A stretch of DNA of 64,000 nucleotides, taken from assembly GCA_948144175.1 (NCBI GenBank), contig CANXME010000233.1, forward strand, positions 248,001-312,000, in the 5' to 3' direction. The first letter of the stretch is position 1; every line of letters starts with the position of its first letter. The translations under genes were made by a program, and so were the position numbers. Source of the stretch: Closterium sp. NIES-65. Lineage: Eukaryota > Streptophyta > Zygnematophyceae > Desmidiales > Closteriaceae. The notes below the pieces were generated by a model that ran no database searches, was not told the DNA's origin, and saw only the letters and a program-made list of their open reading frames with translations. Positions 1 through 64,000 of this stretch are shown in pieces.

Positions 1-1355
1 CTGAGGGGGGAGGGGGTCTACCGGGGGGGGAACTGGCACCAGGAAGTCCGGTGGGGGGGGGAGGGAAGGAGTACGGTAGGGGAAGAGGCGGTAGAAGGGG
101 ACTGACTCGTCGAACGTGACGTCCTGGGAGGACAGAACACGACGAGAGGAGGGGTGGTAGAACTGCCACCCTGGAGCGTCAAGGGGGAAGCCAAGGAAGA
201 CACAGGGAGCAGCACGGGGGGACAGCTTGTCCGCAGACAAGTCGCGGACAAACGCCCGAGATCCCCAGACACGGAACGCAGACGCATCGCCGACCTTCCC
301 CGTCCACAGTAACACTGGGGACATCGCGGGCCGAGAGACCCTGGGGTGAAGGTTGAGCTGATGCGCCGCGTACCGAACCGCAAACGGCCACAGAAAATGG
401 GGGGCAGCCGCATGCATCATGGACGTACGAGCGACATCCATGACCATGCCAATGCGGCGCTCAGCAATCCCATTTTGCTGTGGAGAGTCCGGAAGCGTAA
501 AGGTCTGGCGGATCCCCTGTGCACGACAGTAGTCTCGCAGAAGGCGAGAGGAGAACTCCCCACCTCGGTCAGAGTGCAGACGCAGAACAGGAAAGTCCGA
601 GCCGAAGCTCCTCCTGAGCTGGAGACGAGCCTCGCGGATCCAGTCGATCAGCACCTCAGTGACAGCACCCTTGCTGCGCAAGGGGAAGACTGAGGTGTAA
701 CGCGAGTAGTCGTCAACCACCAACAGGAAGTAGCGCTCGTGACCCTGCCCACGGACGGGGGCCGGGCCCCACACGTCCATGTGAAGCGTCTGCAGAGGAG
801 CCTCTGTCGGGGGAAACTGGGAGGAGTGAGGAGCAGCCCTGAGGCGCCCCTCGACACAGGGGACACAGGAAGGTCCTGGTCCCGAAGGAAGGGGAGGGAG
901 AGACTGGGGAAGACCAGAGACAAGGACACGGGAAGCCATGCCCCGAAGACGGGGCAAGGAGGGGTGGCCTAGACGGTGGTGCCACAGAAGAGTCTCGTGA
1001 GACAGGAGGCGACACGAACAGGGGGCAGACTCAAGACCAGACCTGGACACAGCAGCAAATACCTGACCCGACGCTGCTACCTGACCGGACGCGGGGACAG
1101 GAGGAGACTCAGTGGTCAGGGTGTAGAGGCTCGACCCCGGCCGACGCGAGAACGTGGCCAGGTGCCGGCCTGTGCGTGCGTCCGTGCAGTGGGTCACCCG
1201 CTGACTCGCAGGAGTGAACTGGTGAACCCCCGCATCCTGTAGGTCTGCACCACTCACCAAGTTCGTCGAGAACGAGGGGAGGTACAGGCCAGACAGGGTG
1301 CCCGAGAGGGCAGCCGGACACGGGAGGACAGTGGAGAAGTGAGCGAGGACAGGAC
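1..1355 (-). CDS. Copia pol fragment (protease C-terminal part and integrase), element G
   Basis: The minus-strand frame encodes the part of a Copia polyprotein that cuts and joins element cDNA. It starts inside the region after the protease (near 1350), passes the integrase zinc-binding segment (HHRLGHP then CVPCVEG), and enters the catalytic core with HMDVWGP, VVDDYSRYT, a DRGGEF-type motif and QQNGIAERR. It then continues into the conserved GKVGDASAFRVWGSRAF segment and leaves at the window edge. No stop codon was met in the stretch read by eye. There is no start codon of its own, because gag and the protease Asp motif have been deleted upstream. It is highly similar to the integrase of element I. 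Confidence 0.8.
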
Positions 1356-1364
1356 CCCCAGAAG

Positions 1365-2215
1365 GGTCCGGTAGGTGCAGCGGCGGGGCCAGCAGGTGCA
1401 GTTGCGGGGCCGGTAGAAGGGGACGGCAGCCTGGGCGGTCGTGGGCGGCTCACGCTGGGCGGGTGCACGGGCGGCTCGGTGGGCGGCGTAGAGGCAGCTC
1501 ACGGGCGGCTGCGACGGGCGGCTCGCGGGCGTCGGGCGCTAGGGCGCTGGGGCGATGACGGGCGGCGCTCAGGCGTCAGGGCGGGCGGTCGTCAGAGCGC
1601 TAGGGCGGGCGGCGCTCAGGCGTCAGGGCGGGCGGCCGTCAGGGCGCTAGGGCGGGCGGCGCTCAGGCGTCAGGGCGAGCGGCGCACGGGCGCTAGGGCG
1701 GGCGGCCGTCAGGGCGCTAGGGCGGGCTGCGCTCGGGCGCTAGGGCGGGCGGCGCTCGGGTGCTAGGGCGGGCGGCCGACAGGGCGCTAGGGCGGGCGGC
1801 CGTCAGGGCGCTAGGGCGAGCGGCGCACGGGCACTAGGGCGGGCGGCCGTCAGGGCGCTAGGGCGGGCGGCGCTCGGGCGCTAGGGCGGGCGGCGCTCGG
1901 GCGCTAGGGCGGGCGGCCGTCAGGGCGCTAGGGCGGGCGGCCGTCAGGGCGCTAGGGCGAGCGGCGCACGGGCGCTAGGGCGGGCGGCCGTCAGGGCGCT
2001 AGGGCGGGCGGCGCTCGGGCGCTAGGGCGGGCGGCGCTCGGGCGCTAGGGCGGGCGGCCGTCAGGGCGCTAGGGCGGGCGGCGCTCGGGCGCTAGGGCGG
2101 GCGGCGCTCGGGCGCTAGGGCGGGCGGCCGTCAGGGCGCTAGGGCGGGCGGCCGTCAGGGCGCAAGGGCAGCGGCGCTCGGGCGCTAGGGCGGGCGGCCT
2201 TCAGAGCACTAGGGC
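1365..2215 (-). repeat. GC-rich tandem-repeat leader of element G
   Basis: A dense array of short units built on gcgctagggcgggcggc, with variants containing gtcaggg or gctcggg, repeats every 20 to 25 bp. It lies between the primer-binding site and the coding part of G, the same position as the repeat leaders of A, B and I. Frames are open by composition only; no protein is recognisable. Confidence 0.75.
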
Positions 2216-2285
2216 AGATCGAAAAAAAAGAAGTACTAGGGCCCGGAGCGCGCTCCGGGCAGGAAAAAAAGGTTAAGAGGTAGCG

Positions 2286-2333
2286 GTGGTGGGCCCTACG
2301 AACAGTTCCCACAGGGGAACCTGCTCGATACCA
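2286..2333 (-). other. Primer-binding site and post-PBS stem-loop of element G
   Basis: On the minus strand the LTR is followed directly by TGGTATCGAGCAGG (2333-2320), a variant of the initiator-Met primer site used by plant Copia elements. It is followed by the hairpin GTTCCC-CTGT-GGGAAC (2320-2305) and then AGGGCCCACCAC (2297-2286). The same three-part module occurs in A, B and I. Confidence 0.8.
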
Positions 2334-2465
2334 TGTGAGAATAAGCGAACAGGAATGAATGAACTAGCAGTGAAATGAGTACAAGTAGGAAACCCTAGAA
2401 TTGTGTACCCCCTATAGGCTAACCCACTGTAGCCTACACAAGCAGAACATATATAATGTTTGACA
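2334..2465 (-). repeat. 5' LTR of element G (132 bp)
   Basis: On the minus strand it begins TGTCAAACATT and ends TTATTCTCACA, next to the primer site. It is clearly homologous to the 132-bp LTRs of element B and carries the shared segments TAGGCTACAGTGGGTTAGCC and TATAGGGGGTACACAATTC. Confidence 0.85.
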
Positions 2466-2579
2466 GGGCACCGTCGCGTGCCACGGGGCGCACGACGGGC
2501 AAGTTTAGGGCACCGTCGTGTGCCACGGGGCGCACGACGGGCAGGGCACCGTCGCGTGCCACGGGGCGCGCGACGGGCA
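2466..2579. repeat. Three 36-bp repeats, each a hairpin
   Basis: Three copies of a 36-bp unit lie at 2466-2501, 2508-2543 and 2544-2579, with a 6-bp spacer after the first. Each unit begins and ends with gggca and holds a 12-bp stem (CCGTCGTGTGCC with GGCGCACGACGG in unit 2) around a 4-base loop. Unit 1 abuts the LTR of G, whose target duplication is the gggca at the unit edge. The array belongs to the internal region of element H. Confidence 0.8.
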
Positions 2580-2957
2580 GAGAAGATGTCACTCGCCACC
2601 CGGGGGCGGGATAGGATGAAAATCGCCACGCGCCCGAGGCGCGCGACCGGAAAAAACAGCAGCGGAAGCATAAGGCGGGCCCACAGGCCAGGACGAAACA
2701 CGCTCTAATGCCATGTTAGAATCTTAACATAAGTGGTAGTTGAGATTTAAGGCGGGCCTAGGCTTAGTAGCCTAGGCCAAGAGGAAGACGAGGAGTTTGT
2801 GCCAAGGTGAGAGTGGCGAGAGAATTGGAAAGGTGAATGTTCACTATAGTGATAGGGTACATATAGTAAACAGAGCATACAAAGAAGGTGCACCACCAAC
2901 AGTTTACAATAACTACACTAAACTACAGCTACAGGCAGTTACATATAAATTCTGACA
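2580..2957 (-). mobile_element. LTR-element H: LTR, primer site and start of internal region
   Basis: The LTR at 2714-2957 reads TGTTAGAAT on the left and ATTCTGACA on the right, near-perfect terminal inverted bases. On the minus strand it is followed by TGGCATTAGAGCG (2713-2701), an initiator-Met-like primer site, so 2466-2713 is the start of the internal region of H before G interrupts it. The LTR carries a perfect 10-bp hairpin (GGCCTAGGCT at 2755-2764, AGCCTAGGCC at 2769-2778). H is inserted in the protease fragment of D2. No H coding sequence is in the window. Confidence 0.65.
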
Positions 2958-3237
2958 AGGTGTGCCGAGGAGAGCAGGTTGTACTGCAGATTGGGAACGA
3001 CTATTACATCGCCGATATGGATGGTGAAGCGAGTGTCTTCGACTTCAAGGCAAATTTCTCCGATGGCGTAAGCCTTGAGGCGTCTGTTGTTAGCGACGGT
3101 GATTTCGCATGGCCGCCGCATGTGCCTTGAGCCATAGTGATGCAGATTTGTGATGTATTGAGTAGTTTTATAAAGAGTTTGTTCTGAAAAGAACAGGGAC
3201 TTGACAGGCCTTATCATCCACTCTAGCTCTCATACCA
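2958..3237 (-). pseudogene. Copia protease-region remnant (element D2)
   Basis: The minus-strand translation gives RRPCEITVANNRRLKAY, then GEICLEVEDTRFTI and VPNLQYNLLSSAHL, the segment just after the active site of a Copia protease. It matches the same segment of element D (about 52780-52950). It is joined, with no gag between, to a short leader and the primer site TGGTATGAGAGC (3237-3226), so gag was deleted. The other end is cut by the LTR of H. Confidence 0.75.
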
Positions 3238-3491
3238 TGCTGATATAACGAAATGATCAAAGTGGATAGAATAAGTCTGCTAAGTTTAAATAGGATACAA
3301 TGAAGTCTTAGTGGTGACCTAGTTGATAAAGTTGAAAGAGAACAAGATGGTTATAAGATAGAAGTAAGAGAGATTAAATAGAAAAACTAGCTAGCCATGT
3401 ACTCAGAGGGGTACATCCCTTATTAATTGTATTGCATCACTACAGTAACCACCTTCGGGAATGTTATAATAACCTTTCGGTTAATCCAACA
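3238..3491 (-). repeat. LTR of element D2 (254 bp)
   Basis: Plus-strand ends are TGCTGATATAACG and TTAATCCAACA; the primer site lies immediately left. It shares AACTAGCTAGCCATGTACTC and CACTACAGTAACCACC with the LTRs of element D, but lacks a central segment of roughly 190 bp that D has. Confidence 0.75.
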
Positions 3492-3740
3492 GCTACATTC
3501 CCTTATTAACAGTAATACGGGTATCGCCACAGCAACAGTGACCACCAGTATTGCTATACGTACGATTACCTTATCGCAGCCTGTAACATCTGATACGATT
3601 GCGACAGTTGAAGCATGTCGCAACCTCCTGGTCCAGGTCGGTCAACAGGCGCGACGATTGACCCGCGACTGTTGACCCGCGTGCCCTATATGGACTAACG
3701 CGGTATTGATACAAGGGTTTCTTCGCTGGTAGCAGGTGCG
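3492..3740. repeat. Diverged D-type LTR remnant
   Basis: No gene. Segments such as gaccgcgactgttgaccc-like text, ccctatatggactaacgcg and attgatacaagggtttcttc resemble the central part of the D LTR (about 54900-54990), so this is probably a degraded LTR piece. Confidence 0.45.
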
Positions 3741-3783
3741 ATTAGGCTCCACCTCCTAGAATGCTAAAATCGATTTTGCCTTA

Positions 3784-3932
3784 GGGCATTTCCCTATCCT
3801 CCTATCAAGAAAACCTCCTATCAAGCTCTCACTGGAAAATTCCCTAAACCCAAAATCTCTCGCTACTTTTACCAGGCAAAAGGTACAATCTTGATAGGAG
3901 GTTTCTTGATAGGAGGCCGTAGGAATACGCCC
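3784..3932. mobile_element. PIF/Harbinger-like MITE (149 bp)
   Basis: A small non-coding element with inverted ends. The left end begins GGGCATTTCCC; the right end, reversed, begins GGGCGTATTCC. Further in, both arms carry two copies of CCTCCTATCAAG (3798-3825, and 3890-3916 inverted), so 27 of 28 inner bases pair. It is flanked by TTA on both sides (3781-3783 and 3933-3935), the target duplication typical of PIF/Harbinger. It has no coding capacity. Confidence 0.6.
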
Positions 3933-5024
3933 TTATTCTAACACCCTGGAAAATCAGGATTCTTAATAAAGTATGCCATGGAGAATCAGGGGGTTTACAA
4001 AAAAAAAAAATTCCCCCCTGATGCATCGTCGTGGCCTAAACAGAATCTGAGGGACTGTTCAATATTAGCCTATGCCTTATTATTTCAATCATTCTTACTG
4101 GTGTAACTTACAGCTGTTGTTACCAAAAGACAATAATAAACTCTCCAAGTCATTTCAAGGTCAGCGGGTGCTATAATGAAAGCCTCTCGTATGAGAACGT
4201 GGCGCAAATATGAAGGATTTCAGATGCGGTGAGAACTGTTCATGTAGTCTCGCGTTGCGACCCCCAGACCGTGACTAATTCGAGTCTCCTCTTGCTCAAT
4301 GAAACCCAGGGTTGTTCGCCGCGCACAGAGACCAGCCCTTGCCCCCGTTAGTGCAACGCGGGTTTGCCCTGCCCAGGGCCATTCGAACCGAGCCACCCAT
4401 GTATGAAGCGCTCATAACGAGGGCCGCATCAGATTCACCTGCACGCATCAACCAACCCACTTTCTCCACGTGGCTCAACTGCTGCTTGCGCGCTCGTTCA
4501 CACCACCCTCCACCGCCCAGCTACCCCTGCCCCGCCCTCCGCACTTGACTCTCGTCCGCGCGCCCTTGACAATCACCCAGCCCGACGTTGCGCATCTGGC
4601 CGCAAGCTGGCGGAGTTGGGGGTTGGGCGGAGCGCAAGTCCGCAGCAGAGGCGAGAAGGGCAGGTGTGTCCCGTCCCGTCACTTGCCTTCACCCTCCACC
4701 CGTGCCTCGCACTAACTCATTCACTGAAGCAACCCTTGGATGGTAGTAAGCCTTAGCTCTTGGAGACTTTCACGTCAACCATGGCGCACTACGATTGAGA
4801 ATTTCATTCAGGCACTGACACAGATGGAGACGGGACCGAGCTTGGCACTGGAAAGGCAACGAGGCATTCTGACGCTGTGTGACTGTTGACTCTGAAGGGC
4901 GTACGCCGTGCTAGTTTGCATATTATCAAACTAAGCGCGTTTAACCGACCTGTACACACTAGCGTCCAAGCCACTTGGAATTTCGTGCAGACCCGCGTGC
5001 AGCCGCCTTGCCACGCCGTCGGCG
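3933..5024. other. Intergenic region upstream of the TULP gene
   Basis: No gene is supported. It holds an A-rich-loop hairpin (ATCAGGGGG at 3985-3993 with CCCCCTGAT at 4014-4022) and ordinary mixed sequence. The last few hundred bases should contain the promoter and 5' UTR of the TULP gene, but no TATA box or other element could be assigned with confidence. Confidence 0.5.
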
Positions 5025-8000
5025 ATGGGGCCCCTGACGGGCGTGGGGTGCTTCGCCATGCGCGCCGGCGCGCGGTCGGGATACAGCAGTCAGGCGGGGC
5101 GAGCTGGTAATGCGGCGGACGAGGCGGAGGTTTCTAAGTGGTCGTCGCTGCCGCCCGAGCTGCTGCGCGAGGTGATCGCGCGGCTGGAGGAGGACGACCG
5201 CGACTGGCCGCAACGTCGCAGCGTCGTCGCGTGCGCCGGTGTCTGCAAGGCGTGGCGCGAAATGACTCGGTGCGCACACACCCCCGCCCTGCTCCCCTTT
5301 CCCCCTTCTCCCTCCCCTCCTTCGCCCCATTGTAGCTCTTGTGAGTTTCAAGTATTCGTCTCTCCCGTATGTTCCCTGTTGTCTCTCCGAAGGCTTTCGT
5401 GCCTGCGCGCGTCGAGGCGTATTTATTTTGAAACTCTAGTCCATTCCCACATTCCTATGCCCCCCTACCTCCTCCTCTCCCACCCGCGCTGCTTCTCTCG
5501 CTACCGCCCAACATTCTTCCTCCCCCGCGCGTCCGCCCCCACCGCTCCATCACATCTCTCCCCACGTTCCACCGCATTCTCCCTCGACCTTCCCCTTCTG
5601 CCCTCGCTCCACCCCTTTCCCCTCCCCTCTCCCCGTCCCCTACGTGCCCCGCCACTGGGGGCGCAGCGATCTGCTGCAGTCGGTGGGGTCGTTCGAGGCG
5701 GGGCAGATCTCCTTCCCCGACGAGCTGCGCCGCCCGGGTCCGCGGGAGCGCAGCGTGGAGTGTTTCATCCGCCGCAGCCGCAAGACGGGCACCTTCACGC
5801 TCTTCCTCGGCGTTCCTCCCGCGCCCACCGAGACTGGCAAGTTCCTCATGGCGGCGCGCAAGTGCGGCTGGCGCCCCTCCAGGTACGCCCTCGCCGCCGC
5901 GAGTGGGGGGGAGGTGGGGTAGTGGGGGGGGGTTGGGCGCGGGTGGTGCGAGAAGCGGATGGCAGCGGCCGCCGTGTTGCGGGGGACGTGAGTTCTCATC
6001 CGCATGCTCGCTAATGCGCTATGTCTTCGTCCGTTCCGCCACTTTAACTTGTTTCTTGTTCCCTTCGTCCGTACATTTTTTCCCATGTTGTGTTCTCTTC
6101 CGCTTTCGCCTTGCTGGCGCCCCCTTCCCCTCCTTCCTCCCACATCCCCGTTCCCTCCCTCTCCCCATCGGTACGCAGCATGGAGTACATCGTCTCGCTG
6201 GATCCGCGCGACTTCTCGCGATCGCGCTCGTCGTTCGTCGGTCGCCTGCGCGCCAACTTCCTCTCCACGCGCTTCGCCATCTACGAGTCGCCCAACGAGG
6301 CCAGTCCCGCGCCCACCCCCCTTCTCTCTCCCCGCCCCGTCCAACCCTCTCGCCCTGCCTTTGCTCTCGCCGTCTGCTCGGACGCGCCTCGAGTCACGTG
6401 CTTTGCGCGGCCTACGCCACTCGCCCGCACTCCCACCACGCCGTTCCTCGCCATGCCATCTCCCTCCACCACCCCTGCTTGCTTTCCTCGCACCATCTTC
6501 TCAACCTTCCTCCCTTTCCTCCTCTCACCCCCTCTCACCCTCTCGCCTCCCCCCAGCAGCCCGTGAACCCGGTGTGTTCGCCACCCATCGCCAGCAGCAA
6601 GGTGCATCCCGGCTACAGCCCGCTCCTCGCGCCCTCGCCCGCGCCCTCGCTCGCGCTCCCCGACGCCTCTGCGAGCGGCAGCGGCAGCAGCAGCAGCCGG
6701 TGGCTGACGGCCAGCGCGTCGTCGCTCTCCGCCGCCAAGAGCCCAGACTTCACTACCGCCTCCGCCTCCGCGTCCTCGTCCGCGTCGTCCTCCGCGTCGT
6801 CGGCGCTGCGCCCGTCGTTCCTCTCCTCCTCCTTCGACGCCAGCAACGGCGGGCTCTCCGCGCTGCTCTCCTCCCCCTCCACCTCCTGCGCGCCCGCCGT
6901 CTGCCACAAGCCCTCCGCCGCCACGCTCTCCCCGTGTCTCTCCCCCGCGCCCTCCGCGCTGCCCCTCGACGGCCCCGTCGTGTCCGTCGCCTACGCGCTC
7001 AACGTGCTCGGCGCGCGCGGGCCGCGCCGCATCCTCTGCACGCTGCACCACGTGCCAGCTGGCGCCACGGGATTGGCCGGCGACGACGACGGATCCGGAA
7101 AGAGCAACGATGCTGACGGGGCGGGCCCGCGAGCAGCGGGGATGGCGGGTGGGGGGGGAGGCGGCGTGGAGATCTCGCTGGACGGCGGGTTGATGGGCGC
7201 CGCTGCGGAGTCGGCGGCGAGCCAAGGCATGGCGGGGCTGTCGCCGCCGCCCCTCTCGCTGGGGGAAAGCGCCACCCCGTCGCGCCCCCTCCCCGCGCAG
7301 CGCTCTCTCGCGTCTCCCGCGTTCACTCCGCCGTCGGTGTCGTCCTCCTCGCTGCTCTCCTCGCTGCCCGCCTTCACTCTCTCCGACTCCTCCCCCGCCC
7401 TCTCCTCCCCTGCGCCCTCCTCCCCCTTCACCCCCGCGCTCGCCAGCTCCCCGCGCTCGTTGCTCAGGCCCGCGGGCAGCAGCAGTGTGGGTGGCTCCGC
7501 GCGGCACGTGGGGCGGTCGTTGTTGGGGCAGAGGCAGGGCGCGGCGGAGGAGGTGGAGGAGGGTGCGGAGGGGGAGGACGGGGACGCCATGGACGCGACT
7601 GCCGCGCTCGCGCCCACACCGCCCTTCGGGTCGCCCGCCTTCGCTCCCACCGCCTCGCTCTCACCCGTCCTCCCCTCCTCCACCGCCTCCCCCGCCCCGC
7701 CAGAAGCCGACCTTCTTCCGCCAGCCGTGCTGCCGCTGTGTGCGGCGCCAGACGCGTGCGAGTGTCGGCAGTGCGGCGGGCGGCACAGACACGCGGCGGG
7801 GCAGGTGGGGGGCGAGCAGGCGCTGCTGGCGGAGCCCATGATCCTGAGGAACAAGCCGCCCCGCTGGCACGAACAGCTGCAGGTGCGCTGGGGGCAGGCA
7901 GGGCGCGGGGCAGGGAGGGCGGAGTGCAGTGAGGGCGGAGTGCAGTGAGGGCGGAGTGCAGTGAGGGCGGAGTGCAGTGAGGGCGGAGTGCAGTGAGGGC

Positions 8001-9697
8001 GGAGTGCAGTGAGGGCGGAGTGCAGTGAGGGCGGAGTGCAGCGAGGGCGGAGTGCAGCGAGGGCGGAGTGCAGCGAGGGCGGAGTGCAGCGAGGGCGGAG
8101 TGCAGCGAGGGCGGAGTGCAGCGAGGGCGGAGTGCAGCGAGGGCGGAGTGCAGCGAGGGCGGAGTGCAGCGAGGGCGGAGTGCAGCGAGGGCGGAGTGCA
8201 GCGAGGGCGGAGTGCAGCGAGGGCGGAGTGCAGCGAGGGCGGAGTGCAGCGAGGGCGGAGTGCAGCGAGGGCGGAGTGCAGCGAGGGCGGAGTGCAGCGA
8301 GGGCGGAGTGCAGCGAGGGCGGAGTGCAGCGAGGGCGGAGTGCAGCGAGGGCGGAGTGCAGCGAGGGCGGAGTGCAGCGAGGGCGGAGTGCAGCGAGGGC
8401 GGAGTGCAGCGAGGGCGGAGTGCAGCGAGGGCGGAGTGCAGCGAGGGCGGAGTGCAGCGAGGGCGGAGTGCAGCGAGGGCGGAGTGCAGCGAGGGCGGAG
8501 TGCAGCGAGGGCGGAGTGCAGCGAGGGCGGAGTGCAGCGAGGGCGGAGTGCAGCGAGGGCGGAGTGCAGCGAGGGCGGAGTGCAGCGAGGGCGGAGTGCA
8601 GCGAGGGCGGAGTGCAGCGAGGGCGGAGTGCAGCGAGGGCGGAGTGCAGCGAGGGCGGAGTGCAGCGAGGGCGGAGTGCAGCGAGGGCGGAGTGCAGCGA
8701 GGGCGGAGTGCAGCGAGGGCGGAGTGCAGCGAGGGCGGAGTGCAGCGAGGGCGGAGTGCAGCGAGGGCGGAGTGCAGCGAGGGCGGAGTGCAGCGAGGGC
8801 GGAGTGCAGCGAGGGCGGAGTGCAGCGAGGGCGGAGTGCAGCGAGGGCGGAGTGCAGCGAGGGCGGAGTGCAGCGAGGGCGGAGTGCAGCGAGGGCGGAG
8901 TGCAGCGAGGGCGGAGTGCAGCGAGGGCGGAGTGCAGCGAGGGCGGAGTGCAGCGAGGGCGGAGTGCAGCGAGGCGGGAGTGCAGCGAGGGGGGAGTGCA
9001 GTGAGGGTGGAGTGCAGTGAGGGCGCTGCGTGTGTTGGTGCTCTAACTTGTCTGCTTGCCTCAACTGTGGCTCAACTCCTGTGTGCGTGTGTGGATGGGT
9101 GTGGTGCGTGGCTGTGTGTGTGTGTGCATGCGTGCGTGTGTGTGTGTGCGTGTGGGTGCGTGTGGGTGTGTGTGGGTGTGTGTGGGTGCGTGTGGGTGGC
9201 GTGGGTGTGGGTATGGGGGTTGGGTTGGAGGTTGGGGTGGGGATGGGGTTGTTTGTGTGGTTGTGGGTGGGTGTGGGTGGGCGGAAATGTGTGCATGTGC
9301 ACGTGGCATGTGAGTGTCCACATGTGCGCATGCATGGCAGTGTTGGTGTCTCAACTTCCGGGGCCGGGTGACAGTGGCGTCGGTGAAGAACTTTCAGCTG
9401 ATAGAGGGCAATGCGGGGGGGGCGGTGGACGATGCGGACAAGCCGGTGCTGCTGCAGTTTGGCAAGATCGGCAAGGACGTCTTCACCATGGACTACCGCT
9501 ATCCGCTCTCCGCCTTCCAGGTACGCCCAAACCCTCTCCGCCTTCTCCGCCTTCCAGGTAACGGGTTTGCGCAAGGCTTTCGGATGAATGTGCTGAAACA
9601 TACCTGACCCTGCCTCCACATGCGCCACTGTCCCTTGTGCGTGCAGGCCTTTGCCATCTGTCTGAGCAGCTTCGACACCAAAGTAGCCTGCGAGTGA
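5025..9697 (+). CDS. TULP: F-box Tubby-like protein (plant TULP type), six exons
   Basis: Exons: 5025-5269, 5667-5882, 6179-6299, 6557-7882, 9341-9520 and 9647-9697. The total of 2139 nt is in frame at every junction and gives 712 residues. Residues 38-82 form an F-box ([14 protein letters not shown] then VCKAWREM), expected to bind SKP1 in an SCF ubiquitin ligase. A Tubby domain follows: [105 protein letters not shown], and the typical terminal [13 protein letters not shown]. Tubby domains bind membrane phosphoinositides. The protein is much longer than usual plant TULPs (about 360-450 aa) because exon 4 carries two Ser/Ala/Pro/Gly-rich insertions (about residues 215-332 and 361-620) on either side of one core strand. 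Introns are GT-AG except intron 3, which seems to be GC-AG. Neighbours are all mobile elements. Confidence 0.9.
6300..6556 (+). other. TULP intron 3, apparent GC-AG intron
   Basis: Reading frame and family alignment place the exon end after CCCAACGAG. The next bases are GCCAGT, not GT, and the acceptor CCCCCCAG ends at 6556. A GT two codons on (6304) would break the frame at every nearby acceptor. GC donors exist as a minority class in plants and algae. Confidence 0.55.
7915..9027 (+). repeat. 16-bp minisatellite in TULP intron 4 (about 69 copies)
   Basis: The unit GAGGGCGGAGTGCAGC repeats head to tail with almost no change. The first eight or so units and the last ones carry T in place of the final C, and single-base variants occur near 8973-9010. 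It begins about 30 bp after the intron 4 donor. Because 16 is not a multiple of 3 and the unit lacks stops, long spurious open frames appear in all frames. Confidence 0.95.
9078..9300 (+). repeat. GT-rich simple sequence in TULP intron 4
   Basis: Degenerate (GT)n and (GTGGGT)n sequence fills most of the space between the minisatellite and the exon 5 acceptor at 9340. Confidence 0.85.
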
Positions 9698-10040
9698 TCC
9701 CCTCCGCCCATGGCCCTGCCGTCGCCCCACTCCCCCCCGCTCCACTTCCACTGATTCAGTGCACACGTGTTGCATTTCCATCCCAAGCCATGCCACCGCA
9801 AGCTGGTAGCAGCCTCCCTAGATAGCACCTAGTGCCTGGTCCCTCCTAGGAAATGCTTCCGTTGGTCTTTCGTAGAAAATGTGTTGGTTGCATCACTGGT
9901 CTCGCTCCTCGCGAGATGCCATGAGCTCACGACCCACTAAGGGCGTATCCTTTGTGTCTGCGGCTATCTTGTGGACTGGATTGGGCGGCTGAGTTGGGGA
10001 TGCCAAGGAAGCTGATGAGATGAGGGTTAGGTAGAAGGAG
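9698..10040 (+). other. TULP 3' flank
   Basis: This is sequence after the TULP stop codon, presumably 3' UTR and intergenic DNA. No further gene, clear polyadenylation signal or repeat was identified. It ends where the first F segment starts. Confidence 0.5.
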
Positions 10041-10548
10041 CTGGAAAAGCATGATGTGCCAGGCCAACTGTATGAGCCTAAGGTGTTTTGCAAACTGTTA
10101 GTCTGGTTGCAAGGATTAGGAACTAAGCAAAAGTCTCTCCAAACGCTTTTTGGAGGGTGCAAGTCTTTTGTTTGTGGCTCATATGCTGTAGTAAGACGAA
10201 CAATTTAGAAACATATTTCTAAATTTAATGATTGTGACAAGATTCAAAAAAGGGGAATGCAATAAGGAGGCATTCCTATCTTATCCTTCGGCAGGTCCAC
10301 AGACCTGCCACCTAGTCTCATTTCACTCATCTCAATTTGAGTTCCCGCCCGTCCCACCTCTACCATGCATAGACGCGTAGCTAGATTGCATCTTAGGGTA
10401 GCTTTGCATAACCTTGCTACATCAGTATTTCATGTGCCATGTAAATTGATGATGACCTATGACGATTGCATTGCAGACTCCTTTCAGAGTCTTGTCACAA
10501 TGAATACACAAACCACCTACCAAACACCGCCTTTCTGTACACCACTCC
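10041..10548. repeat. F segment, copy 1 (508 bp)
   Basis: A 508-bp segment beginning CTGGAAAAGCATGATG and ending ACACCACTCC, present three times in the window (also 16363-16870 and 22673-23180), each time just left of where a DIRS element starts or would start. It holds a perfect 8-bp tetraloop hairpin (GGCAGGTC-CACA-GACCTGCC at 10290-10309). Short open frames in it resemble nothing known. Its origin is unknown. Confidence 0.85.
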
Positions 10549-10605
10549 ATTGAGAAAGCTTGCTTTCTTGTCCTTATAATTTGGCATCGTTCTCATTGCA
10601 ACTGG
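10549..10605. repeat. Split direct repeat B2, copy E1
   Basis: This 57-bp repeat begins ATTGAGAAAGCTTGCTTTCT and ends CATTGCAACTGG, and recurs exactly at 10906-10962. Its start is palindromic (AGAAAGC-TT-GCTTTCT), a plausible recombinase core site at the element terminus. Confidence 0.8.
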
Positions 10606-10724
10606 CTTATTACAACATATGCATCGTTCGTAAACACATGCTAGTACATGCAAATATTACTAGCTATGGAGTCGTCCGTCCAAGCAGCTGTGGTCTTGTA
10701 GTTGGTCCGGGGTGGGTGGTGGGG

Positions 10725-10762
10725 ATGTTGATTGAGCCGTTGGAAAACGAGAAACGTGGGTG
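10725..10762. repeat. Split direct repeat A2, copy E1
   Basis: This 38-bp repeat begins ATGTTGATTGAGCCGTTGG and ends GAGAAACGTGGGTG. It is identical to the terminal repeat A1 at 16321-16358. Confidence 0.8.
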
Positions 10763-10905
10763 GAGGGAATGAACTCCAACCCACGGTTTTTGTAGTTGGA
10801 GAAGGGCGTTTAGCGCGCTTCGACGCTGCCAAATATTCGGTACAGTCAGCTTCGCTTTCACAATACACAATTTTGAAAAACATCAATGTGTTTAAAAATT
10901 ATAAT

Positions 10906-10962
10906 ATTGAGAAAGCTTGCTTTCTTGTCCTTATAATTTGGCATCGTTCTCATTGCAACTGG
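10906..10962. repeat. Split direct repeat B1, copy E1
   Basis: A second exact copy of the 57-bp B repeat. It overlaps the end of the recombinase frame, whose stop lies near 10950. Confidence 0.8.
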
Positions 10963-12021
10963 GGCCTCTGAGACATGGCCAGTGGTGGCTTGCGGTTGCG
11001 TAAGAGTGCCTCTGCGTGCTGTTCTGGGGGCAGCGCGTATGTCGGGTCCTGTAGGTCGCGGGATGCCTTGATAAGATGTCCGACGTATGGTGTGACGTAC
11101 ATCTCTTTGGCGGTGTCACTTCGCCACCTGCCCATCCTTTTGAAGATTCTGTCCGGCACGCCGATGTTGGCGGCTACGGTTGCCGCGCCCTTTCGGAAGG
11201 AGTGCGTGCCGAGCTGCTGCTCCCCAAGTCCTACTTTGGCGAATGCTTCTTTACACCAGTTTCGGATCGTTGTGTACGAGGGTGGCTTGGCCTGGCCCTT
11301 GTTGGCTGAAGCGTGGCTGAAAACGCGAATCAACGACCCCTCGGAATGAGGGCCATAGCCAGCGAGTTGGAGGAAGCGTTGGGTTGCAGCGCACGGGGCA
11401 ACAAGGGTCCGTCGTTGCGGCGATGGGAATCCAGGTTCCACGACCAGCCTGGTCCGTTTTTGAGTGTGGGATGAGGATCCACATGACTGCATCGTCGAAT
11501 TGGATGTCTTGCCACTGGATGGCAACGAGGTCGGAGTATCGCAAAAATCCGGAGTACATGAGGATAGGGATCAACCCCTTCTGAAATTCAGCGGGATTGT
11601 CCGACTGCAAGTAGTTCGCGGACATGTCCCGAACTTGTTGGATTGATACGGGCTCCTTCAAACGACTAGGGCGAGGGCAGTGTCGTTTCGCGTAGTCCCG
11701 CACTTGGGTGGTAAACGGTCCGACAGTCGGGCATTTGCTTCCAGTCATGCGATGGGCGAAGCTGACTGCCGAGCACGTGAGCTGCACTACAGACAAGGTT
11801 GCTTTGCGTTGGATTGCATGCACCAAGTATAGCGCGAGGGTCATGTCGGATGCGGGAAGAAATGGAAGATCCACCTTTGTGCAGAAGGCCCGAAACTTGG
11901 CCCAGTACGGTTCGTATGTACGGATTGTCGAATTCGCTCGCGATTGTGTGAGCATGTTGATGAGTTGGTTGTGTAGCTTTGGGAGCGGATCTGGACACAA
12001 GGCGCGTACATTCTCAATTAG
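10950..12021 (-). pseudogene. Tyrosine recombinase of E1, frameshifted
   Basis: Same gene as the intact recombinase of E2 (17272-18321). It reads normally through the catalytic Arg segment (GFLRYSDLVAIQWQD) and the PHSKTDQAG stretch. One extra T in the run GGGTTGC near 11384 (E2 has GGGTGC) then shifts the frame. The distal part with HSFRKGAAT and GRWRSDTAKEMY is present but in another frame. With this single base the enzyme would lose its His, second Arg, Trp and Tyr, so E1 cannot integrate by itself. Confidence 0.85.
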
Positions 12022-14111
12022 TCAAAAACCACCCGAAGTGCGATGATTGGGCTGTGTGGTAATCCAGTGCCTGAAAAAGCAGCGGAATGTGTTCCAGCTG
12101 CCAGGCATTGGCTGCCGTGTGTCAAGGGAATGTGCGCGTGGATGTACGGTGCCCAGTTGCGTGGGGAAGGTTGTAAAAGTGGCCACCAGTTTGCACCCGG
12201 CCAGTGTGGGATGATCAATGTGAGCGATGCACGGGTGCGCTGTGCGTGATGGAGGACGGCCGGAACTAAATGGGGCGGGGGGAACGCAAAGCTATTTTCT
12301 GATGTCCATGCGAGCGAGAATGCATCGACTGCGGTGGCTTGTGGATGAGGAATTTTCGTGCAGAAGCGTGGCAGCTGGGAGTTGCGGGAGTTTGCAAAGA
12401 GGTCGATGGAATGGGGACCCCAACGCCGTTCTAAGATGCGGAACCACGGCGTCTTCAACGAGTAGTCGTCATGATCGACTGCTTTTGAGAGCTCATCGGC
12501 GTGTGAGTTTAGCTCCCGTGGGATCCATTCGATGATTAGATGCGTGCCGTGCTCCATGCATAGTCGAATGATGTCTTGGCAGGCCGTGGTAAGGTCGGGG
12601 CTGCGCGAGCCACCTTTGCGAAGGATGAAGAAGACGCCCTGATTGTCCACCCGCACAAGAACATGTTTGTGCGTGATCTTGCTGGAGTATGTTTGGAGTG
12701 CCCAAAGCACACCTTCGATCTCCCTCCGTGTGCTGGACGTCGCTCGCAGCGGCTCTGGCATTGTTGCGCTAGCTTCTTCGAGGCCGCCAGGAAATGTGGT
12801 CAAAGTGGCGCCCCAACTGTGAGCGCTAGCATCCACATGGATGACAGCGTCGTAGCTGTTTCGAACGTGAAACGGTGCACCGTTGAACCTATCAAACTCT
12901 TCGAGCCAGAAGTTTAGCTCCTCAGCCGCGTTTGGGGGGATGATCACGCTGCTTTTCCATGAAGGTGCGTCATTGATCACTTGTAGCATGGCGTGGCTGA
13001 AAGCACGAGCTGTTGCGCCCAGCGCGACGCCCATTGACGCGAGCATGCCTGTGATTCTGGCCACTTGGCGGACTGAGACGGGTCGACATGCCTTGCTTGC
13101 GCTCAACAGGTTCCGAATGGTTGCATGTAGTGAGGCTCGTCGTTCGGGACCGATGGTAAATCGGCCCGTGGCCGTGTCTAGCTCCACACCCAAGAATCGA
13201 AGGTGTTGCGATGGTGACAGCTGTGATTTCTTCGCATTTATCACCAAACCTGCTGCTTTAAGGTCGAGTATTACACGGTGGCAAGTAGCCTGCGCGTGAG
13301 CTTTTGACTGGCAAAGGAATAAGATGTCGTCCACGTATGGTACTACTCGGATGCCTTGCTCCCGCCAGCGACGGGCTAGCTGCTTGATGAGTTGCGTGAA
13401 GATGAATGGGGCTGTCGCAAGACCGAACGGCAATGAACGAAAGGAGTAAGTGCGCCCATCGAATCCAAAACCGAGAAACTTCCAGCATGAAGGATGGATA
13501 TCGATGTGATGGTACCCGGATTTGAGATCAATAGAAAACATCCAATCCCCAGCGCGTGCCACGTCTGCCACACGGCTGAGTCCTTCGTACTTGAATTTTG
13601 GGACGATGAGGTTTGTGTTGACTTTTCTCAGGTCGAGGATGAGCCTGCATTTTTCTTTCTGCTCGACCACGTTAAGTGGGCTTATGCACGTAAGCTCGCT
13701 TGCGGCTGTCTCGACTGCAGCTCCGGTCTCTGTGAGTTCTTGGATGGCAGTACGTGTGAACGACGCATGCGCGTATGCACCAGCGTGGTTACGCTCCCGA
13801 AAGGCCTGTGGTGGGCCGTGGCTCCATGGAAGCCAGTAACCGTTGGCGATGATGGATAGGACGAGGCTGCAAGGGCACCATGAGCTCCACCACGCAAAGG
13901 TCGAGCGAAGCCGACCGCACATCCGTGTGACGGTTTTGTCCGTGACGGCGAATTCGTACGGGCCATCGTCGCGAGGCACCTCGTATTGTTGTGCTCCTGT
14001 ATGTACGGCAAGGAAATGAACGCGACCAATCAGGTTGCACGCCTTAATTAGTTCATGCGTGTGACATATACATGCATGCGCGAAAAATGAACCGTCAACA
14101 GTGAGGACCAT
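12018..14111 (-). CDS. Reverse transcriptase-RNase H of DIRS element E1
   Basis: A 697-residue frame starting at ATG 14111. Residues about 150-320 hold the RT: CRLILDLRKVN, FSIDLKSGYHHIDIHP (Asp195), FRSLPFGLATAPFIFT and PYVDDILFL (YVDD at 259-262). Residues about 422-550 hold an RNase H with Asp427 (IHVDASAHSWG), Glu464, Asp489 (VRVDNQG) and Asp539. The C-terminal WGPHSIDLFANSRNSQLPRF block is typical of DIRS-group RT-RNase H proteins. No methyltransferase domain follows, unlike DIRS1 itself. The frame ends at TAA 12020-12018, overlapping the recombinase frame by a few bases. Confidence 0.9.
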   Translation of the reverse strand: MVLTVDGSFFAHACICHTHELIKACNLIGRVHFLAVHTGAQQYEVPRDDGPYEFAVTDKTVTRMCGRLRSTFAWWSSWCPCSLVLSIIANGYWLPWSHGPPQAFRERNHAGAYAHASFTRTAIQELTETGAAVETAASELTCISPLNVVEQKEKCRLILDLRKVNTNLIVPKFKYEGLSRVADVARAGDWMFSIDLKSGYHHIDIHPSCWKFLGFGFDGRTYSFRSLPFGLATAPFIFTQLIKQLARRWREQGIRVVPYVDDILFLCQSKAHAQATCHRVILDLKAAGLVINAKKSQLSPSQHLRFLGVELDTATGRFTIGPERRASLHATIRNLLSASKACRPVSVRQVARITGMLASMGVALGATARAFSHAMLQVINDAPSWKSSVIIPPNAAEELNFWLEEFDRFNGAPFHVRNSYDAVIHVDASAHSWGATLTTFPGGLEEASATMPEPLRATSSTRREIEGVLWALQTYSSKITHKHVLVRVDNQGVFFILRKGGSRSPDLTTACQDIIRLCMEHGTHLIIEWIPRELNSHADELSKAVDHDDYSLKTPWFRILERRWGPHSIDLFANSRNSQLPRFCTKIPHPQATAVDAFSLAWTSENSFAFPPPHLVPAVLHHAQRTRASLTLIIPHWPGANWWPLLQPSPRNWAPYIHAHIPLTHGSQCLAAGTHSAAFSGTGLPHSPIIALRVVFD

Positions 14112-14261
14112 ACGGACGGTTTGTCGTCATTCCATATAGGGCGTCCGATCGCACCTTGGCAAACTCTTTCTCATACTCTCTCCTTTTCCCTCCCCTCGTT
14201 TTTTTTTTTTTTTTTTTCTGGAGGATTGATGCTTGGGACCATGATCATGCTTCCCTCGTGT

Positions 14262-14366
<105 letters not shown>

Positions 14367-14754
14367 CTTTCTCTCTCCCTCTCTTTTTGGATGTGTTTCC
14401 ATTGTTGTTTGAGCATTTGCATGCTTCGCTTGTCATGAGCTCGTGTCTTTTCGCGCGTGCCTTTACTTGGGCTAGGCGACATCGCTATGCCCTACTCCCC
14501 CCCCCTTGCTCCTTCTCACCCTTTTTGGGCTTCCAACGGTTGAACCAGGGCTGCTCATCCTTGCCATGCATGGTGGCGGTTTGAGTGAGGAGCGTACGTA
14601 CTCTCTTTTTCTCCCTCTCCCCTTCTCCTCCTTTTTTTTTTTTTTTTTTAATCCTTGACAAACAAGAGGGGCCTTTAATAAAATCCCTATCTCTCATGGT
14701 CATACATTGTCATGCCTACTAGCATGTTTCTCATCCCATCAATTGGGGCATACG

Positions 14755-14893
14755 GGGGACCGAGAGGCATTCTTCCTCTTCCCCAAAGCTAGACCTACGG
14801 CCATACTTTATTACCCTATCCTAGGGGACCGAGAGGCATTCTTCCTCTTCCCCAAAGCTAGGCCTATGGCCAACTTCTACCACCCTATCCTAG
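14755..14893. repeat. Tandem 69-bp repeat, copy E1
   Basis: Two adjacent units of about 69 bp (14755-14823 and 14824-14893), each beginning GGGGACCGAGAGGCATTC and ending CACCCTATCCTA or ACCCTATCCTA. They lie in the non-coding stretch just after the gag stop. Confidence 0.85.
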
Positions 14894-14998
14894 GGCTGGC
14901 CATGGCCACCGCAAGCCCTACTAGGCTGCCCACGGTCTAAGCACTCAAAAGTGCACCGTGCATCGCGCCTAGAGGCGCGCTTCACCATAGCCCGAACC

Positions 14999-16207
14999 TT
15001 ACACAACCGGTGCGGGTCCTTGGCCCCCATGCCCATTCCGAGGGCAGGCATTGGCGACGTGGCCTGGCTGTCCGCAGCGGAAACACGAACCACGAAAGCC
15101 TTGGAAGTTGCCCGAGGTTGGAGGGCCACGTTTTGGGGCGAACGCCTTGGCGCCGTGGTTTCCACCACGGTGGGAGCGAGCGTGAGCGCCCGCCGCTCGG
15201 TCCATGGCAGCCACGTCCGCGACGGCTTGCTTGAACGGCCGCGAGGTGAGAAGGCTTTTCTGCAGGTACATCTTGTAGCGCTTGGCAACGCGGTCGTCGG
15301 ATGCGTCTTCGACTTGAAACATGTCGAAGCGCGCGGAAATGTCGTCGAGGGCGGCGACGACCATTTCGAGTCCGCCCGCCAAGTCGCCGTGCTGCAGCTT
15401 GTGCTCTGCGTGTTTCAGGTAGGCCCGCATGTCCTCCAGAATCTCCGCTTTCGCCCGCACGTGCTCGTCGTTGAACGTCGCCGCCGACCAAGTGGTGTTA
15501 GTAGTAGAGGGGAGGGGGGGAAGATGCTCCATGGAATGAAAATTTGCGGTATGGACCGGAGCCTCACCATCATCGTCGTCGGAGCCGTCGGTGTCGTTGT
15601 CGGCCGCTGGCGCAGGTGGGATGCTGGCTGGTGCTTCCTTGTTGTGCCGGTTCGCCGTTGTTCCTCGCGCTCCTTTTTCTTTTTTTGCGTTTTCCTTTTT
15701 AGCAGATGCAGACGCCGCGGGTTGTGCAATTTCCGTAGCTGTAACGCTGGCGGGTTGTTGCTGTAACAGGGACAGAAGCGCAGCGACCTGGTCCGGAGTC
15801 AACGCGTTGGTCAACGCCGGGGTCGTCGCGTCAGAAGAAGTCGATGTTCGGCGCCTCTGGCGCTGACGCGACGGTCCAGCCACAGGCGCCGGCGTGTGCT
15901 CCGCGTCAGGCGCGTGTGGCGCCCCAGGTGCTGCAGGTGCCGCCGTCGCCACTTGCGCCACACGCGCCTCAGGCGCCACAGGCGCCACAGGCGCCACAGG
16001 GGCCGAGGGGTGCTGCTGCTGGGGCGGGCTCGAGTTTTTGTTGACCTCGAGCCCGCCCAACAGCACGTCCACGGCAGTTGGGGCGGGCGATCCTTCCTCT
16101 GCCCGCCGCTTGTTACGGCGATCGCCCGTCATTTCTCGGGCGTTACGGTCGGAGTCGGAAACCGGCGCAGACGAATTGACGCGGTTAAGTGCCGGCGTAG
16201 ACGCCAT
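14999..16207 (-). CDS. Gag-like protein of DIRS element E1
   Basis: A 402-residue frame from ATG 16207. It begins with a Ser/Arg-rich segment (REMTGDRRNKRRAEEG). A low-complexity Ala/Pro/Val region follows, then an acidic stretch (DNDTDGSDDDDGE), a predicted helical part (HVRAKAEILEDMRAYLKHAE), and a C-terminal CCHC zinc knuckle CFRCGQPGHVANAC. The knuckle and first position in the element identify it as the nucleic-acid-binding Gag. It is separated from the RT frame by about 890 bp of simple sequence. E2 carries an equal copy. Confidence 0.85.
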   Translation of the reverse strand: MASTPALNRVNSSAPVSDSDRNAREMTGDRRNKRRAEEGSPAPTAVDVLLGGLEVNKNSSPPQQQHPSAPVAPVAPVAPEARVAQVATAAPAAPGAPHAPDAEHTPAPVAGPSRQRQRRRTSTSSDATTPALTNALTPDQVAALLSLLQQQPASVTATEIAQPAASASAKKENAKKEKGARGTTANRHNKEAPASIPPAPAADNDTDGSDDDDGEAPVHTANFHSMEHLPPLPSTTNTTWSAATFNDEHVRAKAEILEDMRAYLKHAEHKLQHGDLAGGLEMVVAALDDISARFDMFQVEDASDDRVAKRYKMYLQKSLLTSRPFKQAVADVAAMDRAAGAHARSHRGGNHGAKAFAPKRGPPTSGNFQGFRGSCFRCGQPGHVANACPRNGHGGQGPAPVV

Positions 16208-16320
16208 TGTAGATCGATTGTGGTTGAAAATGTCTTGCAGAAGTGTTGAGGGTGACTCGCCTCTGGGAAGGGTGCGAGTTCTAGCCAGCTTGGACGGGGA
16301 AAAGAACTACTCGAACGGAA

Positions 16321-16358
16321 ATGTTGATTGAGCCGTTGGAAAACGAGAAACGTGGGTG
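16321..16358. repeat. Split direct repeat A1, right terminus of E1
   Basis: The 38-bp A repeat at the 5' (minus-strand) end of E1. It is followed at 16359 by CCAA and then the second F segment. Confidence 0.8.
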
Positions 16359-16362
16359 CCAA

Positions 16363-16870
16363 CTGGAAAAGCATGATGTGCCAGGCCAACTGTATGAGCC
16401 TAAGGTGTTTTGCAAACTGTTAGTCTGGTTGCAAGGATTAGGAACTAAGCAAAAGTCTCTCCAAACGCTTTTTGGAGGGTGCAAGTCTTTTGTTTGTGGC
16501 TCATATGCTGTAGTAAGACGAACAATTTAGAAACATATTTCTAAATTTAATGATTGTGACAAGATTCAAAAAAGGGGAATGCAATAAGGAGGCATTCCTA
16601 TCTTATCCTTCGGCAGGTCCACAGACCTGCCACCTAGTCTCATTTCACTCATCTCAATTTGAGTTCCCGCCCGTCCCACCTCTACCATGCATAGACGCGT
16701 AGCTAGATTGCATCTTAGGGTAGCTTTGCATAACCTTGCTACATCAGTATTTCATGTGCCATGTAAATTGATGATGACCTATGACGATTGCATTGCAGAC
16801 TCCTTTCAGAGTCTTGTCACAATGAATACACAAACCACCTACCAAACACCGCCTTTCTGTACACCACTCC
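16363..16870. repeat. F segment, copy 2 (508 bp)
   Basis: Identical by eye to the first F segment. It lies between the right terminus of E1 and the left terminus of E2. Confidence 0.9.
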
Positions 16871-17284
16871 ATTGAGAAAGCTTGCTTTCTTGTCCTTATA
16901 ATTTGGCATCGTTCTCATTGCAACTGGCTTATTACAACATATGCATCGTTCGTAAACACATGCTAGTACATGCAAATATTACTAGCTATGGAGTCGTCCG
17001 TCCAAGCAGCTGTGGTCTTGTAGTTGGTCCGGGGTGGGTGGTGGGGATGTTGATTGAGCCGTTGGAAAACGAGAAACGTGGGTGGAGGGAATGAACTCCA
17101 ACCCACGGTTTTTGTAGTTGGAGAAGGGCGTTTAGCGCGCTTCGACGCTGCCAAATATTCGGTACAGTCAGCTTCGCTTTCACAATACACAATTTTGAAA
17201 AACATCAATGTGTTTAAAAATTATAATATTGAGAAAGCTTGCTTTCTTGTCCTTATAATTTGGCATCGTTCTCATTGCAACTGG
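16871..17284. repeat. B2-A2-B1 terminal repeat block of E2
   Basis: It contains B2 (16871-16927), A2 (17047-17084) and B1 (17228-17284), with the same spacing as in E1. The spacers are AT-rich and non-coding. Confidence 0.8.
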
Positions 17285-18321
17285 GGCCTCTGAGACATGG
17301 CCAGTGGTGGCTTGCGGTTGCGTAAGAGTGCCTCTGCGTGCTGTTCTGGGGGCAGCGCGTATGTCGGGTCCTGTAGGTCGCGGGATGCCTTGATAAGATG
17401 TCCGACGTATGGTGTGACGTACATCTCTTTGGCGGTGTCACTTCGCCACCTGCCCATCCTTTTGAAGATTCTGTCCGGCACGCCGATGTTGGCGGCTACG
17501 GTTGCCGCGCCCTTTCGGAAGGAGTGCGTGCCGAGCTGCTGCTCCCCAAGTCCTACTTTGGCGAATGCTTCTTTACACCAGTTTCGGATCGTTGTGTACG
17601 AGGGTGGCTTGGCCTGGCCCTTGTTGGCTGAAGCGTGGCTGAAAACGCGAATCAACGACCCCTCGGAATGAGGGCCATAGCCAGCGAGTTGGAGGAAGCG
17701 TTGGGTGCAGCGCACGGGGCAACAAGGGTCCGTCGTTGCGGCGATGGGAATCCAGGTTCCACGACCAGCCTGGTCCGTTTTTGAGTGTGGGATGAGGATC
17801 CACATGACTGCATCGTCGAATTGGATGTCTTGCCACTGGATGGCAACGAGGTCGGAGTATCGCAAAAATCCGGAGTACATGAGGATAGGGATCAACCCCT
17901 TCTGAAATTCAGCGGGATTGTCCGACTGCAAGTAGTTCGCGGACATGTCCCGAACTTGTTGGATTGATACGGGCTCCTTCAAACGACTAGGGCGAGGGCA
18001 GTGTCGTTTCGCGTAGTCCCGCACTTGGGTGGTAAACGGTCCGACAGTCGGGCATTTGCTTCCAGTCATGCGATGGGCGAAGCTGACTGCCGAGCACGTG
18101 AGCTGCACTACAGACAAGGTTGCTTTGCGTTGGATTGCATGCACCAAGTATAGCGCGAGGGTCATGTCGGATGCGGGAAGAAATGGAAGATCCACCTTTG
18201 TGCAGAAGGCCCGAAACTTGGCCCAGTACGGTTCGTATGTACGGATTGTCGAATTCGCTCGCGATTGTGTGAGCATGTTGATGAGTTGGTTGTGTAGCTT
18301 TGGGAGCGGATCTGGACACAA
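17272..18321 (-). CDS. Tyrosine recombinase of DIRS element E2
   Basis: About 349 residues. The N-terminal half has the SAM-like core-binding fold expected of phage-integrase-type enzymes (SRANSTIRTYEPYWAKFRAFC). The catalytic half shows Arg154 (GFLRYSDL), His266 and Arg269 (HSFRKG), Trp292 and Tyr301 (GRWRSDTAKEMYV), with Lys181 as a possible catalytic Lys. It should join the circular element DNA to the target. The frame opens after TGA 18345-18343, overlaps the RT stop by a few bases, and has no in-frame ATG before residue 16 of this reading (the first codon used here is TTG). It may be made by termination-reinitiation or frameshifting. Confidence 0.9.
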   Translation of the reverse strand: MCPDPLPKLHNQLINMLTQSRANSTIRTYEPYWAKFRAFCTKVDLPFLPASDMTLALYLVHAIQRKATLSVVQLTCSAVSFAHRMTGSKCPTVGPFTTQVRDYAKRHCPRPSRLKEPVSIQQVRDMSANYLQSDNPAEFQKGLIPILMYSGFLRYSDLVAIQWQDIQFDDAVMWILIPHSKTDQAGRGTWIPIAATTDPCCPVRCTQRFLQLAGYGPHSEGSLIRVFSHASANKGQAKPPSYTTIRNWCKEAFAKVGLGEQQLGTHSFRKGAATVAANIGVPDRIFKRMGRWRSDTAKEMYVTPYVGHLIKASRDLQDPTYALPPEQHAEALLRNRKPPLAMSQRPQLQ

Positions 18322-18338
18322 GGCGCGTACATTCTCAA

Positions 18339-20432
18339 TTAGTCAAAAACCACCCGAAGTGCGATGATTGGGCTGTGTGGTAATCCAGTGCCTGAAAAAG
18401 CAGCGGAATGTGTTCCAGCTGCCAGGCATTGGCTGCCGTGTGTCAAGGGAATGTGCGCGTGGATGTACGGTGCCCAGTTGCGTGGGGAAGGTTGTAAAAG
18501 TGGCCACCAGTTTGCACCCGGCCAGTGTGGGATGATCAATGTGAGCGATGCACGGGTGCGCTGTGCGTGATGGAGGACGGCCGGAACTAAATGGGGCGGG
18601 GGGAACGCAAAGCTATTTTCTGATGTCCATGCGAGCGAGAATGCATCGACTGCGGTGGCTTGTGGATGAGGAATTTTCGTGCAGAAGCGTGGCAGCTGGG
18701 AGTTGCGGGAGTTTGCAAAGAGGTCGATGGAATGGGGACCCCAACGCCGTTCTAAGATGCGGAACCACGGCGTCTTCAACGAGTAGTCGTCATGATCGAC
18801 TGCTTTTGAGAGCTCATCGGCGTGTGAGTTTAGCTCCCGTGGGATCCATTCGATGATTAGATGCGTGCCGTGCTCCATGCATAGTCGAATGATGTCTTGG
18901 CAGGCCGTGGTAAGGTCGGGGCTGCGCGAGCCACCTTTGCGAAGGATGAAGAAGACGCCCTGATTGTCCACCCGCACAAGAACATGTTTGTGCGTGATCT
19001 TGCTGGAGTATGTTTGGAGTGCCCAAAGCACACCTTCGATCTCCCTCCGTGTGCTGGACGTCGCTCGCAGCGGCTCTGGCATTGTTGCGCTAGCTTCTTC
19101 GAGGCCGCCAGGAAATGTGGTCAAAGTGGCGCCCCAACTGTGAGCGCTAGCATCCACATGGATGACAGCGTCGTAGCTGTTTCGAACGTGAAACGGTGCA
19201 CCGTTGAACCTATCAAACTCTTCGAGCCAGAAGTTTAGCTCCTCAGCCGCGTTTGGGGGGATGATCACGCTGCTTTTCCATGAAGGTGCGTCATTGATCA
19301 CTTGTAGCATGGCGTGGCTGAAAGCACGAGCTGTTGCGCCCAGCGCGACGCCCATTGACGCGAGCATGCCTGTGATTCTGGCCACTTGGCGGACTGAGAC
19401 AGGTCGACATGCCTTGCTTGCGCTCAACAGGTTCCGAATGGTTGCATGTAGTGAGGCTCGTCGTTCGGGACCGATGGTAAATCGGCCCGTGGCCGTGTCT
19501 AGCTCCACACCCAAGAATCGAAGGTGTTGCGATGGTGACAGCTGTGATTTCTTCGCATTTATCACCAAACCTGCTGCTTTAAGGTCGAGTATTACACGGT
19601 GGCAAGTAGCCTGCGCGTGAGCTTTTGACTGGCAAAGGAATAAGATGTCGTCCACGTATGGTACTACTCGGATGCCTTGCTCCCGCCAGCGACGGGCTAG
19701 CTGCTTGATGAGTTGCGTGAAGATGAATGGGGCTGTCGCAAGACCGAACGGCAATGAACGAAAGGAGTAAGTGCGCCCATCGAATCCAAAACCGAGAAAC
19801 TTCCAGCATGAAGGATGGATATCGATGTGATGGTACCCGGATTTGAGATCAATAGAAAACATCCAATCCCCAGCGCGTGCCACGTCTGCCACACGGCTGA
19901 GTCCTTCGTACTTGAATTTTGGGACGATGAGGTTTGTGTTGACTTTTCTCAGGTCGAGGATGAGCCTGCATTTTTCTTTCTGCTCGACCACGTTAAGTGG
20001 GCTTATGCACGTAAGCTCGCTTGCGGCTGTCTCGACTGCAGCTCCGGTCTCTGTGAGTTCTTGGATGGCAGTACGTGTGAACGACGCATGCGCGTATGCA
20101 CCAGCGTGGTTACGCTCCCGAAAGGCCTGTGGTGGGCCGTGGCTCCATGGAAGCCAGTAACCGTTGGCGATGATGGATAGGACGAGGCTGCAAGGGCACC
20201 ATGAGCTCCACCACGCAAAGGTCGAGCGAAGCCGACCGCACATCCGTGTGACGGTTTTGTCCGTGACGGCGAATTCGTACGGGCCATCGTCGCGAGGCAC
20301 CTCGTATTGTTGTGCTCCTGTATGTACGGCAAGGAAATGAACGCGACCAATCAGGTTGCACGCCTTAATTAGTTCATGCGTGTGACATATACATGCATGC
20401 GCGAAAAATGAACCGTCAACAGTGAGGACCAT
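18339..20432 (-). CDS. Reverse transcriptase-RNase H of DIRS element E2
   Basis: 697 residues, the same protein as in E1: RT with FSIDLKSGYHHIDIHP and YVDD at 259-262, RNase H with Asp427, Glu464, Asp489 and Asp539, and the DIRS-type C-terminal block with SIDLFANSRNSQLPRF. It starts at ATG 20432. The one G-to-A change relative to E1 near 19401 appears silent. It lies between gag and the recombinase, as in other DIRS-group elements. Confidence 0.9.
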   Translation of the reverse strand: MVLTVDGSFFAHACICHTHELIKACNLIGRVHFLAVHTGAQQYEVPRDDGPYEFAVTDKTVTRMCGRLRSTFAWWSSWCPCSLVLSIIANGYWLPWSHGPPQAFRERNHAGAYAHASFTRTAIQELTETGAAVETAASELTCISPLNVVEQKEKCRLILDLRKVNTNLIVPKFKYEGLSRVADVARAGDWMFSIDLKSGYHHIDIHPSCWKFLGFGFDGRTYSFRSLPFGLATAPFIFTQLIKQLARRWREQGIRVVPYVDDILFLCQSKAHAQATCHRVILDLKAAGLVINAKKSQLSPSQHLRFLGVELDTATGRFTIGPERRASLHATIRNLLSASKACRPVSVRQVARITGMLASMGVALGATARAFSHAMLQVINDAPSWKSSVIIPPNAAEELNFWLEEFDRFNGAPFHVRNSYDAVIHVDASAHSWGATLTTFPGGLEEASATMPEPLRATSSTRREIEGVLWALQTYSSKITHKHVLVRVDNQGVFFILRKGGSRSPDLTTACQDIIRLCMEHGTHLIIEWIPRELNSHADELSKAVDHDDYSLKTPWFRILERRWGPHSIDLFANSRNSQLPRFCTKIPHPQATAVDAFSLAWTSENSFAFPPPHLVPAVLHHAQRTRASLTLIIPHWPGANWWPLLQPSPRNWAPYIHAHIPLTHGSQCLAAGTHSAAFSGTGLPHSPIIALRVVFD

Positions 20433-20582
20433 ACGGACGGTTTGTCGTCATTCCATATAGGGCGTCCGATCGCACCTTGGCAAACTCTTTCTCATACTCT
20501 CTCCTTTTCCCTCCCCTCGTTTTTTTTTTTTTTTTTTTCTGGAGGATTGATGCTTGGGACCATGATCATGCTTCCCTCGTGT

Positions 20583-20583
<1 letters not shown>

Positions 20584-20672
<89 letters not shown>
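20584..20672 (+). repeat. (CT)n microsatellite, copy E2
   Basis: About 44 CT units in the gag-RT spacer, 12 bp shorter than the E1 tract. Confidence 0.95.
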
Positions 20673-20675
<3 letters not shown>

Positions 20676-21064
20676 CTTTCTCTCTCCCTCTCTTTTTGGA
20701 TGTGTTTCCATTGTTGTTTGAGCATTTGCATGCTTCGCTTGTCATGAGCTCGTGTCTTTTCGCGCGTGCCTTTACTTGGGCTAGGCGACATCGCTATGCC
20801 CTACTCCCCCCCCCTTGCTCCTTCTCACCCTTTTTGGGCTTCCAACGGTTGAACCAGGGCTGCTCATCCTTGCCATGCATGGTGGCGGTTTGAGTGAGGA
20901 GCGTACGTACTCTCTTTTTCTCCCTCTCCCCTTCTCCTCCTTTTTTTTTTTTTTTTTTTAATCCTTGACAAACAAGAGGGGCCTTTAATAAAATCCCTAT
21001 CTCTCATGGTCATACATTGTCATGCCTACTAGCATGTTTCTCATCCCATCAATTGGGGCATACG

Positions 21065-21203
21065 GGGGACCGAGAGGCATTCTTCCTCTTCCCCAAAGCT
21101 AGACCTACGGCCATACTTTATTACCCTATCCTAGGGGACCGAGAGGCATTCTTCCTCTTCCCCAAAGCTAGGCCTATGGCCAACTTCTACCACCCTATCC
21201 TAG
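21065..21203. repeat. Tandem 69-bp repeat, copy E2
   Basis: Same two-unit repeat as at 14755-14893, in the spacer after the gag stop. Confidence 0.85.
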
Positions 21204-21308
21204 GGCTGGCCATGGCCACCGCAAGCCCTACTAGGCTGCCCACGGTCTAAGCACTCAAAAGTGCACCGTGCATCGCGCCTAGAGGCGCGCTTCACCATAG
21301 CCCGAACC

Positions 21309-22517
21309 TTACACAACCGGTGCGGGTCCTTGGCCCCCATGCCCATTCCGAGGGCAGGCATTGGCGACGTGGCCTGGCTGTCCGCAGCGGAAACACGAAC
21401 CACGAAAGCCTTGGAAGTTGCCCGAGGTTGGAGGGCCACGTTTTGGGGCGAACGCCTTGGCGCCGTGGTTTCCACCACGGTGGGAGCGAGCGTGAGCGCC
21501 CGCCGCTCGGTCCATGGCAGCCACGTCCGCGACAGCTTGCTTGAACGGCCGCGAGGTGAGAAGGCTTTTCTGCAGGTACATCTTGTAGCGCTTGGCAACG
21601 CGGTCGTCGGATGCGTCTTCGACTTGAAACATGTCGAAGCGCGCGGAAATGTCGTCGAGGGCGGCGACGACCATTTCGAGTCCGCCCGCCAAGTCGCCGT
21701 GCTGCAGCTTGTGCTCTGCGTGTTTCAGGTAGGCCCGCATGTCCTCCAGAATCTCCGCTTTCGCCCGCACGTGCTCGTCGTTGAACGTCGCCGCCGACCA
21801 AGTGGTGTTAGTAGTAGAGGGGAGGGGGGGAAGATGCTCCATGGAATGAAAATTTGCGGTATGGACCGGAGCCTCACCATCATCGTCGTCGGAGCCGTCG
21901 GTGTCGTTGTCGGCCGCTGGCGCAGGTGGGATGCTGGCTGGTGCTTCCTTGTTGTGCCGGTTCGCCGTTGTTCCTCGCGCTCCTTTTTCTTTTTTTGCGT
22001 TTTCCTTTTTAGCAGATGCAGACGCCGCGGGTTGTGCAATTTCCGTAGCTGTAACGCTGGCGGGTTGTTGCTGTAACAGGGACAGAAGCGCAGCGACCTG
22101 GTCCGGAGTCAACGCGTTGGTCAACGCCGGGGTCGTCGCGTCAGAAGAAGTCGATGTTCGGCGCCTCTGGCGCTGACGCGACGGTCCAGCCACAGGCGCC
22201 GGCGTGTGCTCCGCGTCAGGCGCGTGTGGCGCCCCAGGTGCTGCAGGTGCCGCCGTCGCCACTTGCGCCACACGCGCCTCAGGCGCCACAGGCGCCACAG
22301 GCGCCACAGGGGCCGAGGGGTGCTGCTGCTGGGGCGGGCTCGAGTTTTTGTTGACCTCGAGCCCGCCCAACAGCACGTCCACGGCAGTTGGGGCGGGCGA
22401 TCCTTCCTCTGCCCGCCGCTTGTTACGGCGATCGCCCGTCATTTCTCGGGCGTTACGGTCGGAGTCGGAAACCGGCGCAGACGAATTGACGCGGTTAAGT
22501 GCCGGCGTAGACGCCAT
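21309..22517 (-). CDS. Gag-like protein of DIRS element E2
   Basis: 402 residues from ATG 22517, matching the E1 protein: Ala/Pro-rich middle, acidic DNDTDGSDDDDGE segment and terminal CCHC knuckle CFRCGQPGHVANAC. The G-to-A change near 21534 lies in this frame but looks synonymous (Ala kept in KQAVADVAAMD). Confidence 0.85.
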   Translation of the reverse strand: MASTPALNRVNSSAPVSDSDRNAREMTGDRRNKRRAEEGSPAPTAVDVLLGGLEVNKNSSPPQQQHPSAPVAPVAPVAPEARVAQVATAAPAAPGAPHAPDAEHTPAPVAGPSRQRQRRRTSTSSDATTPALTNALTPDQVAALLSLLQQQPASVTATEIAQPAASASAKKENAKKEKGARGTTANRHNKEAPASIPPAPAADNDTDGSDDDDGEAPVHTANFHSMEHLPPLPSTTNTTWSAATFNDEHVRAKAEILEDMRAYLKHAEHKLQHGDLAGGLEMVVAALDDISARFDMFQVEDASDDRVAKRYKMYLQKSLLTSRPFKQAVADVAAMDRAAGAHARSHRGGNHGAKAFAPKRGPPTSGNFQGFRGSCFRCGQPGHVANACPRNGHGGQGPAPVV

Positions 22518-22630
22518 TGTAGATCGATTGTGGTTGAAAATGTCTTGCAGAAGTGTTGAGGGTGACTCGCCTCTGGGAAGGGTGCGAGTTCTAGCCAGCT
22601 TGGACGGGGAAAAGAACTACTCGAACGGAA

Positions 22631-22668
22631 ATGTTGATTGAGCCGTTGGAAAACGAGAAACGTGGGTG
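22631..22668. repeat. Split direct repeat A1, right terminus of E2
   Basis: The 38-bp A repeat at the right end of E2, followed by CCAA and the third F segment. Confidence 0.8.
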
Positions 22669-22672
22669 CCAA

Positions 22673-23180
22673 CTGGAAAAGCATGATGTGCCAGGCCAAC
22701 TGTATGAGCCTAAGGTGTTTTGCAAACTGTTAGTCTGGTTGCAAGGATTAGGAACTAAGCAAAAGTCTCTCCAAACGCTTTTTGGAGGGTGCAAGTCTTT
22801 TGTTTGTGGCTCATATGCTGTAGTAAGACGAACAATTTAGAAACATATTTCTAAATTTAATGATTGTGACAAGATTCAAAAAAGGGGAATGCAATAAGGA
22901 GGCATTCCTATCTTATCCTTCGGCAGGTCCACAGACCTGCCACCTAGTCTCATTTCACTCATCTCAATTTGAGTTCCCGCCCGTCCCACCTCTACCATGC
23001 ATAGACGCGTAGCTAGATTGCATCTTAGGGTAGCTTTGCATAACCTTGCTACATCAGTATTTCATGTGCCATGTAAATTGATGATGACCTATGACGATTG
23101 CATTGCAGACTCCTTTCAGAGTCTTGTCACAATGAATACACAAACCACCTACCAAACACCGCCTTTCTGTACACCACTCC
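22673..23180. repeat. F segment, copy 3 (508 bp)
   Basis: Third F copy. It ends with the same ACACCACTCC, but is followed by TTGTGTAATGTAGC instead of a DIRS B2 repeat, so it marks the right end of the F-E-F-E-F array. Confidence 0.9.
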
Positions 23181-23320
23181 TTGTGTAATGTAGCATTAGG
23201 AATCTTATCCATGCACTCACAAATAGCAAGGAATCCAAATGGTATCACCAATATTGCTATACACACTTATGTATTGTTGCAGAGATTGTTATGCATTGCA
23301 CGTGCGTCACTTGAGGTGCA
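23181..23320. other. Unassigned junction sequence
   Basis: AT-rich sequence between the F array and the recognisable part of the left LTR of D. No gene, repeat or terminal motif identified. Confidence 0.4.
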
Positions 23321-23461
23321 CGTTGAGGATAAGACTATGAAGTCTTGTAATGACCTTATTAATATGTTGAAAGAGAACAAAATGATTAAAAGAGAGGAGT
23401 ACAAGGATATAAATAGTAATCCTGGCTAGCCATATACTATGAGGGGTACATTTCTCTACTA

Positions 23462-23480
23462 CCGTCACCCCCCGGATATA
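23462..23480 (+). repeat. Left terminal inverted repeat of the pogo element
   Basis: Sequence CCGTCACCCCCCGGATATA, the perfect complement of 26518-26536. Confidence 0.92.
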
Positions 23481-23674
23481 CCCCCATGGGGGGCTATAAT
23501 ATAACATGTTTTTTTGAGGGGGTGGGCTTATAATATAGTAAATTTATAAGCGCCGGCGTTGATAATTTGTCAAAATTGAATTTTGTTTTTAAATATACCA
23601 AATCGAAGCATTCTCAAAGGCGGATTCACCTGGGTCGAGAACGTTCGAAACTGTGCATGCATTGCGCGTGAAAC

Positions 23675-23902
23675 GGCCAACAAGGCGTGGCTTCACGCCT
23701 TCCACGCCTTGTTGGCCAGGCCAGGTTCATCGAACGTGAACCTGGCCCATGCCAGTGCACACGTACCTCGCATCACAGCGGCCCAATCAGGGTTGCATGC
23801 GATCGTGGGCACGTCGTGGTTCAGCCACGGTGTGCCCATCAACAGCAAAATTCCCCGCCACCGAGGCAAGGAGCTGCCCAGCTCAGCTCCTCTGCGGGGA
23901 AT
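23675..23902 (+). other. Cluster of four consecutive hairpins in the pogo 5' region
   Basis: Perfect 16-bp stem at 23675-23690 with 23702-23717; perfect 11-bp stem at 23719-23729 with 23737-23747; 13-bp stem with two G-U pairs at 23807-23819 with 23825-23837; and a two-part stem at 23850-23858 with 23894-23902 (9 bp), plus inner 23870-23876 with 23884-23890 (7 bp). The cluster lies between the left terminus and the transposase ATG. Confidence 0.85.
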
Positions 23903-23949
23903 CTTGACTGGGGCCACCCTTTTCCCGCAGAGGAGGCCGGGCCGCGAAA

Positions 23950-26218
23950 ATGAAGGGGTCTCGGGCGAGGGCTTCATACAACCCTCATTCTCGACTTTTG
24001 CCTTCAGTTTCTTTGTTCGTTTGGCCTGCCGTGGCCATGGCGGGCCTTCCACGCACGCATTTCTTGTTCCGCCGCCATCCTGCTGCCAGAGAAAACACCC
24101 GCCGAGACACCTGTGACTACTCTCAATGGCAGTCGCGCCCTGCGCCCGTCCCTCCGTGTCAACCAGTAGCTCCTCCCGTTCCTCCCACTCCTCCAACTCC
24201 TCCTGCACCTCCCGCTCCCCCGGCGCCTCCGGTTCCTCCAGCTCCTCCGTCCCCTCCTGACCCGCCTGTGTTTGGTGCTCCACGTCAGGGGGTCCTGCAG
24301 CTTCTCCTCCCTCCTGGCTACTCGGCGTTTGACGCGTACCTGTCCGAGCCCGACCGCGCCGGTGGCGCATCGTCTTCCTCCGCACCGTCGCCACGCTGGG
24401 GAGCCCCGGCTGATTGCCCGTTGGACGAATCCGCGACTGGTGCGGAGGATGACGTGGAGTTTTGGGCTGCCGACGGTCTTCCAGAGCACCTGCCTATTCC
24501 CACCTTCCCCCCCCCCAATAAGAAACGGCCCCACCCTTCTCGCGAGAATCGCGATGCCCGTCCTCCCTCCCCCAGGCACAAGCCTTCAAGTCACAAGCGG
24601 CACTCTTACACATCGCAGGAGAAACTGCAGTGGATTCTCAAGCTTGAGTCTGGGCACATGAGCGTGCGGCAGATGTCTCGCCAAACCGGCATCTCCCGAA
24701 GGTCACTCGCAGAATGCAAGACCCGGAAGGCTGACCTGGAGGGCGCGCATGCTGCTCGCAAGCGTCTTCATGGGCGCGGAAGGAGCTCGTGGTATCGCGA
24801 CATGGAAGCTGAAGTCTACAGGAGGTTTCTTGCCCACCGTAAAAAATGTCTCGCGGTCTCGATCGCTCGCCTACAGAAGTGGTCGCATGAGGTGATGAAA
24901 GAATTGCACCCACAGGTAAAGTGGTCCGGCTCGCAGCGGTGGACTGAGCGGTTTCGCCGCCGTTGGAATCTGACAACCCGAGCGAAGACCAGGGTCGGCC
25001 AGAAGCTTGCTGCCAGTGAGTTTGTGGGAAATGGTTGCAGTTTAACGTGTACTGCTTTGTGTTGTTTGTCTCTTTATGTTTCACGGTTGAATTTTAACGC
25101 GTCATTAATACTGTCTTCTCTCTTTCCCTCCCACCCGTACTCCCAGACTGCGAGACTGACGTCAGGAATTTCTGGAAGTTCGTGCGTCACACCCGCCGCC
25201 AATACAAGATTGACCCGCAGTGGATAATAAACGCGGACCAGACACCACTGTGGCTCGAGATGCCTGCCGAACGCACAGTCGAGGAGGTGGGTCTGCGCTC
25301 TGTGCCTATCCGCAGCGGCGGCTATCAGAAGGAGCGAGTTACGGTGATGCTCGCCTGCACTGCCAGCGGTGAGAAGCTGAAGCCGTGGGTCTTCTTCAAA
25401 CGGAAGACCCTGCCTAAAGGGGATTTCCCTTCAGGTGAGCATTAACACCCACTGCTGCATGTTTTTTTTTTTTCAATGTCTACTGATGTTGTATGTGCGT
25501 TTGTGGCTGTGCAGATGTTACGGTGTCCGTCCATCCCAACGGTTGGATGGACGCGGACGGAGTCATCGAGTGGCTCGACGGGGCAGTGAAGCCGTTCGTC
25601 CACACCAAGTTTGGAGTGAGGCCCCGCAAAGCGATGCTCGTCTTGGATTCGTACCGCGGGCACCTGACTGCGGAGGTGAAGAAGAAGTTCGGGGAGCTGA
25701 ACATCGTCCCTGCCGTTATCCCAGCTGGCTGCACCTCGGAGATTCAACCTCTGGACGTCGCGGTGAATCGCTCCTTCAAGGCATCCGTTCGACAGCTCTA
25801 CCAGGAGTGGTTCGAGAGCGAGGGGGTCGACACCTTGACAAAGAAAGGTGAGAGAGGCAGGCCATGCGTGTGCTGCTTTATCAGTTTGTAGCGGTGGCTG
25901 ACTTTTGATTGTTTAAATTTTATGGCAGGCAACATCAAGAAGCCACCACCCGAGCTAACGCTCAAGTGGATATCAGCGGCTTGGAAGGCCGTGCCCAGGG
26001 ACTTGATTCAACGGGCTTTCCTCACCTGTGGCATTAGTAACGCCCTGGATGGGTCCCAGGACAAGATCTGCCTGCAACACAGGCGCGACGAGCTTGAGGG
26101 CGACGAAATAGACATCGACGACGACATTGCAGCAGATGGCTTTTTCTGCAACAACGTAGAAGAACCAGAGTCGGACTCTGAGGCCGACCCGGATGATCCT
26201 ACCGCAGCTGATGACTAG
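23950..26218 (+). CDS. Pogo-like transposase (HTH plus DDD endonuclease), four exons
   Basis: Exons 23950-25015, 25147-25434, 25515-25847 and 25929-26218, all GT-AG, total 1977 nt, 658 residues. The N-terminal third is Pro-rich. From about residue 218 come helix-turn-helix DNA-binding segments of Psq/CENP-B type (SQEKLQWILKLESGHMSVRQ, QTGISRRSLAECKTRKADLE, MEAEVYRRFLAHRKKC). The catalytic DDE-superfamily domain has Asp386 (INADQTPLWLE), Asp496 (LVLDSYRGHLT) and Asp532 (EIQPLDVAVNRSFK), a DD35D pattern as in pogo. The C-terminus is acidic (EEPESDSEADPDDP). The enzyme cuts and pastes the element at TA. The ATG chosen is the first in the frame that runs into the conserved part; an additional upstream exon cannot be excluded. 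Confidence 0.88.
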
Positions 26219-26517
26219 ATTACGTAGATCTAGAAATTGTTGTAGCCTGTGAGACTCGTAGGTAGATTTAGAACTGTAATTAGAAAAAACTGTAGATAAA
26301 CTGACTTTGTATTTAATTAGATGAAAATATAAGTTGTTAATGTGGTTAGTGAAGTTTGTAGAAAAAAAATATTTAAAAAAGTGGCGGTTATAATGTGTAA
26401 GGTACAGGTATGCGGCTATAATCCGTACGACTCTAGGGTATGCGCTTATAATCGAGGAGGGGATATAAGCGCCATATGCCAATTAGAAGCGCCAGGCGCT
26501 TATCCTAGGGTGGCGCT

Positions 26518-26536
26518 TATATCCGGGGGGTGACGG
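26518..26536 (-). repeat. Right terminal inverted repeat of the pogo element
   Basis: Sequence TATATCCGGGGGGTGACGG, the perfect complement of the left terminus. Confidence 0.92.
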
Positions 26537-26806
26537 TAACTGAATTACATTGCTACAGTAACCACATCTACTGCTTTTCTTGACAGTTACCATGTTGCAT
26601 CGCATCACTACCAAGTGCGGTTACTGGGCAGTCAAGGGTCACGACCGTGGACTGTCTTTGACTGTGACCTTCGGGTGACCCTCGACCTTCCGCATGCCCT
26701 ATATTTGCTATTGCGATACTGATACAGGGGCGTTGCTTCGTTATGGAGTAACGCGCGAGTAGAGAGCCTTCTGGAATGTTACGATAGCCTTTCGGTTCTT
26801 CCAACA

Positions 26807-27140
26807 CTCCCCTTCATTCCTGCAGTGGTCGGTGTAGTGCAGAAACTTCTGACGTGGTAGCTTCTTGGTCAGGAAGTCTGCTCCCTATCACAAATTGGGC
26901 AGTACGTGAGTTTGACCTTTCCTTTGTCGATTTCGTCCTTGACAAAGAAGTAACGAAGTGCGATGTGTTTCGTGCGATTCACGGAGCCGGGCTTGTTCGC
27001 GATCTTGATCGCGCTCTGGTTGTCGCAGAGTAACGTGAAGTGCCCGTTCATCGTCACTTTCGCTTCCTGCGGAGCTCCATCAGGTACAGTCCTTTGCGAA
27101 CAGCTGCGTTGGCGGCGATGAACTCTGCTTCGACTGACGA
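26807..27140 (-). pseudogene. RNase H 3' end of element D
   Basis: The minus-strand reading gives SVEAEFIAANAAVRKGLYLM, HFTLLCDNQSAIKIANKPGS and NRTKHIALRYFFVKDEIDKG, the end of a Copia RNase H, then the polypurine tract and LTR. One frame disturbance lies around 27060. The upstream half of the domain is at 49109-49200, separated by element A. Confidence 0.85.
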
Positions 27141-27265
27141 TGTCAAACTCATATGCTATAGTCTGTGTAGGCTGTAGTGGGGTAGACAATATCGGGTACA
27201 ACACTTCAAGGTTTCCTACTTGTACCCAACTATGTGCTAGTTCATTTCATTCCTCAATTCTCACA
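27141..27265 (+). repeat. 5' LTR of element A (125 bp)
   Basis: Begins TGTCAAACTCATATGC and ends AATTCTCACA. Identical to the 3' LTR at 48984-49108 except for three bases. Confidence 0.92.
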
Positions 27266-27311
27266 TGGTATAGAGCAGGTTCCCTCGTGGGAACTTCCTA
27301 GGGCCCACCAC
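27266..27311 (+). other. Primer-binding site and post-PBS stem-loop of A
   Basis: TGGTATAGAGCAGG (27266-27279), stem-loop GTTCCC-TCGT-GGGAAC (27279-27294), then AGGGCCCACCAC (27300-27311). Confidence 0.85.
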
Positions 27312-27344
27312 TGAACTTCGACTTTTTTTTCCTGCCCTCAGATC

Positions 27345-28260
27345 GAGTCGCTCCTGACCGAGTCGCGCCCAGTGTGCCGCCCTCCCCTTAGCGACCCGTC
27401 GCGCCGCCCTCAGCGGCCCTCCCCCTCTCTCACGGCCCCTCGCGACCCCATCGCCGCTCTCCTAGCGGCCCGTCGCGCCGCCCTCAGCGGCCCCTCCTCC
27501 ACGGCCCCGTCGCCGCCCTATCGCGGCCCCGTCGCCGCCCTATCGCGGCCCCGTCGCCGCCCTCTCACGGCCCCGTCGCCGCCCTATCGCGGCCCCGTCG
27601 CCGCCCTCTTGCGGCCCCGTCGCCGCCCTATCGCGGCCCCGTCGCCGCCCTCTTGCGGCCCCGTCGCCGCCCTCTCGAGGCCCCGTTGCCGCCCTATCGC
27701 GGCCCCGTCGCCTCCCTCTCGCGGCCCCGTCACCGCCGTTCGCAGCCCCGTCGCCGCTCGTAGCGGCCCTGCAACCGCCCCTCACGGCCTCGTCGCCGCC
27801 CTCTCGCAGCCACGTCGCCGCCCTCTAGCGCCCCCCCGTCGCCGCCCTCTTGCGGCCTCGTCGCCGCCCTCTAGCGGCCCTCGTCGCCGCCCTCGTGCGA
27901 CCTCGTCGCCGCCCCTCGGCGGCCCTGCTACCGCTTCTAATCGGCCCCGACGCCGCCTCCTACGCGGCCTCGACGCCGCCTCTACCGAGCCGCCCAGCAG
28001 CGGAGCCGCCGAGCCACCCAGCAGTAGAGCCGCCGAGCCGCCCAGCAGCCGAGCCGCCCGACAGCCGAGCCGCCGAGCCGCCCGACCGCCGAGCCGCCCA
28101 GCAGCCGAGCCGCCCAGCAGCCGAGCCGCCTAGCCGCCGAGCCGCCCGACAGCCGAGCCGCCCAGCAGCCGAGTCGCCGAGCCGCCCGACCGCCGAGCCG
28201 CCCAGCAGCCGAGCCGCTGAGCCGCTACCAGTCCTACCGACGCGCCCCGACCCAACTTAC
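27345..28260 (+). repeat. GC-rich tandem-repeat leader of element A
   Basis: First part: repeats of GGCCCCGTCGCCGCCCTATC and close variants (about 27400-27960). Second part: repeats of GAGCCGCCCAGCAGCC and variants (about 27980-28230). Frames are open by composition (Pro/Arg/Ala-rich), not in frame with gag, and look non-coding. Confidence 0.8.
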
Positions 28261-28300
28261 TCGTACTGGTGAGCCCACTACTTGCTAGACCTCTGCAGTC

Positions 28301-28469
28301 ATGGCTACCCCCAGTGTTCTTACATTTGACACTGAGGGCCGTGCTGTTAACTTTGAGGTCAGGGTCGATGACCTCCAGCTGTTCCTCCAGTGCGATAGGA
28401 CAGACGGCCTCTCTCTGTTCGACCTCACCTCTGGTGCCTCCCCTGCCCCGGCTGCTACTGCTGACAGCA
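28301..28469 (+). pseudogene. Gag N-terminal part of element A
   Basis: Starts at ATG 28301: MATPSVLTFDTEGRAVNFEV, then VDDLQLFLQCDRTDGLSLFD, nearly the same as the Gag of I. It is cut after codons for Ala-Asp-Ser by the insertion of B. The remainder resumes at 43343 with TVRSQWATRDAAARLAVRRH. Confidence 0.9.
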
Positions 28470-28601
28470 TGTCAAACATTATATATGTTGTGTTAGTTTA
28501 GGCTACAGTGGGTTAGCCTATAGGGGGTACACAATTCTAGGGTTAGGTACTTGTACTCATTTCACTGCTAGTTCATTCATTCCTGTTCAGTGATTCCAAC
28601 A
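28470..28601 (+). repeat. 5' LTR of element B (132 bp)
   Basis: Begins TGTCAAACATTATATATG and ends GTGATTCCAACA. Same sequence at 43211-43342. Confidence 0.93.
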
Positions 28602-28652
28602 TGGTATAGAGCAGGTCCTTCCTAGGACCGAAATTTTCTAAGGGCCCACCAC
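28602..28652 (+). other. Primer-binding site and post-PBS stem-loop of B
   Basis: TGGTATAGAGCAGG (28602-28615), stem-loop GGTCCT-TCCT-AGGACC (28614-28629), then AGGGCCCACCAC (28641-28652). Relative to A, G and I the stem bases differ but pairing is kept. Confidence 0.85.
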
Positions 28653-28859
28653 TACGTAACTACCTACCTACCTACCTACCTGTGCCCTAGGGCGCCTCGG
28701 CGTGTCACGCCCCTAGAGGCCCCTCTTGACGGCCCCGCGCTAGCCCCGTTCAGGCCCCGTTGGCCCCACGCCCGCTCTCCCTAGCGGCCCCGTTCAGGCC
28801 CCGTCGGCCCCTTTAAGGCCCCGTTCAGGCCCCGCGCTAGCCCCGTTTCAGGCCCCGTC

Positions 28860-30030
28860 TGCGGAGATAACTGCAGCAACGGGAGCTAGGCTACGGGCTA
28901 GGCACGTGTGCTCGTGTGATCTCTGCGTTCGTTAGTCCTTAGTCGTTTTCCTTGTGCACACACTACTTGCTAGTTCACGGGGAAAATTGGCAAGAGTTTC
29001 ACTAGGAAAAGTTCAGAACAATGGTACAATGAAGTTGGCATAGCAAGACTACATCAGAGCAAGAATTCAGGTCGGCCAACTGCCAGCGCAGCTTGGTCGA
29101 CCGCGTTCCAGCACGACTTCGTCGACCGCGCTCCAGCAAGGCAAGGTCGACGGCGTGCCAACGTCGCAGGTTGACGGCGTGACAGCGTTGCTCACGCAGG
29201 ACAGCAGTGCACCCTGCTTCGCAGTTGTGCGCAGATGATTGGCGCGCAGAGTCTTGTCACCTGCACAGCGCACACACCACGTCAACCTCGAGCTGACGAC
29301 TGCCTCTGATCCGCCACGACGACCTCGGGATACCACCACCGAGGTCGGGCTCGCCAACTTCGCCTGGGCGACCGTCGCACTCCTCCACAGCACTTCGACA
29401 CCCAGGTAACCTGGTCGACCAGGCAACCACGTCGACCAGCAGCTCCCGTACGTGCCCGTCGACCTCCCAAGTCGACGACCACCTCCACGTCGACCTCACC
29501 AGGTCGACGACACCATCGGTCGACCTCCTCCAGGTCGACATCCCCTCTGGTCGACCAGCTCCACGTCGACCAGCACTCCTGGTCGACCTGCTCCTCGTCG
29601 ACCAGCACAGTCGTCGGCCGACCACCCACGTCGGCCACCCGAAGCTGGCGTCACGAAGTTGACGCCCCGCTACTCGACGCCCAACTGCTCGGCGTCCTGA
29701 GTCGAGGTCGACGTCGGCCCCTCCTTCGTCGACCACCAGGTCCAGTCGACCACTAACAGGTCGACCAGCAGTCCGTTAGCCGACTGCCGAAGTCGGCTTC
29801 CCCAAGTTGACGTCACCAAGTTGACGTCCTCCGCAGGTCGACACCCAAGTCGACCTCCTTGAAGTCGGCGCCACCCTGAAGTCGGCGCCCGTGCAGTGGT
29901 CCCCCGTGCAGGTCGACCTCCTCGTCGACCAGCTCACCCACTGCTGAAGGCCGGCTGCTCCCCTCACACCCGACCACGAAGTCGGCTCCGCCCAAGCGAG
30001 GACGGGGCCAATACCCAACTCCCGTTGACA
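28860..30030 (-). repeat. 3' LTR of element C (1171 bp), rich in GTCGAC
   Basis: Carries more than 20 copies of the palindrome GTCGAC in under 0.9 kb, plus GTTGAC and GTCGGC variants. The inner boundary is at CCCGTTGACA (30030). Short Ser/Arg/Thr-rich open frames in it are compositional. Confidence 0.92.
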
Positions 30031-30157
30031 CTCCCTTGCCGCGTTCACGCTTGGGCCCCCAGCCCACACGGCAGTACAGCTCCGGGAATAGCCCGCGGCG
30101 TGCACCCAACACACAACACACCGGTCACCGCACCAGCCATGCAAGAGGGCATGGCAC

Positions 30158-31763
30158 CTACTGCTGCACGTCGTTGTCGCCGTCGCTCACGTCGGCCAAG
30201 CGCACCTGACCGATTGCGACGGAGCACCGGTTGAAGGTCGGATAGTGCAGCGCATTCGTCAGGAAATCGGCCGGCTGCTCAGCGGTTGGGATGTACTGCA
30301 GCGAGAACTTCCCGCGCTTCACCATGTGCTGCAGCCAGACCTGTCGCCGCTCCATGTGCTTGAGGTTGCCCGTCAACCCCATGCCCTCGGCGACCGTGAT
30401 GGCCGACTTGTTGTCCACTCGCAGGACAGTCGGCTTCCCGACGTCCAGTTGCCGGAATTCTGCGAGGAGGAAGCGAAGGCGGCGTCCCTCCTTGCCAGCT
30501 TCAGTGGCCGCCACGTACTCCGACTCGGTCGACGACAACGTCGCGCACTTGATGCGCTGGCTCGACCAGGAGACTGCAGCCCCTCCGTAGACGAACACGT
30601 AGCCACCCGTGCTCCACCTGTTCTGTTTATCACCAGCGTCGTCGGCGTCCACATAGCCGACCAGCTCCAGTGACTCAGGTCCACCGCCGAACTCCAGGGC
30701 AGTGTCACGTGTGTTGGCGAGGTAGGCGAGGCAGCGGTCGACCTCGCGCCAGTGCTGGTCGCTCCTCACCGTGAGGCCGCTCCCCAGCTTGCTGCAGGCG
30801 AAGGCGATGTCCGGCCTCGTCGTCGTCGCCGCGAACTGCAGCGAGCCGACCTTCTGCCGGTACTCCTCCTCCTGCCGTTCCTGCGCCTCCTCATCATCAA
30901 AGGTGAGCTCGGCGTAGGCACCGACCGAGACCGGCGTCTTCGGGGTGCGCCCGGTCTGCTCCTCGTCGATGAAGCGCCTACGAAGCTTGTCGGCGTAGCC
31001 CTGCTGGTGCAGCCACAGCTTCCCCGCCGACCTGTCGCGGACGATCTCCAGCCCGAGGTACTTCTGCACCGGCGAGATCTCACGCAGCTCGAAGGCGGCT
31101 TCCAGAAGCTCCTTCAGCTCCTTCAACATCGCGGCGCTACTGCTGGCGGCAAGTAGGTCGTCGACGTAGACCAGCACCCAGCAGGCCACTCCGTCCTTTC
31201 CGTCCTTGAAGTAGAGAGCCTCGTCGACCTGGCTCTTCTTCCACCCGGCGCCGACCAGCACTGTCATTGAGCGCCAAGTACCATAGCAGCGGCGGCTGCT
31301 TTAGCCCGTACAGGCTCTTCAGCAGCTTGCACACCCGGCCGGTCCCGTCATTGAAGTAGTCCGGCTGGGAAATGTAGAGCACCCTGTCGAGCTTGCTCTG
31401 CAAGAAGGCGTTCTTCATGTCGAGCTGCATCAGGTTGAGGTTGCTGACGGCGACGATGCTGAGGAAGATCCTCAGCGTGACGTAGCTGCCCACCGGCGCG
31501 AACGTCTCGTCGTAGTCGGCGCCGTACACCTGCGTGAAGCCCTTCACAACTAGCCTCGCCTTCTCGCGCTCGACGGTGTCGTCGACGTGGTACTTCGTCG
31601 TCAACACCCACCGGTTCTTCATGACGTTCACTCCCGGCGGACGTTCGACCAACTCCCACGTTCCCATGTTGAGGAGGCTGCGAATCTCCTCCTCCATGGC
31701 GGCCTTCACCGCCGGGCCCTTCCAGCTCGCCAACGCCTCCTTCACCGTCATCGTCGAGATATC
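30158..31763 (-). pseudogene. RT-RNase H of element C, frameshifted
   Basis: Follows gag-pol in the same frame after one TGA (31766-31764). RT motifs: WVLTTKYHVDDTVEREKARL, ETFAPVGSYVTLRIFL, QLDMKNAFLQSKLD, SLYGLKQPP. A single-base shift near 31268 moves the rest to another frame (31267-30158), which holds CWVLVYVDDLLAA, YLGLEIVRDR, the RNase H segment GYVDADDAGDKQNRWSTGGY, SSTESEYVAATEAGKEG and VDNKSAI. It would be a standard Copia RT-RNase H without these two lesions. Confidence 0.88.
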
Positions 31764-34700
31764 TCAACGGTGCTCGGGGTCGGCTAGCATGTCGGGGTCT
31801 AGCTCTGGAAACTCCTCATCCTCCTCGGCATCGTCGTACAGCAGGTCGTCGGCCTCATCGTCCACGTCGTACACCGTGGTGAAGGCAGCGGGGACGAAGA
31901 AGTCAGGCGGTCTCCGAAGTCGGCCTGAACGCCGTGGTCCTGGCTGGACCTCCTCGGCGTCCCCTCCATCGTTGCTGTTGTCGCTGCCCTCGGCGTCCTG
32001 CTGCTCCTCAGCCGGCGTCCCAGCCGACTTCTCCCCTATGGTCGGCTCCCCTGCCGACTGCCCGGTCGCCGACTGCTGCTTGGTCGGCGTCACTGCTGCC
32101 TGCTCCTTTGTCGGCCGCTGGTCCTCGACCTGCTTCTCGACCTGCTCCTCCCCTGTCGACGTCGACTGCAATCCCACGTCGACCTGCCGCTCGTCACGTC
32201 GGCCACCGGCGATGTACTTAGCCGAAGGCGACGTCCCACTACTCCCCTCATCGCCGGAGGCCGACACGGAGGTCAGCCCACGCAGGTCGGCCACGAGGGG
32301 AGGGGCAGGGGTCAGAGGAGGAGGTGTAGGGCGGACGTCCTCGACGTCCGTAATAGCAAGCTCACCGACCTCGGCAAGCAGTGGTAGCGTCGCCGACGAG
32401 GTGTCAGAGGGCGGGGTGGGCGACGAGCGGCCGGACACCGACCCGTACTCCGTCTTCCATTCGGCCAGAGACAGCTCCTCGTAGAACACCACATCCGACG
32501 TGGTGACCACCCGGTCGGCGTCGACGTCGAGGAGCTCCCAGCCCTTGCTCGCCGCCGACACGCCAAGGTGCAGGCCCCACCTGGCCTTCGGCTGCAGCTT
32601 CCCACCACGCTGCTGCTCGGTGACTAAGAACTGCGCCATGCAGCCCCACACCCGCGCCAGCGACAAGTCGGGCTTCTTCCCGGTCAGCAGTTGGTACGGC
32701 GTCGTCCCCGGCCGCAGCGCCGACCTCTCAAGGCAGTTGCGGACCCAGACGGCCTGCCGGAGAGCGAGGTGCCACCAGTGGTGCTGCACGCCCATGTGCA
32801 GCAGCATTGTCCGCACCGACTCCACCACCGTCCTCATCTCCCGCTCCGCCATGCCGTTCTGCTGCGGGGTGTATGGGCAGGTCAGGTCGTGGACGATCCC
32901 CTTGCCGTTCACGAAGTCGGTGAACTGCTTCCCGAGGAACTCCCCTCCCCGGTCAGAGCGCAGCATGAACACCGACCTCTTCGTCTGCCGCTCAGCCACT
33001 GCCAGCCACTGCACGAACGCCGGCAACGCATCTGACTTCTTGGTGACCGGCTTCATCCACACGTAGCGGGTCTTGCGGTCCTTTAGCAACAAGAAGTACA
33101 GGCTGCCATCCTTGGCAGCCACGCGGAATGGCCCGCACAGGTCGATGTGCACGACGGCCAGCACATCGTCGGCGTCGGAGCCTTGGTCGGGGAAGGTGTG
33201 TCGCGCCAGCTTCCCGCCGACGCACGAGACACACGGGGAGTCGGCGTCCGTCGCCGACTTGAGGTCCAGCCCAGTGGCGACCTCGTTCTTCGCTGAGCTC
33301 CGTATGGTGTCCATGCCGACATGTGCAAGCCTCGCATGCATCCGGTCCGGCGTCGACTTCGTCTTCGAGACGATCGCCCGCAGAGCCACCACCTCCGACG
33401 TGGGCGGCGTCGACCTCGTCGCGCAGGGACGCAGGTCGGTGCAGAGGACTCGCCCAGAGTACGTCGCCCGCCCGAGCACCTCCCCTGCTGCCGAGACGAG
33501 CAGCATGCCGTCTCCGTCCTCCTGCAGCTTCACTCCGTGCTCCTTAAGCTGGCCGGACGACAGCAGGTTGGCTCGCACACCTGGGACGTACAACACGTCG
33601 GGGATGAGCACCTCCTTCCCGGCCTCTCCTCGCAGAGCGACGGTGCCACTGCCCTGAACGTCCTGCAGCGCCCCATTGAAGCCGCGCACGTGCTTGATGG
33701 AGCCACTCGGCTGCAGGTCAACGAAGGCTTCCTTCGTTCCCATCAGGTGGTGGGAGCAACCACTGTCGAGCAGGACCACCGCCGGGTTCGCCTGCACAGC
33801 CGCCGCCACCGCCTGGAAGTCCTCTCCGGCCTCCGGCGCCAGAGAGATGGTCGGCTCCACGACGCCGACCAGCGAGCACGACGCCATCTTGTCGTCTCGC
33901 CCCTTGCCGCCTGCAACGGAGTCGGCGTCCTTCGCCGAAGTCGATGCCTTGGTCGACTGTTTCTCCTTGCGCGGATGATTTCCTCCACGACGAGGACGAC
34001 GGCTGCCAGACCTCCCGCGGCCGCCCTTGTCGTCGTCGTCGGAGTCACTGCGGTCGGGACAATCGAAGGAGAGGTGATCGGGGCTGTGGCAGATCCAGCA
34101 CTCCCGACGTCGACCTCCTCCTCCTCGACCGCCGTCCTTGGTCGACTTCTTCTCAACCTCCTTGGTCGACTTCCAGCCACCGCTCCCGCCGCCACCAGAC
34201 TGTCTGCGCTGTCCTGGTCGGCCTCCTTGCTTTGCCGGAGCGACGAAGTTGGCCTGCGCCAAGAGCTCCTGCGATCGCTCAGCCTCCTGCATCGCCTCGT
34301 CCTGCAGGATGTACGAGGTCAGGTTGTCCTCGTTGAGCGTCGCCCTCGTGCTCGGCGCCATAGACAGCCGCTTCAGGAGGTTATAGCTGCTAGACAGTCC
34401 TTGCATGACATGGGTGATGTACGACGCCGTGGAGTACTGCGCGCCGGCCATCCTGATGGTGGCGAGGATTCGCCTGGCTCGGTTGCAGTAGTCGGTCGCA
34501 CTCTCCTCGTCGCCCATACGCAGGTGTGTCAGCTGTCCCTCCAGCTGGGCGATGAACAGGTTGTCGGTGACCTGGTACGTCGACTCAATGAAGTGCCACG
34601 CCCGGTGGCCGGCGTCGAGGTACTCACGGCACCACTTCAAGGCGATCTGCACGCCCGACGAGCAGCACCGCGAGATGACCGTGAAGGTCAACAGCTGCAC

Positions 34701-35282
34701 GGCGTGAAACTCCGCACGCAGGTCGGGGTGGTGCTCCTCCGGCGTCGCCACGGTCCCTCGGGCGAAGCCGATCAGCCCGGCCATCTCCAGCTGGGGCTCG
34801 ATGGCTTCCTTCCAAATGAGTATGTCGGGTCGACCAACCAGCGGAGGGGTGACCGAGATCCTGTCCGGCGTAAACTTGAAGTAGCCGTAGCTCGGTGCAA
34901 TCCCACCCGCCGTCACCTGGGACGCCGATATCGTCGACAGCCCACTCCGTCGACCTCCGACGTCACCCCGCGAAGAGCCTGCAGCCGCCGACGACTGCAT
35001 CCCTCGCGCCTGAACGCCACCGGCTTCACCGGCGTGTATCACACCTCGTTGCCTCGACGTGCCTCCCACAGTGCTGCCGACCTGACCTCCACCGGCGTTG
35101 ACGCCCACATCGACGCCGCCGTCGTTGTTCACCGGTCGAGGAGAGGCAGGTCGAGAAGGGGGATGCTCCGCCGCCCATACGGAGCGGAGTCCGGCCTCGA
35201 CGACTGCCCAGGGTATCGCCCCATACTCCTGGGCCTCATGGCGTCTCCTCGCATCCTCCAGCCGTCCCTCCAGGGTGTCCAT
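31764..35282 (-). CDS. Gag-protease-integrase polyprotein of element C
   Basis: The first in-frame ATG is at 35282 and the frame stays open for 1172 residues to TGA at 31764. Order: Gag of UBN2/retrotran_gag type (DILIWKEAIEPQLEMAGLIG, LEGQLTHLRMGDEESATDYC); CCHC knuckle CWICHSPDHLSFDC near residue 395; protease VVLLDSGCSHHLMG near 505; integrase zinc finger (HARLAHVG then CVSCVGGK); integrase core with VHIDLCGPF near 710, LRSDRGGEF near 775 and QQNGMAERE near 810; then a long Ser/Pro/Thr-rich linker before RT. The closing codons DMLADPEHR-stop-DIST lead in frame into RT, so the TGA probably replaces a sense codon such as Trp. Confidence 0.9.
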   Translation of the reverse strand: MDTLEGRLEDARRRHEAQEYGAIPWAVVEAGLRSVWAAEHPPSRPASPRPVNNDGGVDVGVNAGGGQVGSTVGGTSRQRGVIHAGEAGGVQARGMQSSAAAGSSRGDVGGRRSGLSTISASQVTAGGIAPSYGYFKFTPDRISVTPPLVGRPDILIWKEAIEPQLEMAGLIGFARGTVATPEEHHPDLRAEFHAVQLLTFTVISRCCSSGVQIALKWCREYLDAGHRAWHFIESTYQVTDNLFIAQLEGQLTHLRMGDEESATDYCNRARRILATIRMAGAQYSTASYITHVMQGLSSSYNLLKRLSMAPSTRATLNEDNLTSYILQDEAMQEAERSQELLAQANFVAPAKQGGRPGQRRQSGGGGSGGWKSTKEVEKKSTKDGGRGGGGRRRECWICHSPDHLSFDCPDRSDSDDDDKGGRGRSGSRRPRRGGNHPRKEKQSTKASTSAKDADSVAGGKGRDDKMASCSLVGVVEPTISLAPEAGEDFQAVAAAVQANPAVVLLDSGCSHHLMGTKEAFVDLQPSGSIKHVRGFNGALQDVQGSGTVALRGEAGKEVLIPDVLYVPGVRANLLSSGQLKEHGVKLQEDGDGMLLVSAAGEVLGRATYSGRVLCTDLRPCATRSTPPTSEVVALRAIVSKTKSTPDRMHARLAHVGMDTIRSSAKNEVATGLDLKSATDADSPCVSCVGGKLARHTFPDQGSDADDVLAVVHIDLCGPFRVAAKDGSLYFLLLKDRKTRYVWMKPVTKKSDALPAFVQWLAVAERQTKRSVFMLRSDRGGEFLGKQFTDFVNGKGIVHDLTCPYTPQQNGMAEREMRTVVESVRTMLLHMGVQHHWWHLALRQAVWVRNCLERSALRPGTTPYQLLTGKKPDLSLARVWGCMAQFLVTEQQRGGKLQPKARWGLHLGVSAASKGWELLDVDADRVVTTSDVVFYEELSLAEWKTEYGSVSGRSSPTPPSDTSSATLPLLAEVGELAITDVEDVRPTPPPLTPAPPLVADLRGLTSVSASGDEGSSGTSPSAKYIAGGRRDERQVDVGLQSTSTGEEQVEKQVEDQRPTKEQAAVTPTKQQSATGQSAGEPTIGEKSAGTPAEEQQDAEGSDNSNDGGDAEEVQPGPRRSGRLRRPPDFFVPAAFTTVYDVDDEADDLLYDDAEEDEEFPELDPDMLADPEHR

Positions 35283-35389
35283 CACCTCGGCGTCGCCTAC
35301 GCGCACGCTAGTGACTTCACGGCTGCCGGTCTACGAACACGATCGGTATGTGCTAAGTCGGCTAGACTGAACTACGTCGCGTGTTCGGT

Positions 35390-35406
35390 CCACGCTCACC
35401 GCACCA
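35390..35406 (-). other. Primer-binding site of element C
   Basis: The minus-strand sequence directly after the 5' LTR is TGGTGCGGTGAGCGTGG. It starts with the required TGG but is not the initiator-Met type used by the other elements here; the priming tRNA was not identified. Confidence 0.6.
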
Positions 35407-36566
35407 TGCGGAGATAACTGCAGCAACGGGAGCTAGGCTACGTGTGCTCGTGTGATCTCTGCGTTCGTTAGTCCTTAGTCGTTTTCCTTGTGCACACACT
35501 ACTTGCTAGTTCACGGGGAAAATTGTCAAGAGTTTCACTAGGAAAAGTTCAGAACAATGGTACAATGAAGTTGGCATAGCAAGACTACATCAGAGCAAGA
35601 ATTCAGGTCGGCCAACTGCCAGCGCAGCTTGGTCGACCGCGTTCCAGCACGACTTCGTCGACCGCGCTCCAGCAAGGCAAGGTCGACGGCGTGCCAACGT
35701 CGCAGGTTGACGGCGTGACAGCGTTGCTCACGCAGGACAGCAGCGCACCCTGCTTCGCAGTTGTGCGCAGATGATTGGCGCGCAGAGTCTTGTCACCTGC
35801 ACAGCGCACACACCACGTCAACCTCGAGCTGACGATTGCCTCTGATTCGCCACGACGACCTCGGGATACCACCACCGAGGTCGGGCTCGCCAACTTCGCC
35901 TGGGCGACCGTCGCACTCCTCCGCAGCACTTCGTCACCCAGGTAACCTGGTCGACCAGGCAACCACGTCGACCAGCAGCTCCCGTACGTGCCCGTCGACC
36001 TCCCAAGTCGACGACCACCTCCACGTCGACCTCACCAGGTCGACGACACCATCGTTCGACCTCCTCCAGGTCGACATCCCCTCTGGTCGACCAGCTCCAC
36101 GTCGACCAGCACTCCTGGTCGACCTGCTCCTCGTCGACCAGCACAGTCGTCAGCCGACCACCCACGTCGGCCACCCGAAGCTGGCGTCACAAAGTTGACG
36201 CCCCGCTACTCGACGCCCAACTACTCGGCGTCCTGAGTCGAGGTCGACGTCGGCCCCTCCTTCGTCGACCACCAGGTCCAGTCGACCACTAACAGGTCGA
36301 CCAGCAGTCCGTTAGCCGACTGCGGAAGTCGGCTTCCCCAAGTTGACGTCACCAAGTTGACGTCCTCCGCAGGTCGACACCCAAGTCGACCTCCCTGAAG
36401 TCGGCGCCACCCTGAAGTCGGCGCCCGTGCAGTGGTCCCCCGTGCAGGTCGACCTCCTCGTCGACCAGCTCACCCACTGCTGAAGGCCGGCTGCTCCCCT
36501 CACACCCGACCACGAAGTCGGCTCCGCCCAAGCGAGGACGGGGCCAATACCCAACTCCCGTTGACA
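35407..36566 (-). repeat. 5' LTR of element C (1160 bp)
   Basis: Pair of 28860-30030, with the same GTCGAC-rich body. It lacks 11-12 bp found near 28895 in the other copy. Confidence 0.92.
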
Positions 36567-37289
36567 CCGTCGGCCCCGCGCTAGCCCCTCTCAGGCCCCG
36601 TCGGCCCGCGCTAGCCCCGTTTCAGGCCCCGTCGGCCCCGTTTCAGGCCCCGTCGGCCCCGCGCTAGCCCCTCTCAGGCCCCGTCGGCCCGCGCTAGCCT
36701 CGTTTCAGGCCCCGATGGCCCCGTTTCAGGCCCCGTTGGCCCGCGCTAGCCCCGTTTCAGGCCCCGTCAGCCCCGCGCTAGCCCCTCTCAGGCCCCGTCG
36801 GCCCCGCGCTAGCCCCATTCAGGCCCCGATCGGGCCCGCGCTAGCCCCGTTTCAGGCCCCGTCGGCCCCGTTTCAGGCCCCGTCGGCCCCGCGCTAGCCC
36901 CGTTCAGGCCCCGTCGGCCCCTTGCTAGCCCTGTCAAGGCCCCGTTTGGCCCCACGCTAGCCCCGCTCAGGCCCCGATCGGCCCCGCGCTCGCCCCTCTA
37001 GGGCCCCAACCGGCCCCGTGCCAACCTCGCCGACCCGTGCCCACCACCTAGAGGCCCCGGGCGGCCCGCTCCTGCCGCAGCATACGAGGGAGAGCGGGCG
37101 GCCCGTCCCCGCCGTGACCCGAGCCGCGCGACCCGAGCCGCGCGCCCCGAGCCGAGCCGCGCGCCCCGAACCGAGCCGCGCCACCCAGCCGAGCCGCGAC
37201 CCGACCTGAACCGAGCCGCGCCGCCCTGCCCTACCTGGTTCGTCCTACCTGCTTCTCCTACTGCTACTGCTGCTATTTCTACTGTTCCT

Positions 37290-39482
37290 ATGGCTAGCTC
37301 ACAGGTTCTCGTGTTCGATGCTGAGGGCCGCCCTGTGAAGTTTGACACCTGGCTCGATGACCTGCACCTCTACCTACAGCTCACAGCCAAGGATGACATC
37401 TCACTGTACGATCACGCCCTAGGCCATGTCACTGCCCCTGCTGCTACTGCTGACAGCACTGCTCGCTCACAGTGGCAGACTCGTGATGCCCACGCTCGCT
37501 TCGCCATTCGCAACTCCCTGCCGATAGACGAACGCGAGCACTTTGGTCAGCACAAGACTGCACAGGCACTGTACACAGCTGTAGTTGCTCGCTACTCCTC
37601 ACCTGCCTCTGCCGCACTAGGCCGTCTCTCCCTCCCCTACCTGTTTCCCGACCTGGCCTCCTTTCACACAGTCGCTGACCTCATCACGCACCTCCGTACT
37701 AGTGAGGCCCGCTTCCGTGCCGCCATGCCTGCTGAGTTCCTTGCCACGCACCCCCCTCCACTCTGGCTCACTCTCTACCACCTAGTCACCCGCCTCCCTG
37801 ACACACTGCGTGCTGTCAGGGACCACTTCCTAGCTCGTTGCCCCACTGAGCTCACTATTGCCCTCCTCGAGAAGGAGCTACTTGCAGCTGAGACTAGCAT
37901 AGTCGCTGTAGGTGCCTCTCGTGGCGACCCCCGTACCCCGTTCTTTGAGGGGTGTTCTCCTTCCCCCCTTCTTCCCTCTGTCGCCTCTTCTGCTGCTGTC
38001 GACCTTCTTGGTACTGAGAAGGTCGGCGCTGCGTCTGCCTTGAGCGGACGCCGCAGCGGCAAGGGCAAAGGGGGCAAGGGTGGTGGCGGTGACGGCGGGG
38101 GAGGCGGCGGTGGGGGCGGTGGAGGCAGTGGGGGTGGTGGCTCGGCTGGAGGGGCGAGTGGTAGCTGTGGGGGTGGTGGCGGCAGCGGCGGGGGAGGTGG
38201 CAGGAGTGGAGGCGGCGGTTGGGGTGGCGGTGGACGAGGCGGCGGCAGGGGTTGGGGTGGTCGAGGAGGTGGCAGCGGTGGTGGTGGCCGTGGAGGCACT
38301 GGCGGTGGCCAGGGCCAGCAGCACACTCCCTCGCCCCAGGAGGTCCGTAAGTGGTACTCTCAGCACGGGGGTGGGGGTGGTCTTAGCTGCACGTACGTCA
38401 TTCGCACTGGTGACCGCACTGGTCAGCAGTGTGGACGACCGCACGCCACACAGCGCTGCTTCTCTCGTCTCGACGACGCTTGGCGTGTTCAGTTCCCTCA
38501 GGCCACTGAGCTGCCCCGCTGGCTTGATCTCCTGAAGAAGGGGATTGATATCTATGCTCTAGACTTTGATGCTATTCTATCTGCCATGTATGTGATGTCT
38601 ACTAGTGGAGAGGGTGCTGAGTACTTGTGTGTGCCGCCCGACCCGGGCATTAGGGCCAGTGCGTCTGCCGCTCCAGGTACTCGCGTGTCGGCTACCCCAG
38701 GTGCTGGTGAGGCTGCTGCTCTAGGTGCTCGTGTGTCTCCCCCCCTTGGTACTGCGTCGACTGCCGCACTGCACTCCTTCACACTGAACTCGGGTGCTTC
38801 TCGCTGCTTCTTTCGTGACCGCACTACCCTTGAGCCGCTTGCTCGGCCAGTTGCTGTCTCCCTTGCTGACCCCTCTGGGGGTCCGGTCATTGCGACCTCT
38901 TCCACTGTCCTTCCCTCCCCTGCGGTCCCGTCGGGCACACTGTCAGGTCTCCACCTCCCCTCGTTCTCTACGAACTTGGTGGCAGGATGTGCACTCCAGG
39001 ACGGGGGTGTTCACCAGTTCACCCCTGCCTACGAGCGCGTGACACACTGCACGTGTGCTCGTACGGGCCGTCACTTGGCTACCTTCACTCGGCAGCCAGG
39101 GTCGGACCTGTACACACTGACTACTGAGTCCCCTCAGGTTGCTGCGACTGCGTCCGCGTCCGCGTCAGGTCAGCTGTCCGCCCCCTGCTCGTGTCGCTCT
39201 TTGGCACACGAGACTGTCCTCTGGCACCACCGCCTTGGCCACCCGTCTGTGCAGCGGCTTCGTGCCATGCACTCCCGGTACCTTGTCTCTGGCCTGCCCA
39301 GGGTCCTTCCTGCCCTCCCACCCTCGCCTGCTCCTACCTGTCTCCCCTGTGTCGAGGGACGGCAGCGCGCCGCTCCTCACTCCTCCTCGTTCCCCCCGAC
39401 GACTGCTCCCTTGCAGACACTCCACATGGACGTGTGGGGCCCAGCCCGTGTCCTGGTCAGGGTCAGGAGAGGTACTTCCTGA
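37290..39482 (+). CDS. Gag-protease and integrase start of element B
   Basis: 730 residues from ATG 37290. The Gag domain (about 1-215) holds VLVFDAEGRPVKFDTWLDDL, LPIDEREHFGQHKTAQAL, ARYSSPASAALGRLSLPYLF. A Gly-rich tract follows (about 262-340). Next is an unusual Cys/His cluster with spacing C-X13-C-X3-H-X4-C (about 370-395). The protease motif reads NSGAS at 500 where relatives have DSGAS, so the catalytic Asp is replaced by Asn. Then come the integrase zinc finger (HHRLGHP, CLPCVEG) and HMDVWGP. A one-base change near 39455 throws the frame to a stop at 39482; the rest of pol is in another frame. Confidence 0.88.
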   Translation: MASSQVLVFDAEGRPVKFDTWLDDLHLYLQLTAKDDISLYDHALGHVTAPAATADSTARSQWQTRDAHARFAIRNSLPIDEREHFGQHKTAQALYTAVVARYSSPASAALGRLSLPYLFPDLASFHTVADLITHLRTSEARFRAAMPAEFLATHPPPLWLTLYHLVTRLPDTLRAVRDHFLARCPTELTIALLEKELLAAETSIVAVGASRGDPRTPFFEGCSPSPLLPSVASSAAVDLLGTEKVGAASALSGRRSGKGKGGKGGGGDGGGGGGGGGGGSGGGGSAGGASGSCGGGGGSGGGGGRSGGGGWGGGGRGGGRGWGGRGGGSGGGGRGGTGGGQGQQHTPSPQEVRKWYSQHGGGGGLSCTYVIRTGDRTGQQCGRPHATQRCFSRLDDAWRVQFPQATELPRWLDLLKKGIDIYALDFDAILSAMYVMSTSGEGAEYLCVPPDPGIRASASAAPGTRVSATPGAGEAAALGARVSPPLGTASTAALHSFTLNSGASRCFFRDRTTLEPLARPVAVSLADPSGGPVIATSSTVLPSPAVPSGTLSGLHLPSFSTNLVAGCALQDGGVHQFTPAYERVTHCTCARTGRHLATFTRQPGSDLYTLTTESPQVAATASASASGQLSAPCSCRSLAHETVLWHHRLGHPSVQRLRAMHSRYLVSGLPRVLPALPPSPAPTCLPCVEGRQRAAPHSSSFPPTTAPLQTLHMDVWGPARVLVRVRRGTS

Positions 39483-42400
39483 TAGTTGTTGACGACTACT
39501 CGCGCTACACCTCGGTCTTCCCCTTGCGCACCAAGGGTGAGGTCCCTGATGTCTTGATCCCTTGGATCCGCAGAGCCCGTCTCCAGCTCAGCGAGCGTTT
39601 TCACTCGGACTTTCCTGTCCTGCGCTTGCACTCTGACAGAGGTGGTGAGTTCTCCTCCGACCTCTTGGCAGCCTACTGTGCTGAGCACGGCATTGAGCAG
39701 TCGTTCACGCTTCCGGCTTCTCCACAGCAGAATGGGGTTGCGGAGCACCGCATTGGCCTGGTCATGGAGGTCGCCCGTGCCTCCTTGATCCATGCGGCTG
39801 CCCCCCACTTTCTGTGGCCGTTTGCGGTCCGGTACGCTGCGCATCAGCTCAACCTCTGGCCCCGTGTCTCCTTGCCGGAGACCTCGCCCACGCTGCTGTG
39901 GACGGGGGAGGTTGGCGATGCGTCGCGTTTCCGGGTCTGGGGGTCTCGAGCTTTTGTCCGCGATTCGTCTGCGGACAAGCTCTCCTCCCGTGCTGTTCCC
40001 TGCGTCTTCCTCGGCTTTTTCCCGGACGCGTCTGGTTGGCAGTTTTACCACGCCACCTCGCGCCGAGTCTTGCCCTCCCAGGACGTCACTTTTGACGAGT
40101 CCGTCCCCTACTACCGCCTCTTCCCCTACCGCACTGCCCCGCTCCCCCCCCCGCCTCTCTTCCTCGCGCCAGGTGCTGCTGTTGCAGACCCCCTCCCCCC
40201 TCAGGGTGCCGCTCCCTCAGGTGTGTCTCAGGTAGACCCGGTTGAGCCTGTTGAGGTAGCTGTCGAATCTCATCCTGCTGGGGGTGCTGAGCCTGGGGGT
40301 GTGGAGCCTGGGGGTGTGGAGCCTGGGGGTGTGGAGCCTGGGGGTGTGGAGCCTGGGGGTGTGGAGCTTGAGGGTGCTGAGCTTGGGGGTGTGGAGCCTC
40401 GTGGTGCTGAGCTGCGGAGTCCGGAGTCTGGGGGTTCTGAGTCTGGAGGTACTAGGCCTGGGAGTCCTCCACCTGGAGGAGCCCTCTCCTCGGAGCAGCT
40501 GCGTGCGTGGTACTTAGAGTACTGCAGCCTCCGGAGAGGTACCGCTCGAGCCGGACGTACTATTGGGACTGGTGCTAGTGCTTCTTCTCCCGTTCGGGAG
40601 CTCCCCTCCCGCGAGCGGATCCGTGAGTGGTACGAGCGGCGCTGCACTCTTCGGAGTGGCGTGCCTTGTGTTACGGACCCCGCTGCTGTTGGAGCTGCTG
40701 CTGGTGCTGAGGACCCGGGCGTTGGAGCTGCTGCTGGTGCTGAGGACCCGGGCGTTGGAGCTGTTGCTGGTGCTGAGGACCCGGGCGTTGGAGCCGCTGC
40801 TGGTGCTGAGGACCCGGGCGTTGGTGCTGCTGCTGGTGCTGAGGACCCAGGCGTTGGAGCTGCCGCTGGTGCTGCGGACCCGGGCGTTGGAGCTGCTACT
40901 GGTGCTGAGGACCCGGGCGTTGGAGCTGCCGCTGGTGCTGAGGACGTGGGCGCTGGAGCTGCTGCTGGTGCTGCGGACCCTAGTGCGGGTGTCCCTGCTG
41001 GCTGTGGTGTCACTGCTCGGTCTCGGCCGTACTTTGTTCCGCTCCTTCAGCAGGTTCATGGTCAGCTTCCTCCTCCTTTTCCTCCTCCCTCCTTAGCGTG
41101 TCCTCCGCCTCTCCAGCTGCAGTCGGCGTTACCGTCTGCCTCCTCTCTCCCTGGTCCTGCTCCTTACACTGGTCCAACTGGAGGTCTTACTGAGCGGCGT
41201 GAGCCTGCGTCTCGTCCTGCGTCGCCTGAGTCTCGTCCTGAGTCGCCTGTCCGCACTGCTCTCTCTAGTAGTCGAGTCCAGCGTCAGCGTCTTCCTGCTG
41301 TCCCAGGCACTCACCGGATGGTGCTTCGTCCGTCCACTGCTCCACAGCGTGTCCCACTGCCGTCTCCTCCTGCTTCCTCTCTTCCTGCTCTTGCTGACAC
41401 GGATGCACCAGACATCCCGACCCCACGCTCTTACGCAGAGGCGATGGCCGGTCCCTACTCCTCTCAGTGGCAGTCAGCCATGGACACACAGATGGCTTCC
41501 TGGAAGTCCACAGGCACCTACGTCGACGAGGTTCCCCCACCTGGGGCGAACATCGTCAGTGGCATGTGGATTTTCAGGGTGAAGCGGCCGCCGGGCTCTC
41601 CGCCTGTCTTCAAGGCGCGTTACGTTGCACTAGGCTTCAGTCAGCGAGAGGGAGTTGACTTCTTCCAGACCTTCTCCCCGACCCCAAAGATGACCACTCT
41701 TCGGGTTCTGCTGCACGTCGTCGCTCAGCGTGACTACGAGCTCCACTCGCTTGACTTCAGCACAGCTTTCCTACAGGGCAGCCTGCACGAGGAGATCTGG
41801 CTGCGCCGTCCACCTGGCTTCACTGGGTCGTTCCCTCATGGTACCCAGTGGAGCCTCCGACGGCCGGTCTACGGTCTCCGCCATGCGCCTCGTGAGTGGC
41901 ACGACACACTGAGGACTACGCTTGCGGCTCTTGGGTTCGCGCCTTCTACTGCTGACCCGTCGCTGTTTCTACGCACCGACACCTCACTTCCGCCATTCTA
42001 CGTCCTTGTGTACGTCGACGACTTGGTCTTTGCTACTGCTGACACTGTGGCACTCGCCCACGTGAAGTCGGAGCTGCAGAAGAGACACACATGCACAGAC
42101 CTGGGTGAACTGACAAGCTATCTTGGCTTGCGGATCACCCGGGACAGAGCACGCCGCACCATCACCTTGACTCAGTCACACATGGTGCAGCAGGTCCTTC
42201 AGCGCTTCCGCTTCATGTACTCCTCGCCTCAGCCCACTCCTCTGCCTACCGGTCACTCGCTCTCAGCTCTGCCTTCGGATGAGTCCGTAGAGCCGAGTGG
42301 CCCGTATCCAGAGCTCGTGGGTTGCCTCATGTACCTGATGACCTGCACTCGACCAGACCTTGCATACCCTCTCAGCATTCTTGCACGCTATGTCGCTCCC

Positions 42401-42937
42401 GGCCGTCACCGGAAGGAGCACATGGATGCAGCTAAGAGGGTGTTGCGCTACTTGTGCAGTACGTCGGGCATGGGGCTAGTGCTTGGAGGGCGAGTCCCAG
42501 TTGTTCTCACTGGGCACTCAGACGCTTCTTGGGCAGACGACCAGGCTACTCAGCGGTCGTCTCAGGGTTACTCCTTCAGTCTTGGCTCTGGTTCTGTTTC
42601 TTGGCGTTCTACTCGCTCTTCTTCTGTTCTCAGCTCCAGTTGTGAGGCTGAGATCTATGCCACAGCCATGGTGGCCCATGAGCTACGCTGGCTCACCTAC
42701 TTGCTGACCGACCTTGGAGAGCAGCCTCGTTCTCCTCCAGTGTTGTACGTCGACAACAAGGCAGCCATTGCCTTGTGTGAGGAGCACAGACTGGAGCACA
42801 GAACGAAGCACATTGCTCTGCGTTACTTCCTTGCTCGAGAGCTGCAGCAGCGTGGTCAGCTTCGCCTGCGTTACGTGGCCTCTGAGGCCAACACTGCTGA
42901 TGTGTTCACCAAGGCGCTTCAGCCTTGTGACCATTAG
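39455..42937 (+). CDS. Integrase-RT-RNase H of element B
   Basis: Open from the frameshift point to TAG 42937. The integrase core holds VVDDYSRYTSVFPLRTKGE, LHSDRGGEF and QQNGVAEHRIG. A linker with repeated GGVEP units (40290-40400) and a second array of AGAEDPGVGA units (40690-40985) separates it from RT. RT motifs: WIFRVKRPPGSPPVFKARYV, FSTAFLQGS, LVYVDDLVFATAD, SYLGLRITRDRARRT. RNase H motifs: GHSDASWADDQATQRSSQGY, SCEAEIYATAM, YVDNKAAIALCEEHRLEHRT. Apart from the upstream frameshift this half looks functional. Confidence 0.9.
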   Translation, partial: GQGQERYFLIVVDDYSRYTSVFPLRTKGEVPDVLIPWIRRARLQLSERFHSDFPVLRLHSDRGGEFSSDLLAAYCAEHGIEQSFTLPASPQQNGVAEHRIGLVMEVARASLIHAAAPHFLWPFAVRYAAHQLNLWPRVSLPETSPTLLWTGEVGDASRFRVWGSRAFVRDSSADKLSSRAVPCVFLGFFPDASGWQFYHATSRRVLPSQDVTFDESVPYYRLFPYRTAPLPPPPLFLAPGAAVADPLPPQGAAPSGVSQVDPVEPVEVAVESHPAGGAEPGGVEPGGVEPGGVEPGGVEPGGVELEGAELGGVEPRGAELRSPESGGSESGGTRPGSPPPGGALSSEQLRAWYLEYCSLRRGTARAGRTIGTGASASSPVRELPSRERIREWYERRCTLRSGVPCVTDPAAVGAAAGAEDPGVGAAAGAEDPGVGAVAGAEDPGVGAAAGAEDPGVGAAAGAEDPGVGAAAGAADPGVGAATGAEDPGVGAAAGAEDVGAGAAAGAADPSAGVPAGCGVTARSRPYFVPLLQQVHGQLPPPFPPPSLACPPPLQLQSALPSASSLPGPAPYTGPTGGLTERREPASRPASPESRPESPVRTALSSSRVQRQRLPAVPGTHRMVLRPSTAPQRVPLPSPPASSLPALADTDAPDIPTPRSYAEAMAGPYSSQWQSAMDTQMASWKSTGTYVDEVPPPGANIVSGMWIFRVKRPPGSPPVFKARYVALGFSQREGVDFFQTFSPTPKMTTLRVLLHVVAQRDYELHSLDFSTAFLQGSLHEEIWLRRPPGFTGSFPHGTQWSLRRPVYGLRHAPREWHDTLRTTLAALGFAPSTADPSLFLRTDTSLPPFYVLVYVDDLVFATADTVALAHVKSELQKRHTCTDLGELTSYLGLRITRDRARRTITLTQSHMVQQVLQRFRFMYSSPQPTPLPTGHSLSALPSDESVEPSGPYPELVGCLMYLMTCTRPDLAYPLSILARYVAPGRHRKEHMDAAKRVLRYLCSTSGMGLVLGGRVPVVLTGHSDASWADDQATQRSSQGYSFSLGSGSVSWRSTRSSSVLSSSCEAEIYATAMVAHELRWLTYLLTDLGEQPRSPPVLYVDNKAAIALCEEHRLEHRTKHIALRYFLARELQQRGQLRLRYVASEANTADVFTKALQPCDH

Positions 42938-43197
42938 CGCTTTTGCACTCTTCTAGGCCTTGTGCCTACTGGACCTCACTTGCTTACTTCTTGAGTCTGT
43001 TTGTACTGTGATTTCTATATATATACCTGCATGTTTACTCTTGTTAGGTTGTGATCATTATAAACCTGCATGTGAACTGGTCTTGTGACCACTTGCTTGT
43101 GCTCGGAATTTGTGTGCTATCCTTGAGATCCACCCTGAGCTTGTTTTGCCTTGCTTTGCCTTGACTGGTCTTGTGACCCCTAGTTCTCCCCCACTTT

Positions 43198-43210
43198 GCC
43201 TATGGGGGTG
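43198..43210 (+). other. Polypurine tract region of element B
   Basis: CTATGGGGGTG directly precedes the 3' LTR. The same sequence precedes the 3' LTRs of A (48984) and I (62506), marking the plus-strand priming site of the family. Confidence 0.65.
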
Positions 43211-43342
43211 TGTCAAACATTATATATGTTGTGTTAGTTTAGGCTACAGTGGGTTAGCCTATAGGGGGTACACAATTCTAGGGTTAGGTACTTGTACTCA
43301 TTTCACTGCTAGTTCATTCATTCCTGTTCAGTGATTCCAACA
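43211..43342 (+). repeat. 3' LTR of element B (132 bp)
   Basis: Identical to 28470-28601, followed by the target copy CAGCA. Confidence 0.93.
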
Positions 43343-43637
43343 CAGCACTGTTCGCTCACAGTGGGCGACACGCGATGCTGCTGCTCGTCTTGCTGTGCGT
43401 CGCCACTTACCGACCACTGAGCGTGCGCACTTTAGCCAGTACAAGAGTGCTCAGACCTTGTACGACGCTGTAGTTGCACGCTACTCTTCCCCTGCCACTG
43501 CTGCACTGAGCCGCCTCATGCTACCGTACCTCTTCCCTGACCTTGCTGCCTTTCCCACAGTTGCTGACCTTATTACGCACCTCCGCACTAGTGACACTCG
43601 CTATCGCGCTGCGCTTTTTGCTGAGTTCTGCGCCAAG

Positions 43638-43668
<31 letters not shown>

Positions 43669-46600
43669 ATGTACATCACCCTCTACTACATAGTCACTCG
43701 GCTCCCTGACTCTCTCCGCGTAGTCAGGGACCAGTTCCTCTCAGTTTGCCCCACCACTCTCACCGCTGACCTCATCGAGAAGGGCCTCCTAGCAGCAGAG
43801 AAGAGCATAGTCGCTGTAGGAGCCACTCGTGGTGACCCTCGCACCCTCGTCTTTGAGGGGTGTTCCCCCCCCCCCCCCCCCCTCTTGCCCTCTGTTGCTT
43901 CTGCTGCTGCGGCCGACCTCGTTGGTTTCGAGTCGGTCGGCGCTGCGTCTGCCCCTAGCGGGAGACGCCACACCGGCAAGGGCAAGGGGGGCAAGGGCGC
44001 TGGAGGGGCTGGCGGGGGCGGTGGAGGTGGTGGTGGAGGCAGTGGAGGGGGTGGGGGTGGTGGTGGGAGTGGTGGCGGGGGTGGCGGCGGCGGCGGCAGC
44101 AGTGGAGGCGGAGGAGGCGGCGGTGGTGGCGGAGGGGACGAAGGCGGCGGAGGTGGCGGAGGAGGCGGAGGTGGAGGAGGTGGCGGAGGCGGCGGCGGCG
44201 GCGGTGGTGGAGCAAGTCGCGACTCTGCGCAGAGGAGTGGGTCAGGTGGTGGTCCGCGCCAGCAGCAGTGGAGTGGTGAGACCCTGTCCCCCCAGCGGCT
44301 TCGTGAGTGGTACGCTACGCAGTCAGCGCGGTGGGGGTACTGGTCCCTGCACTTACGTCCTCCGTACCGGCGACCGAGCTGGTGAGCAGGGCGGGGGCCC
44401 GCACTCCACCCAGCGCTGCTTCGGCCGCCTGACGGACGCGTGGCGTCACCAGTTCCCTGAGGCGTCAGAGATCCCTCGCTGGGGAGATCTGTCTAGTGCA
44501 GGGGTTGCCATCTTTGATCTTGACTATGATGCTATCCTTGCTGCCATGTATTCTGTGACTACTAGTGTTGAGGGTGACTGTTACCTGTGTGTACCGCCTG
44601 ACCCGGGCATTGAGGCCACTGCTCTAGGTGCTGGTGAGGCTGCTGCTCTAGGTGCTAGTGCGTCTACTGCCCTAGGTGCTAGTGCGTCTGCTGCCCCAGG
44701 TGCTGGTGAGTCTGCTCTCGCAGGTACTACGTCGGCTCAGGCCTTAAACACCTTCACCCTTGACTCGGGTGCGTCCCGCTCCTTCTTTCGAGACCGCACC
44801 ACTTTTACGCCGCTCAGTCGGCCGGTTGCAGTCTCCCTGGCAGACCTCTCTGGCGGACCTACAGGATAGGGGGGATGACCAGTTCACTCCTGCGAGTCAG
44901 CGGGTGACCCACTGCACGTGTGCTCGGAAAGGCCGACACTTGGCCACGTTCACCCGTCGGCCAGGGTCGAGCCTGTACACCCTTACTACTGAGTCTCCTC
45001 CGGCTGTTGAGTCTGGCCAGGTAGCTGCGTCGAGTCAGGTGTTTGCTGCAGTGTCCAGGTCTGGTCCTCAGTCTGCTCCCTGCTCGTGTCGTCTACTGTC
45101 CCACTAGACTCTCCTCTGGCACCACCGCCTTGGTCACCCCTCCCTGCCTCGTCTCCGAGGCATGGCCTCCCGTGTCCTTGTCTCTGGTCTCCCTCAGTCT
45201 CTCCCTCCCCTACCTCCGAGGCCTGGCCCTACCTGCGTCCCCTTCGTCGAGGGGCGACAGCGCGCCGCCCCTCACTCCTCCGAGTTTCCTCCGACAGAGG
45301 CTCCGCTACAGACCCTCCACATGGACGTGTGGGGCCCCGCCCGCGTCCGTGGGCAGGGACACGAGCGTTACTTCCTGTTGGTGGTTGACGACTACTCGCG
45401 TTACACCACAGTCTTCCCCTTGCGCAGCAAGGGTGACGTCACTGAGGTGTTGATCGAGTGGATCCGCGCAGCTCGTCTCCAGCTCAAGGAGAGTTTCGGC
45501 TCGGACTTTCCTGTTCTGCGTCTGCACTCGGACAAAGGCGGGGAGTTTTCCTCTGCCCGTCTGGGAGCCTTCTGTCGTGCACAGGGCATCCGCCAGACCT
45601 TCACGCTTCCGGCCTCTCCACAACAAAATGGGATTGCTGAGCGCCGCGTTGGCATGGTCATGGACGTAGCTCGTACGTCCATGATGCATGCGGCTGCCCC
45701 CCATTTTCTGTGGCCGTTTCCTTGTGGTGGACGGGGAAGGTTAGCGATGCGTCTGCGTTACGGTTCTGGGGATCTCAGGCGTTTGTCCGCGACTTGTCTG
45801 CGGACAAGCTGTCCCCCCGTGCTGTTCCCTGCGTTTTCCTAGGCTTCCCCCCTGACACGCCTGGGTGGCAGTTTTACCACCCCACCTCGCGTCGTGTTCT
45901 GTCCTCCCAGGACGTCACCTTTGACGAGTCGGTGCCTTACTACCTTCTCTTCCCCTACCGCACTGCGCCCCTCCCCCCGCCGCCGCTCTTCCTTGCGCCA
46001 GGTCCTCCCCCGGTAGACCCCCTCCCCCCTCAGGGTCCTGCCCCGTCAGGTGTGTCCCAGGTAGACGCACTCGAGCCTGTCGAGGTAGCTGTTGACTCAG
46101 GTGCTGCTAGAGGTGCTGAGCCTGCGGGTGCCGGGTCTGGAGGTGCTGAGTTTGGGGGTGCTGAGCCTGGGGGTGCTGGGTCTGGGGGTGCTGAGCCTAG
46201 GGGTGGGGAGCCTGGGGGCGCTGGGTCTGCTCGTGTGGTCGCCGGCGGTGCTTCGTCGAGGCAGGAGCCACTCTCTCCACAGGAGCTGCGCGAGTGGTTT
46301 GCCCGGCGCTGGAGCCGTGCTGCTGGAGCTGGAGGTACTACTGTTGCTGCTGGTCCCGGAGGTGCTCGTACTGGCGGTCCTGGAGCTGCTAGGACTGCGG
46401 GTGCTGCTGGGGCTACTGGAGTTGGTCCTGCTGGAGCTGCTGGCGGTACTGGTGCTGCTGGAGCTGGAGCTGCTGGGGGTGTTGGCGCTGGTGTTTCTGC
46501 TGGCACTGGTGCGTCTGGGGGTGTTGGAGTTGGCGCTGTTGGAGCTGGAGGTGCTGCTGGCGCTGGTGCTGCCGCTGGGGGTGCTGGTGCTGTCCTTGCT

Positions 46601-48786
46601 GGTTTTGGAGGCGCTGCGCAGCCGAGGCCGTACTTCGTTCCGCTCCTGGAGCAGGTTATTGGTCTCCCGCCCTCTACTGGTCCTGCTCCTCCCTTAGAGT
46701 GTCCACAGCCTGTCTAGTCGCAGTCACAGTTACAGCACGCCTCCCCCCTACCTGCTCCTTCTCCCTACACTGGTCCTACTGGAGGTCTTGCTCAGCGTCG
46801 TGAGCCTGCGTCTTGTCCTGCGTCGCCTGTTCGTGCTGCTCGCACTAGTGGTCGTACTGCGCGTCCGCGTCCTCCTACGGTCCCAGGCACACACCAGATG
46901 GCGCTGCGTCCTTCCACTGCTCCTCTGCGTGTCCCGTTGCCGTCTCCTCTAGAGTCCTCTCTTTCTACTCTTGCTGACCCGGAGTCTGACTCTCTTCGTG
47001 CTGCCAGTCCTTCTGTCACGCGTCTCCTGGCTACTGTTGTCACTGACCCTTCCTTTGAGTTCACTGCTGCGTCTGTCCTAGTTGCTGAGCTTGTCGACTT
47101 CGCTGCTCGCTGTCGTCTAGACTACGCTGCTAGTCTAGTTGCTGGGTCTGAGTCTGTCTGTCCTCCGTCCGTCGGGGGTGAGTGTGCTCTTGGCACGGAC
47201 GTCCTTAAGGACAGGCAGGAGGAGTTCCAGTGCTTTGCTGCTGCTTTGCCCCATCTCGTGTCCACGCTGATTGCCCTTGAGGGAGACCCGGACGCACCTG
47301 ACATCCCGACTCCCCGATCGTATGCTGAGGCGATCGAGGGTCCCTACTCCTCTCAGAGGTAGTCGGCCATGGACGCAGAGATGGCTTCCTGGAAGTCCAC
47401 AGGCACCTACGTTGACGAGGTTCCCCCACCTTGGGCGAACATCGTCAGTGGCATGTGGATTTTCAGGGTGAAGCGGCCGCCGGGTTCTCCGCCTGTCTTC
47501 AAGGCGCGTTACGTGGCTCGAGGCTTCAGTCAGCGGCAGGGAGTCGACTACTTTCAGACCTTCTCTCCCACCCCGAAGATGACCACTCTTTGGGTGCTGC
47601 TGCACATAGCTGCTCAGTGCGACTACGAGCTTCACTCTCTTGACTTCAGCACGGCTTTCCTGCAGGGCAGCCTGCACGAGGAGATCTGGCTGCGCCGCCC
47701 ACCTGGCTTCACTGGGTCGTTTCCTCCTGGTACCCAGTGGAGCCTCCGGCGGCCAGTCTACGGTCTCCGCTAGGCGCCCTGTGAGTGGCACCACACATTG
47801 AGGACTACACTTGCGGCTCTTGGGTTTCCTCCTTCTACTGCCGACCCGTCGCTGTTTCTGCGCACCGACACCTCTTTGCCGCCGTTCTACATCCTCGTGT
47901 ACGTCGACGACTTGGTCTTTGCCACAGCTGACACTGCTGGACTCGCCCACGTCATTACCCTGACACAGTCACACATGGTGCAGCAGGTCCTTCAGCGCTT
48001 CGACTTCACGTACTCCTCGCCTCAGGCCACTCCTCTGTCTACTCGCCACTCGCTCTCAGCTCTGCCTTCGGATGAGTCCGTAGAGCCGAGTGGCCCGTAC
48101 CCAGAGCTTGTTGGCTGCCTCATGTACCTGATGACCTGCAAACAACCTGACCTTGCATACCCTCTTAGCATCTTGGCACGCTATGTTGCTCCTGGGAGAC
48201 ACCGACCAGAGCACATGGCTGCAGCGAAGAGGGTGTTGCGCTACTTGTGCAGTACGTCGGGCATGGGGCTAGGCTTGGAGGGCGACGTCGAGTGGTCCTC
48301 ACAGGTCACGCTGACGCTTCTTGGGCTGACGACTAGGCTACGCAGCGGTCGTCACAGGGTTACACCTCCAGCCTTGGTTCCGACTCTGTTTCGTGGCGGT
48401 CTACCCGCTCGTCTTCTGTTCTCGGCTCCAGCTGTGAGGCTGAGATCTACGCGGGGGCCATGGCTGCACAAGAGTTTCGCTGGCTCACCTACCTGCTAAC
48501 TGACCTAGGAGAGGCGCCTCGTTCTCCTCCAGTTCTGTACGTAGACAACAAGGCCTTGCTGGCCTTGTGTCGGGAGCACAGACTGGAGCACAAAACGAAG
48601 CACATTGCTCTTCGCTACTTCCTTGCTCGTGAGCTGCAGCAGCGTGGTCAGCTGCGCCTTGCTTACGTGGCCTCTGAGGCCAACATTGCTGATATCTTTA
48701 CCAAGGCACTCCCGCCTGGTGATCATCAGCGTTTCTCTACGATGCTAGGTCTTGTGCCTACTTGGCCTCACTTGCTCACTTCTTGA
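43343..48786 (+). pseudogene. Degraded gag-pol of element A (after B)
   Basis: Continues the A Gag (TVRSQWATRDAAARLAVRRH) and keeps the whole Copia order, but with many lesions: poly-C runs of 28 (43641-43668) and 18 (43865-43882) in gag, a very long Gly-rich tract, loss of one Cys in the Cys/His cluster (EQGGGPH), an early stop at 44867, a stop at 45105, a deletion of about 80 bp in integrase near 45720, stops at 46715, 47360 and 47771, a deletion of about 100 bp in RT near 47952, and a frameshift near 48285. Recognisable remnants are DSGASRSFFRDRT (44760), VVDDYSRYTTVFPLRSKGD, LVYVDDLVFATAD and YVDNKALLALCREHRLEHKT. Not functional. Confidence 0.9.
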
Positions 48787-48983
48787 CCTTGCTTGTACTG
48801 TGATCTTTCTATACCTGCACTTGCTTGTTTACCTTTATATATGATCTTGCATGTGAACTGGCCTTTTGGCGTTGCTCTTGTGCTCGGATTGTGTGGTGAC
48901 GTTGTGATCCACCTTGAGCTTGCTTTGCTTTGCTTGAATGGTTTTGTGACCTCTTGTTCTCCCCCACTTTGCCTATGGGGGTG

Positions 48984-49108
48984 TGTCAAACTCATATGCT
49001 ATAGTCTGTGTAGGCTGTAGTGGGGTAGACAATATGGGGTACAACACTTCTAGGTTTCCTACTTGTACCCAACTTTGTGCTAGTTCATTTCATTCCTCAA
49101 TTCTCACA
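48984..49108 (+). repeat. 3' LTR of element A (125 bp)
   Basis: Pair of 27141-27265, followed by GACAA. Confidence 0.92.
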
Positions 49109-52100
49109 GACAAAAGGGCGATAAGTTCCTGCTTCTGAGAGTTCCAAGAGATGAGCCCAGCAGGTTGGAGTTGAAAAATGAATCCTGTGCAAGAGCGTCT
49201 GTTGTCAATGTCTCCTGCGTGGTCCGTGTCTACGTAGCCATGGAGTTGCAGGGTAGCAGTTAAGATAGCTTCGTAGGTGAGGCCGACGTCGGGAGTAGAG
49301 ACGAAGTATTGAAGTGCTCAGCGTAGATCCAGTAGATTCTCCTCTTCAGGTCGCTTCAGGTACTGTGCGAGCTGGCTTGCGACGTAGGAAAGATTGGGCT
49401 GGCACGCGACGGCGGTGAACAGGAGACACCCCAGCTACTGTTGATAGAGCCGATGATTGTCGATGGAGAGCGGCGTGGTATCCGGTTCGTGATTAGGAGG
49501 AGGAGTGCGGTAGGGAGTGGTGAGATTGATAAGCGCGACATCAAATTTCTTCGCGAGTGTTTCCGCATACTTGGCGGCGGAAAGGTGAGTGGAGGTGGCG
49601 GACTGAGTGATGTTGAGGCCCAGGAACTGCGTGACGGAGTGGTTGATTGTTACTTCTAGCTTCTCTTTGATGTCAGCTTCGAACTGGTCCAGCAGCTCCA
49701 TGTCGTCGCCAGTGTAGAGGAGATCGTCGACGTAGGTAACAAGGAGGATGAACTTCCCGCGCGACTCCTTCCGGTACATCCCAAGGTCATGCGGTAGTTG
49801 TTTGAATCCGAGCTACGTGAGGACGTTGTGCAGGTACTGCTGCCATAGTCGAGGTGCCTGCTTAATCCCATAGAGGGGATTTTGTAAAAGGCAGATGGCG
49901 CCGTCGCTCTCCTCAAAGACATGCAGTTGCTCAACGAAGATGATGGCGCCGACGGGAGTGTATAGGAATGCGCTGCTGACGTCGATTTGTTGGAGTGGCC
50001 GCTGTTTGACGCACCGACGTGTGTCGTCTGACGAGCGCGTAGGCAAGGTCGAAGTCCACCATGCGAGTTTGCTCGAGCCCGCGCACCACCCATATCGCCT
50101 TGTATTTGTCAATGGAGCCATCCGCGAGTGTTTTGATGCGGAAAACCCATTTCCACGGAGAATTTTCTCCCCTTTGCTGACGATCGTGGAACCAGCTTCC
50201 ACGTTCTGCGGCTCTTCAGGGTTGCGACTTCTGCGGCCATGGCTGCCTTCCATTTCTCACTGTCGGGGCCAGACAAGGCCTGGCGAACGGTGGTGGGTTC
50301 CTTGGGGGAGGTGTGACGAACAGCTACGACGAGCCCAAGGATACGGAGACCAGTTTTGTTGGTCTTTTCGTAGTGCAGGCGATCGTAGTCGTGGAAGATG
50401 GTTACTTCGACAACGTCGTCGTCGCTGTTGTTGCCGAGGCGGAGGGTGACTTGCGAGGTGTTCGGCATCCGGCGATCGGCGCGCTTCAGTGTTGTAATTG
50501 TGGGATTTGCGAAGTGTATCGGCATGATCAAATTGATGAACAGGTATGAATCTCGAAGTCTGTAGTGGGATTGTAAGGGGGATGTTGGGATATGGATCCG
50601 ATGGTGTGTTGTCTGCTGCGTCAGCGTCTTCTGCCATGTCTGCTTCATCGTGTGACGTGACGAAGCTGCGATGCCCCTCAGAAACCCTTTCCGGTGCTTT
50701 GTCAGCTTCGCGGTGCTCCTTGAACAGTGGCAAAGTCAGCTTCTCGTAGAAGATGCAGTCACGTGATTTTAACTTCGTGTGTCGCGTAGTCCAGCACGAT
50801 CCACGCCTTTTATTCGTTTTCGATTCCGAGGTGGATGCCAAAGCGTGCCCGATCAGCAAATTTTCCGGTCCTTGCTGTGTGTGGCCTGTACTGTACCATG
50901 CAGTCGAACACCCGAAGCAGATGCGTGTCTGCCTTTCTGCCCATCCAAGACCTGTAGGGAGAGTTGTTGTTCTCGAGGCTTCGGGACGACAACAAGTTGT
51001 GCAGCCGGACAGCGTGGTTCATCTCAAAATGGCCAGTACTTGGTTGGGACGGCTGACTGCTTCATCAAGGCCCTCATCCTGGTGGCGAGGCTCCTGTTTG
51101 TCCGTTCTGCTACTCCTTGTTGCTCGTGAGCGTAGGGCAGGGACACAAGGTGCTCAATCCCCTTCTGTTTGAAGAGCTTCTTGAACTCAGTGGAGAAGAA
51201 CTCCAAACCCCCGTCTGTCTGGTAGGTTTTCAGTTTCAGTCCAGACTGACATTCGGCCTGTTTTATCCAAGCCACGAAGCACTCGAAGGCAAGGGAGCGC
51301 CAGTCGGTGTTGATGGCCCATACGTAGTGTCTGCAGGCGTCAATGAAAGTGAGCGTGTAGTACTCGCCATCTAGCCCTTCTTGGCTGAGAACCATGAAGT
51401 CACTCTAGACTTTGTCGAGCGGCTCGTGGTGTTCGTAGCCGGGAGGTAAGTCGGGAAAAGATTTGTGGGCGAGCGACGCAGCTGGGCACACGGTGCATGG
51501 CACGTCTTCTGATTCCGCCGAGAGGGACCCTCCTCGAGGAAGAATCAGCGCGTCATCGTCGAAGACGCCGACCTTGAGAGAATTCTTGAGCGTGGTGTGC
51601 AAGGGGTGTCTGAGTCGCTGGTGTCATGTTTCTGGTTCCGCATGATATCCAACGGTCTTCTGATAATATTTGTGTCTTTCTGCTTCGTCGTTCTTCTTCT
51701 TTTCAAAAACCTTGTCAGCAGCTGCGTCGGCGTCTGCTGCAAAGGCTCGGACGGAGAGGTGCTCCAGGACCTCTTTCAGGAATCTGGCAATGTCATCCGT
51801 GTCACCGGAATGAACGGCGTCGCTGGTGATAAGCAGTTGCGGAAAGGATTCTGCTTCGGACCATTCAGATACCGGAAGTCCTTCCATCGGGACACGATGA
51901 TAGAGGTACTGTATTCGCCGTCGGTGACCGAGACTAGCTGTGGTCCTTGTTCTGGCGACGGCACTTCCTTGGTAGGTTCGGGGAGTTCCGCTGCCTTGCT
52001 GAAGAACTCGTAGGTCACTTCTTATTCTAACTCCTCTTGTATGTGTTCTGGTGTGTCAGGAACGTATTACTCCAGAAGAGGAGGTCTGCCTCAGCTCGTG

Positions 52101-54540
52101 TCGCGCGTTGCCCAGTAAGGATCGAGCTCGGCGACGGGTTCAGGTGGAAGACCTGGAGCTTCTGGGTAGCCCTATTCGTTGGGAGCGTTGGCGGTTCCCC
52201 AGCCTCCTTCTGCCGCGACGCTCGTCGGTGCTGATGGCGGTTCTCCCATTGTTTCGTCACCGCCTGAGCCTGCTTCGGTGGTTCCCTCCGCTGCTTCTTC
52301 TGTCGCTTTGATGGCATCCCAGCTGCCTCTGGGTGTAGTTGGGGGTGGTTCAATAGTTCCCCACGGTCCAATTGTGGGACCAGAAGTTCCCCAGCCGGTT
52401 ATTGCTATTGGAGTAGTTCGGTGTCAGCTTCTGCAGTTGCTGACCTTTCGTTATTTTTGATTTCCTCCATTGTTGCAGGTCCGGTGTCACCTTGATTTGA
52501 AGTAGAGGCGGTCGGGACGGTGCGTAGACGAAGAAGTCCATCCGAGGTAGGACACTCGACATCTGTCTCATCAGGATGTGACCAAGTCGGTGCTTCGGTG
52601 AGAGTTGTCTTCAAGAGCAGAGTCCGTTCGGAGTCGCATGTCGTGCCTTCCGCAGCGAAGTTTAAGATGAAGACTTCATCGTCGTCGATGCCCTTGCCAA
52701 TGTAAGTGCTTTTGTAGAACAGTTTGAAGGTATTGTCTTCTCAGTTGCTCAGAGTATCAACTCCGCACCTCATAAGCTGCGCCGAAGAGAGAAGATTGTA
52801 TTGCAGATCTGGGACGACCAGCACGTCTCTGATGCGGATGGTGAAGTGAGTGTCTTCGGCCTCAAGGTAGATTTCTCCGATTTTGTAGGCCTTGAGGCGA
52901 TTGTTGTTGGTGACGGTGATTTCGCATGGTCGCCGCATACGTCTTGAATCGCTAATCAACTTTGGTGATCCCACCATGTGTTGCCCGCAGCAGGTGTCGA
53001 GATACCAGGTGTTGTAATTTTCACGGCTTCGTCGCGCGATCCCGGCTATCTTCGGAGTAATGATGCGGTCCAAGTCTCTGGTGTATGGCGAGAGATCAAT
53101 GTATCGCCTTGCGGAGATGCTGGGGGGAGACTCCGGGGTTGGTGGAGGCAACTCGAAATCAGGTGGGATGTTGCTTGGGCGATTAACCAGCTGTGAATGG
53201 TGGGATCGTTATCTGGACTGGGCGTTATGGGGTTAATAGGTGCAATGGATGGAAATTCCGTGCCGTCGTAGTATCGAATGCCTCTGTGACGGCGCGCCAT
53301 GCAGCTCATGACTGACCCCTTTCCCTTGTCCTTGACCGTGATGCGCGCAGGACTTTGGGAAGTGCTCGCGGCGGAAGGCGGTGATACGGTTGATGTCGCA
53401 GCAAGAGAAGCCGAGGGTGCTAAAGACCGCTGACTGGAGGAGTTGTTGCGCCTTTCGTCAGCTGCCTTACACTTGTAGCACCGATCGATAGTGTGCCCGG
53501 GCTCTTGCAGTATTTGCAAAAAGTTCCTTTCTTGCCGTGCTGCTCCTCTTCAGTCGCTCCAGCGTAGAAGACTAACTTCTCCTGATTGCTGTTCTTCTCA
53601 TTGTACAGATCAATCTTGTTCTACTCGGAGAGAAGTGTGGCGCACAAAGCTAACTCAGAGATGGTTGCTCGAGCAAGGAGCAGCGATTGGCACTGTCGCC
53701 AATCGGGTCCAAGGCCGGAAAGAACCATGAAGACGAACATGTCATCGGGAACGGTTCCGCCGCACTTCTTAATGTGGTCGCGCAGATTGCGGCACCGATT
53801 GATTTATGGTCCCGCTTTCTCCCCTTGCATATTAACCGATGTAAGTTGGTTGAGTAGGCGACTCATTGTGACGGGATCTGTTGCCATGTATGAGTTGCGC
53901 AAGTGCTCCCAAGAAGCGTACGCGGGTGCCCATTCTGACTTGTAGGAGCGAATGCCAAGCTGCTCGCAAGGGGAGAGGTTTCGGAGAAGAGTGGTGTACG
54001 CGAGAAGAGACTCATGGTAGTATTGGTTCTTCTCATTCATTGTACCTTCCGTCCGAAACGGTAAACTTCCATCGTAGTACATCCAGATTTGCGCAATTGT
54101 CGCGAGGAGCTCGAACTCGAAGTTCCACGTGTAGAAGTCCTTTCCGTAGAAGGGAACTGATGTTTTCAGCTTTGTCAGAACGAACTTTGTTTGCATTGTC
54201 GCGATTGTATTTGACTGAGTGCGACGTTGACTATCTTGCGCAGGAGCTGAAGCTTGACGGCTGCCAAAGGTAAATGACCTCTCGGAGTTGACGCGGCGGT
54301 CTTCTCCAGGGAGAGGGAGTCCAGCAACTCCACGTGCGTAGCTTGAGCCATCGATGCTCATAGCTTGATGGCTCTCAAGAGCGTTGATGCGAGCGACCAG
54401 CTGCTCAACGAGAGCGGCGCTGACGGAGGTCACCGCTGATGGTGCAGTAGGCGTTGCTGGTGGTGGGCCCGGAGAATCCACAGTGGCTTTTCCTTTGGGA
54501 GCCTTAGTGATGCAGCGTTTGTAATAGTTTAACGAGTAAT
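49109..54540 (-). pseudogene. Degraded gag-pol of element D
   Basis: Minus-strand Copia coding region in several frames. From the right: Gag (54480-53804, SVPFYGKDFYTWNFEFELLA, YHESLLAYTTLLRNLSPCEQ); a Cys-rich remnant (HTIDRCYKCKAADE near 53490); protease (YNTWYLDTCCGQHMVG near 53000, where DTCCG replaces the usual D-S/T-G; then VPDLQYNLLSSAQL); integrase pre-core (CTVCPAASLAHKSFPD) and core (51395-51024, LTFIDACRHYVWAINTDWRS, YQTDGGLEFF, QQGVAERTNRSL); RT (QQIDVSSAFLYTPVGA, LYGIKQAPRLWQ, LVTYVDDLLYTGDDME); start of RNase H (SWNSQKQELIALL) at the border with A. Many stops and shifts. It belongs to the same broad lineage as J. Confidence 0.85.
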
Positions 54541-54597
54541 TAATAAAGAGGTTGTTCCAGAACGAACAAGAGCTTAAAAGGCCGTATTCTCCACTCT

Positions 54598-54610
54598 GGC
54601 TCTCATACCA
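54598..54610 (-). other. Primer-binding site of element D
   Basis: TGGTATGAGAGCC directly after the LTR on the minus strand, initiator-Met type. Confidence 0.75.
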
Positions 54611-55036
54611 TGTTGTTATAACTGAAGGATCGTAGTGGATAGGATAAGCCTGTCAAGGTCGAGGAAAGAGTATGAAGTCTTGTAATGACCTTGCTGATAA
54701 GTTGAAAGAGACAAGATGATTATAAGACATGTGTACAAGGACATAAATAGTAATCCTAGCTAGCCATGTACTCTGAGAGGTACATTCATTTATTAACTGA
54801 TTTACATTGCTACAGTAACCACATCTATTGCTATTCTTGATAGTTACCATGTTGCATCACGTAACTACTAAGTGCGGTTACTGGACAGTTAAGGGTCACG
54901 ACCGTTGACTGTCTTCGACTGTTGACCTTTGGATGACCCTCGACCCCGCATGCTCTATATGAGCTATTGCGATACCGATACAGGCGCGTTGCTTCATCAT
55001 GGAGTAACGCGCGAGTGGAGAGCCTTCGAGAATGTT
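54611..55036 (-). repeat. 5' LTR of element D
   Basis: Begins TGTTGTTATAACTG on the plus strand. It contains the uninterrupted version of the pogo target site (ATTTATTAACTGATTTAC near 54787). The last 30 bp or so, found in the left LTR (ACGATAGCC to TTCCAACA), are missing here after GAGAATGTT. Confidence 0.8.
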
Positions 55037-55459
55037 GCCTCTCTCTGTCTGTAGTCCAGAGGCTGGAGGTGGAGTAGGAGTGTTGCCAGGAGATCACGTA
55101 GATGAGCTTCTTTCTTTCTGTGTTGCCATGCCTTCTATTGTCGTAGGCGTTTGAACGGAGTTGAGTTTTGCCTTGCTAGCTCTCACACCGACTCCCGCCC
55201 AACAGCCGACTCCCACTCCACGCGACATCCACAGAAGCGCCAACATCACTGCAGGTTTCTACTCCAACTCCAACTTGTTCAGACGTTCACCTGGACATTG
55301 CGCCGACAAATTACTATAACATCAAAGGTTAGGGCATCCCAGCAATACGACACTGAATAACACGACAAGAGCAGGAATACTTGACAAAGACTTACCACTC
55401 TTACCCGACGGCAGAGAACTTCAACGAGTCTGCGGAACCTGCTTTACGTGCCCTGAAGC
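55037..55459 (+). pseudogene. Remnant of Copia J upstream of element I
   Basis: Low-confidence coding remnant: the frame TYHSYPTAENFNESAEPALR lies at the border with I and reads on into the integrase-proximal sequence after I. The rest could not be assigned to a domain. Confidence 0.4.
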
Positions 55460-55592
55460 GGTCAGAACATTATAGCTTATGCTATTGTGTAGGCTATAGT
55501 GGGGTATCCCATAGGGGGTACAACCCAACTAGGGTTTCATATTTGTACTCGCTTCATTCATAGTTCACCTCATTCTTGTTCTAATTTTCTCA
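55460..55592 (+). repeat. 5' LTR of element I (133 bp)
   Basis: Contains CAGAACATTATAGCTTATGC and CCCATAGGGGGTACAACCC, and ends ATTTTCTCA before the primer site. Confidence 0.9.
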
Positions 55593-55640
55593 TGGTATCG
55601 AGCAGGTTCCCCCTTGGGAACTGTGCTTAGGGCCCACCAC
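55593..55640 (+). other. Primer-binding site and post-PBS stem-loop of I
   Basis: TGGTATCGAGCAGG (55593-55606), stem-loop GTTCCC-CCTT-GGGAAC (55606-55621), then AGGGCCCACCAC (55629-55640). Confidence 0.85.
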
Positions 55641-55689
55641 ATCGAGTTTTTTTTTTCCTGCCCGAAGCGCGCTCAGCCCGAGTCGCGCT

Positions 55690-56700
55690 CCGGGCCCTCA
55701 CTTCGCCGAGCCGCCCTAGCGGCCATTCACTTCGGCCCCGCCGCCTGTCTCAGCGGCCTCGCCGCCCTTTTCTGCGGCCCCGCCGCCTCTCTCGTTGCGG
55801 CCCCGCCGCCCTTCACGGCGGCCCCACCACCCGTCTCAGCGGCCCCGCCGCCCGTCTTCGCAGCCCCGCAGCCTCTCTCGCTGCGGCCCCGCCGCCTCTA
55901 ACTGCGGCCCCGCCGCCCGTCTCAGCGGCCCCGCCGCCCGTCTTCGCGGGCCCCGCCGCCTCTCTCGCTGTGGCCCCGCCGCCTCTCACTTCGGCCCCGC
56001 CGCCCGTCTCTGCGGCCCCGCCGCCCGTCTCCGCGGCCCCGCCGCCTCTCTAGCAGCGGCCCCGCCGCCCTTCACGGCGGCCCCACCACCCGTCTCCGCG
56101 GCCCCGCCGCCTCTCTAGCAGCGGCCCCGCCGCCTCTCCCTGCGGCCCCGCCGCCCGTCTCAGCGGCCCCGCCGCCCGTCTTCGCGGCCCCGCAGCCTCT
56201 CTCGCTGCGGCCCCGCCGCCTCTCACTGCGGCCCCGCCGCCCGTCTCAGCGGCCCCGCCGCCCGTCTTCGCGGCCCCGCCGCCTCTCACTTCGGCCCCGC
56301 CGCCTGTCTCAGCGGCCCCGCCGCCCGTCTCTGCGGCCCCGCCGCCCCTCTCGCTGCGGCCCCGAGCCCTACCAGCGGCCCTACGGCCCTACACCGCCCG
56401 CGCCACCCGAGCTGCCCGACCCGCTCGAGCCGCCCGAGCCGCCCGAGCTGCCCGACCTGCCCGAGTCGCCCGAGCCGCCTGAGCTGCTGAGGAGCCGAGC
56501 CGCCCGACCCGCCCGTGCCGCCTGAGCCGCCCGAGTCGCCCGAGCCCCCTGAGCCGCTGAGGAGCCGAGCCGCCCAACCCGCCCGAGCCGCCCGAGCCGC
56601 TTGAGCCGCTGTGGAGCCGAGCCGCCCGAGCCGCCCGAACCGCAGTTGTTGCTGAGCCGTCCGAGCAGCCGCGTTGCTGTGCTGCTGAGCTGCCCGACCC
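55690..56700 (+). repeat. GC-rich tandem-repeat leader of element I
   Basis: Units such as GGCCCCGCCGCCCGTCTCAG and GGCCCCGCCGCCTCTC repeat from about 55730 to 56370. CCGAGCCGCCCGA-type repeats follow to about 56640. Same position as the leaders of A, B and G, but a different unit. Non-coding. Confidence 0.8.
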
Positions 56701-56778
56701 GCCCTGTCTGGTGAGAGAAGCGCTCCTGTCACTGCACTGCCCCTGTCCTACAGGTATTACTGCTAGGCTACTGTCGTC

Positions 56779-57453
56779 ATGGCTACCCCTAGTGTCCTCG
56801 CTTTTGACGCTGAGGGTCGGGCCATTGACTTTGAGGTCTGGGTAGACGACCTGCAGCTGTTCTTACAGTGCGATAGGGCAGACGGCCTCTCTCTCTTTGA
56901 CCTTACCTCTAGCGCCTCCCCTGCCCCTGCTGCTGATGCTGACGCCACTGTTCGCTCCCAGTGGGCCACGCGCGACGCTGCTGCACGTCTTGCTGTGCGT
57001 CGCCACCTCCCTACCTCCGAGCGTGCGCACTTTAGTCAGTACAAGAGTGCTCAGACCTTGTACGACGCTGTAGTCGCGCGCTACTCCTCCCCTGCCACTG
57101 CTGCACTGAGCCGTCTCATGCTACCGTACCTCTTCCCTGACCTTGCTGCCTTTCCCACCGTGGCTGACCTCATTACGCACCTCCGCACTAGTGACACTCG
57201 CTACCTCGCTGCACTCCCTGCTGACTTCTGCGCCAAGAACCCCCCCCCCATGTACATCACTCTGTACTTCCTAGTCACTCGCCTTCCTGACTCCCTTCGA
57301 GTAGTCAGGGACCACTTTCTCTCAGTCTGTCCCACCACACTCACTATCGATCTCCTCGAGAAGGCCCTCTTAGCAGCGGAGAAGAGTATAGTCGCTGTAG
57401 GAGCCTCTCGAGGTGACCCGCGCACCCCCATCTTTGAGGGGTGGCTCCGGTAG
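56779..57453 (+). CDS. Gag of element I
   Basis: 224 residues from ATG 56779: VLAFDAEGRAIDFEVWVDDL, LPTSERAHFSQYKSAQTLYD, ARYSSPATAALSRLMLPYLF, LLEKALLAAEKSIVAVGASR. It ends prematurely at GDPRTPIFEGWLR because the Gly-rich segment that follows in A and B has been lost and the frame shifts at about 57440. A run of 10 C lies at 57240. Confidence 0.88.
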   Translation: MATPSVLAFDAEGRAIDFEVWVDDLQLFLQCDRADGLSLFDLTSSASPAPAADADATVRSQWATRDAAARLAVRRHLPTSERAHFSQYKSAQTLYDAVVARYSSPATAALSRLMLPYLFPDLAAFPTVADLITHLRTSDTRYLAALPADFCAKNPPPMYITLYFLVTRLPDSLRVVRDHFLSVCPTTLTIDLLEKALLAAEKSIVAVGASRGDPRTPIFEGWLR

Positions 57454-60187
57454 TGGCGCGCGCCAGCAGCAGCAGCGCGGTCGTGAGACCCTGTCCCCTC
57501 AGCAGCTCCGTGAGTGGTACACTGCACGCCAGCGGGGTGGGGGTTTCGGTCCGTGCACCTACGTCCTGCGCACCGGCGACCGTGCGGGTGAGCAGTGTGG
57601 GGGTCCGCACCCCACCCAGCGCTGCTTTGGCCGCCTGACGGACGCGTGGCATCACCAGTTCCCGGAGGCCTCAGAGATTCCTCGCTGGGGCGAGCTGTCT
57701 AGGGCGGGTGTTGCCATCTTTGATCTTGACTTTGATGCTATTCTCTCTGCCATGTATGCTGTGTCTCATAGTGATGAGGGTGACTGCTACCGCTGTTTCC
57801 CGCCCGATCCGGGCATTGAGGCTGCTGCCCTAGGTGCTTGCGACGCTGCTGCTCTAGGTGCTAGTGTGTCTGCGTCCTCAGGTACTGGTGAGTCTGCGCT
57901 CTTAGGTACTACGTCGACTTCGGCCTCCCTCGCCTTCACTCTTGACTCTGGGGCGTCTCGCTCCTTCTTTCGGGATCGCACCACACTCACGCCGCTTAGT
58001 CGGCCGGTTGCGGTGTCTCTGGCTGACCCCTCCGGGGGTCCTGTAGTGTCTCGCTTCTCCACAGTCCTCCCGTGTCCGGCGGCTCCCTCTGGCACCCTGA
58101 CTGGTCTCTACCTCCCCTCATTCTCGACGAACCTGGTGAGTGGTGCTGACCTACAGGATGGGGGAGTACACCAGTTCACTCCTGCGCGTCAGCGGGTGAC
58201 GCACTGTACAGAGGCTAGCACAGGCCGGCACCTGGCTACGTTTACCCGTCAGCCGGGGTCGAGCCTGTACACACTGACCACTGCGTCTCCTCCCGTTACT
58301 GAGTCTGGTAGAGTCACTTCGTCCGGTCAGGTGTTTGCTGCAGCGTCTAGTTCTGGTCCTGAGTCTGCCCCCTGTTCGTGTCGTCTCTTGTCTCATGAGA
58401 CTCTCCTCTGGCACCACCGTCTTGGTCACCCCTCTCTGCTTCGGCTCAGAGGCATGGCCTCCCGTCTTCTTGTGTCTGGTCTCCCCCGGTCCCTCCCTCC
58501 CCTTCCTCAGGGCCCTGGCCCTGCCTATGTCCCCTGTGTCGAGGGGCGCCAGCGGGCTGCCCCTCACTCCTCCCAGTTTCCTCCGACAGAGGCCCCGTTG
58601 CAGACGCTTCACATGGACGTGTGGGGCCCGGCCCGCGTCCATGGACAGGGTCACGAGCGCTACTTCTTGCTCGTTGTTGACGACTACTCGAGTTACACCA
58701 CGGTCTTCCCCTTGCGCAGCAAGGGTGATGTCACTGAGGTGCTGATCGACTGGATCCGCGCGGCTCGTCTCCAGCTCAGGCGGAGCTTTGGCTCGGACTT
58801 CCCTGTTCTGCGTCTGCACTCGGACAGAGGCGGAGAGTTTTCCTCTGGCCTACTGCGAGCCTACTGTCGCGCACGAGGCATCCGTCAGACCTTCACGCTT
58901 CCGGACTTACCGCAGCAAAATGGGATTGCTGAGCGCCGCGCTGGCATGGTCATGGACGTCGCTCGTACGTCTATGATGCATGCGGCTGCCCCCCATTTTC
59001 TGTGGCCGTTTGCGGTCAGGTACGCGGCGCATCAGATCAACCTCCACCCCAGGGTCTCCAGACCGGAGACCTCCCCAGCCTTGCTGTGGACGGGGAAGGT
59101 CGGCGATGCGTCTGCGTTCCGTGTCTGGGGATCTCGGGCGTTTGTCCGCGACTTGTCTGCGGACAAGCTGTCCCCTCGTGCTGCTCCTTGCGTCTTCCTG
59201 GGGTTCCCCCCTGACGCGCCTGGGTGGCAGTTCTACCACCCCACCTCTCGACGTGTTCTGTCCTCCCAGGACGTCACGTTTGACGAGTCGGTCCCCTACT
59301 ACCGCCTCTTCCCCTACCGCACTCCGTCCCTCCCCCCACCCCCGCTCTTCCTTGTACCAGGTCCCCCCCAGGTAGACTCCCTCCCCCCTCAGGGTCCTGC
59401 CCCTTCAGGTGTGTCCCAGGTAGACGCAGTCGAGCCTGTCGAGGTCACTGGTGACTCTGGTGCTGCTGGGGGTGCTGAGCCTGGGGGTGCTGGACTTGGG
59501 GGTGCGGAGTCTGGGGGTGCTGAGCCTGGGGGTACTGCGTCTGGGGGTGCTGAGCCTGGGGGTACTGAGCCTGGGGGTGTTGAGCCTGGGGGTGCTGAGC
59601 TTGGGGGTGCTACGCGTGGGGGTGCTGAGCCTGGAGGTGCTACGCCTGGGGGTGCTGAGAGTCGAGGTGCTCCGCCTGGAGGTTCTCCGGGTGCTTCTTC
59701 TCGCCGGGAGCCACTCTCTCCGCAGGAGCTGCGCGAGTGGTTTGCGCGGCGCTGGCGTCGTACTGCTGGTGCTGGAGGTTCTTCGGCTGCTGAGGGTGCT
59801 GCGGTCGCGGGTCCCGGAGGTGCTCGTACTGGGAGTACTGGAACTGCTGGGCCTACGGGTTCGACTGGAGCTGGTGCTGCTGAGGGAGTTGGCGCTGAGA
59901 CTACCGCTGGCGGTCCTACTGGGGGTGCTCCTGGTGCTCCTGGAGGTGCTGCTAGAGCGGGTGCTCCTGCTGAGGGTACTGGTGCTGTCCCTGCTGCTTC
60001 TGGCGTCGTCACGCGGCCTCGACCGTACTTTGTTCCACTCCTGCAGCAGGTTCTTGGTCTTCCTCCTACTGGTCCTCCTCCTCCCTTAGAGTGTCCACAG
60101 CCTGTCCCGTCACAGTCACAGCTACAGCCTACCTCCCCTCTGCCTGCTCCTTCTCCCTACGCTGGTCCTACTAGGAGGTCTTACTGA
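57440..60187 (+). CDS. Protease-integrase of element I
   Basis: Open for about 915 residues after the gag frameshift. It has the Cys/His cluster CTYVLRTGDRAGEQCGGPHP-TQRC (spacing C-X13-C-X3-H-X4-C), protease motif DSGASRSFFRDRT with intact Asp, integrase zinc finger (HHRLGHP, CVEG), core motifs LHSDRGGEF and QQNGIAERRAG, GKVGDASAFRVWGSRAFVRD, and a linker of GGAEP/GGVEP-type repeats (59460-59690). One extra A near 60173 shifts the frame into a stop at 60187. Confidence 0.88.
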   Translation, partial: GGSGSGARQQQQRGRETLSPQQLREWYTARQRGGGFGPCTYVLRTGDRAGEQCGGPHPTQRCFGRLTDAWHHQFPEASEIPRWGELSRAGVAIFDLDFDAILSAMYAVSHSDEGDCYRCFPPDPGIEAAALGACDAAALGASVSASSGTGESALLGTTSTSASLAFTLDSGASRSFFRDRTTLTPLSRPVAVSLADPSGGPVVSRFSTVLPCPAAPSGTLTGLYLPSFSTNLVSGADLQDGGVHQFTPARQRVTHCTEASTGRHLATFTRQPGSSLYTLTTASPPVTESGRVTSSGQVFAAASSSGPESAPCSCRLLSHETLLWHHRLGHPSLLRLRGMASRLLVSGLPRSLPPLPQGPGPAYVPCVEGRQRAAPHSSQFPPTEAPLQTLHMDVWGPARVHGQGHERYFLLVVDDYSSYTTVFPLRSKGDVTEVLIDWIRAARLQLRRSFGSDFPVLRLHSDRGGEFSSGLLRAYCRARGIRQTFTLPDLPQQNGIAERRAGMVMDVARTSMMHAAAPHFLWPFAVRYAAHQINLHPRVSRPETSPALLWTGKVGDASAFRVWGSRAFVRDLSADKLSPRAAPCVFLGFPPDAPGWQFYHPTSRRVLSSQDVTFDESVPYYRLFPYRTPSLPPPPLFLVPGPPQVDSLPPQGPAPSGVSQVDAVEPVEVTGDSGAAGGAEPGGAGLGGAESGGAEPGGTASGGAEPGGTEPGGVEPGGAELGGATRGGAEPGGATPGGAESRGAPPGGSPGASSRREPLSPQELREWFARRWRRTAGAGGSSAAEGAAVAGPGGARTGSTGTAGPTGSTGAGAAEGVGAETTAGGPTGGAPGAPGGAARAGAPAEGTGAVPAASGVVTRPRPYFVPLLQQVLGLPPTGPPPPLECPQPVPSQSQLQPTSPLPAPSPYAGPTRRSY

Positions 60188-62276
60188 GCGTCGTGAGCCT
60201 GCGTCTCGTCATGCGTCGCCTGTTAGAGCTGTTCGCGCTAGTGGTCGCGGTTCGCGCCAGCGTCCTCCTCCTGTCCCTGGCACGCACCAGATGTCTCTGC
60301 GTCCGTCTACTGCTCCTCTGCGTGCCCCTTTGCCTTCCCCTCCTGAGTCCTCTCTTCATGCACTTGCCGACCCTGAGTCGGACTCTCTTCGTGCTACCAG
60401 TCCTACTGTCACGCGTCTCCTTGCTACTGTTGTCACTGACCCTTCTTTCGAGTCTACTGCTACGTCTGCTCTCGTTACTGAGCTCGTCGACTTTGCTGCT
60501 CGCTGTCGCTTAGACTACGCTGCTAGTCTTGTCGCTGAGTCTGAGTCTGTCTGTCCTCCGTCCGTCGGGGGTGAGTGTGCCCTTGGCACGGACGTCCTTG
60601 AGGACAGGCAGGAGGAGTTCCAGTGTCTGGCAGCTGCTTCACCTCATCTCGTGTCCGTACTGCTTACCCCTGAGGGAGACCCGGATGCACTTGACATCCC
60701 GACCCCGCGCTCTTACGCGGAGGCGATAGAGGGTCCCTACTCCTCTCAGTGGCAGGCAGCTATGGATGCAGAGATGGCTTCCTGGAAGTCCACAGGCACC
60801 TACGTTGACGCTGTCCCCCCTCCTGGGGCGAACATCGTCAGTGGCATGTGGATCTTCAGGGTGAAGCGGCCGCCGAGTTCTCCGCCTGTCTTCAAGGCGC
60901 GTTACGTGGCTCGTGGCTTCAGTCAGCGGCAGGGAGTTAACTACTTTCAGACCTTCTCCCCCACCCCGAAGATGACCACTCTTCGGGTACTGCTGCACAT
61001 TGCTGCTCACCGTGACTACGAGCTCCACTCTCTCGACTTCAGCACAGCTTTCTTGTAGGGCAGCTTGCACGAGGAGATCTGGCTGCGCCGCCCACCTGGC
61101 TTCACTGGGTCGTTCCCTCCTGGTACCCAGTGGAGTCTCCGGCGTCCAGTCTACGGTCTCCGCCAGGCACCGCGCGAGTGGCACGACACACTGAGGACTA
61201 CGCTTGCGGCTCTTGGGTTTGCTCCTTCTACTGCCGACCCGTCGCTGTTTCTGCGCACCGACACCTCTCTGCCGCCGTTCTACATCCTCGTGTACGTCGA
61301 CGACTTGGTCTTTGCCACAGCTGACACTGCTGGACTCGCCCACGTGAAGTCCGAGCTGCAGAAGCGACACACGTGCACAGACCTGGGTGAACTGCGCAGC
61401 TACCTTGGCTTGCAGATCACCGGGGACAGAGCACGCCGCACCATTACCCTGACTCAGTCACACATGGTGCAGCAGGTCCTTCAGCGCTTCGGCTTCACGT
61501 ACTCCTCGCCTCAGGCCACTCCTCTGCCTACTCGCCACTCACTCTCAGCTCTGCCTTCGGATGAGTCCGTAGAGTCGAGTGGCCCGTATCCAGAGCTTGT
61601 TGGCTGCCTCATGTACCTGATGACCTGCACACGACCTGACCTTGCATACCCTCTTAGCATTCTGGCACGCTATGTTGCTCCTGGGAGACACCGACCAGAG
61701 AACAAGGCTGCAGCGAAGAGGGTGTTGCACTACTTGTGCAGTACGTCGGGCATGGGGCTAGTGCTTGGAGGGCGGAGTCCAGTGGTCCTCAGTGGGCACG
61801 CGGACGCTTCTTGGGCTGACGACCAGGCTACGCAGCGGTCGTCACAGGGTTACACCTTCAGTCTTGGTTCCGGCTCTGTTTCGTGGCGGGCTACCCGCTC
61901 GTCTTCTGTTCTCGGCTCCAGTTGTGAGGCTGAGATCTACGCCGGGGCTATGGCTGCCCAGGAGCTTCGCTGGCTCACCTACCTGCTGACCGACCTTGGA
62001 GAGCCGCCTCGTTCTCCTCCAGTCCTGTACGTAGACAACAAGGCCATGCTGGCCTTGTGTCGAGAGCAGCGACTGGAGCACAGGACAAAGCACATTGCTC
62101 TCCGTTACTTTCTTGCTCGTGAACTACAGCAGCGTGGACAGTTGCGGCTTGCGTACGTGGCCTCTAAGGCCAACACTGCTGATGTTTTCACCAAAGCACT
62201 TGCCCCTTGTGATCATCAGCGCTTCTGCACTCAGCTGGGTCTTGTGCGTGTCTTGCCTCACTTGCTCACTTCTTGA
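60188..62276 (+). pseudogene. RT-RNase H of element I with one stop codon
   Basis: Continues pol in the frame seen from 60291. RT N-terminal part: VSGMWIFRVKRPPSSPPVFK, ARGFSQRQGVNYFQTFSPTP, HSLDFSTAFL, then TAG at 61056-61058 where relatives have CAG (Gln). After the stop the same frame runs to 62276 with YVDDLVFATADTAGLAHVKS, SYLGLQITGDRARRT, the RNase H segment GHADASWADDQATQRSSQGY, SCEAEIYAGAMAAQELRW and YVDNKAMLALCREQRLEHRT. Apart from the single stop the domain set is complete. Confidence 0.9.
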
Positions 62277-62328
62277 CCTTGCTTGTACTGTCACATATAT
62301 ATACTCCTGCTCTTGCTTGCTTGGCCTC

Positions 62329-62329
<1 letters not shown>

Positions 62330-62360
<31 letters not shown>
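62330..62360 (+). repeat. (TA)n microsatellite
   Basis: About 15 TA units between the pol stop and the 3' LTR of I. Confidence 0.9.
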
Positions 62361-62363
<3 letters not shown>

Positions 62364-62505
62364 CTCTTGCATGTGAACTGGCCTTTTGGCCTTTGAACTT
62401 GTGCTCGGAATGTGTGGTGACTTTGTGATCCACCCTGAGCTTTGCTTTGCTTTGCTTGACTGGTCTTGTGACCCCTTGTTCTCCCCCACTTTGCCTATGG
62501 GGGTG

Positions 62506-62638
62506 TGTCAGAACATTATAGCTTATGCTATTGTGTAGGCTATAGTGGGGTATCCCATAGGGGGTACAACCCAACTAGGGTTTCATATTTGTACTCGCTT
62601 CATTCATAGTTCACCTCATTCTCGTTCTAATTTTCTGA
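62506..62638 (+). repeat. 3' LTR of element I (133 bp)
   Basis: Begins TGTCAGAACATTATAGC and ends ATTTTCTGA, preceded by the family polypurine sequence CTATGGGGGTG and followed by the target copy GAAGC. Confidence 0.92.
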
Positions 62639-62643
62639 GAAGC

Positions 62644-64000
62644 CCCCTTATCCTATCAGCAGTTTGTCTCTCACCACAACCCAAGCGCGCCAATGTATGC
62701 ACCACTGGAGAAGGTCTACAACGACATACTAAAGTCCCCCCAAAGTGGACATGAAGCATACAACTACGTAATCACGTTCATCGACGCTGCCACCAGATAT
62801 GTCTGGCACCTCAATCTCCCGAGTCGGGACATGGCCTTCGGAGCCTTCGTCGCTTGGCTCCCAGTAGCAAAAAGGGAATCAGGAGTGAAGCTGAAAAGCT
62901 TTCAGTCAGACGGAGGAGGAGAATATCAGTCACAGCAGGTTCAAGCAATACCTGGCAAAGAGAGGCATCAAGCGACTCATCTCTCTTTCCCACGCTCATC
63001 AGCAGCAAGGCGTGGCAGAAAAGGATGAACAAGACCCTCCAGAACACCATACGCAAGCTGCTACGTGGCATGCGGCTAACCAACCATCAATGGCCTGAGG
63101 CGATGGACCACGCTGTGCTATTGCACAACTTGCTTTCATCATCATCGCTTGTGAACAACGCATCACTGCATCTGCTATGGACAGGAAAATTGGGCAACAC
63201 AAAAATTGTTACGAGTTTTTGGCTGCATGGTACAGTACAGACCACACATTGCACGAGCTGGATGATTCTCACAACGGGCACAGTGGGAACTACACCTGGG
63301 CATCGAAAAACATTACAACACGAGGAAAATCTTCGACGTCCACTCGAAGGAAGCAGTAGCAGCACGTGACGTGATCTTCTACGAACGACTCACTCTCCAA
63401 ACGTACATGGACAACTTGGCAGCAGAACGAGGCCTCACGAGCGGCTTCCGTGGCAGCCGAGCCTTCGCCACACCAGTAGATGAGGCTGACTGGGATGAGC
63501 AAAACGTGGACGGAGCATCGGAGGAAGCCGGACCTCTTCCCTACTACTCGGTACCTATTACGATGGACGACAACAACCCTCGCAAAAGCAACAACGCCGA
63601 AGTCTTCTACCACTTTGCTGAGAATGGTTACGTTACTCCACAGCTGGTCAACACGGACGTTTTAGAATGCATAGGCCCCAACTTCTTACCTGACCCAGAA
63701 GCGGGAGACGAAGCAGTTTATCCCGAGGACCCAAATCTCCCTCATTACACACAGAGTGGGCTGCAGATTCTTGGGCTCGTCACCGCAGTCCATGGCGCAC
63801 CAATGCTGCGAGAGCCTACTATGGTTCAGCAGGCTCTGGGGGGGGGGAGCACAAGGAAGAATGGCGCAAAGCCATGGACATGGAGTTAAAGGCGCTGGAA
63901 GACAGAAACGTGTGGAAGACAGTACCCATCGCAGTGGCACGCAACAAAACTGTACTCACGGGAAAACGGATTTTCCGTGTGAAGACAAAGCCAACGGAAC
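62644..64000 (+). pseudogene. Integrase to RT start of Copia J, truncated by the window edge
   Basis: Plus-strand Copia coding remnant in several frames. The integrase core holds VITFIDAATRYVWHLNLPSR, FQSDGGGEYQSQQ and, in another frame after about 62935, the segment with LRGMRLTNHQWPEAMDHAVL and LHNLLSSSSLVNNASLHLLW. At 63371-63889 comes the integrase tail and linker (MIFYERLTLQTYMDN, SGLQILGLVTAVHG, PTMVQQALGG). Then, in yet another frame, the start of RT (TGKRIFRVKTKPTE) runs off the edge. At least three frameshifts. Distantly similar to D, and a different family from I. Confidence 0.8.

Follow-up and report, generated by a model that had tools for sequence, protein, structure and literature searches.

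In four retroelements (A, B, G and I), the ~45 nt that follow the 5' LTR probably serve as a multi-part docking site for the host's initiator tRNA-Met, with a covarying hairpin between its parts; judging from sequence, we give this reading a probability of about 0.7. The elements lie in the window, i.e. the whole stretch of 64,000 nucleotides of Closterium sp. NIES-65 DNA that was analysed. We infer a function of the two-part site in docking of the primer tRNA because the LTRs end exactly before TGGTAT and a downstream box matches tRNA-Met positions 23-33. The features are located as follows.

27141..27265, + strand: 5' LTR of element A (3' LTR at 48984-49108; LTR-LTR match 97.6%; flanks GACGA/GACAA)
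27266..27279, + strand: primer site of A, TGGTATAGAGCAGG, adjoining the LTR; complement of the tRNA-Met 3' end minus one base at 7/8 and one at 13
27279..27294, + strand: hairpin of A, GTTCCC-TCGT-GGGAAC
27301..27311, + strand: tRNA box of A, GGGCCCACCAC, exactly complementary to tRNA-Met positions 23-33
28470..28601, + strand: 5' LTR of element B (3' LTR at 43211-43342; LTRs identical; target duplication CAGCA on both sides)
28602..28615, + strand: primer site of B, TGGTATAGAGCAGG
28614..28629, + strand: hairpin of B, GGTCCT-TCCT-AGGACC
28642..28652, + strand: tRNA box of B, GGGCCCACCAC
2334..2465, - strand: 5' LTR of element G, resembling the LTRs of B
2320..2333, - strand: primer site of G, TGGTATCGAGCAGG
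2305..2320, - strand: hairpin of G, GTTCCC-CTGT-GGGAAC
2286..2296, - strand: tRNA box of G, GGGCCCACCAC
55460..55592, + strand: 5' LTR of element I (3' LTR at about 62506-62638; match 99.2%; target duplication GAAGC on both sides)
55593..55606, + strand: primer site of I, TGGTATCGAGCAGG
55606..55621, + strand: hairpin of I, GTTCCC-CCTT-GGGAAC
55630..55640, + strand: tRNA box of I, GGGCCCACCAC
27300-27311 (A), 28641-28652 (B), 55629-55640 (I) and 2297-2286 on the minus strand (G): AGGGCCCACCAC

Element B is nested within A, element I has single-base changes at two of its LTR ends, and G runs off the start of the window with a single LTR inside it. In A, B, G and I (for G, with one LTR in the window), LTR similarity stops immediately 5' of TGGTAT. 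Ty1/copia features were found in B and I, where gag_pre-integrs, rve, SH3_retrovirus and RVT_2 scored above cut-off (8 of the 43 listed frames were scanned) and the integrase lies 5' of the RVT_2-type reverse transcriptase; short target duplications of the kind found in Ty1/copia elements surround the LTRs of B, I and A. The copia identity of other families was examined in one case, L163 (the element of locus L146), in which gag_pre-integrs and SH3_retrovirus were above cut-off and rve below it, all in separate frames; RVT_2 was absent from the three frames scanned. The leader of A continues 3' of the box into a long, degenerate, GC-rich repeat whose units are of 11 and 8 bases (window 27380-28260), followed by the nested B.

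The hairpins, loops and boxes of all four elements lie where the first-pass annotation had placed them, with the loops TCGT (A), TCCT (B), CTGT (G) and CCTT (I). The overlap of the stem with the end of the primer site described there also held, its register being corrected: the stem runs from primer-site base 14 in A, G and I and from base 13 in B. In the primer-site register, the shared pairs 14-18 hold two double changes between the classes, U-A/C-G at pair 16 and C-G/U-A at pair 18, in agreement with the paired changes previously reported between A/G/I and B. Only 58 of 63,984 window positions carry a perfect 6-bp stem with a 4-base loop, so that a stem-loop at the primer-site end in 4/4 elements is not due to chance, a count in which A, G and I have one stem sequence in common. 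The four leaders, when their first 51-56 nt were folded on their own, barely beat shuffled sequences (z -0.80, -0.54, -1.28 and -1.67). In G and I, pairing is possible between the primer site and the linker 3' of the hairpin; a general stem masking the primer site was rejected since the linker did not track the A/C change at primer-site base 7 (by eye, in the listed copies).

The same layout recurs throughout the genome sampled (874 Mb, 2,400 contigs). Exact TGGTATAGAGCAGG was found at 5,943 places (1 for the backwards pattern), TGGTATCGAGCAGG at 9,334 (backwards 0), and the primer site with the box, searched as TGGTATNNAGC followed after 18-48 bases by GGGCCCACCAC, at 10,503 (backwards 0). 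A Watson-Crick stem of 5 bp or more is formed in 126 of 132 distinct copies, which were found via the primer site alone and picked in the order of the list, and 118 contain exact GGGCCCACC. With G-U allowed, the stem is intact over 6 bp in 54 of 57 copies of the GTTCCC class and in 26 of 27 of the GGTCCT class. Sites differ between copies at 24% in the loop and 3% in each arm of the former class, and at 19% in the loop, 0% in the 5' arm and 24% in the 3' arm of the latter, the last value arising because 5 of the 27 copies have a five-base TCGCT loop which shifts the fixed columns. In the primer-site register, pair 16 is TA in 104 of 131 rows, CG in 26 and other in 1, and pair 18 is CG in 100, TA in 26 and other in 5 (two of them T-G).

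More distant families share the layout and differ in the stem. They were collected by stem-free searches which excluded the common classes and of which each had a backwards control of 0: the pattern TGGTATN{1,3}GAGCNNGVN{15,45}GGGCCCACC matched 1,304 genome places and its NNH version 2,240. The stems include TAGGTCG/CGACCTA, TAGGTC/GACCTA, AGGTCC/GGACCT, GCTAGGA/TCCTAGC and CGGCA/TGCCG, and further AGGCT/AGCCT, AAACCT/AGGTTT, GTTCCAA/TTGGAAC and CCTAGGT/ACCTAGG. Among the matches listed, at least 5 Watson-Crick pairs are formed in 76/100 (first search) and 79/100 (NNH), and some of the listed rows without 5 pairs are GTTCCC-class copies carrying one uncompensated change. Pooling of listed and fetched copies gave 321 rows, 199 of them distinct, which fell into 22 clusters at 75%. 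Of these clusters, 12 form a stem of 5 bp or more, versus a shuffle mean of 1.29 (maximum 5 in 1000 shuffles), one of the 12 (GAGCA/TGCTC) forming it from the primer site itself; the corresponding values are 7 versus 0.32 (maximum 3) for at least 6 bp and 4 versus 0.07 (maximum 1) for at least 7 bp. The 10 clusters without a 5-bp stem comprise 14 of the 321 rows. Coarser clustering with dinucleotide shuffles gave a weaker result, 4/8 clusters versus 0.64 (maximum 4), with a summed stem length of 38 versus 24.3 +/- 2.7 (maximum 34). When the two halves were swapped between the 22 clusters, the complementarity sum fell from 98 for own halves to 80.7 +/- 4.2, and 2 of 20,000 permutations reached 98; in the ten largest clusters, own halves gave 57 and swapped halves 46.0 +/- 3.1 (12 of 20,000 permutations). 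The hairpin is conserved by pairing while the stem sequence changes. Selection on RNA pairing, proposed from the window, is supported by the stems of the 126 copies, by the excess over shuffles in the clusters and by this swap test.

The box leads to the tRNA. When GTGGTGGGCCCATAACCCAC was searched with up to 2 mismatches, 32 genome places were obtained, 28 of them exact (backwards pattern 4), and all 12 loci fetched were identified by ARAGORN as tRNA-Met(CAT), which we take to be the plant-type initiator tRNA. Most of the 12 read ATCAGAGTGGCGCAGCGGAAGC-GTGGTGGGCCC-ATAACCCAC-AGGTCCGAGG..., and some deviate slightly. In reverse complement, GGGCCCACCAC is identical to positions 23-33 (linear count) of this host initiator-type tRNA-Met, a stretch that ends at the first anticodon base; the match holds in 12/12 tRNA-Met(CAT) genes, which were found with a pattern containing positions 23-33. 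For a given 11-mer and one 75-nt tRNA, a chance match is expected at ~65/4^11 (~1.5e-5), before the choice of tRNA and box edges. The box matches at 9 or more of 11 bases in 63/64 copies, and its eleven columns are conserved at 0.84-1.00, helped by this 9/11 condition; bases -6, -5, -1 and +11 outside the box are conserved at 0.81-0.95 without a tRNA match (63 copies). Compared with the sampled tRNA genes, A, B, G and I each lack two bases in the primer site, the first at 7/8 and the second at 13. Among 20 loci selected from the 1,304-place search to represent other families, the box continues through the anticodon (AT or TAT before GGGCCC) in 8, and the primer sites of L146 and L147 are exact tRNA-Met complements over 17 and 18 nt, respectively. 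A D-arm complement (positions 12-22) of 10-11 nt stands behind the box in 4 of the 20 (L150, L151, L153 and L154) and is also present in L121, L126 and L129, loci with an altered box core (p 0.001-0.002 for each match versus shuffles); L158 and L159 have a 7-nt D-arm match (p 0.027 and 0.020), and the match is absent in A, B, G and I.

Several features of the families were noted around these sites. The subfamily of L106, L107, L121, L126 and L129 combines the altered box core (GGCCCTACTAC) with an exact 11-nt D-arm complement, GCTTCCGCTGC, right behind it. Depending on the family, TGGTAT and GAGC are separated by 1, 2 or 3 bases between constant flanks, where the tRNA complement has CA. In L154, L162, L014 and L107, the stretch 5' of TGGTAT reads TGGTCTAGTGGTTGRGATTCTGACA, which resembles the A box of a tRNA gene and is followed in L014 by the B-box-like GGTTCAAATCC; some families may carry tRNA-like LTR ends or adjoin tRNA-derived repeats.

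According to the model that we propose, the 3' end of the tRNA would anneal to TGGTAT..GAGC..AGG at the edge of the LTR, the expected start of minus-strand DNA, and the strand comprising the end of the D stem and the anticodon stem (tRNA positions 23-33) would pair with GGGCCCACCAC, located 21-26 nt downstream in A, B, G and I. The two tRNA duplexes would be antiparallel and in the same order with the hairpin between them, and the T-arm side of the tRNA would be left as a loop opposite the element hairpin. The hairpin might serve as a spacer, a stacking platform or the resting state of the site, and the arrangement may help primer selection or initiation; a role near the initiation of reverse transcription fits the layout. 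Cofolding of unmodified RNAs, without tertiary structure, predicted for A and the tRNA a complex with both duplexes and a closed hairpin (net -15.8 kcal/mol). A static junction is disfavoured by 7/8 leaders, in which the minimum-energy complex opens the hairpin for more tRNA pairing (B -21.2, I -19.8, G -22.5, L146 -40.6, L147 -40.1, the CCTAGG family -16.9 and L143 -14.2 kcal/mol). As the hairpin is kept in 1/8 cofolded leaders, it may be a resting state which opens on priming, and this split of the predictions leaves both a static junction and a switch viable. In both models the tRNA-matching parts are fixed and the hairpin need only pair with itself.

In the switch reading, the hairpin would be a resting fold, and annealing would release its arms to pair with the T-arm and variable loop of the tRNA, which would turn most of the leader into a single interrupted duplex; the leader would stem from a copy that reverse transcriptase made of most of the initiator tRNA. 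This reading is possible, if on balance improbable. The opened hairpins of the 7/8 cofolded leaders, with about -40 kcal/mol for L146 and L147, speak for it, as does the resemblance of the spacer, in order, to the complement of the T-arm and variable loop (summed score 352 versus 243 +/- 11 for shuffles, maximum 279, in 22 clusters; 286, 274 and 273 for the reversed, complemented and sense control targets). However, palindromic stems reach nearly the same score with the sense strand, the spacer resemblance is lacking in GTTCCC, the most numerous class (p 0.34), and in several others, and the stems drift from the tRNA complement while their pairing persists. We find it somewhat doubtful that all of the leader (primer site, spacer, box and D-arm segment) represents a degenerate complement of almost the whole initiator tRNA-Met, which would have been captured by a reverse transcriptase reading through the full primer and kept as a two-state switch, with a family-specific hairpin when free and a long interrupted duplex when primed.

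The first-pass annotation had further suggested GGGCCC as a kissing or dimer site. Self-pairing of GGGCCC between two element RNAs, with the hairpin presenting it or aiding packaging, would account for a palindrome that is nearly invariant, but the non-palindromic ACC is conserved too and the whole 11-base box matches tRNA-Met, the match extending through the anticodon in the 8/20 other-family loci. Instead of a conserved palindrome in the hairpin loop, we found loops that vary (9 types in 57 copies) and GGGCCC outside the hairpin, and the predicted homodimer of A is weaker than its tRNA complex (-8.9 versus -15.8 kcal/mol). Dimerisation is thus not favoured as the function of the box, and we consider it very unlikely.

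An equally slim chance is left to priming at GGGCCCACCAC by the 5' half of the initiator tRNA-Met, cut in the anticodon loop, as in Osser-type elements, TGGTAT then being a relic. Half-tRNA-Met sites, sought within 50 bp behind the LTR, are reported for the plant copia lineages Osser, Bryco and part of Gymco-II (PMC6317226), and the end of the box-matching stretch at the first anticodon base would suit such a cut. Nevertheless, both LTRs end right before TGGTAT, whereas priming at the box should pull the spacer into the LTR, and L146 and L147 retain 17-18-nt exact sites for the tRNA 3' end. Compared by description with those lineages, the elements studied here are likewise copia-type with a site matching the initiator tRNA-Met near the anticodon; they differ in that the edge of the LTR favours the tRNA 3' end as the primer, with the anticodon-side match as a second site.

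Common descent without selection on pairing, by which close relatives merely inherit one hairpin, agrees with the single stem of nearly all sampled copies per class and with an LTR tree (84 copies, few columns) on which the two class labels need just three changes, two resting on single rows, of which one is a long branch, and which therefore implies few independent events among close relatives, but it is scarcely credible in view of 26 different perfect stems of 5 bp or more (some being shortened forms of others) at one place in other families, above shuffles and swaps.

The docking site favoured here resembles known systems. In Ty1, a primer site is combined with downstream boxes matching the T and D hairpins of the initiator tRNA-Met (PMC5454406, PMC4974528). 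The elements in Closterium are alike in having a short putative primer site for the tRNA 3' end followed by complements to other parts of the same tRNA (the 11-nt box and, in some families only, the D-arm segment), as do Box 0, Box 1 and Box 2.1 of Ty1 for the yeast initiator tRNA-Met. The Ty1 boxes are of 6-7 nt and match the T and D hairpins, while here one 11-nt box corresponds to the D-stem end and anticodon-stem strand; a covarying hairpin sits directly between primer site and box here, unlike in Ty1. The layout as a whole can be regarded as like Ty1 in principle, with the long anticodon-stem box and the covarying hairpin between two sites as a variation on its scheme. The bipartite initiator tRNA-Met site of Ty3 is also split, but its parts lie at opposite ends of the RNA genome (PMC4974528), whereas ours lie within ~45 nt. 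HIV-1 makes a second contact with its primer tRNA through the primer activation signal and through an A-rich loop that pairs with the anticodon (PMC11181671); the element type and tRNA are different there and, according to that paper, the A-rich loop is upstream of the primer site, in contrast to the downstream box here. Searches of one open-access library, covering titles and the beginnings of abstracts, listed no paper on a hairpin placed between the primer site and another tRNA-matching box, nor on a long anticodon-stem box of this kind. Scans of viral contigs for relatives gave none (7 pattern matches in one scan, none confirmed, and 0 in another).

Detailed knowledge of extended contacts between retroelement RNA and primer tRNA exists for yeast Ty1/Ty3 and for HIV. 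In the present genome, thousands of related elements carry a hairpin between two initiator-tRNA matches, which suggests a conserved primer docking site. Family variation within one genome, with more than 10,000 places having primer site and box, separates the fixed tRNA-matching parts from the hairpin that needs only pairing, and the primer-capture model therefore becomes testable by comparison. The annotation of copia primer sites may change as well, since 'half-tRNA' and 'whole-tRNA' sites could, in some lineages, belong together as the two halves of a single split site.

Other repeats were observed in the window. At 54610 (-) and 3237 (-), TGGTATGAGAGC, a look-alike of the primer site of other families, follows immediately after ..ACA/GCA; the 100 bases 3' of it contain neither the A/B/G/I hairpin nor GGGCCC at either place, and the stretches upstream of it are partly alike and are possibly LTRs. 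An array with a 16-base unit, in which 71 overlapping family copies are in register, starts at 7759. Near-identical units ~6.3 kb apart at 10041-22972 (-), with a zinc knuckle, RVT_1/RNase H-like matches and a weak Phage_integrase match below cut-off, are probably tandem DIRS-like tyrosine-recombinase retrotransposons.
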